A DNA stretch of 64,000 bases, from NCBI GenBank assembly GCA_002730035.1, contig PBYU01000081.1, forward strand, positions 1-64,000, written 5' to 3'. The notes beneath the pieces were generated by a model. It saw only the letters and a list, made by a program, of their open reading frames with translations. It had not been told where the DNA came from and did no database searches. Of this stretch, positions 1-64,000 are shown piece by piece. How positions within the stretch are numbered: position 1 is the first letter of the stretch; every line of letters starts with the position of its first letter. Origin of the DNA: Gammaproteobacteria bacterium (GTDB lineage: Bacteria; Pseudomonadota; Gammaproteobacteria; Pseudomonadales; Pseudohongiellaceae). The translations under genes were made by a program, and so were the position numbers.

Positions 1-108
<108 letters not shown>

Positions 109-256
109 CTACTTTTCTTAGCTCGGTTACGTTTAATCAAGTTGAAGTCAATTCTGGTGTTGTTTTCGCACTACCTTAGATTTACCTGGTTGGGGAAGTA
201 ACAACACTTTTAAAGTTTTACGACTCTATCTAAAATCCATCACAAATTACAAAAAC

Positions 257-332
257 TGGAGCTCACACCCGGAGTTGAACCGGGGACCTCTTCATTACCA
301 ATGAAGTGCTCTACCGCCTGAGCTATGCGAGC
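257..332 (-). tRNA. tRNA-Thr(GGT)
   Basis: Cloverleaf on minus strand; acceptor GCTCGCA/TGTGAGC, anticodon loop TTGGTAA, encoded CCA. Confidence 0.95.
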
Positions 333-338
333 CGTGCC

Positions 339-412
339 TGGAGCGGGTAGCGGGAATCGAACCCGCGTATCTAGCTTGGAAGGCTAGGGTTCTACCGCTG
401 AACTATACCCGC
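339..412 (-). tRNA. tRNA-Gly(TCC)
   Basis: Acceptor GCGGGTA/TACCCGC, anticodon loop CTTCCAA, GGTTCGATTCC T-loop, encoded CCA. Confidence 0.95.
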
Positions 413-456
413 CTGCTGTAAACAACTCCGCCCTACTGCCACTGTCTTTCTCACGA

Positions 457-540
457 TGGTGGAGGGGGGTGGATTTGAACCACCGAAGCTTTCGCGTCAG
501 ATTTACAGTCTGATCCCTTTGGCCACTCGGGAACCCCTCC
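457..540 (-). tRNA. tRNA-Tyr(GTA)
   Basis: Acceptor GGAGGGG/CCCCTCC, anticodon stem-loop CAGACTGTAAATCTG, long variable arm, encoded CCA. Confidence 0.95.
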
Positions 541-592
541 CACAAGATCTCCCAAGGGTCACTCCCTGGCTCTCTCACTCAGGAGCGGCATT

Positions 593-1285
593 TTATGGGA
601 ATTGGGATGCTTGTGCAATCGTTTCACAGAGATTTTCTGTACGCGTCAAATCGGGCCTTTCGGCAGATAAATCAAGCCATTGAGCGGTTTCTACCTGAGC
701 CGAATTTGCAGGTCTTAACCAGACTTGAATTTCACCCTCAGAACGAAACATCTCCTCAATTTCAGGCGCATATCCGAACGCTGTAATCACGCGTTGAACC
801 GATTCTGCCTCAGCCATCGTCAGGTAGACGCCCAGGGCAATGGCATTTTCCAGTAAACCCCGGGTTATCAGGTAGGATTCAACCTCCAGCTCAGCCTCAG
901 TAATACGCTCGCTGAGGCCCTCCAAAGTAATTATGGTGATGCCCCGGGATGAGGCTGGCGCCAGAAACACTCGGTACTGGGAGGGTAGCGCTTCCCCGGT
1001 GAAGTTTAGCAAGGCACCCAGCGACAGATTGCGGGCCGCCGCCATGAAACTATTCGCCTCATCTATGCTGTTAAAACCACTAACTATGGAGCAAACCCGT
1101 GTTGCCTCGGCATTTTCCAACGCCTGCTGAGCCGACTGTGCCTCGAATTCGCTCACCAACATCAGGCCGTTGTTGAGCAATGGCCTGGATTCAGAGGCCA
1201 GCAGTGCATTCTCCCGCGGATGGGTCTGGTTCCAGCCGAAATAGACCAGATTAGCAATGACCAGGAATACTGCGATATATCTCAT
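593..1285 (-). CDS. SPOR-domain-like protein with N-terminal membrane anchor
   Basis: ORF downstream of coaX; N-terminal hydrophobic segment and SPOR-like C-terminal repeats (YLTMAEAESVQRVITAFGYAPEI). Confidence 0.7.
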   Translation of the reverse strand: MRYIAVFLVIANLVYFGWNQTHPRENALLASESRPLLNNGLMLVSEFEAQSAQQALENAEATRVCSIVSGFNSIDEANSFMAAARNLSLGALLNFTGEALPSQYRVFLAPASSRGITIITLEGLSERITEAELEVESYLITRGLLENAIALGVYLTMAEAESVQRVITAFGYAPEIEEMFRSEGEIQVWLRPANSAQVETAQWLDLSAERPDLTRTENLCETIAQASQFP

Positions 1286-1305
1286 GATTTGGCTGAGGTT
1301 CTCTC

Positions 1306-2049
1306 TCAGGATTCTCCCTCTTCGAGGGGACAGGCGATGGCCAGGCCATCCAGTACCAAAGTAGACACCAATTCAGTTCTTGCAAAGTTGATTTGCGGCG
1401 CCAACAATTCTGCATCACCTCCGCTGATGTAGAGCTTAGCCTGCGGTTCCTGCCCCTCCACGCTACTCAGAACACGTTGCACCAGTGAGACCAGTGCAGT
1501 CAGGTTGCCGTTGAAAACCGCCGCTTCGGTGGAATTTCCCGGCAACATCGATGCCGAATCAGTCGCGTCTAGCAGGCGTATTCCGGTATTCTGTTCCAGG
1601 CTTGCCGCCATCAGTTTCACTCCGGGCACGATATAACCACCCTGATGCAGCCCATCAGCAGCCACGATGTCCAGGGTAACTGCCGTTCCAGCATCGACGA
1701 TGACACAGGGTCCCCCAGCACGTTGGTATGCCGATAACATGGCCAACCAACGGTCGACGCCAAGCCTGGACAAGTCTGCGTATTGAACAGTCACACCGCC
1801 ACAATTGCGCACCACCTCTGCCACGCTGGGATCAACTGCGAAGCTGCTCCTACTCCACTGCCGAATGGTTCTGGTGACACTCGCATCTCGGACGCTGCAC
1901 AGCCGCACATCAGCCGGTTGGATTGTTGAGAGTTCGTCGATCAGTGAATCGTTATCCACTGCCTGGCCTGCCACGTCGTCTGCACCATCACCAGCATGGA
2001 GCTGCCGCCATTTAATGCGTGAATTGCCAATGTCGAGTTCCAGGATCAT
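1306..2049 (-). CDS. coaX: Type III pantothenate kinase
   Basis: MILELDIGNSRIKW N-terminus, GVDRWLAMLSAY and VIVDAGTAVTLDIV motifs; adjacent to birA. Confidence 0.93.
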   Translation of the reverse strand: MILELDIGNSRIKWRQLHAGDGADDVAGQAVDNDSLIDELSTIQPADVRLCSVRDASVTRTIRQWSRSSFAVDPSVAEVVRNCGGVTVQYADLSRLGVDRWLAMLSAYQRAGGPCVIVDAGTAVTLDIVAADGLHQGGYIVPGVKLMAASLEQNTGIRLLDATDSASMLPGNSTEAAVFNGNLTALVSLVQRVLSSVEGQEPQAKLYISGGDAELLAPQINFARTELVSTLVLDGLAIACPLEEGES

Positions 2050-2861
2050 TAGTCTGAGTTTTCCCCCGGTTCACTCAAAGAGGGAAAAATTTCACCACCG
2101 GCTATCAATTCCCGACCCGCCGCCGACTGCAAGATTAGTGCAGCGTTTTCGTCTACACCCAACGACCTGCCAATGGTGCGTGTGTTGCCGGCCTGTATGA
2201 CAATATCGTGATTCAGGTATCGATCGTAGGCGTTCCAGGTTTTACAGAAAGGAGCGAAACCTTGCTGCTCGAACAGCAGAACGTTCCGCAACAGTTGGTT
2301 GACGATTTCTGCAACGACTATCGAGCCATCCGGGCCTTTATCCGGCCCGCCGAGAATAGATTCCAGATCTGTTACAGGTCTGTCTATCCTCTCCCTGTCT
2401 TCTTCGGAGAGCGACAGGTTCAGTCCAATCCCGAAAACCAGATGATTTTCCGCCTTAGAAGTGTGCAACTCCAGGAGTATGCCTGCCAGCTTCTGATTTC
2501 CGACCAATACATCATTGGGCCATTTCAGCTGCAGATCGGATGCTCCCAGTGATTCCACCGCATGCAGAACGCTAAGTGCGGTCACCAGGCTGAGGCATTG
2601 TATGGCATCTGTGTCGCTCTGCAAGGCTCTGCTCAGCGACATATAGAGTCCACTGCCGGCCGGGCTAACCCAAGGACGGTCGCGGCGTCCTCTACCCGCA
2701 GACTGAGCATCGGCAACCAGCAATTTTGTTCCTGACTTGCCAGCCTTGATCTGACGCAGTGCTTCGAGATTGGTCGAGTCAATCTCATCGAATAACTGAA
2801 TGTCATCGATAAGATCCGCGATGTCTGGCGATAAAGTGGCATGTATCAGCTGTTTATCCAT
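2049..2861 (-). CDS. birA: Biotin--[acetyl-CoA-carboxylase] ligase (no N-terminal HTH)
   Basis: STNLEALRQ, AGRGRRDRPWVSPAGSGLYMSL, KWPNDVLVGNQKLAGILLE motifs. Confidence 0.93.
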   Translation of the reverse strand: MDKQLIHATLSPDIADLIDDIQLFDEIDSTNLEALRQIKAGKSGTKLLVADAQSAGRGRRDRPWVSPAGSGLYMSLSRALQSDTDAIQCLSLVTALSVLHAVESLGASDLQLKWPNDVLVGNQKLAGILLELHTSKAENHLVFGIGLNLSLSEEDRERIDRPVTDLESILGGPDKGPDGSIVVAEIVNQLLRNVLLFEQQGFAPFCKTWNAYDRYLNHDIVIQAGNTRTIGRSLGVDENAALILQSAAGRELIAGGEIFPSLSEPGENSD

Positions 2862-2935
2862 AGTGTACTACCAGGCACCTCTTCGAATTTCGCATTTGAG
2901 CAATCGATGTTGTTTGTGTGGAGATTTCACTCCAC

Positions 2936-2991
2936 AAAAAAAGGAGCGACAATCAATCCTGTGCCAGGCACGCAAGACCGCTCCTTTTTAT
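2936..2991 (-). terminator. Inverted repeat / probable rho-independent terminator downstream of cstA
   Basis: aaaaaaaggagcg ... cgctcctttttat flanking an internal gtgccaggcac palindrome. Confidence 0.6.
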
Positions 2992-3029
2992 CTTGCCTGA
3001 CAAAACTGTCTGGCAGACTTTTAATATCG

Positions 3030-4745
3030 CTATTCGCTAGTAGATTCTATTGAATCCCCATCAGCTCCAGCACTGTCCTCTCGGCGGAGTCTTGAAATAG
3101 TGGACCATCCTTCAAGGATGATAAACAACGCCGAAGCCATAACTGCGACCTGAATTAGGACAAGGATCCATTGACCTTTGCTAATGTAATCCATCACGTA
3201 CCAAACGCCAGCCCACATAGCCATAACTAAAATAAATATCATCGGAGCTAGCAAATACCGCGCAGGTCTTCCAAGCTTGATCAGATAAACCGAAATAATA
3301 ATAAGGGTCATGCCCGCGAGTATCTGGTTAGTAGCACCGAATACCGGCCAAATAAGAGTTCCACCATCACCGGGATAATTCCCGTTCGAAACCCCAAATG
3401 CCAATAACAAGCAAGCGCCCACAGCAACGAAAGTTGAAATATAATTACTCTTTAAAGGGGTTATCTGATAGATACTGCCCCATTCCTGGATAATATATCG
3501 GGTCAACCTCAACCCGGCATCCATCGTCGTTCCAGCGAATAGAACAACCATAACTGCCAACATAGTTTGAGCAAAAGCCAGAGGAATCCCCCAGCCATTG
3601 GAAATCAGCAGCGCACCCCCTGCGATGAACCCGCTTGCTGACGGACCGCCAGTAATGGTTGGATAAAGTTCGTGCCAGCCTCCTGCTGCTGTCGCGGCAT
3701 ACAAGGAACCAGTAACAGCAACGATAGTTATCAGTGCCAGCGAACCCTCGCCCAGCGCACCAAGATAACCAACAAAACGAGCATCCTTTTCGTTGTTTAA
3801 CTGCTTCGCACTAGTACCAGAAGATACGATCCCGTGAAATCCAGACAAGGCTCCGCACGCGATTGTCACAAATAATATTGGCCACAGCGGTGGCGTATCG
3901 GCAGCGACGTCATTAAACATCGGGGCAGCAACATCAGGCATGGTTAACAAGACAGCTGTATAGAGAACGAACAGCCCAACAACTAATTGGGCGCCGTTAA
4001 TATAATCCCTGGGTTGAAGTAGCAACCACACCGGCAACATTGATGCGATGCCTGCATAAACATAAAGCAGAATAATCCAGTTACCGCGCTCGCCAAGTGC
4101 AAAAATATCTCCAGGGAGCGCCAAAGGCATGATGCTTCCGATATAAATAGTGAAATAGAGAATAGATACGCCCACTATCGAGATCACCAATAGATTGAAC
4201 TTTCGACGAATGAGAACACCTACGGCAATTGCCACTGGAATAGCGGCCCATGCAGGGAAAACGGCTTCAGGATAGATAACTAATTCATCTGCGATAATGG
4301 TTGCAAACATTGCGTTGACTAGAACCAGAAGCAGAAAGATTATTATCATCATAACCGAACGAGCGCGGGTCCCAATAATAGTCTCTGAAAGAGCCCCAAT
4401 TGACTTGGCATCGTGTCGATTGCTTGCCCACAATGCTCCAAAGTCGTGAACTCCCGCGAAAAAGATAGAGCCGAAAGTTACCCATAACAGCGCCGGAGCC
4501 CATCCCCAATAAACGGCAATAGCCGGTCCTACAATAGGAGCGGCACCGGCCACGGCGGTAAAATGGGAACCCCAAAGCACAAATTTATTGGTAGGGACGT
4601 AGTCAATGCCGTCCTCAAAGCGATGCGCCGGAGTCTCAAAATTCGGGTCTAGCCGATAAATTTTTTCAGCAATAAATTTGGAATAGACAAACCATCCAAA
4701 TGCAAAGCCTACCAGGCCGAATAAGACGATGAAGATCGAAGACAT
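3030..4745 (-). CDS. cstA: Carbon starvation protein CstA family (pyruvate/peptide transporter-like)
   Basis: Multi-TM protein starting MSSIFIVLFGLVGFAFGWFVYSKF; VGPAIAVYWGWAPALLWVTFGSIFFAGVHDFGALWASNRHDAKSIG and SSGTSAKQL motifs. ORF track start 4853 is probably too long. Confidence 0.92.
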   Translation of the reverse strand: MSSIFIVLFGLVGFAFGWFVYSKFIAEKIYRLDPNFETPAHRFEDGIDYVPTNKFVLWGSHFTAVAGAAPIVGPAIAVYWGWAPALLWVTFGSIFFAGVHDFGALWASNRHDAKSIGALSETIIGTRARSVMMIIIFLLLVLVNAMFATIIADELVIYPEAVFPAWAAIPVAIAVGVLIRRKFNLLVISIVGVSILYFTIYIGSIMPLALPGDIFALGERGNWIILLYVYAGIASMLPVWLLLQPRDYINGAQLVVGLFVLYTAVLLTMPDVAAPMFNDVAADTPPLWPILFVTIACGALSGFHGIVSSGTSAKQLNNEKDARFVGYLGALGEGSLALITIVAVTGSLYAATAAGGWHELYPTITGGPSASGFIAGGALLISNGWGIPLAFAQTMLAVMVVLFAGTTMDAGLRLTRYIIQEWGSIYQITPLKSNYISTFVAVGACLLLAFGVSNGNYPGDGGTLIWPVFGATNQILAGMTLIIISVYLIKLGRPARYLLAPMIFILVMAMWAGVWYVMDYISKGQWILVLIQVAVMASALFIILEGWSTISRLRREDSAGADGDSIESTSE

Positions 4746-4872
4746 AAAGGGCTCTCCCGAATTATTATTATGAAATCTAAGCGACGCATCATAGCAAGTT
4801 AGGGGCTTGCGAGACAATGTGATCGTAACCCTCAGTCTGCCAATTTGCCGCACTTGCTGGCAGTCTCAGGCC

Positions 4873-4911
4873 AAAAAAAACCCGGGCACTCGATCGTGTC
4901 CGGGTTTTTCG
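4873..4911 (-). terminator. Rho-independent terminator between PHM-like gene 1 and cstA
   Basis: aaaaaaacccgggcac-tcgatc-gtgtccgggttttt. Confidence 0.8.
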
Positions 4912-4929
4912 CGTTTTTCTCCAAATCAG

Positions 4930-6633
4930 CTAGTTTGTAGGCTTGGCCGCATGGTAGGTCCAGTAACCGATGAACATCTCATCCCAGCTCTGCAGGCCGA
5001 AGCTCAGTTCCTTACTCGGATCAGGATTGGCCGGATTATATTCGGAATTATCGAAAGTTCCGGTTACGTGCACCTTAGTGCCGGCAGGCAATTCCATTGG
5101 ATCATCCAGTGCATAGGTTGGCTGCCAGGCGTAGCTGTAGTTGGGAACGCTCAGCAAATCCTGCATCGAGCCGTCAGGCAGCTCGGCGCTGAATTTCATG
5201 TCCTTGCCTCGAAAATGCATATGGGCACGTAATCCTGTAACCACCACGTCCTCATCGAACACATACTGAGCCGATGTCGGGTGATCCTGGGCGAAAGCAG
5301 GAATACGAAACATACCGGAGACGGACTGAGTAAAATTCTCGTAAGCCGGTGGCTCATCGTACATATATAGACCCAGGAGAGTTTCATCGACAGTAGCCTT
5401 GCCATTGGTGGTGTAGTGAAACTGCATGGAAAGCTTGTGCCCTTGCGGGATATAGACACCGGTGTTTTCCGGGAAGGTCATGGCATCGACCTTCCCTGGG
5501 GCATAGCCTTCCAGGAATCGGGTCGCCACATTTCCAGTCGCGGCTTCTCCCTGCACGGCTTCGCTTGGAGCCGTTACATAACTCAGCAGGTGATGTAATA
5601 CCGACTCGTCGCCGGCTATGTATTGAACCGCCTTTACCCACTTGTCTTCTTCGAATGGCAATGGCACTTCGATATTGATGTAGTCGAGCACACCGGTTGC
5701 CGGGATCTCATGGGCTGGAGCCTTGACAATATAATCCGGCTCGCCCAACTGCCATTCACGGCGATCAGCAAACTGAACCTCTGTGAGCGGATCGATGACG
5801 GCAGTTCCCCGAGGCGCACCTGCATCGATCCAGTGAATCAGAGTTTGCATCTGTGCTTCCGAGATATAACGGGCATTACTAAAATGGCCAATGTTCGGGT
5901 CAACCTGGGTTGGTGGCATGCGCTTGGTAAGCAGCACTTCGCGAATCATCGGTGACCAGCCCTGCATCATCAGATGACTGTCCATGGCGAAGGGGCCGAT
6001 GCCTCCTTCCCGGTGGCAAGATGCACATTGCTCGACAATGATGGGCGCTACCTCAGTCCCATAATCGGGGGTGCTGGCCACATGGGCTGCACGGGTGGGA
6101 AAGCTCAGCTCACAGCCCGTCGCTTCTACCACCACCGTGCTGTCTGCAGTACCGGCAAGTTCGCTGGCAAGAACCTGTGCCGCGGAGTCTTGTGCCGGCC
6201 CCGTGTAGAGCAGCGTTAGCCGCTCGGGATCGAGAATGGCGATCTCGCCTGCCTTGGAAAGGCTTAGCGTCTCAGAGACCAATTGGCCATTATCAACCAG
6301 CAGTGGCAAATCGAATCCGTGCCCGGCCTTGGCAGCACGAATTGCCTCGATATTGACTTCACCGGATGAGTCAATCAGGGCGAACTCAACACCCTGCTCT
6401 GACCAGTTTGACTGCAGTGATTTTAAGCCCCTGATAGAGGCGTCGATGGAAGCACAGACAGTGTCGAATGACATTAGCACCAGTGCTTGCTTGTTTCGGT
6501 AACGACTCAGCTGGTGGAATTCACCATCGCTGTCCAATAATGCAAAATCGCCAATCCGGTCAGGCAATGCCATTGCGGATGCAGATACCGCAACAGCCAC
6601 GGTCGCGGTAGCCAGCTTGTTAAGCTTTCTCAT
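4930..6633 (-). CDS. Secreted redoxin-like / CxxCH heme-like / PHM-type copper type II monooxygenase fusion (PHM-like 1)
   Basis: Signal peptide; redoxin-like GDFALLDSDGEFHQLS; CASCHREGGIGPF...KRMPP; copper-ligand motifs VLHHLLSYV, MQFHYTTNG, LRAHMHFRGKDMKF, SWDEMFIGY. Confidence 0.85.
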   Translation of the reverse strand: MRKLNKLATATVAVAVSASAMALPDRIGDFALLDSDGEFHQLSRYRNKQALVLMSFDTVCASIDASIRGLKSLQSNWSEQGVEFALIDSSGEVNIEAIRAAKAGHGFDLPLLVDNGQLVSETLSLSKAGEIAILDPERLTLLYTGPAQDSAAQVLASELAGTADSTVVVEATGCELSFPTRAAHVASTPDYGTEVAPIIVEQCASCHREGGIGPFAMDSHLMMQGWSPMIREVLLTKRMPPTQVDPNIGHFSNARYISEAQMQTLIHWIDAGAPRGTAVIDPLTEVQFADRREWQLGEPDYIVKAPAHEIPATGVLDYINIEVPLPFEEDKWVKAVQYIAGDESVLHHLLSYVTAPSEAVQGEAATGNVATRFLEGYAPGKVDAMTFPENTGVYIPQGHKLSMQFHYTTNGKATVDETLLGLYMYDEPPAYENFTQSVSGMFRIPAFAQDHPTSAQYVFDEDVVVTGLRAHMHFRGKDMKFSAELPDGSMQDLLSVPNYSYAWQPTYALDDPMELPAGTKVHVTGTFDNSEYNPANPDPSKELSFGLQSWDEMFIGYWTYHAAKPTN

Positions 6634-6753
6634 GATGTTCTTCTCCAGGGGGTGCAGGGACTTTGGGAATTCTAAACCAAAATGCATTGAATAGGGGCCG
6701 CAAACTAGTCCATACGATGATGCGAGCCCAACGGCCAGGTTTGCTCGTGCGGC

Positions 6754-8538
6754 TTAGTGCTTATTGGTCTTGTGGAAAGAGAAGTACCCGATAAACATCT
6801 CATCCCAACTCTGTGCCCCGCCGCGCACGGCGGCGTCCGGGTCCGGATTACCCAGGTTGTACTGGGAGTTATCGAAGGCACCCTCGATCATGACCCGTGA
6901 ACCGGCTGGAAGCAGCATGGGTTCAGCAAGACGATAGGTAGGTTGCCAGGCAAAATTGTAGTCAGGCACATTAATGATGTCGTCGCGAGTGCCATTGGGA
7001 TAGATCATACTGAAGCGCATGTGCTTGCCGCGATAGTGCATATGGGGTCGTAGCCCGTGCAGCATGACTTCGTCTTCGAAGACATAGGAAGCACTCATGT
7101 GATGTTCGGACACGCCGGGAGGTATCACCAGGTTTCGACCGCCATGACTGAGGGAGTAAGTGGAATACTGGAACTGCGGTTCGTCCTCTGTGAAATAGAG
7201 ACCAAGCAGCGTATTGTCCACCGTCTCCTTTCCGAATGTCGTGTAGTGTAGCGACATCTGCACAGCCGAGCCTTGCGGTACAAAAACTCCGGCATTATCC
7301 GGGTAGGTCGCCGCCTCATCCTTGCCAGGAGCGTAGCCCTCTAGGAATTCGCGATAACTGTCATTCTCGCCTTCGACGATCTTCTCATCATAATCTGCGG
7401 GAACGATGAAACTTAAGAGATGATGCAGTACCCGACGATCCCCAGGCAGGTGCTGCACTGACTTGACCCAGACATCTTCTTCAAAGGGTAGATTAATGGT
7501 TACATTCTCGTAGTCGAGCACTCCAGTTGCCGGCACCGTAAAGGCTGGCACCTCCACAATGTAATCAGGCTCACCCAGTTGCCATAAAGATTCAGGTGGT
7601 TCGATCTGGGTAAGCGGATCGACCTCACTCACTCCACGAGGTGCGCCAGCATCGATCCAGTGAATCAAAGTCTGCAGCTCGCTGGGATCCATGTAACGCG
7701 CGTTAGTAAAGTGATTAATGTTGGGGTCAACTTGAGCCGGAGGCATGCGCTTGGTCATGATGACTTCTTTCATCATGGGGGACCAGCCCTGAACCATCAT
7801 GTAAGAATCCATGGCGAAGGGAGCGATACCACCGGAGATGTGACAACTGACACACTTTGCTTCGAGAATAGGAGCCACCTCGGTGGCGTAGTCGGGAGCC
7901 GCCGACTCGTGCAGGTCTCGAACGGGAAAGTGGAGATCGCAGCCCGTAGCCTCGGTACTTACAGTCTCATCGAAGCCGTCGAAATCACCCGCGATAGTGG
8001 CAGATAATGTGTCAGCCAGCGTTGTGGTACCAGCGCTTGCAGCTATGCCGAGATTCGGGCGAGCCCGCACCGGGTCAATATCGAGTCCACCACGATACAG
8101 CACCTGGAAGCGATTGGGTTCCAGGACAATTACCTCACCTGCCTTACTGATACCGAGGTTTTCAGCCACCAACTGACTCTTATCAAGCAAAATTGGTATA
8201 TCGAAGTTGTGCAATGCGTCCATCAAACGCACGTCGTCCTGCTCATCTTCGACCGAGGAGTTAAGTCCCAGAAATGTAATGCCCTGCTGCTCCCAGGTGG
8301 TTCTTAGAAGGCGGTACTTGGGAAGTTTGTCGATATTTTCGACACAGGCGGAGGCGATGGAAATTATGACGACAGCCTTGCTATCGCCGTATTTGCGAAG
8401 TTGGTGATAGCTTCCTTCGTGATCGAGCAGAGCAAAATTGCCCACTCTCTCAGACGCAAAACTAGCCTGAACTGTCAGCAGCGCTACGACGCTCAGCAAT
8501 GACATCCAGCTTATTCGATTCATACCGGTTTCCCTCAA
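6754..8538 (-). CDS. Secreted redoxin-like / CxxCH / PHM-type copper monooxygenase fusion (PHM-like 2)
   Basis: GNFALLDHEGSYHQLRKYG; CVSCHISGGIAPF...KRMPP; VLHHLLSFI, MSLHYTTFGK, LRPHMHYRGKHMRF, SWDEMFIGYF. Likely start at 8523 (MNRISWMSLL). Confidence 0.85.
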   Translation of the reverse strand: MRETGMNRISWMSLLSVVALLTVQASFASERVGNFALLDHEGSYHQLRKYGDSKAVVIISIASACVENIDKLPKYRLLRTTWEQQGITFLGLNSSVEDEQDDVRLMDALHNFDIPILLDKSQLVAENLGISKAGEVIVLEPNRFQVLYRGGLDIDPVRARPNLGIAASAGTTTLADTLSATIAGDFDGFDETVSTEATGCDLHFPVRDLHESAAPDYATEVAPILEAKCVSCHISGGIAPFAMDSYMMVQGWSPMMKEVIMTKRMPPAQVDPNINHFTNARYMDPSELQTLIHWIDAGAPRGVSEVDPLTQIEPPESLWQLGEPDYIVEVPAFTVPATGVLDYENVTINLPFEEDVWVKSVQHLPGDRRVLHHLLSFIVPADYDEKIVEGENDSYREFLEGYAPGKDEAATYPDNAGVFVPQGSAVQMSLHYTTFGKETVDNTLLGLYFTEDEPQFQYSTYSLSHGGRNLVIPPGVSEHHMSASYVFEDEVMLHGLRPHMHYRGKHMRFSMIYPNGTRDDIINVPDYNFAWQPTYRLAEPMLLPAGSRVMIEGAFDNSQYNLGNPDPDAAVRGGAQSWDEMFIGYFSFHKTNKH

Positions 8539-9037
8539 GCAGTTTCACCATCCTTCGGCACACTTGCTGTGATCTTATAATCCCTGAGTTCTCAAGCTTC
8601 CTGAATGGGTAGAACACGCCGTTTCAGGCACGGGTTTTAAGGGGAAGAAGCTTATCGCAATTCCTGATTCCAAACTTGCCACTAGCTGTGAGGTTTTGTT
8701 ACAAATTGAAACTGTCAGGTGGAGAATCAGCTGATAATTGCCTGGGTATTCAATAGCTTGAATTGCAAGCCGGTAGATTATTAAGTCTCGACCAGGCACA
8801 GGATTGGGAAATAAAACCGCACGCTATTGCAAACGATAGTGTCATTGATGCCCCGTCCCGATGTTTCAGGAAATAGCGAGCGTTCTGAGGAGTTAGCGAG
8901 ACAAGCGGGGCGTTCAATTAGCTACTGACAACTCAGTGTAAAATCGGCAACACTGCATGACTCAACATAACGTGCCACCTTGCACATTTAACCATTTTCC
9001 CAGTGGCTAGCTGTGCTGCGCAGTTCGGCACCGCTAA

Positions 9038-10420
9038 TTACCTGTTTTTGAGTTTTTGCGCGACCCCGTATTCGGAAAAGCTTTGTATTAGCGCGTAGCG
9101 TCTGAATAATTCATACATTCCCCAAAGCGCGCCAATGATAACGATGAGCATCATTCCCCAACGCATAAGAGCCGCAAAGAACAATGCATCAAATACCGGT
9201 AGCTGGAATTGAAACTGGCTCAATTGATCCCCTCGCTCAAACAGCCAGTGCCAGGCACTATGGGCCACGAGAGCCGATAAAAGGATCGTGCCGATGCGTT
9301 CCCTGACGAAATACTTGAACAGCATGTTCAACAGTGGAATCACCAGGATGAGGATTGCCAGCTGTCCGATTTCGACACCCACATTAAAGGCCAGCAGGGA
9401 AGAGAATAGATGCCCTCCAGCGAACTGCAGCGTGTCACTGAACAGAAATGAAAAACCAAATCCATGTACCAGGCCAAATCCAAACGTCACCATCCAGCGG
9501 TGTTCCAACTTCGCTCCAATGATATTTTCGAACGCCATGTAGACTATCGAGATAGCGATTAGCGTTTCAATCAGAGGCGGAAACCACAGCGCATTCGGGG
9601 CAACACCGAAGGCAGATCCGATGAGCGTAATCGAGTGGGCGATGGTAAAGGAAGTAACCACGGGAATCAGTCGGCGCATACTGCGCAGCGGTATTACCAG
9701 ACAGAACAAGAACAGCAGATGGTCGATGCCTTCCAGAATATGCATGAATCCCATGCTGATGAAACGCAGGGCTGCCTGATGCCAGCGCGGATCCAGTTCC
9801 ACCAAGCCGGGATTACCAAGATAGTTGAAGACTCGTTCAGCGCCACCGGGGACCAGAAAGCGCAGCACGGTGGTCGTTTGATCCGAGAGTGTGCCCAATT
9901 GAGGGTCGATTGAAAAATCCGACTGGTCGGACTGAATAGGAAAGGTGACTAACACATCCAGCACGCCCTGGCGCCAGAACAGGTTGGTGGTGTCATCCAG
10001 TGGCGGGCTCTGGATGTTCGCCATGGCTACTTCATAACTGGTAAATGAACGATTTGACGGCAGCGACACACGCGTCAATTGCAATTCTTTCTCAGTTAAC
10101 TCGACATCATTCTCATAGAAATGCATCGACTCGGTGATGTACACCCGTGCCGCATCATTTAGGGCGAACTCCGCTTCCGAAAATCGAATATAGCCTGGCC
10201 CACGCAACGGAAAACTGATTTCCCCAAACGCCTCCATGGGTACACGCAGGAGCGCCGTCAGCTGGGTTCCTTCGGGTTTGACGAATGCATATACAGTGAC
10301 ACGCGATGGAATGTCGTGGGCGATTGACAACGATGGAATATAAAGTAGCAGGACAAGCAAGCAGAACCGGACTGAAATGCTTCGTAAAACTGTGCTGAGC
10401 AGGGCTGCAAAATATCTCAT
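9038..10420 (-). CDS. HupE/UreJ-type membrane protein with large N-terminal periplasmic domain
   Basis: Signal peptide, then GFMHILEGIDHLLFLFCLVIPLRSMRRLIPVVTSFTIAHSITL and FGFGLVHGFGFSFLF, typical of HupE/UreJ-like His-rich TM repeats. Confidence 0.8.
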   Translation of the reverse strand: MRYFAALLSTVLRSISVRFCLLVLLLYIPSLSIAHDIPSRVTVYAFVKPEGTQLTALLRVPMEAFGEISFPLRGPGYIRFSEAEFALNDAARVYITESMHFYENDVELTEKELQLTRVSLPSNRSFTSYEVAMANIQSPPLDDTTNLFWRQGVLDVLVTFPIQSDQSDFSIDPQLGTLSDQTTTVLRFLVPGGAERVFNYLGNPGLVELDPRWHQAALRFISMGFMHILEGIDHLLFLFCLVIPLRSMRRLIPVVTSFTIAHSITLIGSAFGVAPNALWFPPLIETLIAISIVYMAFENIIGAKLEHRWMVTFGFGLVHGFGFSFLFSDTLQFAGGHLFSSLLAFNVGVEIGQLAILILVIPLLNMLFKYFVRERIGTILLSALVAHSAWHWLFERGDQLSQFQFQLPVFDALFFAALMRWGMMLIVIIGALWGMYELFRRYALIQSFSEYGVAQKLKNR

Positions 10421-10800
10421 ATTTATCTTTTATTATTTAATATATTCAGTAGGTTAAGAGGACTCTAAGTGGACAAGACTGGACCTCGATCGACGCTTGA
10501 ATCGCTGCCTGAAACTAGCTGTCACAAATGCTTACAAGTGGTCCTCTGAATAAATGGCATGTGAGTATACTGCCTACAAATAAGACAGTATACTCGGGCC
10601 TTGCGCTGAGAACATGTTGACCGCTGGGTTTGTCGGTTGCCCCGGGGCTTTAAGAGGAGAATACAAATGACGAAGATTAAAGTATTGATAGGAGCTACTC
10701 TGGTAGTTGCATTGGTTGCACTCGGTGTAGCGCAGTCCAACTTACAAGAGCCTGCCGTTGCTGCTAACAATGACGTTATGGCCCCCCACTTCCTGGTCGA
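10398..10800 (+). repeat. Long direct repeat copy 1 (HupE start, promoter region, PAL-like 1 signal peptide)
   Basis: Near-identical to 12192..12595 at an offset of about 1795 bp. Confidence 0.85.
10563..10595 (+). promoter_or_regulatory. Hairpin upstream of PAL-like 1
   Basis: GAGTATACTG-CCTACAAATAAGA-CAGTATACTC perfect 10-bp arms; recurs upstream of PAL-like 2. Confidence 0.6.
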
Positions 10801-11860
10801 TCCATTGTGGCCGAAGCCACTGCCGAATCACTGGGTAATGGGAAGGACAATAGGGGTTGATATAGACGAAAGAGACCATGTTTTCGTTGTTCATCGCGAT
10901 CAGGCAGAAATGTTCAGTATGAATACCGAAATAGGTTTGTTCGCTGGAGTTGCCGAATGTTGCACTCCCGCCCCTCCAATACTTGAATTTGATATCGACG
11001 GAAATCTTGTAAACGCCTGGGGTGGAGCGCAAGAAGATGCAGAGTATGTATGGCCAGCTTCCAACCACGGTATAGACGTAGCTCCGAACGGTGATGTCTG
11101 GATTGGAGGAAATGGTGGCGGCGATTCACATATGCTGGTTTTCTCTCGTGATGGGGATTATATCCGGACAGTTGGCGTTCCTGGCAATGGCCGAGATAGC
11201 AACAGTACTGAACATTTCTCCATGGTTGCAGAAGTTGCTATCGATGGACCGAACAATGAAGTTTATGTAGCGGATGGCTACAGAAATAGAAGAGTTGCTG
11301 TTGTTGATCTGGCAACTGGTGCATTCAAACGGTATTGGGGTGCCTATGGAAACACTCCGGATGACACTGCGGACGTAACATATACACCAGGCGAGCCCGG
11401 TCCTCAACAATTTCGCGGACCGGTACACTGCGCAGAACCGTCTAATGATGGGCTAGTTTATGTGTGTGACCGTGGAGCAGACCGTATTCAAGTGTTCCGG
11501 ACTGATGGAACCTTTGTAGAAGAAGTAATCCTATCACCTGCAACTTTGTCTCAGGGATCCACGTGGGATATTGATTTTTCTCCGGATGATGCTCAGGAAT
11601 TTATGTATGTGGCTGACGGGCAAAACTTCAAGATTTATGTAATGAATCGGGCTTCTTTGGAAGTGCTTTATACATTTGGAGATGGGGGTAGACAACCGGG
11701 TTTATTTTATGCGCCTCACTCCATTGCAACAGACTCTGAGGGTAACATCTATACAACTGAGACTTATGAAGGCAAACGTGTGCAGAAATTTCTTAATCAA
11801 GGTATGCGTCCAGTAGACGTAAGAGATCGAGCACCTACGTGGCCCGCTGACGAGTTGTAA
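10667..11860 (+). CDS. Secreted NHL six-bladed beta-propeller, peptidyl-alpha-hydroxyglycine alpha-amidating lyase-like (PAL-like 1)
   Basis: Signal peptide MTKIKVLIGATLVVALVALGVAQ; motifs VVHRD, SNHGIDVAPNGDVWIGG, VYVADGYRNRRVAVV, GPVHCAEPSNDGLVYVCDRGADRIQVF, APHSIATDSEGNIYTTETYEGKRVQKF match PAL blade/His pattern. Shine-Dalgarno-like aagaggag upstream. Confidence 0.82.
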   Translation: MTKIKVLIGATLVVALVALGVAQSNLQEPAVAANNDVMAPHFLVDPLWPKPLPNHWVMGRTIGVDIDERDHVFVVHRDQAEMFSMNTEIGLFAGVAECCTPAPPILEFDIDGNLVNAWGGAQEDAEYVWPASNHGIDVAPNGDVWIGGNGGGDSHMLVFSRDGDYIRTVGVPGNGRDSNSTEHFSMVAEVAIDGPNNEVYVADGYRNRRVAVVDLATGAFKRYWGAYGNTPDDTADVTYTPGEPGPQQFRGPVHCAEPSNDGLVYVCDRGADRIQVFRTDGTFVEEVILSPATLSQGSTWDIDFSPDDAQEFMYVADGQNFKIYVMNRASLEVLYTFGDGGRQPGLFYAPHSIATDSEGNIYTTETYEGKRVQKFLNQGMRPVDVRDRAPTWPADEL

Positions 11861-11877
11861 TACCTGTCTCAACCAAG

Positions 11878-11910
11878 AAAACGGCCTCCATTTGGAGGTC
11901 GTTTTTTTTT
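11878..11910 (+). terminator. Rho-independent terminator after PAL-like 1
   Basis: aaaacggcctcc-attt-ggaggtcgtttttttt. Confidence 0.85.
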
Positions 11911-12191
11911 GACTAAATCGCAGGAGTTCGTCCTTAAAATTTCATTTCAGAGTATACGTAGAATAAAAAAAATATCTCCATCTAAGTCTATACCCTCCTT
12001 TGCCTGATAATATTATTTTGCTTGCTCCAAAACCCTCGGGAATCTCCCTACCCAGCCAGTTTCGCCACACGGTCAGAAGCTGTTGGCAAATCTCACTTGG
12101 AAGGGGTGGTTTGCAAGGTAAACACCTTGCATCCTCGCTGCGGGCCCGTGACTATCCGGTAGGGTGAGGAACGATGGCCGCAGGCCAATCC

Positions 12192-12595
12192 GAGCAGGGC
12201 TTCAAAATATCTCATGTTTACAATTTATTATTTAATATATTCAGTAGGTTAAGAGGACTCTAAGTGGGCAAGAATGGGCCTCGATCGACGCTTGATTCGC
12301 TGCCTGAAACTAGCTGTCACAAATCCTTACAAGTGGCCCTCTGAAAAAATTGCTTGTGAGTGTACTGCCTACAAATAAGGCAGTATACTCGGGCCTCGCT
12401 CTGAGAGCATGTTGACCCTTGGGTCTGTCAGTAGCTCCGGGGCTTTAAGAGGAGAACAAAAATGACAAAGATTAAAGTATTGATAGGTGCAACTCTGGTA
12501 GTTGCATTGCTTGCACTCGGTGTAGCGCAGTCCAACATACAAGAGCCGGTCGTTGCTGCTAACAATGACGTTATGGCCCCCCACTTCCTGGTGGA
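12192..12595 (+). repeat. Long direct repeat copy 2 (residual HupE start, promoter region, PAL-like 2 signal peptide)
   Basis: Near-identical to 10398..10800, including cagggct.caaaatatctcat and taatatattcagtaggttaagaggactctaagtgg. Confidence 0.85.
12358..12390 (+). promoter_or_regulatory. Hairpin upstream of PAL-like 2
   Basis: GAGTGTACTGCC-TACAAATAA-GGCAGTATACTC; 12-bp stem with one G.U wobble relative to copy 1. Confidence 0.6.
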
Positions 12596-13655
12596 TCCAT
12601 TATGGCCGAAACCCCTACCCAACCACTGGGTTCAAGGCAACACCATCGGTGTTGACGTTGATGAGCGAGACCATATCTTCGCGGTTCACAGAAACACCGT
12701 ATCGCAATTCATGAGAATTCAGGAAATCGGCCTTTTCTCCGGTGTTGCCGAATGTTGCACACCGGCGCCGCCAATTCTTGAGTTTGACCTGGAAGGTAAC
12801 CTGATCAACGCCTGGGGCGGACCTGTAGAGGGCGCAGCTTATACATGGCCGGAATCCAACCACGGTATTGATGTCGCACCAAATGGTGACGTCTGGATCG
12901 GTGGTAACGGCGGACCTGACTCCCACGTACTCGTTTTCACCCGTGATGGTGAATACATACGCACAGTCGGTGTACCCGGACAGGATATAGACAGTAACAG
13001 CGAGACTCACTACGGTCGTGTCGCTGAAATCGCCATCGATGCGTCGGCTAACGAAGTGTATTTCGCGGATGGCTATGCCAATAAGCGTGTTGCCGTTGTC
13101 GATCTTGCCACTGGTGCCTTCAAGCGTCACTGGGGTGCTTACGGTAACCGTCCAGATGACGATACCGACACAACTTACACCCCGGGTGAGCCAGGTCCTC
13201 AGCAATTCCGCGGACCGGTACACTGTGCCGAGCCCTCTAACGACGGTCTGATTTACGTGTGTGACCGTGGTGCTGACCGCGTGCAGATTTTCCGCCCGGA
13301 CGGAACCTACGTGAGCGAGCATATCTACAATCCTGCCACTCTGGCACAAGGATCTACCTGGGATATCGCTTTCTCTCAAGATGACGACCAGGAATTCATT
13401 TACCTGGCAGACGGTCAGAACTTCAAGATCTCCATTATCGATCGAGAGTCTATGGAAGTTCTGTACACCTTCGGTGATGGCGGCAGACAGCCTGGTCTGT
13501 TCTTCGCCCCTCACAGTATCGCTACTGACTCTCAAGGTAATATCTATACCACTGAGACCTACGAAGGTAAGCGTATCCAGAAGTTCCTGTTCCAGGGTTT
13601 GCAAGCTGTTACTGTTCGTGACCGTGCACCAACCTGGCCAGCAAACGAACTGTAA
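12462..13655 (+). CDS. Secreted NHL beta-propeller, PAL-like 2
   Basis: Same motifs as PAL-like 1: FAVHRN, SNHGIDVAPNGDVW, VYFADGYANKR, GPVHCAEPSNDG, DRGADR, APHSIATDSQG. Confidence 0.82.
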   Translation: MTKIKVLIGATLVVALLALGVAQSNIQEPVVAANNDVMAPHFLVDPLWPKPLPNHWVQGNTIGVDVDERDHIFAVHRNTVSQFMRIQEIGLFSGVAECCTPAPPILEFDLEGNLINAWGGPVEGAAYTWPESNHGIDVAPNGDVWIGGNGGPDSHVLVFTRDGEYIRTVGVPGQDIDSNSETHYGRVAEIAIDASANEVYFADGYANKRVAVVDLATGAFKRHWGAYGNRPDDDTDTTYTPGEPGPQQFRGPVHCAEPSNDGLIYVCDRGADRVQIFRPDGTYVSEHIYNPATLAQGSTWDIAFSQDDDQEFIYLADGQNFKISIIDRESMEVLYTFGDGGRQPGLFFAPHSIATDSQGNIYTTETYEGKRIQKFLFQGLQAVTVRDRAPTWPANEL

Positions 13656-13675
13656 AGAGATCTTTGTCTAAATAG

Positions 13676-13713
13676 AAAGCCCGGCTTCTTGCCAAGGAAG
13701 CCGGGTTTTTTAT
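13676..13713 (+). terminator. Rho-independent terminator after PAL-like 2
   Basis: aaagcccggcttc-ttgccaag-gaagccgggttttttat. Confidence 0.85.
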
Positions 13714-13735
13714 CGCCTGGCGATTCAGCTCCGGA

Positions 13736-15091
13736 GTGGCTCCACCTGGCGTTCACAGCCACCAGCAGGCCGCTGAGGGTGAGGCCATTCAGTATCCGCT
13801 ACGGATTTCGCGGTCAATTCCATTGCCGATGTTCCTCTCGGACTTTAATGGTGTTAACTTCAATTCTCCGGTAGTAGTTTCATTCACTCAACAGGAAACC
13901 GCTATGTCTAAAACAAGAAAAACACTCCTTTTCAGCTTTCTCGCCATCACCTTATTCAGTGCACTCAATCTTGCCCAGGATCGGCTGGAACAGTCGGCCC
14001 AGGCGGTAAACAATGACCGCATGGCTCCCCAGTTCGTGGTCGATCCCTTCTGGCCCCAGCCAATGCCCAACAAGTGGTTGCTGGGGCGCACCATCGGTAT
14101 CGCAATCGACGAGCGCGACCACCTGTACGTCGTGCATCGCGACCAGGACAGCATGTTCATGAGCCAGGAACTGGGTCTGGACCTGGGTAGGGCCGAATGT
14201 TGCACGGCGGCACCACCGATTCTGGAATTCGACAGTGACGGTAACCTGATCAATGCCTGGGGTGGTCCCGGAGACGGCTATACCTGGCCAGAATCCAACC
14301 ACGGCATCGAGGTGGCACCGGACGGAAATGTCTGGATAGGCGGCAATGGCAGTGGCGATTCCCACGTGCTGGTCTTCACTCGCGATGGCACCTTCGTGCG
14401 CGAGATTGGCATTCCTGGAGAACCTATAAACAGCCTCAGCACTACATCATTCGGCCGGGTTGCGGAAATCGCTATCGATGCGTCTGCCGGTGAAGCCTAT
14501 TTTGCCGATGGCTACGGCAACAAGCGGGTGGCCGTGGTGGATGTTGCCACCGGTGCCTTTAAGCGGTTCTGGGGCGCCTATGGCAATACGCCGGTTGACG
14601 AACGCGTGGTCTATGACCCCAACGAACCCCTCCCACAACAGTTTGTTGGTCCCGTACATTGTGCCGAACCCTCTAATGACGGCCTGGTCTACGTCTGCGA
14701 CCGCGGCGCCGACCGCATCCAGGTATTCAGACCCGATGGCACCTTCGTAAAGGAAGGCCAGGTTGCGCCGCTTACTCTGGCCGGTTCCACCTGGGATATC
14801 GCCTTCTCCCCGGATGAGGATCAGGAGTTTATTTACGTCGCCGACGGCGCAAATTTCAAGGTCCATATTCTCGATCGTGAATCCCTGGAAGTTCTCGCCG
14901 AATTCGGCGATGGCGGACGCCAACCCGGATTGTTCTTTGGAACCCACAGCATTGTTAGCGATTCACAGGGCAATGTGTACACGACCGAGACCTATGAAGG
15001 AAAACGCGTACAGAAATTCATCAACCAGGGCATGAAGCCTCTCAGCGAGCATTTCACTGGAGCACCCTGGCCGGTTGAAGAACTCCATTGA
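13736..15091 (+). CDS. Secreted NHL beta-propeller, PAL-like 3
   Basis: Likely true start at ATG near 13904 (MSKTRKTLLFSFLAITLFSALNLAQ); YVVHRD, SNHGIEVAPDGNVW, YFADGYGNKR, GPVHCAEPSNDG, DRGADR, GTHSIVSDSQG. Confidence 0.8.
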   Translation: MAPPGVHSHQQAAEGEAIQYPLRISRSIPLPMFLSDFNGVNFNSPVVVSFTQQETAMSKTRKTLLFSFLAITLFSALNLAQDRLEQSAQAVNNDRMAPQFVVDPFWPQPMPNKWLLGRTIGIAIDERDHLYVVHRDQDSMFMSQELGLDLGRAECCTAAPPILEFDSDGNLINAWGGPGDGYTWPESNHGIEVAPDGNVWIGGNGSGDSHVLVFTRDGTFVREIGIPGEPINSLSTTSFGRVAEIAIDASAGEAYFADGYGNKRVAVVDVATGAFKRFWGAYGNTPVDERVVYDPNEPLPQQFVGPVHCAEPSNDGLVYVCDRGADRIQVFRPDGTFVKEGQVAPLTLAGSTWDIAFSPDEDQEFIYVADGANFKVHILDRESLEVLAEFGDGGRQPGLFFGTHSIVSDSQGNVYTTETYEGKRVQKFINQGMKPLSEHFTGAPWPVEELH

Positions 15092-15106
15092 GAGTCTTTT
15101 TATATT

Positions 15107-15136
15107 CAGTCAATGTCCATCCCTGGACATTGACTG
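15107..15136 (+). repeat. Perfect hairpin downstream of PAL-like 3
   Basis: cagtcaatgtcca-tccc-tggacattgactg. Confidence 0.7.
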
Positions 15137-15355
15137 AGTCGTCGGGAATTGCTGGCGCAAAAGCGCGGTTTTGCTGACAATTCCTCTCCTCGCATTTGCT
15201 GCGCAAATGGCAGCACTTCCCTGTGCTGCTCAGAGTTCTTTTTGCCGTTAAGGCGTCTGGTACTTTTTTTGTGTCTAATTATTGCGCCGCCTTGAACCGA
15301 TGCTGATAGTCAATTATTCTCGTCTATCACTTACTTCATAGAGATCCACAGCGTC

Positions 15356-15898
15356 ATGAAATTCCGATTCGCCAGTTGCCTGTGCATAGCCCTAATTTGT
15401 AACTCTCTTTTCGCTGCCGAAGATGTCACGGTTGCCTATCAATATGCGGGAAACCACAATACAGATTTTGGCAGTATCCGGTTTTCTCTCGGTGTCGGTG
15501 AGTTCAGCGATGGTCGGGGTGTCGAAAACGCCAAGCAAATTACCGACGATTACCAGGCCGAGTCTCCCTTGGCTGAGCTCGTTCGAGATGCACTGCTGCA
15601 GGGATTCATACATGGCGGCGCCGAGCTTGTCGATGATGGGGCAGACATGCAAATAATCGGAAGAATAAACAGTTCCGAAGTGCAAATCGTCGACCGCGGC
15701 GGCGTGGAGTCCCTACAATTAACCATTCGCACCGCTGTGCAATTGCAGGGTCGCGGCAGAACCATCTGGGAAACCACATTATTCGGCCGAGGAGTCGTCC
15801 CGGTAAACGAAGGCATTGTTGCTGCCGTTCATGGAGCGATGGATCGAATGATTCAGGAATTGGTAAGCGACGACTACTTTCTGATCGAACTGCAATAA
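15356..15898 (+). CDS. Secreted hypothetical protein (outer-membrane/lipoprotein-like beta fold)
   Basis: Signal peptide MKFRFASCLCIALICNSLFA; no family recognised with confidence. Confidence 0.6.
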   Translation: MKFRFASCLCIALICNSLFAAEDVTVAYQYAGNHNTDFGSIRFSLGVGEFSDGRGVENAKQITDDYQAESPLAELVRDALLQGFIHGGAELVDDGADMQIIGRINSSEVQIVDRGGVESLQLTIRTAVQLQGRGRTIWETTLFGRGVVPVNEGIVAAVHGAMDRMIQELVSDDYFLIELQ

Positions 15899-15909
15899 CA
15901 CTGCTCAAT

Positions 15910-16716
15910 CTATCCTGAAGACTCTACACACCCCAGCCCCGCGTATGCCGGTCCGGCAATCGGCCGCGATTGATCAGGAAATAAGCGTAGCCCGGTGGCT
16001 CTCTCCACCTCATCGACGGTGGCACGCATTTCACAGTGATGCACGTGTACAGGCGAGTCCTGGTCGAATATAAATGCTGCACCAAGACCTGTTGCAGTTA
16101 TCACAATTTTAAAAAATGCATCTGGCACCCTGTGAGGTGTATCTGTTAACAACGATTCGGCCTCCGGCTGCGGTTTGTATATGGGCCCCGTCAACACGTA
16201 AACCTCACCTTCCCGATTTACCAGGTTTCTGATTGCCCAGTCCAGCCCGTACCAGGCGCCCTGGTTCAGACCGGAAGAACGGGCAACACTGTTGCTTAGG
16301 TAATTAACATCCTCCCAGTAGGGCGTAGCTGCAAAATCCACCAAGGGCACATAGCGGGTTCTCACGAGACCCAGCGATTCCGAATCGGCAAAATCTTTCG
16401 CCTCCAGAGTATCGCTCACGAAATTATCTGCAATTACTTGCCGGGACAGACTCGATGCAATGCCAATCGAGCCTGTCGACACCGTGTAAGCAACCCAATC
16501 CGCGGATTTGCGCTCCGTGTTATAAGATAGGGCGTATATCGGGCGAATGATAAGGTGATTGTCGGCATTCGCTCCGAGTGGACAACCCTGGTAGCAATGT
16601 GCTATCCGGTAGTTTTGCGCCCCGCTGGAGGTCGAAAACAGAATCCCGCCAAGCAGCAGAAGGCCGCAACAGGCGCGGTTAATCGATGGAAATTTGTTGA
16701 CTAATAGAGTCCGCAT
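15910..16716 (-). CDS. DNA/RNA non-specific endonuclease (Serratia nuclease-type) homolog with atypical active-site motif
   Basis: DVNYLSNSVARSSGLNQGAWYGLDWAIRNLV...VYVLTGPIYKP...VPDAFFKIVI...MRATVDEVERATGLRLFP matches Serratia-type nuclease layout; ORF track start 17019 is probably too long (signal peptide begins at 16716). Confidence 0.75.
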   Translation of the reverse strand: MRTLLVNKFPSINRACCGLLLLGGILFSTSSGAQNYRIAHCYQGCPLGANADNHLIIRPIYALSYNTERKSADWVAYTVSTGSIGIASSLSRQVIADNFVSDTLEAKDFADSESLGLVRTRYVPLVDFAATPYWEDVNYLSNSVARSSGLNQGAWYGLDWAIRNLVNREGEVYVLTGPIYKPQPEAESLLTDTPHRVPDAFFKIVITATGLGAAFIFDQDSPVHVHHCEMRATVDEVERATGLRLFPDQSRPIAGPAYAGLGCVESSG

Positions 16717-17130
16717 TTCAGAGTGGATTCTGGTAGCTGCCTTTTCCTGTGGGATTGACGGTGTTTCAGCCTTCTGGCTGCGACTATCATACCCACTCGC
16801 TAGACCTGAGTATGTAATAAAGTTTGGCAAACTGGCGTGCCTGTGGGCGGTAATTTTTTGACCAGCTCCGGACGTCATCCCGCATACCCAGGCGAGGATT
16901 GCGACAGCGTCGGCAACCAGCGCATCCCATTTGTTAACCAATCCCCCAATGCCGGTGTCTAATGAAGTGCTGGCATAATTCCGTAGAACAGCGTCCCACT
17001 GGATGGGCGATGATTTCAAAAACAGCTAACCGATTATTGAAATTTGTCTTTCATTTCACTTTTTAGGAAGCTTTATTGAACCTGCCTCTCTACTATGTGC
17101 CACTGACAGACTTGCTTTAGGTAAGAACTC

Positions 17131-18888
17131 ATGAAATTACAGGAGATCGAAATGCTTAGATTAAAGATTTTCGCCAAGCTTGCGGCAGCAACCTCCCTGA
17201 CTGCACTGGTTTGCATGTCGGCCAATGCCCAGGATCGCATCAGCGATTTCTCCCTGGTCGACGCCGACGGCCGCTTTTTCCAGCTTAGCCGCAATGCCCA
17301 TAAGAATGCGATTGTGCTGCTGGCCTACGATATGGAAAGCCGGGACGCACGACGTGCAGCGGGCGACCTGGAAGATCTGGCTGAGCAGTTCGCTGACCAG
17401 CAAGTTGATTTTTTAGTGATCAACTCCACCGGTCTCGCAGACAAGACTGTCATGCGTGAAGAGGCCGAAGACGAAGACATCAGCCTGCGCATCCTGATGG
17501 ACGATACGCAACTGGTTGCCGAAGAGTTGGGTCTTACCCGTGCTGCCGAAGTTGCCATCATCGATCCCCAGGCGAGTGCCGTGGTCTATCGCGGCGCGCT
17601 GAGCAGCAGGCATGCCGATGGCAGCCGCTCCGAGCGCAATGCAGGCTCTTATGCAGAAGAAGCACTTACTGCAATACTCGCAGGTGGTGAAATTTCCAGC
17701 GAAACTCTGGCCAGTACAGGCGATGCTCTCGACTTTACTGCCAAGACAGCCTTCCTGGAATCAGTCACCTACGCGGACGACGTTGCTCCAATCCTCGAAC
17801 AGCGCTGCTCTGCTTGCCACCAGGAAGGTGGTGTTGCGCCTTTCGCCATGGAGAGCCATCAGATGATCCAGGGTTGGTCACCGATGATTCGTGAAAGCCT
17901 GATGACCAAGCGAATGCCTCCCGGGCAGATTGACAACGAGTATGTTCAAGCCTTCCACGATATAAATCACATCACGGTGGAAGAAACTCAGAAGCTGGTT
18001 CACTGGATCGATACTGGCGCCAGAAACGAAGGTAGCACCGACCCACTGGCCGCGCTGGATATCTCTCCTGCGAAATGGCTGAATGGCGAACCGGACATGA
18101 TCATCGACATTCCACCACAGCAGATCCCAGCCACGGGTGTGCTGGAATACCGCAACCTGGTGGTGCCTCTGGATATCGATGAGGACGTCTGGGTTAAGGC
18201 AGTGGAATTCGAAGCAGGCGATCCTGCTGTACTGCACCATATTATCGCCTTCTCTTATGGCCCTGACGGAATCAACCAGTTCGAAATCCTGAACCAGGGA
18301 ATCGGGCTCGGTGCATACGCCCCTGGTAACGAGTTGAACCTTTATCCAGAAAATGCCGGATTTCCTTTGGAGGCTGGTGGCGGTCTGCTACTGCAAATGC
18401 ACTACACGGTTTCCGGCAAGGAAACTGTCGATGCCTCGCAGATCGGTCTGTATCTTTGGGAAGAAGAGCCTGAAAAAGTAGTCCTCGGTGGTTCTGCTGC
18501 CGACATGGATATCGATGTTCCGCCATTCTCAACGAAAGAGATGGTTGCCACCAAGACGTTCCGAGAGGACGTCTACCTGAGCATGCTTGGACCACATATG
18601 CACTTCCGTGGTTACGACGCTAACTTCAAGCTGCGATATCCAGATGGTCGTGTGGAAGAAGTGCTGAATATTCCTAACTACCAGTTCAACTGGCAGAAGG
18701 TTTACGATTTCAAAGAACCAATGTTCCTGCCAGCCGGTACTGAGCTGGTGTTCCGCGGCACTTTCGATAACACGGAATACAATCCGAATAATCCAGATCC
18801 ATCCGTAACACTGAACTGGGGGGAACAAACCTGGCAAGAAATGTTCTTCGGTTTCTTCCGCTATACAGAAGCTGACAGCGGAGAATAA
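17131..18888 (+). CDS. Secreted redoxin-like / CxxCH / PHM-type copper monooxygenase fusion (PHM-like 3)
   Basis: SDFSLVDADGRFFQLSRNA; CSACHQEGGVAPF...KRMPP; VLHHIIAFS, LQMHYTVSGKE, LGPHMHFRGYDANF, TWQEMFFGFF. Confidence 0.85.
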   Translation: MKLQEIEMLRLKIFAKLAAATSLTALVCMSANAQDRISDFSLVDADGRFFQLSRNAHKNAIVLLAYDMESRDARRAAGDLEDLAEQFADQQVDFLVINSTGLADKTVMREEAEDEDISLRILMDDTQLVAEELGLTRAAEVAIIDPQASAVVYRGALSSRHADGSRSERNAGSYAEEALTAILAGGEISSETLASTGDALDFTAKTAFLESVTYADDVAPILEQRCSACHQEGGVAPFAMESHQMIQGWSPMIRESLMTKRMPPGQIDNEYVQAFHDINHITVEETQKLVHWIDTGARNEGSTDPLAALDISPAKWLNGEPDMIIDIPPQQIPATGVLEYRNLVVPLDIDEDVWVKAVEFEAGDPAVLHHIIAFSYGPDGINQFEILNQGIGLGAYAPGNELNLYPENAGFPLEAGGGLLLQMHYTVSGKETVDASQIGLYLWEEEPEKVVLGGSAADMDIDVPPFSTKEMVATKTFREDVYLSMLGPHMHFRGYDANFKLRYPDGRVEEVLNIPNYQFNWQKVYDFKEPMFLPAGTELVFRGTFDNTEYNPNNPDPSVTLNWGEQTWQEMFFGFFRYTEADSGE

Positions 18889-18911
18889 CTTCTCACCAGT
18901 TAGTTTGTTCA

Positions 18912-18946
18912 AAGCCTGGCTACCGAATTGTAGCCAGGCTTTTTTA
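18912..18946 (+). terminator. Rho-independent terminator after PHM-like 3
   Basis: agcctggcta-ccgaattg-tagccaggcttttttat. Confidence 0.85.
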
Positions 18947-19102
18947 TGCCCAGTCTTCCTGAAAATGCCTCCCCTGCCAGGGCAATAACGCTGACCGCCA
19001 AGCACCCCAAACCCTCGTAATCAGTAGCCCATTGACGGTCAGTACCAGATTCTGTGCTAGACTCTTGCTAGTCTGCTTCTCTCAAATTTAAGTTTGTGCG
19101 CT

Positions 19103-20746
19103 ATGAAATACGCCTTCCTTTTACTCAGTTTTTTGACGCTCGCTTCTGTCGCAACCGCTGACACAACGCTGATCAGCAACATCAATGGTTATACCCTGAA
19201 CAGCGATCGACAACTGCTTCGGTTCTCGGCGCTGCAATTTACCGACGACAGCATCGACCGCACGTTTACAGCAACAGACACCCTGCCGGATGGCGCGGAC
19301 CAAACCATTGACGGCGCAGGGCAGACGTTGATAACCGGCCTCATCGATGCCCATGGTCACATACTCAATTACGGAAGATTCTTGTTGCAGGTGGACCTGG
19401 TGGGAAGCACGACTGAGCAGGAAGCCGCGCAGCGTGTCGCGGCTTTCGAAGCGGCTAACGGCGAGCTGGAATGGGTGCAGGGCCGGGGATGGAACCAGGT
19501 CTTGTGGGACAGCAACAGTTTCCCCACCGCCGCAATATTGGACGCCGTAGTCAGTCACAAACCAGTCTGGTTACGCCGCATCGACGGTCATGCCGGCTGG
19601 GCAAATACCGCCGCCATGGAGCTGGCCGGCGTTACGCGTGACTCGCAAGATCCAACCGGTGGCCAGATCATGCGTGATGCGAATGGAGATGCTACCGGGG
19701 TATTTATCGATACTGCCATGGGTTACATCAGCTCACAGCTACCCTCTGCCACTATCGAAGAGCAGAAAATTGCCCTGCACACATCGATGAGCAGGCTGGC
19801 GGAATTCGGGCTGACCAGCGTACATGATGCCGGTGCCAGCAGTCAAACTATCGCGGCTTACAAGCAGCTTGCGCAGGACGGACCATTGCCGATTCGCGCC
19901 AATGTCATGATCGCCGCATCTGATCCGCTTTATCAGGACCGGCTCGATGAGGGACATTTTCGCAGCGAAGATGACACTCTCAATATCAACAGCGTAAAAG
20001 TAGTCGGGGATGGCGCGCTGGGGAGCCGTGGTGCGGCGTTAATCGAGGAATACTCCGACGAGCCGGGCAACCATGGACTGCTGCGCTATGACGATGAACG
20101 CATGGAATTCCTGATGCGTGTAGCCATGAATTCCGGTTTCCAGGTTAACACCCATGCCATCGGTGACGATGCCAACATGAAAGTACTGGATAACTATGAA
20201 CGCCTGATTCTGGAGACCGATTCAGGTGCGATGCGTCATCGTGTGGAGCATGCTCAGATTTTGCGCTACGAAGACATCTTGCGGTTTGCCGAGCTGGGTG
20301 TTATTCCATCCATGCAGGCAACCCACGCCACCAGCGACAAGAACATGGCTCAGGACAGACTGGGAGAAACTCGCATTCAGGGGGCATATGCCTGGCGTAA
20401 GCTCATGGAATCCGGCGCACGCATCGCCAACGGTTCCGACTTCCCGGTGGAGTCACCCAATCCGTTCTGGGGCTTGCACGCCTCGGTAACCCGCCAGGAT
20501 CAGAACAACGATCCCCCCGGTGGTTGGTTTCCCGAAGAGAGTATGACTCTGGAAGAAGCCTTCGCCAGCTTTACCATCGATGCTGCCTACGCGGGGCACC
20601 AGGAAAATCTATTGGGCACTCTGGAGCCCGGCAAGAAGGCTGACTTCATCATCATCGATCGTGATATTTTTGAATCGCCAGCCAGCGAACTCTGGCAGAC
20701 TCAGGTACAGGAAACCTGGGTAAATGGAAGGAAGATTACTGACTGA
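19103..20746 (+). CDS. Secreted amidohydrolase family protein (YtcJ-like)
   Basis: Signal peptide; GLIDAHGHILNYG, HAIGDDANMKVLDNYE, RVEHAQIL, NGSDFPVESPNPFWGLHASVTR, LEPGKKADFIIIDRD. Confidence 0.88.
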   Translation: MKYAFLLLSFLTLASVATADTTLISNINGYTLNSDRQLLRFSALQFTDDSIDRTFTATDTLPDGADQTIDGAGQTLITGLIDAHGHILNYGRFLLQVDLVGSTTEQEAAQRVAAFEAANGELEWVQGRGWNQVLWDSNSFPTAAILDAVVSHKPVWLRRIDGHAGWANTAAMELAGVTRDSQDPTGGQIMRDANGDATGVFIDTAMGYISSQLPSATIEEQKIALHTSMSRLAEFGLTSVHDAGASSQTIAAYKQLAQDGPLPIRANVMIAASDPLYQDRLDEGHFRSEDDTLNINSVKVVGDGALGSRGAALIEEYSDEPGNHGLLRYDDERMEFLMRVAMNSGFQVNTHAIGDDANMKVLDNYERLILETDSGAMRHRVEHAQILRYEDILRFAELGVIPSMQATHATSDKNMAQDRLGETRIQGAYAWRKLMESGARIANGSDFPVESPNPFWGLHASVTRQDQNNDPPGGWFPEESMTLEEAFASFTIDAAYAGHQENLLGTLEPGKKADFIIIDRDIFESPASELWQTQVQETWVNGRKITD

Positions 20747-20771
20747 CACACTGTGTCCTATAGAGTTTATT

Positions 20772-23045
20772 ATGAAACCAAAACTCCTCTATCTATCGGC
20801 GCTACTTCTGGTTGGCCTCACGGCCTGCAGCTCAAAAGAGACTCCTCAAGATGTTGCAGAAACCGCCCAATCAGTACTTGCCGCAAGGTTCGACCAGACT
20901 GAAATTGCAAGATGGGAACAGCAGTCCAGCAATGTAAGAATTCTCAGAGACAGATGGGGCATCGCGCATATCTACGGGAGGACTGATGCTGACACCGTAT
21001 TTGGTACCCTATATGCCCAGGCCGAAGATGACTTCAATCGAGTAGAGACAAACTACCTCAACGCCATGGGTCGGCTCGCCGAAGCAGAAGGCGCTGGGCA
21101 ACTGTATCGAGACCTGCGCATGAGACTGTTTATCGACCCGGCCGACATGCGAGAGAAGTACCAGGCGAGCCCGCAATGGCTGAAAGATTTGATGGATGCA
21201 TTTGCCGATGGCCTGAATTACTTCCTCTATACTCATCCCGAAGTCGAACCAAGAGTTATACAACGCTTCGAACCCTGGATGGCGCTAAGCTTTACGGAAG
21301 GTAGTATCGGTGGCGATATCGAACGGGTTAACTTGCGAAGCCTGCAGGACTTTTACAGCGGCGATAATCTGGTGGCCCAAACCGAATCCATCTTCGATGG
21401 TGAGCCACGGGGCTCCAATGGTTTTGCAATCTCGCCAGAAAACACTGCCAACGGAAACGCCCTGTTTCTAATCAACCCTCATACTTCCTTCTTCTTTCGT
21501 TCCGAGTTACACATGGTTAGCGAAGGAGGTCTCAATGCATACGGCGCGGTGACCTGGGGGCAGTTCTTTATCTACCAGGGATTTAACGAGAACACCGGCT
21601 GGATGCATACCTCCAGCAGAGCCGACGCAATCGACTACTATCTCGAAACCATTATCGAACATGACGACGGGTTCTACTACCTGCACGGTGACGAAGAAAG
21701 AAAACTCACTGAAACCACGTTGACTCTTCCCTATAAAGACGGTGATGCAATGTCCGACGTAGAATTTACCGTCTACCACAGCCATCATGGTCCGATAATT
21801 CGTGAACAGGATGGTAAATGGCTGTCTATCAGCCTCATGCAGGAACCAATCAAGGCCTTGAGCCAATCCTATGGCCGGACCCGGGCGCGCAATTACGAAG
21901 AGTTCGCCGCCACCATGGAATTGCGTACCAATTCTTCCAACAACACCGTCTACGCCGACAGCGATGGCAATATCGCCTACTGGCACGGCAACTTCATCCC
22001 GCGCCGCGATACTCAATTCGACTGGAACCAGCCACTGGACGGTAGTAATCCGGCGACCGACTGGCAGGGACTGCATCCGGTCAATGAAACCATAACGGTA
22101 TTCAATCCCGCCAGCGGCTGGATACAGAACACCAATAACACACCATTTTCCGCCGCGGGTGCGGACAGTCCACGCCAGCAGGACTACCCGGACTATATGG
22201 CAAATAATCCAGAGAATTACCGCGGAATTCACGCGGTACAGGTTCTTCAGAACAAACGCGATTTCACCCTTGACTCCTTGATAGAAGCGGCCTATGACCC
22301 GACGCTTACGGCCTTCGAGGATTTGATTCCGAGCCTGCTGCTGATTACAGCCGTGGACAGAATTTCCCAAATCAACAATCCTGATACCATCCCGGGTCCA
22401 GCGATTGGCGACAACGTATCCATACAATCGGATTTGCTGGAATACATCGATCTGCTGCGCACCTGGGATTACACCGCTTCGGCCGATTCTGTGGAGACCT
22501 CTCTGGCGGTGTACTGGGCACAGAAGCTGATGGCCAATGTGGCGACACAGGCTGCAGAGGAAGGCATTAACATTTATGAGTATATGGCTGACCGTTCGTC
22601 TGTAGCTCAGAAATTAGCCGCCCTGCGACAGGCAGCACAACAACTGACCGATGATTTTGGCAGCTGGCAAGTGGCCTGGGGTGAGATCAATCGCTACCAG
22701 CGCATTAATGGTAACCTGGTGCAGAACTTCAACGATGCCGCACCCAGCCTGCCGGTAGGATTTGGCTCCGGCCGTTGGGGGTCACTGGCCTCTTTTGGCA
22801 GTCGCACCTACCCCGGCACTAAACGTATGTACGGCACCAGCGGCAATAGTTTCGTTGCCGCCGTTGAATTTGGTGAGCGAGTCACCGCCAAAGCCATTAC
22901 CGTAGGCGGCCTGCAGAGTGATCCCGCGGCGCCTCATTTCGATGATCAGGCCCAGATGTATGCCGATGGCGAGTTTCGTGATGTACTCTTTTATAGAGAA
23001 GACATCGAAGCTAACCTCGAGAAGACTTATAATCCCGGTCACTAG
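20772..23045 (+). CDS. Penicillin acylase family Ntn-hydrolase, lipoprotein
   Basis: Lipobox LVGLTAC; IRILRDRWGIAHIYG; predicted nucleophile context EPRGSNGFAISPENTANGNALFLINPH; NTVYADSDGNIAYWHGNFIPRRD. Confidence 0.88.
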   Translation: MKPKLLYLSALLLVGLTACSSKETPQDVAETAQSVLAARFDQTEIARWEQQSSNVRILRDRWGIAHIYGRTDADTVFGTLYAQAEDDFNRVETNYLNAMGRLAEAEGAGQLYRDLRMRLFIDPADMREKYQASPQWLKDLMDAFADGLNYFLYTHPEVEPRVIQRFEPWMALSFTEGSIGGDIERVNLRSLQDFYSGDNLVAQTESIFDGEPRGSNGFAISPENTANGNALFLINPHTSFFFRSELHMVSEGGLNAYGAVTWGQFFIYQGFNENTGWMHTSSRADAIDYYLETIIEHDDGFYYLHGDEERKLTETTLTLPYKDGDAMSDVEFTVYHSHHGPIIREQDGKWLSISLMQEPIKALSQSYGRTRARNYEEFAATMELRTNSSNNTVYADSDGNIAYWHGNFIPRRDTQFDWNQPLDGSNPATDWQGLHPVNETITVFNPASGWIQNTNNTPFSAAGADSPRQQDYPDYMANNPENYRGIHAVQVLQNKRDFTLDSLIEAAYDPTLTAFEDLIPSLLLITAVDRISQINNPDTIPGPAIGDNVSIQSDLLEYIDLLRTWDYTASADSVETSLAVYWAQKLMANVATQAAEEGINIYEYMADRSSVAQKLAALRQAAQQLTDDFGSWQVAWGEINRYQRINGNLVQNFNDAAPSLPVGFGSGRWGSLASFGSRTYPGTKRMYGTSGNSFVAAVEFGERVTAKAITVGGLQSDPAAPHFDDQAQMYADGEFRDVLFYREDIEANLEKTYNPGH

Positions 23046-23079
23046 AATCCGTTTTCAACCAGAGCATGATTCCGCAGTA

Positions 23080-24252
23080 ATGACAGATAACTACATGCCC
23101 GGCAGGCATTTCCTGCAAATTCCCGGACCCTCCAATGTTCCCGACAGCGTGTTGCGTGCCATGGCGCAACCGGTTATTGACCATCGTGGCCCGGAATTTC
23201 CCGAGCTGACCTTTGGCATTCTGGAAAAACTCAGACCCATTTTCAATACCACCGGATCCATCTTCATCTATCCAAGCTCTGGCACTGGTGGCTGGGAATG
23301 CGCGCTGCTCAATGCTCTCTCCCCCGGCGACAAGGTGCTGGCATTCGAAACCGGTCACTTTGCCACGCTGTGGAAAAACGTCGCCGAAAACCTGGGGCTG
23401 CATATCGTTTGGATACCCGGAGACTGGCGCCACGGCATCAACCCTTCCCTGGTGGAAGAAAAGCTGAGTGAGGACAGCAAGCATGAGATCAAAGCCGTGC
23501 TCGCCGTGCAGACAGAAACCTCTACCGGAGTCACCAGCCAGATTCCCCGTATCAGGGCTGCCATCGATGCCGCAAAACATCCGGCGCTGTTTTTGGTAGA
23601 CACAGTCTCCTCCCTGGCCTGCACTGAATTCAGGCACGACGACTGGGGAGTGGACGTCACCGTCAGTGGCTCACAGAAGGGGCTGATGCTACCGCCGGGC
23701 CTGAGTTTTAATGCAGTTAGCGAGCAGGCTCTGGCACGTGCCAAGAGTTCCACCGCCCAGCATTCCTATTGGCGATGGGACACCATTCTGGAAAACAACC
23801 AGCTTGGATACTTCCCCTATACACCGAACACCAACCTCTTATATGGCCTGGATGAAGCGCTGACTCTGCTGCACAGGGAAGGCATGGACAATGTTCTGGC
23901 CCGACATGCCCGACTGGCAGAGGCAACGCGCCGCGCCGTTACAGCCTGGGGTTTGGAAAATTTATGTATGAACCCTGAAGAATATTGTAACTCCCTCACC
24001 GCGGTATTGGTGCCGGAAGGCTATGATGCTGACGTGCTGCGTAAGATCATTCTGGAACGCTTCAACATGTCGCTGGGCACCGGCCTGGGTCGATTAAAGG
24101 GTCCTATCTTCCGAATTGGCCACCTGGGCGATTTCAATGACTTGATGCTGGCAGGCACGCTTAGTGGCATCGAGATGGGATTGGCGCTGGCTGACATTCC
24201 CCATAGCAGCGGCGGGGTTGATGCAGCACTTGAATTTCTAGCCACCAATTAA
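23080..24252 (+). CDS. Pyridoxal-phosphate aminotransferase, serine/alanine--glyoxylate aminotransferase family
   Basis: HFLQIPGPSNVPDSVLRAMAQPVIDHRGPEFPELT; DTVSSLACTEFRHDDWGVDVTVSGSQKGLMLPPGLSF (PLP lysine context). Confidence 0.9.
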   Translation: MTDNYMPGRHFLQIPGPSNVPDSVLRAMAQPVIDHRGPEFPELTFGILEKLRPIFNTTGSIFIYPSSGTGGWECALLNALSPGDKVLAFETGHFATLWKNVAENLGLHIVWIPGDWRHGINPSLVEEKLSEDSKHEIKAVLAVQTETSTGVTSQIPRIRAAIDAAKHPALFLVDTVSSLACTEFRHDDWGVDVTVSGSQKGLMLPPGLSFNAVSEQALARAKSSTAQHSYWRWDTILENNQLGYFPYTPNTNLLYGLDEALTLLHREGMDNVLARHARLAEATRRAVTAWGLENLCMNPEEYCNSLTAVLVPEGYDADVLRKIILERFNMSLGTGLGRLKGPIFRIGHLGDFNDLMLAGTLSGIEMGLALADIPHSSGGVDAALEFLATN

Positions 24253-24296
24253 AAGCCCTGAAAACGAAAGCCTGACAATAAGAATAAGGAGCATTT

Positions 24297-25670
24297 ATGG
24301 ATCCCTCCACCGCTGTAAATACCAGCGCAGCAATTTCCTTGGGCGGCTTCGCCGTCGTTATCTTCCTGCTCCTGTTCCTGATTGCCAAATGGAAGTGGCA
24401 TGTATTTTTTGCGCTACTAATTCCAATCATGCTGTTTGGCATTCTGCCGGGTGTGCAACAGAACAATTTCATCGACGCATTCGAGAGTGGCTTCGGCAAT
24501 ACCCTCGGTTCGATCGGCGTGGTAATTGTGCTAGGTTCGATAATCGCCGAGGCACTGAAACACACTGGCGCCATCCAGGTCATCACCCGCTCGATGGTAA
24601 ACCTGGTGGGCAGCAACCGCATGCCTCTGGCGTTGACACTGACTGGTTTCATCATCGGTATCGCGATCTTTTCCGATGTGGCGTATGTAATTCTTAATCC
24701 CCTGGTGCACTCGGCTGCCAGGACCATGAATGTAGGCATCGCCGTCATGTCCACCGGCCTGGTCGGTGCTCTACAACTCACCCATGCCATCGTTCCGCCG
24801 ACACCCGGGCCGCTGGCAGCGGCGGCAATCCTTGGGGCTGACATCGGCAGAACGATCATCTTCGGCGGTATCGCCTGTCTGTTCGGTTCGCTGGCCTGCT
24901 GGGCCTGGGGTGTGTTTATTGCCGGACCCCGCATTAAGACTATGGCAAGTGATGAGTTTGAAGGCGTGAGCATCAACGACCTCGATGAAGACGGACCCAG
25001 TGAACTTCCCAGCACGCTCAGTTCCTATACACCCATCGTCATCCCTATTGTGCTGATCGGGACCCAAAGTGTGGTTTCCCTGATTTTCGAGGAAGGGCAT
25101 ATGCTGCGCACTGTGTTCCTCTACCTCGGCTGGCCTGTTGTCGCACTGTCCATCGGCGTGTGGCTGGCTTATCGCAATATCAAGAGCGATGATGATAGGG
25201 AGAAAGCTAAGGATGCCTGGGTGGAAGCGGCCCTGAAGACTTCAGCCATGATTCTTGTTGTTACCGGTCTTGGCGGATCTCTCAGTGCCATTCTGCGTGG
25301 CACCCCTGCGGTGGACTTCATCGCCGCACTATTCACCGACTATGGCCTGCCAACTATTTTGCTTCCATTCGTTATAGGAATAATTGGCAATATGATCACT
25401 GGTTCGACAACGGTAGGTGTAATCACTGCAGCTTCATTGGTGGCACCCATGCTCGCCAGTCTCAGCCTGTCACCGGAAGCAGCCATGTTGTCCGGTGCCA
25501 GCGGCTCCGTCATTATCAAGTATGTTAACAGCAGTTATTTCTGGGTTTGCACGTCGCTGTCGCGGCTAAGCGTTCCCGATGCTGTATTCAGCTACGGAGG
25601 GGCTACGCTGGTCGGCGGCATCGTGTCGTTCCTGACAGTATGCGCCATGTGGGGAATTGGACTGATTTAA
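24297..25670 (+). CDS. GntP-type permease (gluconate/organic acid:H+ symporter family)
   Basis: Multi-TM; GFGNTLGSIGVVIVLGSIIAEALKHTGA; HAIVPPTPGPLAAA; GNMITGSTTVGVITAASL. Confidence 0.88.
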   Translation: MDPSTAVNTSAAISLGGFAVVIFLLLFLIAKWKWHVFFALLIPIMLFGILPGVQQNNFIDAFESGFGNTLGSIGVVIVLGSIIAEALKHTGAIQVITRSMVNLVGSNRMPLALTLTGFIIGIAIFSDVAYVILNPLVHSAARTMNVGIAVMSTGLVGALQLTHAIVPPTPGPLAAAAILGADIGRTIIFGGIACLFGSLACWAWGVFIAGPRIKTMASDEFEGVSINDLDEDGPSELPSTLSSYTPIVIPIVLIGTQSVVSLIFEEGHMLRTVFLYLGWPVVALSIGVWLAYRNIKSDDDREKAKDAWVEAALKTSAMILVVTGLGGSLSAILRGTPAVDFIAALFTDYGLPTILLPFVIGIIGNMITGSTTVGVITAASLVAPMLASLSLSPEAAMLSGASGSVIIKYVNSSYFWVCTSLSRLSVPDAVFSYGGATLVGGIVSFLTVCAMWGIGLI

Positions 25671-25672
25671 TC

Positions 25673-25719
25673 TGGGGACAGTTTACTTAACTGACTAGCA
25701 GTAAAGTAAACTGTCTCCA
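25673..25719. repeat. REP-like inverted repeat between convergent genes
   Basis: tggggacagtttactt-aactgactagcagta-aagtaaactgtctcca (one G.U wobble). Confidence 0.65.
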
Positions 25720-25743
25720 TCTTCAGCTCCGCAGCGTTTTTGT

Positions 25744-26784
25744 TCAGCCCCCATCCTCAGCTTCGGCTGCACGAAGCTCATTCATTCGTTCGCCACGAAG
25801 AATATTGAACATGCCGTAGTTTCCTTCATGGCAGGCGTATTCATACAGCGTACCTCCTACCTTGGTCATAGGCATAGTAGCAACTATCTTATCGGTAAAC
25901 GTGGAAGGGTCTTCAAGCGTCCACTCATACTCTATCGTGTCATAGCTTACGCGGGTAAATCGTTCGGTAAGAGACTTGTCCTTGGCATTTCCAAAGCGAC
26001 TGAAACTGGGTATCAGGTCGATAAAGTTTCTGGTTTGGACCACAAGCGTGTCGCCTTCCCAATAGCCTCTGGAATCTCCGGTCCACAAGCGAATATCGTC
26101 ATCAAGAGCACCACCGTCATCCAGCGGTACGATACGGGCGTCATGGACCATTTCGGTCATGATTACCGCATGATCCTTGTTTTGAAAGATCTGCACATTG
26201 GCGTTGTAACCACCGCCGTTCATTGGAGGACCGGCGTTGAAGCCGATCATGCAGCGCTCAGACAGGCCGCGATCTTCCGGCCCGTCCTTGGCGATACCCC
26301 CGAACAGTGCAAGCACCGGGCGCTCACCCGGAGTATCGACCGGCCCCAGATTAGCCATATGCTCGGCAGAGCCTTCAACCCTTGCAGGCAGACGACCATT
26401 GGGCGGATAGACAATAAGAGAAGTGCGAACGTTTTCACCGATACTGGCACGCTCATACCAGAAATTGTTATAGCCACCCGTGTTGGAACCTGCTTGTGGG
26501 GCTTCCGGGTTAACCACCAGTACGGCCTCTGCCGCATCCGCTGCTACGCGCCCCTCCTCCTGTCGGATACGATCCTGTTCAACTTCTTCCGAGGTCAGAA
26601 ACTCCTGTGTTCCAAAGCGCTCAGGTCGCTCCATTGGCGTACTGGAATTAAAATTCCAAACCCCCTGCAAATCAGGCTGGTCCCACTCCGTTCGCAGCAC
26701 AACATAATCGTCGGCCGTCTGCGCAAAGGACAAACTAATCGGGGCTATCAGGGTAGAAAAAGCTAGTAACAATTTAATTTTCAT
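25744..26784 (-). CDS. Secreted protein of unknown function, PDLQGVW paralog A
   Basis: MKIKLLLAFSTLIAPISLSFAQ signal; RTEWDQPDLQGVWNF; YWEGDTLVVQTRNF; LYEYACHEGNYGMFNILRGER. ORF track start 26892 is probably too long. Confidence 0.75.
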   Translation of the reverse strand: MKIKLLLAFSTLIAPISLSFAQTADDYVVLRTEWDQPDLQGVWNFNSSTPMERPERFGTQEFLTSEEVEQDRIRQEEGRVAADAAEAVLVVNPEAPQAGSNTGGYNNFWYERASIGENVRTSLIVYPPNGRLPARVEGSAEHMANLGPVDTPGERPVLALFGGIAKDGPEDRGLSERCMIGFNAGPPMNGGGYNANVQIFQNKDHAVIMTEMVHDARIVPLDDGGALDDDIRLWTGDSRGYWEGDTLVVQTRNFIDLIPSFSRFGNAKDKSLTERFTRVSYDTIEYEWTLEDPSTFTDKIVATMPMTKVGGTLYEYACHEGNYGMFNILRGERMNELRAAEAEDGG

Positions 26785-26864
26785 AGTTCTTTCCCGTAGA
26801 TTGACTAGACCTGGAGCTAAGGTAGTATTTTTGACAAAAGTAATCAATACAAACTCGTTGATGT

Positions 26865-26905
26865 GGGGGTAGTTCATTTGCTTATTGAGCAAATGAACTA
26901 CCCCC
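26865..26905. repeat. Perfect inverted repeat, 18-bp arms
   Basis: gggggtagttcatttgct-tattg-agcaaatgaactaccccc. Confidence 0.9.
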
Positions 26906-26907
26906 CG

Positions 26908-27954
26908 TCAGCGCTGCGAATCCCTTACCCTGGCTGCTCGCAGTATCGACGGTAATGAATAATTGCCCTCATGGCAGGCATACTCATAGATCTTCTTGCC
27001 AGGCGCCATTCTTTGTAGTGGGACCTGGGCCGTTACAGACTGACTGTAGAATTTGGGATCGGTCAGTGTGTAGCTGAACAGTAACTGGTCCTTTGAGACG
27101 GGAGTGTAGGTTTCAGTAATTTCCAGTTGAGCAGAAGATCTCACAAAGAAGTTGGATTGTTCCGGCCTGAAGTTTTTCGTGTGAATGACTAGAGAGTCTC
27201 CTTCATACCGGGCAATGGAATCGCCCAACCATTTATTGCCCTGGTTCTCAAAATGCTCGTCGCTGAGACGGATAACACGAACCGCACTGAAGTACTCAGA
27301 CAAAATCACTACATAGTTTTCATTTTGTACGATTTGAATATTACGAAGCGGATTATCACCATCGATTGAATTAGTGGCATCAAAGGTAAAAAGCAGCGGT
27401 AGCTGACCAGCCGAATTTAGACAACGCTCCTGCCCCGACCTGATTTCTGGACCATCTAAACGGTCAAATCCCTGTGCAAGCCAGTCGGCATAAATATCCC
27501 TGGCTCCCTCCAGATAAGGCAGCCGTCCGTTTGGCGGATCGATAATCAAGGAGGTTCGGTATTCTCCATTTACCTTCGAGACCATGATAGGCCTGACTTC
27601 AAAATTCTGATCGGCCCCGGCGCCAACCGTTCCGCCGCGCTGTGGTGCTGGCCGATCGGGATCGAGCGGCAGTGCCCTGGCTACTTCCTGGTCTCGGGCA
27701 ATCATTTCCAGAAGCAGGGCTTCTTCTGTGGTGTAAGCCTGCTTTGTGCCCAAGGCTACAGGACGTTGTAGCGGCGTTTGGGAAGGGTTGGTCCACAATC
27801 CTTGTAAGTCCGGATAGCCATACTCGGTTCTGGGGACAAGCCACGCCGACTCAGCTGCGAATGAAACCGTCGTCAAGAATACTGGAATGTAGATCGCCAG
27901 GATCCACAAATAGCAGGCCTTAACACAGGAAGAATTGAAGCGAGGCTTCATCAA
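26908..27954 (-). CDS. Secreted protein of unknown function, PDLQGVW paralog B
   Basis: RTEYGYPDLQGLWTNPSQTPLQRP; YEGDSLVIHTKNF; IYEYACHEGNYSLPSILRAAR. Confidence 0.75.
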   Translation of the reverse strand: MMKPRFNSSCVKACYLWILAIYIPVFLTTVSFAAESAWLVPRTEYGYPDLQGLWTNPSQTPLQRPVALGTKQAYTTEEALLLEMIARDQEVARALPLDPDRPAPQRGGTVGAGADQNFEVRPIMVSKVNGEYRTSLIIDPPNGRLPYLEGARDIYADWLAQGFDRLDGPEIRSGQERCLNSAGQLPLLFTFDATNSIDGDNPLRNIQIVQNENYVVILSEYFSAVRVIRLSDEHFENQGNKWLGDSIARYEGDSLVIHTKNFRPEQSNFFVRSSAQLEITETYTPVSKDQLLFSYTLTDPKFYSQSVTAQVPLQRMAPGKKIYEYACHEGNYSLPSILRAARVRDSQR

Positions 27955-28057
27955 GGATTCTCCGCTTATTGTTATTTGTTTCTATTTCTCTGTTGAACTC
28001 GGACGGTACAGCATCACTTCCTTGTTTTCCAGCTATTCGGTACTGCCCAGTACAAAA

Positions 28058-30955
28058 TCATGAATCGAGTGCCATCTCAAGCGCACGCACCACATGCAAT
28101 GCCTGTCTACCGGTGCCGTGACTTATCTGCCCCCTACAACTTATTCCGTCGGCGATAAGCAGTACGTCTTGGTCGGCCTCCTTAACTGCTGGAAACAGCG
28201 ACAGCGCACCCATCTGCATGGAGCTATCATAGTGTTCTTTCTCATAGCCGAAAGAACCGGCCATGCCACAACAACTGGAGTCGATAGTGTTGACTTGCAG
28301 TTCCGGGATCAGTGACAGCACTTTCTGTACTGGCGACATCACTGCAAAGGCTTTCTGATGGCAGTGACCGTGTAGCAGCGCCTGTTTTGAAGCAATGGCT
28401 TTCAATTTGAGATTCAGTCGCCCCGCGTCATGTTCCGCCGCAAGGAACTCTTCAAGCAGAAAACTGCTTTCCGCCAGCGCTTCCGTGTCGGCGCCGGGCA
28501 TTAATGCAACATATTCATCGCGCAGCGTCAGAAGACAGGATGGTTCGAGGCCGATTATCGGTACACCGCGCTCCACAAAGGGCATTAGTGTATCAAGCAT
28601 GCGGGTTACTTCGACCTTCGCTTCATCGAGTAACCCGGAGCTGAAGAAGGTCCTGCCGCAACACAACGGTCTACCACCATCCAGGGGTCTGGGGCAGGCC
28701 ACATGAAATCCAGCAGCGCTGAGTACGGCGATCGCGGCATTGGCATTTTCTACCTCGAAGCAACTATTAAAGCTATCCACCAGCAACACCACTTCCCGCT
28801 CGCCTTCGGAAACTACGGTGTCCTCGACCGGGGGCACAAACTGATCACGGCGCCACCGGGGCAAGCGGCGTTGGCTGGTGAGCCCGAAGCACCATTCCGA
28901 CAGCTTAGCCATTCCCGGTATTTGATCTCGCAGATTTAGCAGGAAGGAAAATTGGCGAAGTTTGGGTGCATAGCGAGGTAGGTAGGCAAACAGGCGATCT
29001 CTAACAGACAAGCCATGCGTTTGATGATATTGATCGAGAAACTCAATCTTCATGCGGGCCATATCCACGCCAACGGGACATTCCCGCTTGCAACCCTTGC
29101 AGCTCACGCACAGTTCCATGGCCTGATACATGGCATCGGAGGTGAAGGCATCTTCGCCGAGTTGACCGGTGATCGCCAGACGTAGGGTATTGGCTCTACC
29201 CCGGGTAAGATGCTGCTCATCCCGGCTAATCCGATAGGAGGGGCACATGGTGCCGACATTTGCCTTGCGGCAGGCTCCATTGTTATTGCACATCTCGATA
29301 GCGCGGTTGAAGCCACCCCAATCTGACCAATCCAGCTTGGTCTGGATAGCGATCGGCGCATAGCCCGGCGCATAACGCATAATCTCTCTATCGTCCATCT
29401 TGTGTGGGTTGACGATCTTGCCGGGGTTAAATAGATTGCCTGGATCGAAGGCGTGTTTCACTTCTTCAAAATTTTTCCCCATGCGTTTGCCGAACATGGG
29501 CTCGTGGAATTCGGATCTGGAAATGCCGTCGCCATGCTCGCCAGAATGTGAGCCCTTGTACTCCCGCACCATCTCCAGACATTCTTCGACGATAGCCCGC
29601 ATCCTGGTGGCGCCAGCCTCCTCTTTCATATTCAGGACCGGCCTGACATGCAGAGTACCTACCGAGGCGTGTGCATAAAAGGTGCCTGTTGTCCCATGTT
29701 TGTGAAAGATATCGGTTAGCCGGTGTGTGTACTCGGCCAGGTCTTCCAACTGCACGGCACAATCTTCGATGAAAGACACCGGCTTGCCGTCGCCCTTCAT
29801 GGACATCATGATATTTAATCCTGCCTTTCTAACCTCCCAGATCGCGTTCTGGAACTCGGCGTCCGTTGCCTGGACCACCGCATCCGGGAAGCCGAGATCG
29901 CCCATCAATTCGACTAACTCCCCGAGGCTATGCAGCTGTTTGTCGCGGTCATCCCCGGCAAACTCCACTAGTAGCAGTGCATCCGGCTCTCCCTGCACGA
30001 AACGATTCACCGTAGGTGCGAAGATTGGAATTTCGCGTGCCAGTTCGATCATGGTCCGATCAACCAACTCGACCGCAGCGGGATCCAGCTTGACGATATG
30101 CCGGGTGGCATCCATGGCTTGATAGAAGGTCGGGAAATGACAGACACCGAGTACTTTCGCCGGTGGAATCGGTTGCAGGTTTAAATGGATGCGCTGAAAG
30201 AAACCCAGCGTACCTTCCGAGCCCACCAGCAGCCGGCCCAAGTTGGGCTGGCCCTTGGTCAACTCATCGATGTTGTAGCCACCGACCCGGCGTAATAGAT
30301 CGGGAAAGCGTGTCGCAATCTCCTGTGCCTCCCGTTTACCCAGTGCCAGCATTTTCTCTACCAGGTCCTGGTAAACTGGATTGTCCTGCTGATCACCACC
30401 CAGCGCCTTGAAGTGGGCCTTACTGCCATCGGCCAACAATGCCTCGACGGAGCGGACGTTGTGTACCATGTTGCCATAGCGTATGGAACGCGCACCGCAG
30501 CTGTTGTTGCCGGTCATGCCACCCAGCGTTGCCCGGTTAGCGGTCGATACATCGACAGGATAGAAAAGCCCGTGAGGTTTCAGGTACCGGTTGAGCTGAT
30601 CCAGCACCATGCCGGGTTGGACACAGATGGTTGCTGCGGCCTGGTCGAACTCAACCACTTGATTGAGATGCCGCGTACTGTCGATAAGCAACGCTTCGCC
30701 GATGGCCTGTCCATTCTGTGACGTCCCGCTGCCGCGGGGAAGCACCGGGATGCCCTCTTCGGCGGCAATCTGTACGGCGATTTCAACATCCTCATCGTTG
30801 CCAGGAACTACCACGCCAATCGGCATGAGTTGGTAGATAGAGGCGTCGGTACTGTATCGGCCTCGACTGAAGTCATCGAAGAGAACGTCGCCCTGCAGTT
30901 CCTGCTTTAACCGTCTTGCCAACGGGCTGTTATTTCTATTGTTTTTCATGGACAA
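28058..30955 (-). CDS. FAD-binding and [Fe-S]-binding oxidoreductase (GlcD/D-2-hydroxyacid dehydrogenase-type, YdiJ-like)
   Basis: VLPRGSGTSQNGQAIGEALLID; GMTGNNSCGARSIRYGNMV; HASVGTLHVRPVLNM; CVSCKGCKRECPVGVDMARMK; C-terminal CCG-type HCHQKAF/DSSCCGMAGSFGYE. Confidence 0.9.
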   Translation of the reverse strand: MSMKNNRNNSPLARRLKQELQGDVLFDDFSRGRYSTDASIYQLMPIGVVVPGNDEDVEIAVQIAAEEGIPVLPRGSGTSQNGQAIGEALLIDSTRHLNQVVEFDQAAATICVQPGMVLDQLNRYLKPHGLFYPVDVSTANRATLGGMTGNNSCGARSIRYGNMVHNVRSVEALLADGSKAHFKALGGDQQDNPVYQDLVEKMLALGKREAQEIATRFPDLLRRVGGYNIDELTKGQPNLGRLLVGSEGTLGFFQRIHLNLQPIPPAKVLGVCHFPTFYQAMDATRHIVKLDPAAVELVDRTMIELAREIPIFAPTVNRFVQGEPDALLLVEFAGDDRDKQLHSLGELVELMGDLGFPDAVVQATDAEFQNAIWEVRKAGLNIMMSMKGDGKPVSFIEDCAVQLEDLAEYTHRLTDIFHKHGTTGTFYAHASVGTLHVRPVLNMKEEAGATRMRAIVEECLEMVREYKGSHSGEHGDGISRSEFHEPMFGKRMGKNFEEVKHAFDPGNLFNPGKIVNPHKMDDREIMRYAPGYAPIAIQTKLDWSDWGGFNRAIEMCNNNGACRKANVGTMCPSYRISRDEQHLTRGRANTLRLAITGQLGEDAFTSDAMYQAMELCVSCKGCKRECPVGVDMARMKIEFLDQYHQTHGLSVRDRLFAYLPRYAPKLRQFSFLLNLRDQIPGMAKLSEWCFGLTSQRRLPRWRRDQFVPPVEDTVVSEGEREVVLLVDSFNSCFEVENANAAIAVLSAAGFHVACPRPLDGGRPLCCGRTFFSSGLLDEAKVEVTRMLDTLMPFVERGVPIIGLEPSCLLTLRDEYVALMPGADTEALAESSFLLEEFLAAEHDAGRLNLKLKAIASKQALLHGHCHQKAFAVMSPVQKVLSLIPELQVNTIDSSCCGMAGSFGYEKEHYDSSMQMGALSLFPAVKEADQDVLLIADGISCRGQISHGTGRQALHVVRALEMALDS

Positions 30956-31112
30956 CTGGGAATCTAATAAACAGCCAGATTTATATCATATTCGGAGTCG
31001 AAATTTGTAAGTGATTGGCAACGCTGGAATTTCAAACCAGCATTCGACATTGAAAAGGCCCTGCAGCTCATTTACTCTGCAGAGATGAAAAATCAATAAG
31101 ACAGGACCCACC

Positions 31113-32732
31113 GTGAAAAAACCAATTCCATTTCTCGCGTTGACAGCGCTGCTTGCCAATCCACTCTGCGCACAAGAGCTTGCCCCCGGATACATCGATC
31201 CCTACCCCGTGTTGCAAGCTGCCTCTGCTGCTATCGGTGAAGACCAGTTGAGCTGTGTGTCCATCTCCGGCACTGCCTATACTGGCATGGTGGGCCAACA
31301 GCGCCTGAATGGCTATGAAGTGGATTGGCCTCGGGGGGAGCTGTTGCGCAACTATACCCGCCTGATTGACTGGCAGAATGTCAGGATGCTGGAAACGTTC
31401 GATCGCGAGCCTGGCAACAACCCGGCGTCCTGGAAATACGGGCTGGGCTGGCAAGGCGGTACGGCGATTCAGCAGCAGACTCACCAGGAATTCATGCTCA
31501 ATGGCAGCTACGCCTGGCACAAAGATGGCGAGGATGGCGCACCCGTTGCCGCGCCTCAACACGATTCAGAGCGGTGGCAACTGGACATGTGGCTGACACC
31601 CCACGGATTTCTGAAGGCGGCGCGTCTGCCCGGCGCAAATCCCAGAGCCACCTGGCGCTGGGAGTTGGGTGAAATGGGTCGTGACGGCGCGACGGTAAAT
31701 CCAGAAAAAGTGACGATTGTGTCCATCGACCTGCTCGGTAAGTACCGGGTGGATGCAACGATTAATTCACAAAACCTGTTGCAACGCATTCACACCTGGG
31801 TGCCCGATCCGGTACTCGGTGACGCCAACTATGAACACGAGTTTGCCAATGGCGATTACATCGACATCGGCAACGGTATCCGCTTTCCCACTATATGGCA
31901 CCACCACACCGGTTGGGACGATAACTATCAGTCACAGAGCATCAACGCCGGGCACAATGCCTTCGGCGGCAATCAGTCCGATATCCAGGCGAACGTCTGT
32001 CCCGGTGAATTACCCGTGCCGCCATCCGTCAGCAATGCCGAATTTATCGAGACGGTAGAAGTGAACGAATTAGCCGCTGGTGTTTACCTGTTAGGTGGCA
32101 GCTCCCACAACAGTGTAGCGGTGGAATTTGCAGACTATATCGCAGTGGTGGAAGCGCCACTGAATGAACGACGCAACCTGGCGGTAATCGACCGAATTGT
32201 GGAATTGATTCCGGGTAAGCCGATTCGCTTCCTGGTCAATACTCACCAGCATCACGATCACATCGGTGGCCTGCGCACTTATATGCATATCGGCGCTACC
32301 ATTATCACCCATTGGAAGAACTACGATTTCTATAGCAACGATGTGCTGAACTACGCGCCCCGCACACTGGATCCGGACATGCTGAGCCTGTGGCCGCCAA
32401 CGGAACTGGCCGAAGGCTATCAGTATGAAACTGTACGAGAGAACTATGTGCTTACGGACGGCAATCGCAACCTGAACATTTCCTACGTGCATCCGCTTAA
32501 CCATGTCGAAGGAATGCTGGTGGCTTATCTGCCGGAAGAAATGCTGTTGATAGAGGCGGATCTATTCGACGGCCCCTCGGCAGTCAATCGAGATGCACTC
32601 TCAATAACGCCCAACCAGTCCCATCGGAGCCTGTATAATCACGTGCAGCGCCTTTCTCTGGAGGTAGACACGCTGGTGCCAATCCATGGCGAACCGACAA
32701 GCTGGGACGACTTCGAAGCACTGATTGACTGA
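31113..32732 (+). CDS. Secreted metallo-beta-lactamase-fold hydrolase
   Basis: Signal peptide; FLVNTHQHHDHIGGLRTYMHIGATIITH; LLIEADLFDGP; LVPIHGEPTSW. Confidence 0.85.
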   Translation: MKKPIPFLALTALLANPLCAQELAPGYIDPYPVLQAASAAIGEDQLSCVSISGTAYTGMVGQQRLNGYEVDWPRGELLRNYTRLIDWQNVRMLETFDREPGNNPASWKYGLGWQGGTAIQQQTHQEFMLNGSYAWHKDGEDGAPVAAPQHDSERWQLDMWLTPHGFLKAARLPGANPRATWRWELGEMGRDGATVNPEKVTIVSIDLLGKYRVDATINSQNLLQRIHTWVPDPVLGDANYEHEFANGDYIDIGNGIRFPTIWHHHTGWDDNYQSQSINAGHNAFGGNQSDIQANVCPGELPVPPSVSNAEFIETVEVNELAAGVYLLGGSSHNSVAVEFADYIAVVEAPLNERRNLAVIDRIVELIPGKPIRFLVNTHQHHDHIGGLRTYMHIGATIITHWKNYDFYSNDVLNYAPRTLDPDMLSLWPPTELAEGYQYETVRENYVLTDGNRNLNISYVHPLNHVEGMLVAYLPEEMLLIEADLFDGPSAVNRDALSITPNQSHRSLYNHVQRLSLEVDTLVPIHGEPTSWDDFEALID

Positions 32733-32750
32733 GAATCCTTCAGGGCTCTA

Positions 32751-33227
32751 CTATTGTAGCTTTCGCCAACTGAGAGTTGCGGTAACTCTACCCTGGGCAT
32801 CCTTCAAAGACAACTTTAATAACCCGTCCTCGAAAGCAAAGTGGCGAATATTATCACCACCCACCCACTGCGGGGCCGTAGGCGATCCTTGGACATGGTG
32901 GATGACGATGGAATTTTCGGCATCGAAAGAGACGCCTCCCCAGTAGGCAAACCCACCGACGGTTCGATCACTTGAATTGTTAGCGCGTTCCGGCAGGTTT
33001 ATCGGCATGCCGAGACCCGCCATATTGCCAAAAGCGTCGTAGCTGAGGCGACCGATGTAATTCATATCACGCTCACTGCCACTGCCGGGAAATGTGAAAT
33101 AGCTCACCAGTTCATAATCACCGATAAACTGCTGGCGAATCGTTTCGACATCATCGGCAGCCTGCAGCAGAGAACTCATGAGTAGTAGCAACGAACTAAA
33201 AAGCGTAAAGGAAGATTTTCTTATCAT
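32751..33227 (-). CDS. Secreted lipocalin-like domain protein
   Basis: Signal peptide; QQFIGDYELVSYFTFPGSGSERDMNYIGRLSYDAFGNMAG. Confidence 0.6.
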   Translation of the reverse strand: MIRKSSFTLFSSLLLLMSSLLQAADDVETIRQQFIGDYELVSYFTFPGSGSERDMNYIGRLSYDAFGNMAGLGMPINLPERANNSSDRTVGGFAYWGGVSFDAENSIVIHHVQGSPTAPQWVGGDNIRHFAFEDGLLKLSLKDAQGRVTATLSWRKLQ

Positions 33228-33260
33228 GGTCAGGCTCCCTGTGCGGGTGAAAGTTCTTAT

Positions 33261-34967
33261 TTAATAACCGACGGCAGCTCCATCGGCTCGTCTCGAATCA
33301 GCTGCTCCAAGGAAAAGACCCGCCACTCGATCATGGTAAACACCCATGGCGGCTCCCAGGGAACCGCGCACACTCAACTGATGCCCGCGTTCCTCGTAGA
33401 GCCGAATCGTATCGACAGATAAGGCATTGGATTCGATGCTGGTCATATCCGGCAGCCACTGATGATGAATACGCCCGGCTTCGATGGCCTCGGCGATATT
33501 CAGATCGTGATCGAGCACGTTGAGAATCACCTGCATCGTAGTATTGATAATAGTCTTGCCACCGGGACTGCCAGCGGCGAAGAGAGGCTTGCCATCCTGG
33601 GCAATGATAGTTGGCGTCATGCTGGATAAGGGTCGTTTCTCAGGGGCAACTAAATTCGGTGCAGTGCCGATACTACCGCGCATATTAGTGACACCTGGCA
33701 CGGCGTTGAAGTCACCCAGTTCGTTGTTAAGGAGATAGCCGCCGCCTTCTACAACGATGCCAGAGCCATAACCGAATTCCAGCGTATAGGTGACGCTGAC
33801 CATATTTCCTTCACTATCGACAATAGAGTAGTGTGTGGTCTCTTCGCTCTCATAGACCTGAGCAAACTCCGATGGGTTGCTCTCAGATTTTTTGTCCATG
33901 TCGATTGAGGTGCGCAACGTGGCAGCATAGTCCTTGTCCATTAGCTGCTCGAGCGGCATGCCCTCGTTAAAATCCGGATCACCCAGATGTTCGGCACGAT
34001 CGGCATAGGCCCGGCGCATCGCCTCGGTGAGCACATGCAGGTACTGCGCGGAGTTATGCCCCATGGCGGCAAGATCGTAGCCTTCCAGGATATTCAACAT
34101 CTCTACCAGTGCGACGCCACCGGAACTGGGTGGAGGCATACTCACGACTTCGTAACCACGGTAGGTACCCCGTACCGGCTCGCGTTCGACTGCTTCGTAA
34201 CGCGCCAGATCCTGCTCGGTAATCAGCCCACCGTTAGCTGCCATGAACTCTGCGAGGCGCCGCGCATTTTCACCACGATAGAAACCATCGTGACCGTTGT
34301 CCTGAATCAATTCCAGTGTGTGAGCCAAATCGGGTTGGCGCCAGGTGTCACCCATCTCATAGAGCGAACCGTCTGGTCTGGAAAACTTCCTGGCCGAAGA
34401 AGGATATTGGGCAAAGCGGTTGGCACTTCTTGCGAAGCCGGTCTGCAGGGAATAGGTGATTGGAATGCCTTCGCGGGCCAGTTTAACGGCTGGTGCTACC
34501 AGGTCTTCCCAGGGCAATGAGCCCAGTTCCTGGTGAGCCTTGTAGAGGCCAGCCACGGTTCCCGGCACACCGACGGCGAGTGGCCCGATGTGATTTGAGT
34601 TATTAATTACATCGCCATCCAGACCCAGGTACATGCGTTCGGTCGCGGAGATAGCTGCCTTCTCACGAAAATCGAAAGTCGTGGCATGGCCGTCTTCACC
34701 GTGATAGACCATAAATCCACCACCACCGATGTTACCCGCGGAGGGCCAGGTCACTGCCAGTGCGAAAGCCGTTGCAACTGCGGCATCGACTGCGTTGCCC
34801 CCCTGCTTGAGTACAGCCACTCCGGCTTCCGAAGCCAGCCGCGAGGCACTGCTGACTATGCCATTTTTAGCCCTTAGGGGAGCCCTTCCACCTTGGGAGA
34901 AGGATGGCGCAAAGAGCACCAGACACAGGAACAAGGCGAAACTTCTAAATATTGCCGGACGAATCAT
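33261..34967 (-). CDS. ggt: Gamma-glutamyltransferase
   Basis: GGNAVDAAVATAFALAVTWPSAGNIGGGGFMVYH; TTHYSIVDSEGNMVSVTYTLEFGYGSGIVVEGGGYLLNNELGDF; RPLSSMTPTI. Confidence 0.95.
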   Translation of the reverse strand: MIRPAIFRSFALFLCLVLFAPSFSQGGRAPLRAKNGIVSSASRLASEAGVAVLKQGGNAVDAAVATAFALAVTWPSAGNIGGGGFMVYHGEDGHATTFDFREKAAISATERMYLGLDGDVINNSNHIGPLAVGVPGTVAGLYKAHQELGSLPWEDLVAPAVKLAREGIPITYSLQTGFARSANRFAQYPSSARKFSRPDGSLYEMGDTWRQPDLAHTLELIQDNGHDGFYRGENARRLAEFMAANGGLITEQDLARYEAVEREPVRGTYRGYEVVSMPPPSSGGVALVEMLNILEGYDLAAMGHNSAQYLHVLTEAMRRAYADRAEHLGDPDFNEGMPLEQLMDKDYAATLRTSIDMDKKSESNPSEFAQVYESEETTHYSIVDSEGNMVSVTYTLEFGYGSGIVVEGGGYLLNNELGDFNAVPGVTNMRGSIGTAPNLVAPEKRPLSSMTPTIIAQDGKPLFAAGSPGGKTIINTTMQVILNVLDHDLNIAEAIEAGRIHHQWLPDMTSIESNALSVDTIRLYEERGHQLSVRGSLGAAMGVYHDRVAGLFLGAADSRRADGAAVGY

Positions 34968-35339
34968 TACAACTCTCTCTAAATACTCTCGCTATGAACA
35001 AATAATCGAAACTGGATGCCGGATTATGCCACTTCCTCATCTGCCATCCCTAAAAAACCAGTGCCCAGTTTATGCTACGTAGGGCGGCATTAGCAATGTC
35101 AGGATAGACAACTACAGGGCGCGAGACAGGCGCAAAATCCCAAAACAATTCATTTCGGCTGCTGATTTCCACAATTTCCGCTGGATACTCTGAGATGCAG
35201 GCTTATTGTCCTCAAAGCATCGAGCTGACCTGTAATTAGCTACTGCAAAATGCTAAGTTTCACAGGTGATTAACGGCTGCTGTAATATCCGAATTCTTGG
35301 ACTTCAGTTTTTTCAAATTTTCTTGTCGAGTTGGAATTT

Positions 35340-36689
35340 ATGAACAAATCATTCACCCTCAAACTGCTGCTGCCCTGCTGGCTGACCTTGCTTCTGGCCG
35401 CCTGCGGAGAACCCGAACAGTCGACGACTAGCGCCTCGAATCAGGACCTACCTGGAGAAAGCGAAGCGCAGCTCATCGCCAGAGCCACAGCCATGCATGA
35501 GCGGGTCATTACCCTGGACACCCATGCCGATATCAATACGGACAATTTCACGGCAGAGAAGAACTACACCCAGGACCTGGATACCCAGGTTAACCTGCCG
35601 AAGATGCAGGCTGGCGGGCTCGACGTCGCCTGGTTCATAGTCTACACGGGCCAGGGAACACTTGATGCCGACGGTTACGCGGCGGCCTATGCCAATGCCA
35701 TCGACAAGTTCGAGTCAATACATCGGCTGGCGGAAGAGATAGCGCCGGACCAGATTGAGATTGCCTATACGTCCGATGATGTGCGGCGCATTACTAGCAC
35801 GGGCAAAAAAGTTGCGATGATTGGTATCGAGAATGCTTACCCTGTCGGTCTGGACATGAGCAGAATCGAAGACTTTCACGCGCGAGGCGGACGCTACATG
35901 TCGCTCGCCCACAACGGTCATAGTCAGTTCTCGGATTCCAACACCGGTGAGAACAACATGGACTACCTGCACGGCGGACTGAGCGATCGGGGCCGTGACG
36001 CCATAGCCGAGATGAATCGGCTGGGCATCATGATCGATATTTCTCATCCGTCCCGCAATTCAAACATGCAGACATTCGAACTCAGCCGGGCACCGGTAAT
36101 CGCTTCTCACTCCTCGGCGCGCGCCCTTACCAATCACACCCGAAACCTCGACGATGAGATGTTGCTGGCACTGAAGAAAAATGGGGGTGTTGTTCAGACC
36201 GTGGCCTTCAGCAGTTATGTGAGTGAAGCAAGGCGTTCCCATATGCAAGAGGGACGCGCCAGCTTGCAACGCAGCATCGCCGCTGAACTGGAAATCGAAT
36301 TATTGGAACCGACCGCTGTCGCTCAACTGAACGCTACGGACCGCGCTGCTTATGAAGCGCAAATGGTGGACATCAATACGCGGCTGTTCCCCCGCTTGAG
36401 TGCAGAAGTGAATTCAGAGGCACCTGCCGCTACCGTCGCCGACTTTGTCGATCACATCGACTACATAGTCAACTTGATCGGTCTGGAGCATGTTGGCATC
36501 AGTTCCGACTTCGACGGTGGTGGCGGTATCGAGGGCTGGAATGACGCTTCGGAATCATTCAACGTAACCCTGGAACTGGCTCGACGCGGTTACTCCGAGG
36601 CAGAGATTGGCATGCTATGGAGCGGCAATCTACTACGGGTGCTTGATGATGTGCAACGCGTCGCTGCCAACATCCAAGCAGGAAACTAA
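35340..36689 (+). CDS. M19 family membrane dipeptidase, lipoprotein
   Basis: Lipobox LLLAACG; VITLDTHADINTDNF; MSLAHNGHSQFSDS; ISHPSR; IASHSSARALTNHTRNLDDEML; VGISSDFDGGGGIEGW. Confidence 0.92.
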   Translation: MNKSFTLKLLLPCWLTLLLAACGEPEQSTTSASNQDLPGESEAQLIARATAMHERVITLDTHADINTDNFTAEKNYTQDLDTQVNLPKMQAGGLDVAWFIVYTGQGTLDADGYAAAYANAIDKFESIHRLAEEIAPDQIEIAYTSDDVRRITSTGKKVAMIGIENAYPVGLDMSRIEDFHARGGRYMSLAHNGHSQFSDSNTGENNMDYLHGGLSDRGRDAIAEMNRLGIMIDISHPSRNSNMQTFELSRAPVIASHSSARALTNHTRNLDDEMLLALKKNGGVVQTVAFSSYVSEARRSHMQEGRASLQRSIAAELEIELLEPTAVAQLNATDRAAYEAQMVDINTRLFPRLSAEVNSEAPAATVADFVDHIDYIVNLIGLEHVGISSDFDGGGGIEGWNDASESFNVTLELARRGYSEAEIGMLWSGNLLRVLDDVQRVAANIQAGN

Positions 36690-36709
36690 ACACAGAACGA
36701 GAACAGAAT

Positions 36710-38056
36710 ATGCTTACTTCAATCCGTATGATCCCATGGCTGTATCGCCTGTTGCCGATGTTGCTCATGACGCCGCTTTTTCTTACAGCACAGGAATCGG
36801 AAAACCTGCAACGACTGCGTGAGCATAGTGACGAATTTCGTAAAGATATCATCGAGGTTACCGATGGCGTTTATCTTGCCATCGGTTATGCACTGGCCAA
36901 TGTCATCATGATCGAAGGAGATGACGGGCTGATAATTGTCGATACGACAGAAAGCGTCGCCGCCGCCACGGAGATCAAAACCGAGTTCGACAAAATCACC
37001 ACCAAATCTGTACGGGCAATCATCTACACGCACTCTCACCCCGATCACGTGGGTGGGGCCTCCGTATTTGCCGGCGCCGACAATCCTGAAGTCTATGCCC
37101 ATGAAAAAGCACACCGTGAGAATCTGCCTAGCACTGTCGGCCGTGGCGGACGCGGCGGTGCTAATCAATTTGGCATGCAGCTGGCTGATAGTGAACGCTT
37201 GAATGCCGGGATCGGACCGAAGTTGGTCTTCGGGCCACAGGGTCAGGGCTACATCGCGCCGACTCAAACTCTCGATGGGGAGCGCATGACATTCGAGGCG
37301 GCCGGAATACGCGTCGAGCTGGTCTATGCGCCGGGAGAAACCGACGACCAGATCTACGTGTGGCTACCGGAGAAGCGAGTATTGATGCCGGGTGATAATT
37401 TCTACAGAGCGTTCCCCAATATTGTCGCCATACGCGGCGTGCCACTGCGCCGCGCCGACCATTGGTATCAGAGCCTGGCCAAGATGATTGCCGAACAACC
37501 CGCCTATCTTGCTCCGAGCCACACCCGCCCTATCATGGGCGCCGCACAAGTTAATACGGCACTGACTGCTTACCATGACGGAATCAAATCGGTGTACGAC
37601 CAGACGATCGCTGGAATGAATCGGGGCCTGCGGCCCGATGAGCTGGTCGAAACCGTTAAGCTGCCACCCGAACTGGCAGAGAACCCCTATTTGTTGGAAT
37701 TTTATGGCACCGTGCCCTGGGCGGTGCGGGCCATTTACGCCTTTCACCTCGGCTGGTTCGACGGTAATGCCACCAACCTGTTCCCCTTGTCCAATGCAGA
37801 TCGGGCCGCACGACTGGTGACGTTGGCAGGAGGCGATTCGAATGTGATCGAAGCAGCACAGGCTGCCCTACAGGAGAATGAGTATCAATGGGCCGCCGAG
37901 TTGGCGGACTACCTACTGACAAACAACCCATCGCAACAGGATGCGCTGCGCATCAAGGCGCTGGCATTGCGCGCCATAGGAGCGCAGCAGATCAGCGCCA
38001 ATGCCCGCAATTGGTATATCACTTCAGCGGTTGCACTGGAGAGAGCAGCGGACTAA
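36710..38056 (+). CDS. MBL-fold hydrolase, alkyl/aryl-sulfatase-like
   Basis: IIYTHSHPDHVGGASVFAG; RVLMPGDNFYRAFPNIVAIRGVPLR; alkylsulfatase-like dimerisation segment. Confidence 0.85.
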   Translation: MLTSIRMIPWLYRLLPMLLMTPLFLTAQESENLQRLREHSDEFRKDIIEVTDGVYLAIGYALANVIMIEGDDGLIIVDTTESVAAATEIKTEFDKITTKSVRAIIYTHSHPDHVGGASVFAGADNPEVYAHEKAHRENLPSTVGRGGRGGANQFGMQLADSERLNAGIGPKLVFGPQGQGYIAPTQTLDGERMTFEAAGIRVELVYAPGETDDQIYVWLPEKRVLMPGDNFYRAFPNIVAIRGVPLRRADHWYQSLAKMIAEQPAYLAPSHTRPIMGAAQVNTALTAYHDGIKSVYDQTIAGMNRGLRPDELVETVKLPPELAENPYLLEFYGTVPWAVRAIYAFHLGWFDGNATNLFPLSNADRAARLVTLAGGDSNVIEAAQAALQENEYQWAAELADYLLTNNPSQQDALRIKALALRAIGAQQISANARNWYITSAVALERAAD

Positions 38057-38085
38057 TAAAATTTCAGGAATTTTCAGGAGACAGC

Positions 38086-38637
38086 ATGCAAACAACACTC
38101 AAGTTTCTAATTGGAATAGCCATTCTTAGCTTCGGCTTGTCCTTTGCCGCCGATAATCATGAGGCCGGTGGCTCCACCATCATGACCAAGGAAGAAATAG
38201 CTACCACGCTCGAACAAGGGCTCACCAACCTCGCAAGCGGTCGTACGGTGAGCGACATCGTCATGCGCCACATCAATGTGGGCGAAGAGAACATGGGTGT
38301 GTCGGTGGTGCAGCGCAGCAAGGTGGAACTACGCGAGAACGAATCTGGAATAGCCCATGTCAATCTCGATGAAATTTACTACATCGTTGCCGGCGAAGGC
38401 ACCATGGTCACCGGTGGCGAATTTGTAGACAAACAAACCAGCAACAGCTCGCTGTTGGGGCCGATGGAGCGCGGCGAGATTCGTGGCGGCGTTCTGCAAA
38501 CAGTAAAACCCGGCGACATTGCCATCATTCCCAAGGGCATGCCACATGGCTGGCACGAGATCACCACCGACAACATCAGCTATATTATTTTCAGAGGCGA
38601 TCCAGACAAGGTAATGCAAGTAAAGACCGAACAATAG
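38086..38637 (+). CDS. Secreted cupin-domain protein
   Basis: Signal peptide; GIAHVNLDEIYYIVAGEGTMVTGGEF; KPGDIAIIPKGMPHGWHEIT. ORF track start 37888 overlaps the upstream gene. Confidence 0.8.
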   Translation: MQTTLKFLIGIAILSFGLSFAADNHEAGGSTIMTKEEIATTLEQGLTNLASGRTVSDIVMRHINVGEENMGVSVVQRSKVELRENESGIAHVNLDEIYYIVAGEGTMVTGGEFVDKQTSNSSLLGPMERGEIRGGVLQTVKPGDIAIIPKGMPHGWHEITTDNISYIIFRGDPDKVMQVKTEQ

Positions 38638-38663
38638 CCGCTCGAGCGCGTATTCCTTGTCTC

Positions 38664-41468
38664 TTATAAGTCATTCCAGTTTAAGATGGCGTTATACACA
38701 AAGGCATGGTCATGGTGATTCACATGACGATGCATGGGATTCCAGCTGAATAAGACGATATGTCCCTCGTCCAGCGATTTGCTGACGATGGCCGGCTTGC
38801 CGTCGATCACATCGGCACCCTGCACGATACCGCCGGATAACACCAGTGGAGGATCTGGGCTGGAATCTTCATCTTCCCCCTCCTCGGATTTATCCTGTGA
38901 GTCAACCGTTTCATCCTCCGCCTCATCGTCATAAGGCTTCACACCGAACTGCAGGGGTGAATATTCCCGATCGTAATCTGGCACGGAAAAGATCGGTGAG
39001 TTGCCTCTGAATACATGAGTAATTTCATCGTAGCCATAGACCAGTGGTGAGCTGATATCGGTCACCTTGGTGGTCATCAGAGACCCAGGTGTGTTCATGC
39101 CATCGCCGATCTTGTTGATTCCCCTCAAGATACCGGAATCGGAGGCGATCACCCCGGCAGAGCCCAGCGTAACAAGCGTGCCTCCCTCCCGAACAAATCC
39201 TTCGAAAGCGGCCATGCCTTGAAATCCCAACCCTCCTGTGATGTCTTCCGAGCTGAGAATGTGGCCATGACTGGGAGTCTCCGCAGTCGTGGTGTACGGC
39301 AGCGGCGACCATTTGGGATCGATGCCACCGATAATGCTACCCAGACTGGTACCCCCTCCCATGTGCGGCACTAGAATGACGTCGAAATCATCGAGCAGGT
39401 CACCTTCCCTGGCCCGGTCTTTGGAAAAGAACGTGTAGGGAATCTTGGCCTGGTCCAGGCTGTAGCGCACCCAGCCAGCATTCTGCGTCGATGTCCAGGA
39501 CTGGTAGACGCCAAGGCGCGGCAGGTCGAGCTCGTGAGTGGCCACATCCGGCATGGCACCCAGGTTGCGTACAGTCAGGTTGGTGTTTCCTAATACATCC
39601 GCCACTGCGTTACTCCGGGCGTTATCGGAATCTATCAGCAGACTACCGGCCGGATAATCATTTCCTTCGGCGCTAAAGTCTGCCTCGGCAACCTTCACTT
39701 CGATATCACCCAAGGCAAACCGGGCAGGACCGAGTTCGCGCTGCCCGTGATTCGGTATAATCCACACTTCCCTCTCATCCGGCAATGTAGCTGTAGGCAG
39801 GAATTCATCTCCCTCGACGAAAGCTGTGGTCGCATGATCGAGCACAGCTTCATCGCTAATAGGCTCCACTTCAACACCATAGATCAACCCGAAGGTCCAG
39901 GACACATCGTCATAAGGCGGTACTTCGACATCACTGGGAAAGTCCTGTTTCTCGAATAAGGTCTTGGCGAGTGGAGCGTAAGGTTGGTTCAGTTTGACCA
40001 GCAGGTCGCCTTCACTTATCTCGATATCCCCATACTGGCCGTCTGCAGTGACCCGCTGTAGTTCGATAGCATGACGTTGTAGAGCCCCTACCATATAGTT
40101 AGCAGAGTTCGGATCAGATTGGTGCTTGGGTATCAGAAATGCATAGGGCGCTTCTTCGATGCCCTGCTCCAGCGCGTCAACCCCTTTCTGGTAGTAGTTG
40201 GAAAGGAACATCTTGCCGCTCTGGGCGACCATTTCCAACGAGGCGATGACACCGGTCTGCATGTAGTTGGTATTGTTGCGCATGGACCAGGTCAGCTTTT
40301 CTGGAGGCGGTGCCGCTCTATACCACTGCCGGCTCGTTACATCCGCGCCAGCAAACCGTGAATTACTGAGGTCACGTTCCATGGTTTCGGCGCTGCCATT
40401 ACCGAAGGTTTCATAGAATCGCCCCATGCTGTTGTGATTGTTCGTCGCCCATAACATGTATCCCGGGTACCAGCCGGTGTAGTACCCCCAGGTCCAGACA
40501 CCCTCCAGACCAAGGCCGCTAAGCCGGGAAATTTCATAGTTGGCCAGCAGTTGCCACTCACCGATGGTTATTGGGCTGACCCCTTCGTTATAGGGGCCGG
40601 TGCCTCCAGCAACATAGAGCAAAGGCACGGATTCGTGCAGATCCAGACTGACCGTAGGCTTCCATTCATAAACTCCGTTTACATAGTTTTCTGTAATCGG
40701 CTGGCTTATAGAAATGCCATCTCGGTTGTTGTCGTGGTAGGTATAACGCCCCCAGAAGGGAACACTGCGCGGGGGCATGTCGAAATAGTCGGTATTGCCC
40801 TTGATATTACGCTTATACCATTCCACCTGGCGCGTTCTGCCATCGACTTCGAATACCGGAGTGATAAGCGTGAGTACATTGTCCCTAATATTGGCAAACG
40901 GTTCGCGAGTCTCCACTGCCAACCGGTAGGCCAGCTCCATTACCATCTCCGGTGGCCCCAGCTCCGGCGAGTGCAAGCCCGCGGTCATCCAGAAAATGGG
41001 CAGCGCCTGATCGATTATGTTCTCGGCTGCCTGCCTGTCTGTAATGCGAGGATCCGACAGCGCAGCGAGATAAGATTTATAAGTATCGATATTGGCAAGA
41101 TGCTCGGGCTCTGCGATGGCGGCGATCAGCATGTCACGCTGTTCGAAGCTCTGGCCTAACTGAAATATTTCGACTCGATCTGATGCTGCAGCCAATGCCT
41201 CGAAATAACGATAGATGTCATCTACCTGGGTTAACTCGCCCGGTGTACCTATTGTGTACCCCAACACATCCCGGGGACTCGGAACACTCGGATGTTCTGG
41301 CAACGAGTCGACCCAGCGGGTCAGGTAATCCTCATCTGTGGTGGCCGCACGAATCGCGTCAGTAGCGACCTGATCTATAGCAAGCTCACCCAATCTATCC
41401 TGTGAATAGGCAGGAACCATGGCGATCCCGGCAGTAACCAGCAATAACCCAAGTAGATTCTTCTTCAT
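38664..41468 (-). CDS. Secreted M14-type zinc carboxypeptidase, large, with C-terminal extension
   Basis: Signal peptide; MTAGLHSPELGPPEMVMELAYRL (HxxE); VSLDLHESVPLLYVAGG. Confidence 0.85.
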   Translation of the reverse strand: MKKNLLGLLLVTAGIAMVPAYSQDRLGELAIDQVATDAIRAATTDEDYLTRWVDSLPEHPSVPSPRDVLGYTIGTPGELTQVDDIYRYFEALAAASDRVEIFQLGQSFEQRDMLIAAIAEPEHLANIDTYKSYLAALSDPRITDRQAAENIIDQALPIFWMTAGLHSPELGPPEMVMELAYRLAVETREPFANIRDNVLTLITPVFEVDGRTRQVEWYKRNIKGNTDYFDMPPRSVPFWGRYTYHDNNRDGISISQPITENYVNGVYEWKPTVSLDLHESVPLLYVAGGTGPYNEGVSPITIGEWQLLANYEISRLSGLGLEGVWTWGYYTGWYPGYMLWATNNHNSMGRFYETFGNGSAETMERDLSNSRFAGADVTSRQWYRAAPPPEKLTWSMRNNTNYMQTGVIASLEMVAQSGKMFLSNYYQKGVDALEQGIEEAPYAFLIPKHQSDPNSANYMVGALQRHAIELQRVTADGQYGDIEISEGDLLVKLNQPYAPLAKTLFEKQDFPSDVEVPPYDDVSWTFGLIYGVEVEPISDEAVLDHATTAFVEGDEFLPTATLPDEREVWIIPNHGQRELGPARFALGDIEVKVAEADFSAEGNDYPAGSLLIDSDNARSNAVADVLGNTNLTVRNLGAMPDVATHELDLPRLGVYQSWTSTQNAGWVRYSLDQAKIPYTFFSKDRAREGDLLDDFDVILVPHMGGGTSLGSIIGGIDPKWSPLPYTTTAETPSHGHILSSEDITGGLGFQGMAAFEGFVREGGTLVTLGSAGVIASDSGILRGINKIGDGMNTPGSLMTTKVTDISSPLVYGYDEITHVFRGNSPIFSVPDYDREYSPLQFGVKPYDDEAEDETVDSQDKSEEGEDEDSSPDPPLVLSGGIVQGADVIDGKPAIVSKSLDEGHIVLFSWNPMHRHVNHHDHAFVYNAILNWNDL

Positions 41469-41687
41469 TATCTGTACCTTACTTAAGCCGCCGTAGTGTC
41501 AGCGGCTCCCTTTGAAATGCCAGGCGTGCCGAGAATCCTTGCCGCCCGCTGAATTGAAGCTACATTTTAAGCACATTTGTGAAACACATCACAGATGCAC
41601 GACCCGGAAAAAGCCTCCCTGCGATGTCATTCACAGCAATATCTCCCAATAGAAGTAGCATGAGCGGAAGGATTCAAGCTGTTAGCC

Positions 41688-43373
41688 ATGATATCTTATT
41701 GGGAATCATTCAGGACAGAAGATACCAAAGTGAAAAAATCATTATCTAAACTGGCGCAAACATTCTCTTCCCACCTATTTGTTTACGTGATGGCCTGCGC
41801 GCTCACGCTTGCGTCAACCCAGAGTTTTGCTCAAGAGGATTCCCCCGAAAGTATCGAGGCTGGCAGAGTCATTTTTGCTAACGGCAATGTGGTTGCGGTA
41901 GGCACTGCCGGAAACACCAGAGAGTTAAGCCGGCGTTCACCGGTCTTCGTGGGCGACACAATATTTACTGGCATAGAGTCCTCCGCGCAGATTCGCATGG
42001 CAGGCGCCGCCTTGATTGCGCTCAAGGAACTCACCGAATTTTCCATCGTTGCCTATCAATACGATGAGAATCCTGAGACGGATATCTCCGCTATCGAATT
42101 ACTACAGGGCGGTTTTCGAACTATTACCAGCGCAATAGGTGAACAGAACAGATCGTCTTATAGTGCCAGGATCAGGGAGCTCGCTTCATTCGGTATCCGC
42201 GGCACTGATTATGAAGTCGTGATAACGCTCGACGGCGAGATCATCTCCGGTATGTATGACGGCGGTACGACGTTCTCCAACGACATAGGTGCGCTGGATC
42301 TTGGTTTAGGTGCCGATTTCGATTTTGGTATCGTGCGAAACGCCACCACTCCACCAGAAGGCTTGTTAGTACAACCCGGTGAACTCGGCATCGTTTTGCA
42401 GTCAATAGTCAGTAATGATACTGACGATGATCGGGATGATGATGGAACTGATCCGGATGGGGCTACTGGTGATGAAGACAGCGACGATGACGGTGATGAT
42501 AGTGCCGATCGCAATGCGAGCATAGCTGACAACTCTCAAGACGATAGCGATACAGAACGCCAGGACAATGCAGATGACAGTAGCAACGACGACGATTCGA
42601 ACGGCATTTTAGCCTCGGCACGGCCTGAGCAACCCGATGTTGATAATGACTCAAGCGCAACAACGGACGGTGCAGATTCAAACGATACTCGAAATTTGGC
42701 CCTGAGCTTCGCGGGAAACAGCAATGATTCGCTGCTGGATTCCGGCTCGAGTTGAGATTCCGATACGGATGTGACCACGGGGCTGAACCTTGCTCCACCC
42801 TCCGGCCAGCTGGTCGCGGATACACCCTCTACAACCCTTTCCAACGAGTTAGTACGCACCGAGCAGGATGTCGACACATCGGCTCTGTCAATAAACCCAA
42901 ACGAGACTCGCGGTGATGGATCAATCTCCTGCGCGAGCGGCTCACTGGTTTGTCCCGAGATCAAAGATGGACAGCTGGCCGACACGCGTAGCAATACTGA
43001 GGACGCGAACTCCGCCGACAGTGATGGCGGAGATAATACCAACAGCGTTGCAAATACTGACAGTGATTCCACCGACACAAACGATGACAATTCCGGCAGC
43101 GTCGACAATGACAGAACTGATACAAATGATGATAGTACCAGCGATGACACGAATACGATTGCTTCAAGCGATGATGATTCAACAGTGGATAACACCGATA
43201 CAGATACTGGTTCTGTAGATGATACGGACTCGACAGCCACTGACCCAACAGATGGCAGCCTCGGTGGAGCATTTACTGGAAACCAGGGTGAAGCATTCCT
43301 GGGTGGTTTCGAATTAATCGATTCACTCGATCAATTCAATACTGTGGATGGTCTGTTCACAATAGAACGATAA
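41688..43373 (+). pseudogene. FecR-domain secreted protein with Asp/Ser-rich repeats, interrupted by an in-frame TGA at 42753..42755
   Basis: ORFs 41688..42755 and 42771..43373 are in the same frame; after TGA the reading continues DSDTDVTTGLNLAPPSGQ. FecR-like ESSAQIRMAGAALIALKELTEFSI; SFGIRGTDYEVVI. Whether this is a pseudogene, recoding or assembly error is unresolved. Confidence 0.65.
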
Positions 43374-43387
43374 GCTTTCTCTGCAAA

Positions 43388-43413
43388 AAAGCAGGGACTT
43401 CCGTCCCTGCTTT
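43388..43413. terminator. Bidirectional terminator hairpin between convergent genes
   Basis: aaagcaggga-cttccg-tccctgcttt. Confidence 0.75.
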
Positions 43414-43458
43414 GCTCACCTGCATTTTACTCACAACTCGCCTAATTCAAGCATGTTG

Positions 43459-46173
43459 CTATCGGCTTGGCCTGGCATGTGCCGATCCTCTGAAAATCGC
43501 ATTCATCAGTATCACATTAAGACCATCGAGATAGGCCCGCACCGTAGGATCCTGGGTAAAGGCTATTACCTCCCCCGCTCCCTGAGACTGTTGGATAACA
43601 AATGGTTTGTATGCCAGCTGGCGCCGATTCTCATCCCAGATATAGCCACTGGCCAGCAAGTCATCCGGTCCCTGGAAGCGCACCACGTTTACCCCATCGT
43701 TGATACGGATCGGTGTATACACATCCGTGCCTCGTACCAGCACATTGAGGACCGGCGCAACGCCTGCGCTGAGCCAGTGCTCCGGGTGTACATCGGCTCG
43801 CACCAGGACGCCGGCGACGGCATCCGGGTCATCCTCCAATGCCACTATCTGGTCCTGGTACTCCTCAAGTTCAGTGAGGTATTGCCCTTTTACAGTCGCC
43901 TCGTTTTCATCCTCGTCTGCTGTGTCAGCATCTTCTACCTCAACCACCGCCTGTTCACGGCGTACCGAAAGCAGATCGACGTCTGGATCTGCCAGGAACC
44001 GAGTCGCGTTGCCTAGGCCGATTATTACCCCACCGCGTTGCACCCAATCCCGCAGGTTTTCAATCCCCGCCTGCCCCAAGGCAGTCTCGTAACCGGGACC
44101 ACTCATCAGAGGCAGGATTAGTACCTGGTAGCGATTGAGATCGGCCCTGCGCAGCCGATCGACACGGATAGGCGTAACCGGAAAATCAAACTGACGCTCG
44201 ATGACGAAGCGCGTGTTGCCCGCGCTGTATGCTGCAGTGGGCTGGTCCCAGGCCATGGCAATCCGCGGAGAATTGAACCTGACCACATTAGCACTTCCAA
44301 AACTGGGACCATCCGTTACCCAACTGTCATTGACAGACACTACATCCGCCCCGGTTTCCATTGCGATCTCTGTCACTGTCTCGAACAGGTCTTGCGCATT
44401 ATCCGCTACATCGAGAATTAGCGTGCCAGCAGGATACTGGTTGCCAACATTGGTAAACGCCTTATCGTTACTTTTTACCGAGAGCCCAGTCCGAAGCGCA
44501 GCAGCCAGGAAGCGCACCGCACCAGCATCTCCCCAGGGAACGATATAGGCAACGCTGGCTCGACCGCCGGTAACTACACCGGGCAACAGCAACTCAGTAC
44601 CTGCCAATTCAAACTCTCCGGACGGCACGCGATTGCAAGTTTGCATATCGATATTAAACATCAACGGCAGTGACCAGGCTGTTACGTCATAAATCTCATC
44701 GGGTAGATTCTCTGCGCGCCTGCGTTCCTGCTCTAACAGAAAATCTTCCTCCATAGACACATCGACATCCAATAGAGTGCGAAGAAATCGTTTCGTCGGC
44801 TGGTCGCTGCGAATAACATAGCTGCCAGAATTGTAGTCCTGACCACAGGCTGAAAAGTCATCGACAGCTCTGAGTACTCGCACATCCTGCCGGCTCAGTA
44901 GCCCTGCCATTTTGTCAACCGCCGCCTGGTCATTTTGTGCGGGAAAAATATAGGCACGGACGTCTTCGTCTTCTCCTTCTTCTATGGCGGTTACTCTGTA
45001 GTTGTAAAAATTTTCAAGAAATTTTTGCCTATTCACCTGCACTGTCTCGGCTGTCGCCAGCGACGTGACGAAATGATTGCGCACTGTGTAACGGTAGTGC
45101 AGGTCATTGCCATCGTACTGCCGAAATACCAGCCCTCGAGTAGATGCCTGCTCATAAGTCATCGCGATGCTTCCAAAATAGGAAGGCCAACTTGCACCAT
45201 AGCCCGGGTAGAACGCGTCATAGACTTCACGCGTAAAATAGTCGAAACCAAATTGATCGAAGTAACGCGCATTGTTACGACCGAATAGCGCCAGGCTGGC
45301 GGTTTGATCTTCCGCCAGATGAGGATTGAAAGGAATTGCCTCCGGTGCGAAGAAGTAAGTTCCATCGGAGCCCATCTCGTGAGCATCTACATAGGCAACG
45401 GGATAGAACTCCAGCATGGCGCGAGTACGACCCTGGGTTTCCGGCTGGGTCTGTATAAACCAGTCCCTGTTCATATCAAACAGGTAATGATTGGTTCTTC
45501 CGCCCGGCCAGGGCTCATCGTGTTCTGCTGCCAGGCGATCATAATCGGGAACCAGACCCTCCGCCTGTTCAAAGCTGTGAATAAAACGATCCCGACCATC
45601 AGGATTTTGCATGGGATCGATTACCACCACGGTGTCGTTCATGATATCCGCCACTCGATCATCACCGCGGGAAGCCAACAAATGATAGGCCGTCAGCATG
45701 GCAGCATCGGTGGATGATATCTCGTTGCCATGTACTCCATAGGATAGCCAGGTTATGGCGGGTTGCGAGTCGATGATGCGTTCAGCAGCGTCGGCATCGA
45801 TGGACTCAGGATTGGCGAGACTCTGCATACCAACCTTGATGTTTTCCAGGTTGCTAATGTTTGCCCCTGCAGATAAAACGGCATAAATGAGCTCGCGTTT
45901 CTCCCACGTGCGCGCGTACTCCGTAATGATCATGCGGTCCGGCGCAGCGGCGGCGAGCGCTTCAAAATACCGGATCGCATCTTTATGCCAGGTGATTCGT
46001 TCACCCGGCGCATACCCAAGTACTTCCTCTATAGTAGGAATCGATGGATCGTAATCAGAGTTTGGCCAATATACGAACTCCTGCTGTGCCGACAGCGGTA
46101 TGCCGTAGCACAGCGCAATGAGGATAACCACGATGAGTGATGGAGCGGAAACTGCTGGCGATTTCATAAGCAT
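43459..46173 (-). CDS. Secreted M14-type zinc carboxypeptidase, large, with C-terminal extension
   Basis: Signal peptide; LSYGVHGNEISSTDAAMLTAYHL; VVIDPMQNPDGRDRF; AYVDAHEMGSDGTYFF. Confidence 0.88.
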   Translation of the reverse strand: MLMKSPAVSAPSLIVVILIALCYGIPLSAQQEFVYWPNSDYDPSIPTIEEVLGYAPGERITWHKDAIRYFEALAAAAPDRMIITEYARTWEKRELIYAVLSAGANISNLENIKVGMQSLANPESIDADAAERIIDSQPAITWLSYGVHGNEISSTDAAMLTAYHLLASRGDDRVADIMNDTVVVIDPMQNPDGRDRFIHSFEQAEGLVPDYDRLAAEHDEPWPGGRTNHYLFDMNRDWFIQTQPETQGRTRAMLEFYPVAYVDAHEMGSDGTYFFAPEAIPFNPHLAEDQTASLALFGRNNARYFDQFGFDYFTREVYDAFYPGYGASWPSYFGSIAMTYEQASTRGLVFRQYDGNDLHYRYTVRNHFVTSLATAETVQVNRQKFLENFYNYRVTAIEEGEDEDVRAYIFPAQNDQAAVDKMAGLLSRQDVRVLRAVDDFSACGQDYNSGSYVIRSDQPTKRFLRTLLDVDVSMEEDFLLEQERRRAENLPDEIYDVTAWSLPLMFNIDMQTCNRVPSGEFELAGTELLLPGVVTGGRASVAYIVPWGDAGAVRFLAAALRTGLSVKSNDKAFTNVGNQYPAGTLILDVADNAQDLFETVTEIAMETGADVVSVNDSWVTDGPSFGSANVVRFNSPRIAMAWDQPTAAYSAGNTRFVIERQFDFPVTPIRVDRLRRADLNRYQVLILPLMSGPGYETALGQAGIENLRDWVQRGGVIIGLGNATRFLADPDVDLLSVRREQAVVEVEDADTADEDENEATVKGQYLTELEEYQDQIVALEDDPDAVAGVLVRADVHPEHWLSAGVAPVLNVLVRGTDVYTPIRINDGVNVVRFQGPDDLLASGYIWDENRRQLAYKPFVIQQSQGAGEVIAFTQDPTVRAYLDGLNVILMNAIFRGSAHARPSR

Positions 46174-46367
46174 CTCTTCTTGAGTGATTTGCAGAATTTC
46201 CCAAAAATGGAACAGACTTCCATTTGGGTGATTTACCAGTCCTTTAGTAGACACTCCTAGACTAGCGGTTTTTTCAAATTCACTCTATACCTTCAGGTGA
46301 AAGATAAGTGTTGTACGCGAACGGGACACTGAGTATAAAAGGCAAATAGCGAACAAGGTAACAGTAG

Positions 46368-47024
46368 ATGGAAACCATAGACCTCAATTTTCAGGAACGG
46401 GACGAAGCAGAAATGCTGTCACGATCACACTCCTTTGAGCAACTGATGCAGAACCGCCGCACTGTGAGAGATTTCTCCGACCGGCCGGTGCCGAAGCGAT
46501 TAATCGAGAACTGTCTGCTAACCGCCAACAGCGCCCCCAGTGGCGCCAATCGACAACCCTGGCATTTTGCTGTGGTCAGTAGTCCGGCAATAAAGAGACA
46601 AATTCGTGAAGCCGCCGAGATTGAAGAGCAGGAATTTTATGAGAATCGAGCGCCACAGGATTGGCTCGATGCCCTCGCACCACTGGGTACCGATTCCAAC
46701 AAGCCATTTCTCGAAACGGCAGCTTATCTGATTGTAATCTTCGCCCAGAAGTATGGCCTGAACGAGGACGGCAAGAAAATGAAGAATTATTTCGTTACAG
46801 AATCCGCATGTATAGCCAGTGGGTTTCTGATCGCCGCTCTGCACAATGCCGGCCTGGCGACATTGACCCACACTCCCAGCCCCATGAAATTTCTTAACCA
46901 GATTCTCAGCCGACCAGCCTCAGAGAAACCCTTAATGGTGCTGGTAGCGGGTTATCCCGATGAGAACGCGCGAGTGCCGGCAATTTCCAGAAAAAGTCTG
47001 CAACAGGTAGCCAGCTTTCAGTGA
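46368..47024 (+). CDS. Nitroreductase family protein
   Basis: [68 protein letters not shown]. Confidence 0.92.
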
Positions 47025-47098
47025 AGAAATAGCGGCACAAAGATACCCCGAACCGGGCACAACCCTAAACTGAAATATTATTTTTGGGACCCGCCACG

Positions 47099-47132
47099 AA
47101 AAAGGCCTGCATCTTTCGACACAGGCCTTTTG
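47099..47132. terminator. Terminator hairpin between convergent genes
   Basis: aaaaaggcctg-catctttcgaca-caggccttttgtttt. Confidence 0.8.
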
Positions 47133-47149
47133 TTTTCAGTCCGTAGTTA

Positions 47150-47971
47150 TTACTGACGCGGATTGCCGATTGGCGTGCCTTCCTTACGCCATTCGCCATA
47201 CAGATACTCTTCCGCAAACTCTGCACATTTGAATTCCAGTAGCTGCATGCTCTCACCGATGTGACGATACACCGGAAAACTCACCGTCCAGGGTTGAGTA
47301 AAGGTATTCGGATCGGTGATTGTTGCTGAGTAGTTGACATGATTGGGCCCGGCAGGAGTCCAGCGTTCCTCAACCACCATCTGAAAGCTATGGTGATTAC
47401 CCGCCCGGTCCAGCCAGCTATCGGGCATCTGGCCGGATACGCTTACCACCAGTGTGTCGCCTTCCCAATGGGCATTGGAGTGGCCCATCCAGGCATCGAC
47501 CTGTGATTCCAACTCGGGCTGATCTACATAAAGAATACGATTGGCCTCAGCCACCTCGTAGGCAATCAGGATTACATCTCTGGATTGCACTATCTGAAAG
47601 GGAAACGGCAGGTAATTCGCACGAGGAATGCCGGGCATAAAACACTTAGCCAGCGGATCTTTTGTGATTGCATCGACACGGTTTGCATCGCGTTGCCGCA
47701 GCCCCTGCTCGTTATAGGGAATACGACCGCCTTCTACTACGCCGAGACTAGCCGGGATAGCAGACAGCGCACCCATTTCTCGCGGGTATGGCCCATAGGC
47801 TGCCGCATGAGGTTCAATGTCGTAGTGTGCATTGGTCATGGCCTGCCAGATACCACTGAAATCTGGTTTGCCATCCGGAGTACGTGGAAACTCATCAAGC
47901 TGGGCAAATGCCGAACCAGCAAACATGAGCAGACAGGTGATGGGAATTATTTTAGTGATTGTGTTTTTCAT
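47150..47971 (-). CDS. Secreted protein of unknown function, divergent member of the PDLQGVW group
   Basis: Signal peptide; RTPDGKPDFSGIWQAM; HWEGDTLVVSVSGQ; LLEFKCAEFAEEYLYGEWRKEG. Confidence 0.65.
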   Translation of the reverse strand: MKNTITKIIPITCLLMFAGSAFAQLDEFPRTPDGKPDFSGIWQAMTNAHYDIEPHAAAYGPYPREMGALSAIPASLGVVEGGRIPYNEQGLRQRDANRVDAITKDPLAKCFMPGIPRANYLPFPFQIVQSRDVILIAYEVAEANRILYVDQPELESQVDAWMGHSNAHWEGDTLVVSVSGQMPDSWLDRAGNHHSFQMVVEERWTPAGPNHVNYSATITDPNTFTQPWTVSFPVYRHIGESMQLLEFKCAEFAEEYLYGEWRKEGTPIGNPRQ

Positions 47972-48087
47972 TGCTTACCCTTACTTCGATTTCATTTCTA
48001 TTGCTTTAATCTGATTGTTTATTTCTTCCAAAGAAGAACCCGGGTGAACGGACCAACCAGGCCGCTATTGGTCTTGTTCAGGATTTA

Positions 48088-49119
48088 CTAATTGCTATCT
48101 TCAGCCTCCCGGCGTTCTTCCACGCGCTTACCGCGAAGAATATTAAACATACCGTAGTTGCCTTCATGACAGGCATACTCATAGATCTGCCCCGCAACCT
48201 TGGTCATAGGTACTATAGCCGAAATTTTGTCAGTGAATGTAGAAGAATCGTCGACAGTAAATTCATAGTTGACTGTATCGAACGCCATTCGTGTGAACTT
48301 CTCCGTAAGCACCGCGTCGTAATTATGCCCAACATCGCCGAAGCTCTGACGTAAACCATTAAAGTTTTTTGTCTCCACAACCAGGCTATCGCCGTCCCAG
48401 TAACCTCGTGAATCGCCTGACCAGAGACGAATGTCATTGCTCAATGCAGGCTTGTCCACCAGGGGAACGATTCGTGCATCGTGAATCATCTCGGTCATGA
48501 TTACCGCAGTATCCTTATTCTGAAAAATCTGCATATTGTTGTTGTACAGGCTGGGGAGGAACGGAGGACCGGAATTGAATCCGACGATGCAGCGCGAAGA
48601 AAGGCCACGGTCCTCTGGTCCGTCTTTAGCAATGCCGCCTACGACGTAACGCACGGGTCGCTCGCCCGGAATGTCCGGCCCAAGACCACCAAATTGACGC
48701 TTCGCGCCTTCCACGACTGCGGGTGAACGGCCATTTTCCGGATAGACGATATGGGACGTGCGCACCGTATCGCCTATGCCTCTGTTTTCAAACCAGAAAT
48801 CGTTATAGCCACCCGGATTATTGGTAGCGGGGGGCGCGTCTGGGTTTATGACCAGGATAGCCGCTGCCGCATCCGCCGCTGCCGCGTTTTTTTCCTGCCG
48901 CTCGATGGCTTCTTCAATTTGTTCGGCAGTCAGAAATTCCTGGGTACCGTAGCGTTGCGGGCGCTGCAGGGGCGTGTTTGAGCTGAAGTTCCAGACACCC
49001 TGCAGATCGGGTTGACCCCACTCTGTGCGCGGCACCTGATAGTCGCTAGCTGACTGTGCAGCAGCGATACCACAATACGCCGCAACTACCGAGATAATAA
49101 GTAAAAATTTGGTCTTCAT
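48088..49119 (-). CDS. Secreted protein of unknown function, PDLQGVW paralog C
   Basis: RTEWGQPDLQGVWNFSSNTPLQRPQRYGTQEFLTAEQ; YWDGDSLVVETKNF; IYEYACHEGNYGMFNILRGKR. Confidence 0.75.
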   Translation of the reverse strand: MKTKFLLIISVVAAYCGIAAAQSASDYQVPRTEWGQPDLQGVWNFSSNTPLQRPQRYGTQEFLTAEQIEEAIERQEKNAAAADAAAAILVINPDAPPATNNPGGYNDFWFENRGIGDTVRTSHIVYPENGRSPAVVEGAKRQFGGLGPDIPGERPVRYVVGGIAKDGPEDRGLSSRCIVGFNSGPPFLPSLYNNNMQIFQNKDTAVIMTEMIHDARIVPLVDKPALSNDIRLWSGDSRGYWDGDSLVVETKNFNGLRQSFGDVGHNYDAVLTEKFTRMAFDTVNYEFTVDDSSTFTDKISAIVPMTKVAGQIYEYACHEGNYGMFNILRGKRVEERREAEDSN

Positions 49120-49265
49120 TGGTGCTCCCTGAGAGATGGTCTTGCGAACCGTGTAAGTTAGTGGTTTGGACGCTAATAATCAATAGAAACGGGACCAAAA
49201 GTGCACCCCAAAAGGCGATCTTCAAATCGCCCAGTGCAGCAGCCTGACTGCCTGACTGGATTCCC

Positions 49266-50132
49266 TCAACTTCTTGTGAAACGCGTCAGCAAACTAGAGG
49301 TATCCCACCGGTTTCCACCCATCTCCTGAATTTCAGCATAGAAGCTATCCACCAATTCGGCGACGGGGAGCTCGGCACCATTGCGCTTCGCTTCTTCGAG
49401 CGCAATGCCCAGGTCCTTTCGCATCCAGTCGACCGCAAATCCGAACTCGTACTCATCACCCAGCATGGTCTTGTAGCGGTTGTCCATTTGCCATGATCCC
49501 GCCGCGCCTTTGGAAATAGTTTCGATTAGATCCTCACCATCGAGTCCTGCCCGAACTGCGAAATTCAACGCCTCGGCAAGTCCCTGTACAATTCCGGCAA
49601 TACAAATCTGGTTGCACATCTTGGCCAGCTGCCCACTGCCGGCGGCACCCAATAACTTGTTAAACTTCGAATAGGTATCGATGACTGGCCTGGCGGCATC
49701 ATAGCTTGCCTGGTCACCACCAATCATTACCGTTAGCGCGCCATTTTCAGCTCCCGCCTGTCCACCGGAGACCGGCGCATCCAGAAACTGTTTACCCTGC
49801 CCTTGAGCTTCACTGTATAGCTCTCGAGCCAGGCTGGCCGAGGCGGTGGTGTGATCCACCAGGATCGCTCCCTGTTTCATCCCGGCCAGAGCACCTGTCT
49901 CGCCCTGAATGACTTGCCTGACATCGTTGTCATTGCCGACACACACCAATACCACATCACAACCAATGGCTGCTTCGGCGGGTGAAGGTGCCATGTCACC
50001 CCTATACTCCTCACACCACTGCGTAGCCTTTTCTGAAGTGCGGTTGTACACGCATACATCCATTCCAGCATTTTTAACATGCCCTGCCATTGGATAACCC
50101 ATGACACCCAATCCAATAAACGCGACTTTCAT
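49266..50132 (-). CDS. NAD(P)-dependent oxidoreductase, 3-hydroxyisobutyrate / tartronate-semialdehyde reductase family
   Basis: VAFIGLGVMGYPMAGHVKNAGMDVCVYNRT; FLDAPVSGGQAGAENGALTVMIGG; GSGQLAKMCNQI; MRKDLGIALEEA. Confidence 0.9.
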   Translation of the reverse strand: MKVAFIGLGVMGYPMAGHVKNAGMDVCVYNRTSEKATQWCEEYRGDMAPSPAEAAIGCDVVLVCVGNDNDVRQVIQGETGALAGMKQGAILVDHTTASASLARELYSEAQGQGKQFLDAPVSGGQAGAENGALTVMIGGDQASYDAARPVIDTYSKFNKLLGAAGSGQLAKMCNQICIAGIVQGLAEALNFAVRAGLDGEDLIETISKGAAGSWQMDNRYKTMLGDEYEFGFAVDWMRKDLGIALEEAKRNGAELPVAELVDSFYAEIQEMGGNRWDTSSLLTRFTRS

Positions 50133-50146
50133 GCCCTACTCCATCT

Positions 50147-51856
50147 TCAGTTTAGTTCTCTTCTAAATACCGATTTACCACGTGCATAAGTTTCTTCGAT
50201 TGCTATGTTAGCTAGCTCCGCTGGATCTATCGTTAGCGGATTGTCTTCCAGTATGACCAGGTCGGCTCGTTTACCGGGAGTGATACTGCCTTTTTCATCT
50301 TCCTCGAAATACTGGTAGGCGGCGCCCTGAGTGATGGCATAAAGTGCTTCCAAGGCTGTTGCGCGCTGCTCGGGACCGAGTATATAGCCACTGCGAGTCT
50401 GTCGATTCACCGTTATGGAAACGAGCCGCATCATATCCGGCGGCACGATAGGTGAGTCATTATGAATCGTGAAAGGAATATCACGATTAACAGTAGCCCT
50501 TACCGGACTGATGAAACTGGCGCGATCATCACCAAAACTCAATCGATGCCAGTCGCCCCAGAAAAATGAATGTGCCGAGTAATAGGAAGGAATGATTCCC
50601 AATTCCTTTACGCGGTCAAGCTGATCTGACCGAATAAGCTGCGCATGAATAATCACCGAGCGATGATCTGGGATCGATTCACCTTCTAAGGCATCGGCGA
50701 TGCCATCTATCATCAGTTCTATGGCTTCATCACCATTCGCGTGGGCGAGTACCGGCACACCTCGCGCTAACAATCCATCGATTCTGTCGCGCCAGGCTTG
50801 TGGATCGTAGCTGGGATAGGCGACATAATTGGCATCGACGCCGGGTGGACCCTCATCATAGGGTTGGGACATCCATGCAGTACGCCCCTGAGGCGACCCG
50901 TCTAGGGTAAACTTGACGCCCCCTATCCGAATACCCCCGGTGTATTCCGACTCATGGGAAACCTCATCCAGCGCCGAGTCACTGAGCGGATTGCCCATGA
51001 TGTAGGTCACGATATCTACCGGAAACGGTTCCTGAAGCGCCTGCGCTTTCAAGGCGTCTACGTAGCTTTCGCTGACATTGCTTTCCTGAATGGTGGTGAT
51101 GCCGTAGCCGGCGTAGATTTCAGCCGCATCGCGACGCAGTTGCCAGCTCTGTTCCAGACTTACCATGGCACCGCTGCCCGGTAACAGTCGCATTGCCGTT
51201 TCCTCCATGACACCTATGGGTTCATCCGTGCCCGGCCGCCGCCGCATTACACCACCGGCTGGCACAACCGTTTCAGCCGTGACATTGTTCTGCGCCAGGG
51301 CCATGGAATTGCCCGATGCAAGATGCCCGGAGACGTGGCGGATGACTATCGGGTGAGTGGTGGAGGCGCGATCCAGATCATCTCGATTCGGGTGGCGCCT
51401 TTCCTCTAGCAGTGAATCGTCGTAGCCAACGCCATAGACTATTGAGCCAGCGGGGACATTGTTGTTGCGAATCCATGCCTGAATTGCAGCGACAATGTCA
51501 TCGATGCTCTGCATCGTCCCAACCGGCGGAGAAGACAGGTCCAACAATGAGGAGTACGTGGCAACACTGCCGAAGTGTCCATGAGCATCGATAAAACCGG
51601 GTAGCAACGCCCTATCCCCTAGCTCGATCAATTGCGTAGATTCATCGCGCAGTTGCATGATTTCCGAATCGCTGCCGGTGGCAATAATTCTATCGCCACG
51701 AACGGCAACTGCTGTTACCTGGGAATCATCCATGGTCACGATGTTGTCGCCGATGAAGATCAGGTCGGCGAACTGAGTTGGCTGCTGATCCGCTGGAGAG
51801 CAGCCAATCATTCCCAGCAGGAGTATCAATATGAACGAGCATCTGTTTGTAGGCAT
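50147..51856 (-). CDS. Amidohydrolase family lipoprotein (YtcJ-like)
   Basis: Lipobox LLGMIGC; LLPGFIDAHGHFGSVATYSSLLDLSSPP; HANGDEAIELMIDGI; ITPGKRADLVILEDNP. Confidence 0.88.
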   Translation of the reverse strand: MPTNRCSFILILLLGMIGCSPADQQPTQFADLIFIGDNIVTMDDSQVTAVAVRGDRIIATGSDSEIMQLRDESTQLIELGDRALLPGFIDAHGHFGSVATYSSLLDLSSPPVGTMQSIDDIVAAIQAWIRNNNVPAGSIVYGVGYDDSLLEERRHPNRDDLDRASTTHPIVIRHVSGHLASGNSMALAQNNVTAETVVPAGGVMRRRPGTDEPIGVMEETAMRLLPGSGAMVSLEQSWQLRRDAAEIYAGYGITTIQESNVSESYVDALKAQALQEPFPVDIVTYIMGNPLSDSALDEVSHESEYTGGIRIGGVKFTLDGSPQGRTAWMSQPYDEGPPGVDANYVAYPSYDPQAWRDRIDGLLARGVPVLAHANGDEAIELMIDGIADALEGESIPDHRSVIIHAQLIRSDQLDRVKELGIIPSYYSAHSFFWGDWHRLSFGDDRASFISPVRATVNRDIPFTIHNDSPIVPPDMMRLVSITVNRQTRSGYILGPEQRATALEALYAITQGAAYQYFEEDEKGSITPGKRADLVILEDNPLTIDPAELANIAIEETYARGKSVFRRELN

Positions 51857-51880
51857 GGATTTCCCTCGTAAGCGGTACGG

Positions 51881-52840
51881 CTACCTCATCAGATCCAGGC
51901 GCCAATCCTGCTGCAACATTCTTACCACATCAGCCATCGTATCGAAGCGCTTGTCGGGCGCTTTTTCCAGGCAACGCATGGCAATCTCTTCGAGCAACTT
52001 CGGCACACGCATGGTAGATATTTCTGAAGGCAGCGGTGGAGTATCGTTCAGGGCGCTCTCGATTACATGATGCAGTTTCTCACCCACGGCTGGTGTCTTA
52101 CCACACAAAATTTCATACAATACAGCACCGAGACTGAATACGTCCGTGCGGTGATCAATGTCCGGGTCCTGGTTGATCTGTTCCGGTGACATGTACTGTG
52201 GCGTACCCTGCGCACTACCCTGACCGGTAATGGTAAGATCCTTGATATCTGAGGGCCTGGCCTGTCCATCTTCACTGGCGCTACCATCGGGGTGCCAGAC
52301 CTTGGCGAGGCCCCAATCCAGCAACAACACTTCGCCGTAGGGCCCGGCCAGTATGTTATGGGGTTTAATGTCACGGTGCGCAACACCATGCTGATGGGCA
52401 TCCTCCAGTGCCAGACCGACCTGCAGGATCAAGTCCACCAACTGGGTCAGGTCATATCGTTCACGGTACATCAACAGCTCTCCCAGGGTATAACCGTGCA
52501 CCAGCTTCATAGTGAAATAAGGATTGCCCTTTGCGTCCCTGCCCAACTCGTAAGTCGGGACCGTATTGGGATGCTGTAGCATGGCGGAAACACGTGCTTC
52601 CCTGATCAGGCGTTGTTGTTCTATCTCATCATTGGCAAATTCCGGCTTCAGAGTCTTGTAACAGATGAAGCGGGATAGATGCAGGTCTTTGCAGGACTTG
52701 ATTAACGACTTCCCACCCTTGGCGATTGTGCTGAAGAAAGCATAGCGAGTCCGCGGATTAATTTTATCTGGAAGCGGCTTATCGGTTTCGTCGAGAAAGA
52801 CCGAACTGTAATTCTTCGGTGGCTCAGGAAAGTTCAACAT
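51881..52840 (-). CDS. Serine/threonine protein kinase
   Basis: HGVAHRDIKPHNILAGPYGEVLLLDWGLAKVW; GTPQYMSPEQINQDPDIDHRTDVFSLGAVLYEILCGKTP. Confidence 0.92.
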   Translation of the reverse strand: MLNFPEPPKNYSSVFLDETDKPLPDKINPRTRYAFFSTIAKGGKSLIKSCKDLHLSRFICYKTLKPEFANDEIEQQRLIREARVSAMLQHPNTVPTYELGRDAKGNPYFTMKLVHGYTLGELLMYRERYDLTQLVDLILQVGLALEDAHQHGVAHRDIKPHNILAGPYGEVLLLDWGLAKVWHPDGSASEDGQARPSDIKDLTITGQGSAQGTPQYMSPEQINQDPDIDHRTDVFSLGAVLYEILCGKTPAVGEKLHHVIESALNDTPPLPSEISTMRVPKLLEEIAMRCLEKAPDKRFDTMADVVRMLQQDWRLDLMR

Positions 52841-52872
52841 TGCTTAAGGGACCTCTGATCAACTCAAATTCC

Positions 52873-54252
52873 TTATTGCGCAAGCTGATAGAGAAGAGTG
52901 GCATTAACCGATTGTGGCACACCGTCAATCAGTTTGGGCCGGAAGCGGAAATCTTGTATGGCGTTTTCCAACTCTAACCAGTCCATGGGCTGATTAAAGC
53001 GCTGGGTAACGAGCTCAACATTTTGGGGAGAGCTCACCTCTTTTGTCAGGCGCCCCTTATACCAGCGCCCGATTTCTTCCAGACCAGTGAGGTTGAATGC
53101 AAACATGGCGTAGTCATCTTCTGGCGCCGATAGCGGGTCAGCACCAAAATCAAAAGGTGCCAGGTAGTGGGGAAACTGGGAAGACCATTGTTGGAAATTA
53201 AAGCTTGATACGCTTTCTTCGAGGCTATTGGCTGAAGTCGGTTCGTCTATTAGTACCAGGGCACTGTCCCAACTATCGACAAAATCCAGTGCAGGGATGA
53301 GTTTGGGATGGGCAAAGAATCGGTTGATCTCTTGCTGCTCTATGCCCACTTCCAGCAATAACGCATTGCTACGTGCATAGGAAAAAGCCGCTGCCTCGGA
53401 ATTGCCGAACAGCACTTGCCAGTCAGCAATATACATTTCTGCCATAGCCATTCCTTCCAGGTTTGGCTCCGGCTGGTTCAAGTAAACACGCCGATTCCTG
53501 TCCAGCAGACGCAAGCCGGAATAGTAGTACCCAGTCCGTGCTTCTCTCCGGCTACGCGCCAGCCCAGTGTTTGAAAACCTGCGTAATCCGATGCCCGTAC
53601 CACCTCCCATCTCTACAGCCACTGTCTGCAGGTATTGCTGCACCACCTGCTTGTAAACAAGCGCGGGAAAGCGCGGATCATCCTCTCCCCACGCCGCCGT
53701 GGCGACACGAATTGCAATGCCATTCAAGCGCTGCGCGCTACGGAAGTGAAAACTCTGCATCGATACATGATCGTTGGCTACGCCCCATAAGTGGATGTCC
53801 ACTAGCTTGAGCATCGCATCCATCAATGAGGTATCGATGGCATTCTCACCGCGATGCAGCAACCAGTCCATATGCTCCATCATTTCCCGAGCATGGCGCC
53901 AGTCACCCTCGTTGCCATAATTCTCAATGCGGCGTAATACGTATGGGAATTGCGTAGGGGAATAGAGTCCTTCGTTTACCCGTATGATCTGAACGGCCTG
54001 ATCCAGCACCTGGTGGGCCTCACCGTAGCGTCCTGCCCCCACGAGTTGTTGGCTGAACTGGTCCAATGGTTCCAGCATGCCGCGGTCCAATCGGCTACTG
54101 CCGGCTTCAAGCTCAGCAATATCAAGCCTGATACTTGCCAACTCCATCTCTGTCTCCGTCAACACGGAATCCTGGGAATGGGCTGAGCCCGCCGCCAGGG
54201 ACGCCAGGAACGTAACAACTGTTAAGGAGAAATAGTATCGCATTGGAATCAC
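52873..54252 (-). CDS. Secreted hypothetical protein with TPR-like helices and TonB-C-like tail
   Basis: Signal peptide; GRYGEAHQVLDQAVQIIRVNEG; C-terminal FRFRPKLIDGVPQSVNATLLYQLAQ. Confidence 0.55.
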   Translation of the reverse strand: MIPMRYYFSLTVVTFLASLAAGSAHSQDSVLTETEMELASIRLDIAELEAGSSRLDRGMLEPLDQFSQQLVGAGRYGEAHQVLDQAVQIIRVNEGLYSPTQFPYVLRRIENYGNEGDWRHAREMMEHMDWLLHRGENAIDTSLMDAMLKLVDIHLWGVANDHVSMQSFHFRSAQRLNGIAIRVATAAWGEDDPRFPALVYKQVVQQYLQTVAVEMGGGTGIGLRRFSNTGLARSRREARTGYYYSGLRLLDRNRRVYLNQPEPNLEGMAMAEMYIADWQVLFGNSEAAAFSYARSNALLLEVGIEQQEINRFFAHPKLIPALDFVDSWDSALVLIDEPTSANSLEESVSSFNFQQWSSQFPHYLAPFDFGADPLSAPEDDYAMFAFNLTGLEEIGRWYKGRLTKEVSSPQNVELVTQRFNQPMDWLELENAIQDFRFRPKLIDGVPQSVNATLLYQLAQ

Positions 54253-54475
54253 TGCGGATTTACTGGAAATAGGCTATATTGCGCTTTTTTCACAGAATAC
54301 CGCTGCTGTGGGTCAAATATCAAAAATTCGAATATTTCCAAGCTACCAGATTATCTGGCACCAGCACAATCATTGTGTTGACCCTGTCGGGCGCTGCCTA
54401 CAACGCTGGGACGGGGAAGACCTAGCTCGCAGTCTGTATATAATAGCGCTGAACACTCGAAAAATGGGGTAGTGT

Positions 54476-54898
54476 ATGGCTAACGATGAAGATCGTCTGG
54501 TAGTGGAGACTGATTTTCCAGTGCGTTATGCCGAGACTGACGCAATGGGCGTGGTACATCATGCTACCTACCTGGTTTATTTTGAGGAAGGTCGTAGCCA
54601 GTTCATGCGGGATATTGGCAGCGATTATGCGTTCATAGAAGCCCAAGGCTACCAGCTTCCCGTTACCGAACTGGGGGTTCGATATGTGGGCAGCCTCCGT
54701 TACGGAGAACGAGCCAAGGTTAGAACCTGGGTTGAAGAAAATCGCAGCCGACGGATTACCTTCGCCTACGAGGTGCAGGAGCCCGACACCGGCGCAACGC
54801 TAGTGTCCGGTTTCACACGTCACGTCTGGACCGACAAGCATGGCAATGTAACCCGTGTCCCCGACTCCTGGAACAAGATTTTTAGCAATGCCAGTTAG
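54476..54898 (+). CDS. Acyl-CoA thioesterase, 4HBT (YbgC-like) family
   Basis: FPVRYAETDAMGVVHHATYLVYFEEGRSQFMR. Confidence 0.93.
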   Translation: MANDEDRLVVETDFPVRYAETDAMGVVHHATYLVYFEEGRSQFMRDIGSDYAFIEAQGYQLPVTELGVRYVGSLRYGERAKVRTWVEENRSRRITFAYEVQEPDTGATLVSGFTRHVWTDKHGNVTRVPDSWNKIFSNAS

Positions 54899-54921
54899 GA
54901 ACCCTCTGCAGGTATTCCGTC

Positions 54922-56163
54922 ATGAATGAGCCTGATATTGTCAGCTTAGACACTGCCGATCCCCTCGCCGCCAAACGTGATGACTTCGACCTGCCAGAAG
55001 ACAAGATTTACCTGGATGGAAACTCACTGGGCCCTCTGAGTCATAGAGCAAGGCAGCGCGCGCAGGAAGTTATCGATAAGCAATGGGGGCAAGACCTGAT
55101 CGCTTCCTGGAACAAACACCACTGGATTGATCTATCAATTACTGTCGGTGCCAAGATCTCACCCTTACTGGGCGCGTCACCGGAGCAAGTGGTTTGCTGC
55201 GACTCGGTGTCAATCAATCTGTTCAAGCTGTTGAGCTGCGCCTTGCAACTTCAAACCGATCGCAGCGCCATTGTGTCAGCGCAGGATAACTTCCCCACGG
55301 ACCTCTATATTGCTGGTGGGCTCAGTCAACTCCTGGGCGAAGACCGTTGCAAACTACGGCTGGTCAACGAAGCTGGCTTGGAGCGCGCGCTGGATGATGA
55401 TCCTGCGGTGCTGCTGTTGAGCCACGTCAATTTCCGAACTGGCAGGCTCCATGATATGCAGAGTCTCACCCGTGCGGCGCACCAGCGAGGCTGTCTGGTA
55501 ATCTGGGATGTGTCCCACAGTGCCGGAGTCGTGCCTATAGAACTGGATGAGTGGCAGGTAGATTTCGCGGTTGGCTGTGGCTACAAGTACCTCAATGGTG
55601 GACCCGGGGCGCCTGCTTTTCTCTACGTGGCGAAGCGTCACCTGGCGAATGTGAGTCAGCCACTGCAGGGCTGGATGGGTCATCATGCCCCCTTCGATTT
55701 CGAACCAAGCTACAAAGCCTGTGACGGAATCGGGCAGTTTTTAAGTGGCACACCACCAATAATATCCCTGAGTGTTCTGGACGCCGCCATGGATGTATTT
55801 GCCGATGTATCAATGGAGATGGTAAGAGCTAAGTCGATCCAGTTTAGCGAGTTGTTTATTGACTTGATTAAACAGAACCAGTCACTTGCAGAGCTGGAAT
55901 TGCGTTCACCCACCATTAGCGATGACAGAGGTAGCCAGCTGGCCTATGCACACCCTTCAGCCTATGCCATTTGCCAGCCACTAATCACTGCTGGAATCGT
56001 CGCCGACTTCCGTAGCCCGGACTTGCTAAGATTCGGTTTCTCCCCGCTGATCCTCAGCTTCGAAGATATCCTGCACAGCGTTCAATGCCTTGCCTCAATT
56101 GTTGCCGAAAAGCGTTACCTGGAACAGGATTTTGAGCAGCGCCTGAGAGTGAGAGTGACCTGA
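54922..56163 (+). CDS. kynU: Kynureninase
   Basis: IYLDGNSLGPLS; HVNFRTGRLHDMQSLTRAAHQRGCLVIWDVSHSAGVVPIEL; GCGYKYLNGGPGAPAFLYV. Confidence 0.95.
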   Translation: MNEPDIVSLDTADPLAAKRDDFDLPEDKIYLDGNSLGPLSHRARQRAQEVIDKQWGQDLIASWNKHHWIDLSITVGAKISPLLGASPEQVVCCDSVSINLFKLLSCALQLQTDRSAIVSAQDNFPTDLYIAGGLSQLLGEDRCKLRLVNEAGLERALDDDPAVLLLSHVNFRTGRLHDMQSLTRAAHQRGCLVIWDVSHSAGVVPIELDEWQVDFAVGCGYKYLNGGPGAPAFLYVAKRHLANVSQPLQGWMGHHAPFDFEPSYKACDGIGQFLSGTPPIISLSVLDAAMDVFADVSMEMVRAKSIQFSELFIDLIKQNQSLAELELRSPTISDDRGSQLAYAHPSAYAICQPLITAGIVADFRSPDLLRFGFSPLILSFEDILHSVQCLASIVAEKRYLEQDFEQRLRVRVT

Positions 56164-56375
56164 TAACTCCCGAAAATGCCCTGAAGGCAAGATATGTGCG
56201 GCAGTAGTACTAAAAATTGGGTAAGACTGTGGTAAATTCAGTGTTGCTGTTCCCTGAATCGGCCAAAAATAGGAAAAAAGTGACTAAATTCTAGCGGTTA
56301 TGGTTTCTTTCTAGACTGTACTGGAAGGCAGGTTGCAGCTAATATCGGGTATCAGGATTAGGCCTTAAAGGGCCA

Positions 56376-58655
56376 TTGCATGCCATGAAAGAACATCTCG
56401 ACAAAGTAAAATTTGCCGCGACCAAGGTGCTCACCAGGCTGGTGCTAAAAGCCCTGGATGACGCTTGCCTGCAAATTGAAGCACAAGCCATGCACTTAGT
56501 AGGCGCGAAGCTACCCCCGATCAAGGAGGAGTCTCCCGGTGTAGCCGAGCGCTTTATGCAGAATCTCTACAATTACTTTGACGAACTCACTACTCTCACG
56601 GTCAAAGAGACTGAGATCGAACCGGAGGATTATGACAGCTTGTCCCTAGTCGACCAGGATTACCTGGAGGCTATGATTGCCATGGAAGGTATGGTCAGGC
56701 AGCTGCGCGAGGTCGAAGTAAAGGGTGCCAGGAGTTTCCAGACACGACTGGAATCCATGTTCCCCAATATTCACATCGACGCCACCAATAATCCCCTCGA
56801 TCCAGAGCAAGTAGGTGATTGCTTCAACGAATCCATTCGATCCCTGGGTCTGAAGGCCCATTATCTGTTGACCATCTACCGTGAATTTAACAAGAACGTA
56901 TTTGGGCATTATGGGGAAGCTATAGAAGAAGCCAACCAGGTGCTGATTGGGCTTGACGTATTACCAAACCTGGATATCACCGCACGGGAAAGAGCACTCC
57001 GCAAAGCCAGGCGTAAAGAAGTCAGGGCACAGCTGGAAGCCGAGACCAATTTAAAGAAAGAACAAAAAGCGACAGAACTGTCGGGCCGAAGTAGCGGTCA
57101 AGCAGCGGCACTAGAAGCAGTAGTGCCGGCTCCAGCAGCAACTCCGGCACCGGCACAACAGATCAACACCGAGATGTTTTCGATGATGCAGACCCTGATC
57201 AACACCCTGGCCGAAAAACAGGGCAATTCTCAGGCTCTGCCGGTTCGCAGCAATGTGCCCGCTGGCGACGTCATTGAAGATCAGCAGGAAGTGCAGCAGC
57301 AACAAGCAAAGTTGATGAACATGCTGACCGACGTACAGTTCTCAATGATCGAGGGTGGTTCTGACGATGACAATGACGAGGCACCCAATATCGATGCCAG
57401 GTCTATTGGTCAATCGATAAATGAGAGCTTGCAGTCAGAAACCAGCAAAGGCGGAATTGGGGCTATGGATCCCCAATGTATAAATGTCATCAACCTGGTG
57501 ACTCTGCTCTATGAGGCCATCTGGAATGATAAATCGTTACCTGTCGTAATGAAGGAACTGATAGGCCGCACCCAGATTTCCATCATGAAGGTGGCGTTAA
57601 CCGACACCACGTTTTTCGAAAATGAAAGTCACGCCGGTCGTGCTCTCATCAATGAGCTTGCCCTGGCTGGAATCTCCTGGACGGCAAGTGACGATTCAGA
57701 GAACAACCCTGTCTATGACAAGGTCAAAGAATTGGTCGAGCGCATATTGAAAGAAGCTGAAATAGACAATGAGTTCCTGCAGACGCTGGTGAATGAGTTG
57801 CACGAAATCAAAGGACATCAATCTGGAACCGATGCTTTGGTAGAAAGAAGAATTCTCGAATCCGCTGACTTCAGCCAGAACCTCGATGACATTCACGCCC
57901 ACGTCTCGCAGAAAGTCAAAGAACGAGTATTAAAGGGTTACCTGGACCCATCGATACGCAAATTGCTGGATACTCATCTGCATGACTTTCTCGTACAACT
58001 GGTCCTTAAGGAGGGACTGAATGGCGCATCATGGAAACCGATTATGAGTACCATAGATGTGTTGCTATGGACAGTCCAGGCAGAAAAGCAAATAGGCGAT
58101 CGGGAACGCTTCGAAAAAATTAATCCACGTTTGCTCGACAATCTTGCCAAAGCACTGGACATTGGTGGCGCCTCCAAGACCAAGATCACCAAGATCATGC
58201 GCCAGCTGAAACAGGTGCAGGAGTACAGTTTTCACAAGGCCCAGTTAGCCGTAACAGGCTCACAGGCAGCAGTCGCCGGTGATCTTGCCAGCAAATATTC
58301 TGAACGGCAGCGCAAGGAACCTGCCCCACTGCCCAGGAACGATCCTTATTTACGCCAGGTAGACAAGCTGCCGGTCGGGACATGGCTGGAGTTCATGGGA
58401 ATCTCTGGAAAGCCGGTGCGCTGTATGCTGGCTTCAAAAATAGACAGCATCGACAAGTTGTTCTTCGCCAATGACCAGGGAGAAAAAGTTGTTGAGCTCA
58501 CCCGCATGCGACTAGCCAGAGAACTCAAGACTGGTTCGGTAAAAATAGTAAGTGCAGGTTCCCTTGTGGACCGGGCCATGGAGTCTGTCATCAGCAATCT
58601 GAAGAATTCTGCCAGCAATGACGGCGACGCTACGCAAGATATCGTTACTGCCTGA
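56376..58655 (+). CDS. DUF1631-type protein
   Basis: Long acidic protein with PILRELIGRTQI-like segment (LPVVMKELIGRTQISIMKVALTDTTFFENESHAGRALINELALAGI) and C-terminal PilZ-like LPVGTWLEFMGISGKPVRCMLASKI. Confidence 0.8.
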   Translation: MHAMKEHLDKVKFAATKVLTRLVLKALDDACLQIEAQAMHLVGAKLPPIKEESPGVAERFMQNLYNYFDELTTLTVKETEIEPEDYDSLSLVDQDYLEAMIAMEGMVRQLREVEVKGARSFQTRLESMFPNIHIDATNNPLDPEQVGDCFNESIRSLGLKAHYLLTIYREFNKNVFGHYGEAIEEANQVLIGLDVLPNLDITARERALRKARRKEVRAQLEAETNLKKEQKATELSGRSSGQAAALEAVVPAPAATPAPAQQINTEMFSMMQTLINTLAEKQGNSQALPVRSNVPAGDVIEDQQEVQQQQAKLMNMLTDVQFSMIEGGSDDDNDEAPNIDARSIGQSINESLQSETSKGGIGAMDPQCINVINLVTLLYEAIWNDKSLPVVMKELIGRTQISIMKVALTDTTFFENESHAGRALINELALAGISWTASDDSENNPVYDKVKELVERILKEAEIDNEFLQTLVNELHEIKGHQSGTDALVERRILESADFSQNLDDIHAHVSQKVKERVLKGYLDPSIRKLLDTHLHDFLVQLVLKEGLNGASWKPIMSTIDVLLWTVQAEKQIGDRERFEKINPRLLDNLAKALDIGGASKTKITKIMRQLKQVQEYSFHKAQLAVTGSQAAVAGDLASKYSERQRKEPAPLPRNDPYLRQVDKLPVGTWLEFMGISGKPVRCMLASKIDSIDKLFFANDQGEKVVELTRMRLARELKTGSVKIVSAGSLVDRAMESVISNLKNSASNDGDATQDIVTA

Positions 58656-58726
58656 ACAGTCCTTCAGTCTGCCTTTTTTGTCTAACGCATCTAGCTCCAG
58701 CCACCATCCATGCGGTGGGCATCATC

Positions 58727-60040
58727 TCAATGTGCTGCCTTGAGTATTTTCCCACCCAGCAGAAACAGCACCAGGCCGACTGCGGCCGCTCCTGCTGCGA
58801 TGGCATACGCGATCCCATAGAGGTTATTACTGGCAGTAAACGCAAATCCCAGTAGCGCCGGACCAGCGGCGGTACCCCAGGATGACATCAGGTTACTCAC
58901 TGAAAAAATCTTCGCATATTCTCTTACACCAAACGCCTCTGCTATTAAGAGTGGTTGAAGCATCAATAAATTCCCAACCGTAATACCGAAAAATGCCAGC
59001 CCGAGACAGAGGGTAGTGATATTGAATCCCGATGAGAGCAAACTGAGAGACGTAGCCTGCAACACCATCATGGCAATGGCGAAGATCCTGATGGACATAC
59101 GACCCACCAGCCAGCCACCTACCAACCTTCCCACTATGCTCGCCACTGGCAGAATTGCCACCGCCATTGCAGTCTGAGCATCAGTTAATAACTCCCGAGC
59201 GAGGCCATACTGGTGGGCGATTCCTCCCACCTGTGCCATCATAAGGAAAATGTACGCAACGCTTACACCCCAAAAGAATTTCCCGCCCCTGGCCTCTTTA
59301 AAAGTTATTCCATCTTCCATGATTGATTTTTTGACAGCGCCAGGTGTCCCGCTACTACTTTTCGAAGCATTGGAATCAGTGGCTTGATTGTCGATTTCAT
59401 CTGCAATGCCATCAACATTTAAACCCATAGATTGCGGATTCTCCCGCAACCAGATCCAGGCTACCGGGACTACCCCCAGCAAAAACATGACACCCAGTAT
59501 CGGAGCTGCAAGCTTGAAACCGAGAGAATCGACCATCAATACCGATAGTGGAGTCAGGATCACCCCACCCAGAGACAGCCCGGTTGAGGCGATTGACAGC
59601 GCCATCGCTCTGCGACGATGAAACCACCGGGTCACCAGAGTCGTGGCCGGAATCAGGGAAGACGCCGAGAATCCGGTGCCGAAAAGCGCATACACCAGAA
59701 ACAATTGCCATACCGTGCTTACATATGCCAGCAGGCAGAGCGATACAAACGAGATAAATGCGCCAACAGTAATACAAATTCGCGGATCATAGGCCTGCAC
59801 CCATTTGGCGACCCACAAGCCGCTGATGCCACCGGTGAGAAAGAATATTGAGACTGCTATCGACGCCGTCCGCACATCGAAAGCAGGTTGGGCCGCCAGC
59901 GCATTCAGATAGATAGCGTGATTATAAAAACTCAAGCCGCTGGTAAAAGTAAGCAGGAATAGAATTGCGCCGACAATTTTCCAGCCATAATAGAGCTGCT
60001 CACCGTCAGATTTTGTCACTTGGGTAGAGTTGCTACTCAC
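58727..60040 (-). CDS. MFS transporter
   Basis: Multi-TM; TTLVTRWFHRRRAMALSIASTGLSLGGVILTPLS; GRLVGGWLVGRM. Confidence 0.9.
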   Translation of the reverse strand: MSSNSTQVTKSDGEQLYYGWKIVGAILFLLTFTSGLSFYNHAIYLNALAAQPAFDVRTASIAVSIFFLTGGISGLWVAKWVQAYDPRICITVGAFISFVSLCLLAYVSTVWQLFLVYALFGTGFSASSLIPATTLVTRWFHRRRAMALSIASTGLSLGGVILTPLSVLMVDSLGFKLAAPILGVMFLLGVVPVAWIWLRENPQSMGLNVDGIADEIDNQATDSNASKSSSGTPGAVKKSIMEDGITFKEARGGKFFWGVSVAYIFLMMAQVGGIAHQYGLARELLTDAQTAMAVAILPVASIVGRLVGGWLVGRMSIRIFAIAMMVLQATSLSLLSSGFNITTLCLGLAFFGITVGNLLMLQPLLIAEAFGVREYAKIFSVSNLMSSWGTAAGPALLGFAFTASNNLYGIAYAIAAGAAAVGLVLFLLGGKILKAAH

Positions 60041-60084
60041 TGTTTCTGTTCCATACCAGGATTGAATAAGTCACACAAATCGGC

Positions 60085-61125
60085 TCAAGCCTGCACTTCC
60101 GAGATGAGCCATACAATATGACCCTGCTTAAGCTCTGCATCCAGTCTCTTCATTGCATGATAAGATGCCAGTGCACCCGTCCACAAATGCAGCCAGCATT
60201 TCAATACCATGTCCCTGTGCTGCCCGCTTAGTCCACGCACAATCCTGAGATCCTCATGCAGTAGCTCAATTTTCTCATTATCCGTCTGAGGCTTTTTGCT
60301 GACTCCATCACCCATACCTTGCATCATCCTTTCCAGGGACTCCGCAGCATCGCTAAGCCCGCCGTCGCTACTCCCCACCAGGCACATTGTCTCCTGCAGA
60401 TACTGTAGCCCGGTGAGACGCGCGGCACGACCGACCAGTTCTTCTGTTGGTGCTTCTCCGATCGTATCCATCAATGCCACGATGGCATTACGCACGAAAT
60501 CGACCGCGTAGTTTCGCTTAGCCTTTTCAAGACGTTCTGCAGTCCATTGATCAGCCGGAGGACTGGGCTGCAAATCAGGATCGAAGGGGGGTGGCAGTTC
60601 TCCCCTGGCGAACTGCAGCCGCTCATCGTCATTCAGTGGCTGATCGTATTCCTTGAAATACCCACAAAAACCAAATTCCCCGGTCATGTCTTCGGACACA
60701 CACACGAAACCCAGTCTTGTGTTGCCCAGGGACACCCCGTTGTGAGCATACCAACCTTGCAGGTATCCCCTGCTGACTTCCACCGGCACACCGCAAATAG
60801 TTGGTCCGGCATACATCCAGCGCGGGTAGCGAAATCGAACCCAGGCCTTGCGCTCATCTTCTTCCATGTAGTCCACCGCCACACCTCCCATGTTGTTCGA
60901 CAGCACATGGTAGCGGGCACAGGCAATGGCGTGGGGCAGATCTGTCAGGCCCAGTTTTTCAAAACTGGCAAGAAACTTCTCCAGGTGCTGGCGGCGGAAC
61001 AGGCTGAACATCCAGTCACCCACCTCGGCTGCGCTGCGATTGCTGGCGACCATTAGTTGCAATCCAAGCAGGTAGGCGTGGTGCAGTCTTGCTTGGGCGC
61101 TGATGTAACTGGACTCATTGGTCAT
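60085..61125 (-). CDS. Conserved hypothetical protein
   Basis: Long ORF with no overlapping strong alternative; no family recognised. Confidence 0.6.
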   Translation of the reverse strand: MTNESSYISAQARLHHAYLLGLQLMVASNRSAAEVGDWMFSLFRRQHLEKFLASFEKLGLTDLPHAIACARYHVLSNNMGGVAVDYMEEDERKAWVRFRYPRWMYAGPTICGVPVEVSRGYLQGWYAHNGVSLGNTRLGFVCVSEDMTGEFGFCGYFKEYDQPLNDDERLQFARGELPPPFDPDLQPSPPADQWTAERLEKAKRNYAVDFVRNAIVALMDTIGEAPTEELVGRAARLTGLQYLQETMCLVGSSDGGLSDAAESLERMMQGMGDGVSKKPQTDNEKIELLHEDLRIVRGLSGQHRDMVLKCWLHLWTGALASYHAMKRLDAELKQGHIVWLISEVQA

Positions 61126-61398
61126 TTAAAAAACCTCTGTTGAACCGGCATGCAGCCGGATCGTGGTCGGGCTGTTGTCAAAAGCTCTTGTAACATTTTG
61201 TAAAAAAACAATGACATATGGTCACCATTTTGCTCACTTCTCAACTGGACGTGGGCGAAAATGGCGTTTATCCTAGCGTCGTTGTTTGAGAAGATTCAAC
61301 TGCTTATAAAATTTATCCTATTCATACACAGGACAGGATTGCGTTGCCTATTGGAAAAACGCTTATTTACAACCTGCTTATAACCGGAGATACACGCA

Positions 61399-62337
61399 AT
61401 GCACATCAAAAACAAAATTCTCTCTGCCACACTATTCACACTACTAGCCTCACTGGCCTTTGGAGTGCAGGCGCAGTCGACTGAAACTGCCCGCTTCCTG
61501 AGTCTGACTGCTCCAGAAGGACTTCCCATCATCCCTGTGCTGGAAGGTTGGATTGCGAATGCAGACGGCACCACCAGTTTCTCATTCGGTATCATCAACC
61601 GAAATGATGATCCGATTGAAATCCCTCTGGGTGAAAATAACTATATCGAACCAGCTAAATACCAGGGCATGCAACCCACGCATTTTCCTCCCGGGCGAAC
61701 TACCGGCGCCTTCGCCGTAACAGTTCCCCCCACTGAAGAAGGCAATGACGTGTGGTGGCATGTTACAACCGGCGAAGCGGAAACGCTGAAGGTTCCGGGA
61801 CGACGTGGCGCCGCCGCCTACGAGCTGGATTTCATTCTGCCGCGCCCACAGGGTGCCCTACAGCCCTTGGTTGGAATCGGTGACGCTGGCAGCCAAGCTG
61901 CCGGGCTCTACGCGCAAATTGGTGATTACCCTGGCGGCGCTGTGAGTGCCGGCGAGCAGGTGTTGCTGTCAGTCAATGTAAGTGATCCTGCCGTGCGTGA
62001 CCCTGCAGATCCCCGCTTCGGTGAGCCGATTGCATTGGGTGTCGAGTTCTCCAAATATCAGGGCCCGGGTGATGTCGAGTTCATGCGCCATGAGGACACG
62101 GAAGTAGCTGAAAATCCGTATGCAGAAGACAACCCCCGTTTCAGGTTTTTCCGCACTCCTTCGGTGAACAGCCTGGAGATCACAGGACCTTCCGGTACCG
62201 GACAGGTCTATGCAACATTCTCCGCACCGGGTGACTACATCATCTCCACCAAGGTCGATGTCCACAAGGCCCCGGACAGTTCCAACGGCGACCAGTGCTG
62301 TTGGACGAACATCTACCAGCGCGTCACTGTAAGGTAG
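61399..62337 (+). CDS. Secreted hypothetical beta-rich protein upstream of PHM-like 4
   Basis: Signal peptide MHIKNKILSATLFTLLASLAFGVQAQ; FPPGRTTGAFAVTVPPTEEGNDVWWHVTTG; AGLYAQIGDYPGGAVSAGEQVLLSVNVSDPAVRDPADPRFG. Confidence 0.65.
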   Translation: MHIKNKILSATLFTLLASLAFGVQAQSTETARFLSLTAPEGLPIIPVLEGWIANADGTTSFSFGIINRNDDPIEIPLGENNYIEPAKYQGMQPTHFPPGRTTGAFAVTVPPTEEGNDVWWHVTTGEAETLKVPGRRGAAAYELDFILPRPQGALQPLVGIGDAGSQAAGLYAQIGDYPGGAVSAGEQVLLSVNVSDPAVRDPADPRFGEPIALGVEFSKYQGPGDVEFMRHEDTEVAENPYAEDNPRFRFFRTPSVNSLEITGPSGTGQVYATFSAPGDYIISTKVDVHKAPDSSNGDQCCWTNIYQRVTVR

Positions 62338-62351
62338 ATTGCAATAATCCC

Positions 62352-62390
62352 GAAAAACGGCCGGTCGGGCATCCAGATCGGCCTTTTTTT
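62352..62390 (+). terminator. Rho-independent terminator
   Basis: cggccggtcgggcatccagatcggccttttttt. Confidence 0.7.
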
Positions 62391-62501
62391 ATGCGATTGA
62401 CTGATCAATGTTTCTGCGATTATTGCTTTTTACCTGCCCGGAAACCAAGTAGACTCGGCGCTAGTACTAGGTATTCCCTGAAACTTTGTACTTAAACCTG
62501 A

Positions 62502-63872
62502 TTGAGGAAGAAAACAATGAGAAAGATGCGAAGATTGCTCGCAGGAGCATCTGTGGCTTTGCTGACGCTAGGATTCTCCAGCGCACAGGCACAGGATGAC
62601 CAGATCACTTACAACACCCACGTTGCAAGTATCATGAATGAGAACTGCGTAACCTGTCACCGAGAAGGTGGTATCGGTCCGATGCAGTTTGAAACCTATG
62701 ACCAGATCCGTCCCTGGGCACCACTGATTCAGTTACGAGTCGCTAATCGGGAAATGCCTCCCTACGCCTACGACCAACATATTGGTATCCAGGATCTGAA
62801 AGGAGACTGGCGCCTGGAACAGCAAGAGATCGATACGATCGTTGCCTGGGTCAATCAGGGTTCGCCCCTGGGACCGGCCGACATCGTGCCACCAGTGGCA
62901 GATCTGCTCGATACCGGTGCCTGGAATTTCGAGCCTCAGTTCGGTGAGCCGGACCTGATCATTGCGTCCACGCCAGTCGATATCCCAGCCGGCGGCAATG
63001 ACCTGTGGCACAAGCACTACGTGCCTACGGGTATCACACAAGGCAAGTGCATCAAGGCTATGCAGGTCAAGCCACGCGGCGATGCCCGCGCAGTCGTGCA
63101 CCACTCCAACCCTTCCCTTGAAGTACTTAATGCCGACACTGGCGACTATGACCGCTTCAGCCAACTGACCGAATATGCGATGGGCAAATGGGGCGAGCTA
63201 ATGCCGCAAGGCGTGTGTCGTCAGATGCCAGCCGAATCGCGCGTCTTCTGGGACATCCACATGTTCCCCGGCGGTGTTGGCCCCACAGCCCAGGGCCAGG
63301 CCGTACTGAACAACGTTGTCGAACTGGGCATCTGGTTCCACGATGACGACTACGAAGAAGTTGAGCAACCTTATCGTCAGGACTTGAGCCTGTACGGCAT
63401 GCGCGACGGCTATGAGAATGGCCACCTGATCATTCCTCCGAATGGTCATGGCATGACCCAGGGCTTCCACTCCTTCGATCACCCTGTTCGTATCGACAGC
63501 TTCCAGCCCCACGGCCACCTGCGCATGAACGCCGCGTCACTGGAAGTGTTCTATCCGGAAACGGGTCGTACCGAACAGATCAGCCAGATCTCCAAGTGGA
63601 GTGCCACCTGGCACCACAGCCACATCTACGACCCAGAAGCCGCTCCCTTGCTGCCAACTGGCGCCGTATTGGTAATCAAGCAGTGGTACGACAACACAGC
63701 AGGCAACCCCAACAACCCCGATCCCGATCAGTGGGTGTATGGCGGCAGCCGAACTGGTGACGAGATGTCCCATGCCTGGATCGCGGTGACTCACCTCGAT
63801 GACGAAGGTTTTGAACGACTCGTGGCAGAGCGCAAAGCAAAAGAAGAACGTTCGGTTGCTGGCAACGACTAA
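62502..63872 (+). CDS. Secreted CxxCH / PHM-type copper monooxygenase-like protein without redoxin domain (PHM-like 4)
   Basis: Signal peptide; CVTCHREGGIGPMQF...REMPP; AVVHHSNPS, FWDIHMFPGG, PHGHLRMNAASLEVFYPETG, TGDEMSHAWIAV. Confidence 0.8.
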   Translation: MRKKTMRKMRRLLAGASVALLTLGFSSAQAQDDQITYNTHVASIMNENCVTCHREGGIGPMQFETYDQIRPWAPLIQLRVANREMPPYAYDQHIGIQDLKGDWRLEQQEIDTIVAWVNQGSPLGPADIVPPVADLLDTGAWNFEPQFGEPDLIIASTPVDIPAGGNDLWHKHYVPTGITQGKCIKAMQVKPRGDARAVVHHSNPSLEVLNADTGDYDRFSQLTEYAMGKWGELMPQGVCRQMPAESRVFWDIHMFPGGVGPTAQGQAVLNNVVELGIWFHDDDYEEVEQPYRQDLSLYGMRDGYENGHLIIPPNGHGMTQGFHSFDHPVRIDSFQPHGHLRMNAASLEVFYPETGRTEQISQISKWSATWHHSHIYDPEAAPLLPTGAVLVIKQWYDNTAGNPNNPDPDQWVYGGSRTGDEMSHAWIAVTHLDDEGFERLVAERKAKEERSVAGND

Positions 63873-64000
63873 GCCTTACATTGAAATAGTAAGACCCGTC
63901 CCTGCGGGAAGGCCGGCTGGAGCAATCTAGTCGGCCTATTTTACGCCATAGATGCTCATCATTTAGCGGATTTTTATATTTCTTACAGACCAACACAGGC

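Follow-up and report, generated by a model that had tools for sequence, protein, structure and literature searches.

A conserved gammaproteobacterial locus of PHM-like and PAL-like genes suggests a bacterial route for extracellular removal of glycine-type ends

A locus in an OM182/Pseudohongiella-type gammaproteobacterium suggests an unstudied bacterial route in which glycine-type ends are clipped off molecules outside the cell. The OM182/Pseudohongiella group consists of common marine bacteria. In the window, by which we mean the whole 64,000-nucleotide stretch of DNA that was analysed, the locus encodes secreted relatives of both halves of PAM, the enzyme that caps peptide hormones in animals: three PHM-like and three PAL-like proteins. 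Two observations are new, namely an arginine-tyrosine clamp confined to the PHM-like proteins PHM1 and PHM2, and a double palindrome in the promoter of the PAL-like and HupE genes. We consider the chances evenly balanced that the locus carries out an extracytoplasmic two-step oxidative N-dealkylation, with a haem-fed PHM and a PAL yielding an amide and glyoxylate; the purpose of such a module would probably be catabolic. No account of a bacterial PHM/PAL system was found in the literature searched, and PAM-type amidation has been described in animals and certain other eukaryotes (PMC6529398).

The first-pass annotation of this DNA had listed three PHM-like and three PAL-like genes, and an ORF check found all six to be real and separate. 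Most of its coordinates stand; the GTG start given for PAL3 at 13736 is too far upstream and is replaced by 13904, and PHM2 is placed at 6754–8523. PHM1 (4930–6633, minus strand) has a signal peptide followed by redoxin-like, CxxCH haem and type II copper monooxygenase domains. PHM2 (minus strand) has the same make-up, and PHM3 (17131–18888, plus strand) combines the redoxin-like, CxxCH and copper monooxygenase parts. With their redoxin-like and haem domains, these proteins are more than plain PHM. Pfam reported redoxin/AhpC domains in all three, Cu2_monoox_C below threshold in two, and haem-binding/cytochrome c below threshold in the third. The structure of PHM1, predicted from an alignment of window and related-locus sequences (pLDDT 87.0), was compared with known folds by Foldseek, as had been suggested: DBH came first (E = 2.4e-13), then PHM (9e-13, with many PHM entries), then thioredoxin-like proteins. 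The copper ligands HH, H, HxH and M are present in all three proteins and align, in a profile alignment, with H107/H108/H172/H242/H244/M314 of rat PHM; the rat sequence used differs from PDB 4e4z at one residue. Across 126 PHM-like sequences, the six ligands were retained wherever the column was aligned, the exceptions being a single X and two rows with gaps; CxxCH with a distal Met was found in all except one gapped row. With six ligands and a two-domain jelly-roll fold, the PHM-like proteins belong to the PHM/DBH type II copper monooxygenases; their CxxCH and distal Met also mark them, as judged from sequence, as c-type cytochromes.

The PHM-like proteins differ from PHM in being only about 17–20% identical to it, in their redoxin-like and c-haem fusions, and in having Ile in place of N316. 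DBH (4zel) matches the fold of PHM1 equally well or better and gives a sequence profile match of E = 7.7e-5, but the DOMON/ascorbate arrangement of DBH was not seen and a haem domain stands instead. PHM1 and PHM2 carry the PHM-type pair R240 and Y318, in register with rat PHM in the profile alignment of the window family, which we take to be the residues that hold the glycine carboxylate in the PHM structure. Among the 21 PHM-like sequences of the genome, only PHM1 and PHM2 carry both residues, and the pair is kept in 36/36 scored orthologues of PHM1 and 28/28 of PHM2 (64/64 in total). Orthologues of PHM3 have Gly and Phe at these positions (43/43), and the Arg is missing from redoxin-PHM proteins encoded in four further gammaproteobacterial genomes. 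Retention of the glycine-carboxylate clamp in PHM1 and PHM2 supports action on N-substituted glycines. Three PHM-like copies do lie at the locus, as first reported, but the count extends beyond it: a fourth, shorter one occurs at 62502–63872, a fifth on the contig just beyond the window (64027–65430), and about 20 in the genome. The fourth and fifth are short cytochrome c-PHM proteins without a redoxin domain, a type with about ten genes in the genome and Gln or Glu at the Arg240 position in most.

PAL1 (10667–11860), PAL2 (12462–13655) and PAL3 (13904–15091), all on the plus strand, encode exported proteins that match NHL repeats in Pfam. The predicted structure of PAL2 (pLDDT 87.5, from an alignment of window and related-locus sequences) found animal PAL 3fvz as its top PDB fold match (Foldseek, E = 4.6e-16), and the propeller and PAL align over the full length. 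With numbering taken from 3fvz, where H585, H690, H786, R533, Y654, R706, M784 and D787 all fell on the expected letters, equivalents of the three zinc histidines were found in all three window propellers. R533, H585, Y654, H690, R706 and H786 are invariant in 116 close homologues, gaps and X aside. The overall fold matches the six-bladed propeller of PAL, the alignment indicates its three-His zinc site, and Arg533, Tyr654 and Arg706 of PAL are in place as well. The earlier statement that all metal motifs are kept therefore holds for the copper ligands and the zinc histidines but fails for the calcium ligand of PAL: D787 is Ser, and M784 is Ala or Gly in the window and Ala, Gly or Ser among close homologues. 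R533, H585, H690 and R706 also occur in nearly all the remaining NHL propellers that the genome encodes, so the site is partly common to the wider NHL family; those propellers mostly have His654 and Glu786, which makes Tyr654 with His786 the mark of the PAL-like clade. In a tree, rat PAL sits on a long branch (support 49), and the tree fixes no position for it relative to the bacterial clade. A divergent NHL propeller (L149, 3152–4342) also retains the full R533/H585/Y654/H690/R706/H786 set. PAL1 and PAL2 resemble a tandem duplication, promoter included; synonymous sites between the PAL copies are saturated, hence no dN/dS ratio was obtained. In bifunctional PAM the two halves form one polypeptide, whereas here they are separate genes; PHM and PAL are likewise separate in insects (PMC6529398).

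The HupE/UreJ_2 permease (9038–10420, minus strand) is transcribed divergently from PAL1 and shares the HupE_UreJ_2 Pfam domain and HX5DH motif of the HupE/UreJ nickel-cobalt permeases. The common promoter of HupE and PAL bears a double palindrome, AGTATACT-N15-AGTATACT, at 10564–10594, and a second copy with one mismatch precedes PAL2 at 12359–12389. Allowing up to two mismatches, these are the sole occurrences genome-wide. In related loci, 47 of 51 HupE-linked PAL genes are preceded by the element, mostly at a distance of 50–63 bp, and it has no other occurrence there. A candidate protein operator is a better reading of the repeat than a riboswitch: Rfam matches in the window at gathering score were tRNAs only, and relaxed-threshold searches around the PAL genes gave none near gathering score. 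Its spacing recalls NikR operators; NikR itself was rejected as the regulator, as the genome has no NikR_C match.

We compared the locus with those of OM182, Pseudohongiella and related gammaproteobacterial assemblies, among them a 6.6-Mb chromosome in a single contig and Pseudohongiella assemblies that bear AG-type names and resemble single-cell genomes. The widely conserved order begins with a CstA-family transporter of the peptide/pyruvate type (3030–4853, minus strand), which adjoins PHM1, and continues through PHM1, PHM2, HupE and the PAL gene or genes. An LptE-like secreted protein (15356–15898, plus strand) and a secreted DNA/RNA non-specific endonuclease (15910–17019, minus strand), the latter conserved within the locus in most related genomes, then precede PHM3. 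Amidohydrolase_3 (19094–20746) and a PvdQ-like lipoprotein of the penicillin-acylase family (20724–23045), both on the plus strand, are conserved downstream. Among 36 HupE-PAL loci with full flanks, at least one PHM-like gene was found in 35, PHM3 in 33, PHM1 in 27, PHM2 in 20, CstA in 30, amidohydrolase in 30 and acylase in 29. Since this synteny extends across most related genomes fetched, the association of PHM with PAL is more than chance. Farther on come a class V aminotransferase (23080–24252, plus strand), closest to serine/aspartate-glyoxylate aminotransferases, and then a GntP-family permease (24297–25670, plus strand). In the 30 loci extending past the acylase or amidohydrolase, the glyoxylate aminotransferase occurs in 12 and GGT in 17, and never both; BhcA was accordingly rejected as an obligate partner, GGT standing in its place at other loci.

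Both protein families were found in 37/37 genomes of the genus, and neither turned up in the 21 further families examined within the order. The clamp-type motif is absent from 10 of the 37 despite PAL or PAL-like matches, five of these genomes being at least 92% complete. Among 369 class-level genomes, close PAL occurred only in the genome studied here and strong PHM1 relatives in five, this one included; among 399 phylum-level genomes, PAL relatives occurred in 15 besides this one. The co-occurrence predicted earlier is thus borne out by synteny but does not seem obligate as in a PAM pathway, given that profile A4 found no PHM-like protein in those 15 genomes, in a search run without a positive control. 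Some Alphaproteobacteria in which no PHM-like protein was found have close PAL relatives that share these residues. PAL-like genes lie on plasmids of Methylobacterium, Skermanella and Indioceanicola, in the last two next to HupE; on these two plasmids, PAL-like is followed directly by HupE inside type II secretion clusters. A plasmid search returned no PHM1 and no close match to PAL, the best among the matches listed being alphaproteobacterial. PAL-like proteins seem to exist without PHM, and coupling, if real, is therefore lineage-specific.

This distribution speaks for regarding the halves as uncoupled. PAL-like proteins and HupE would then form an older metal-regulated unit with its own lyase, hydrolase or metal-handling function, the PHM-like proteins would belong to a large family of haem-linked copper hydroxylases of unrelated dissolved organics, and their adjacency would reflect co-regulated metal or scavenging genes. 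The PHM-less HupE-PAL pairs of Skermanella and Indioceanicola fit this account, as do the 15 PAL-bearing genomes (the same search without a positive control), the PHM-like genes of the genome that mostly lie away from PAL, the palindrome placed between HupE and PAL, and the missing clamp of PHM3. It is at odds with the restriction of the clamp to the very paralogues that sit beside PAL, with synteny to PHM genes in most related genomes, and with retention in close PAL homologues of Tyr654, which most of the genome's other NHL propellers lack; we regard it as possible but rather unlikely. The joining of redoxin-like and haem domains to a copper domain could also point to redox or copper-stress proteins that are not oxygenases, with structural propellers. 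That is improbable, for the six PHM copper ligands are invariant in scored sequences where aligned, and the redoxin domain of PHM3 has lost its cysteine, which argues against a thiol-redox role in that protein. Animal-like biosynthetic amidation that matures a secreted peptide signal or antimicrobial would account for the presence and export of both PAM catalytic halves, yet it is very unlikely, because no precursor-peptide gene was noticed in the locus gaps, short ORFs matching other loci consist mainly of promoter or overlap sequence, and the neighbours are hydrolases, permeases and a glyoxylate aminotransferase, with peptidases downstream.

Under two-step N-dealkylation, Arg and Tyr of PHM1 and PHM2 would grip the carboxylate of an N-substituted glycine, such as an N-acylglycine or a peptide with C-terminal Gly, and the alpha carbon would be hydroxylated at the CuM/CuH pair with electrons from the fused c-type haem rather than from ascorbate. 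The PAL propellers would split the alpha-hydroxyglycine into amide and glyoxylate, with metal supplied by HupE. The hydroxylation and lyase steps are proposed on the strength of active-site residues shared with PHM and PAL. The amide may then be hydrolysed by the amidohydrolase and penicillin-acylase, and glyoxylate recovered through CstA/GntP-type permeases and, where present, the aminotransferase. The first-pass annotation had already proposed oxidative N-dealkylation of N-substituted glycines; fold, active-site residues, conserved adjacency and the PHM1/PHM2 clamp speak for it, but the clamp-less PHM3, PAL in genomes without a clamp-type PHM or any PHM found, and the haem/redoxin fusions make coupling only probable. 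Strict equivalence to PAM is countered by the absence of the clamp from PHM3 and of the calcium ligand and Met784 from PAL, by PAL genomes without the clamp, and by the Alphaproteobacteria in which PHM was not found. Against the mechanism itself also stand PHM3, the commonest PHM at these loci, the Ile in place of N316, the loci that have no PHM1 or PHM2, and the aminotransferase missing from most loci. We therefore put forward only tentatively the full picture of a marine gammaproteobacterial catabolic module in which glycine or carboxymethyl ends are removed by haem-driven PHM and PAL, the amide and glyoxylate are taken up, and a regulator specific to PAL and HupE controls the genes.

If true, a split bacterial PAM with a built-in haem donor would show how amidation chemistry runs without ascorbate, would bear on the origin of animal PAM, and could be a source of soluble amidating enzymes. 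A marine group rich in PHM-like genes would also gain a testable role in the breakdown of N-substituted glycines in dissolved organic matter.

Farther along the window lie two large proteins of the M14 zinc carboxypeptidase family (38664–41468 and 43459–46254, minus strand), with GGT and an M19 dipeptidase close by, surroundings that make this a peptide-scavenging neighbourhood. Four secreted proteins (25744–26892, 26908–27954, 47150–47971 and 48088–49119, minus strand) gave no match to Pfam at E 0.001. An RTEW/RTEY...PDLQG motif lies close to the N-terminus in three of the four, and the protein at 47150–47971 has the related motif PDFSGIW.
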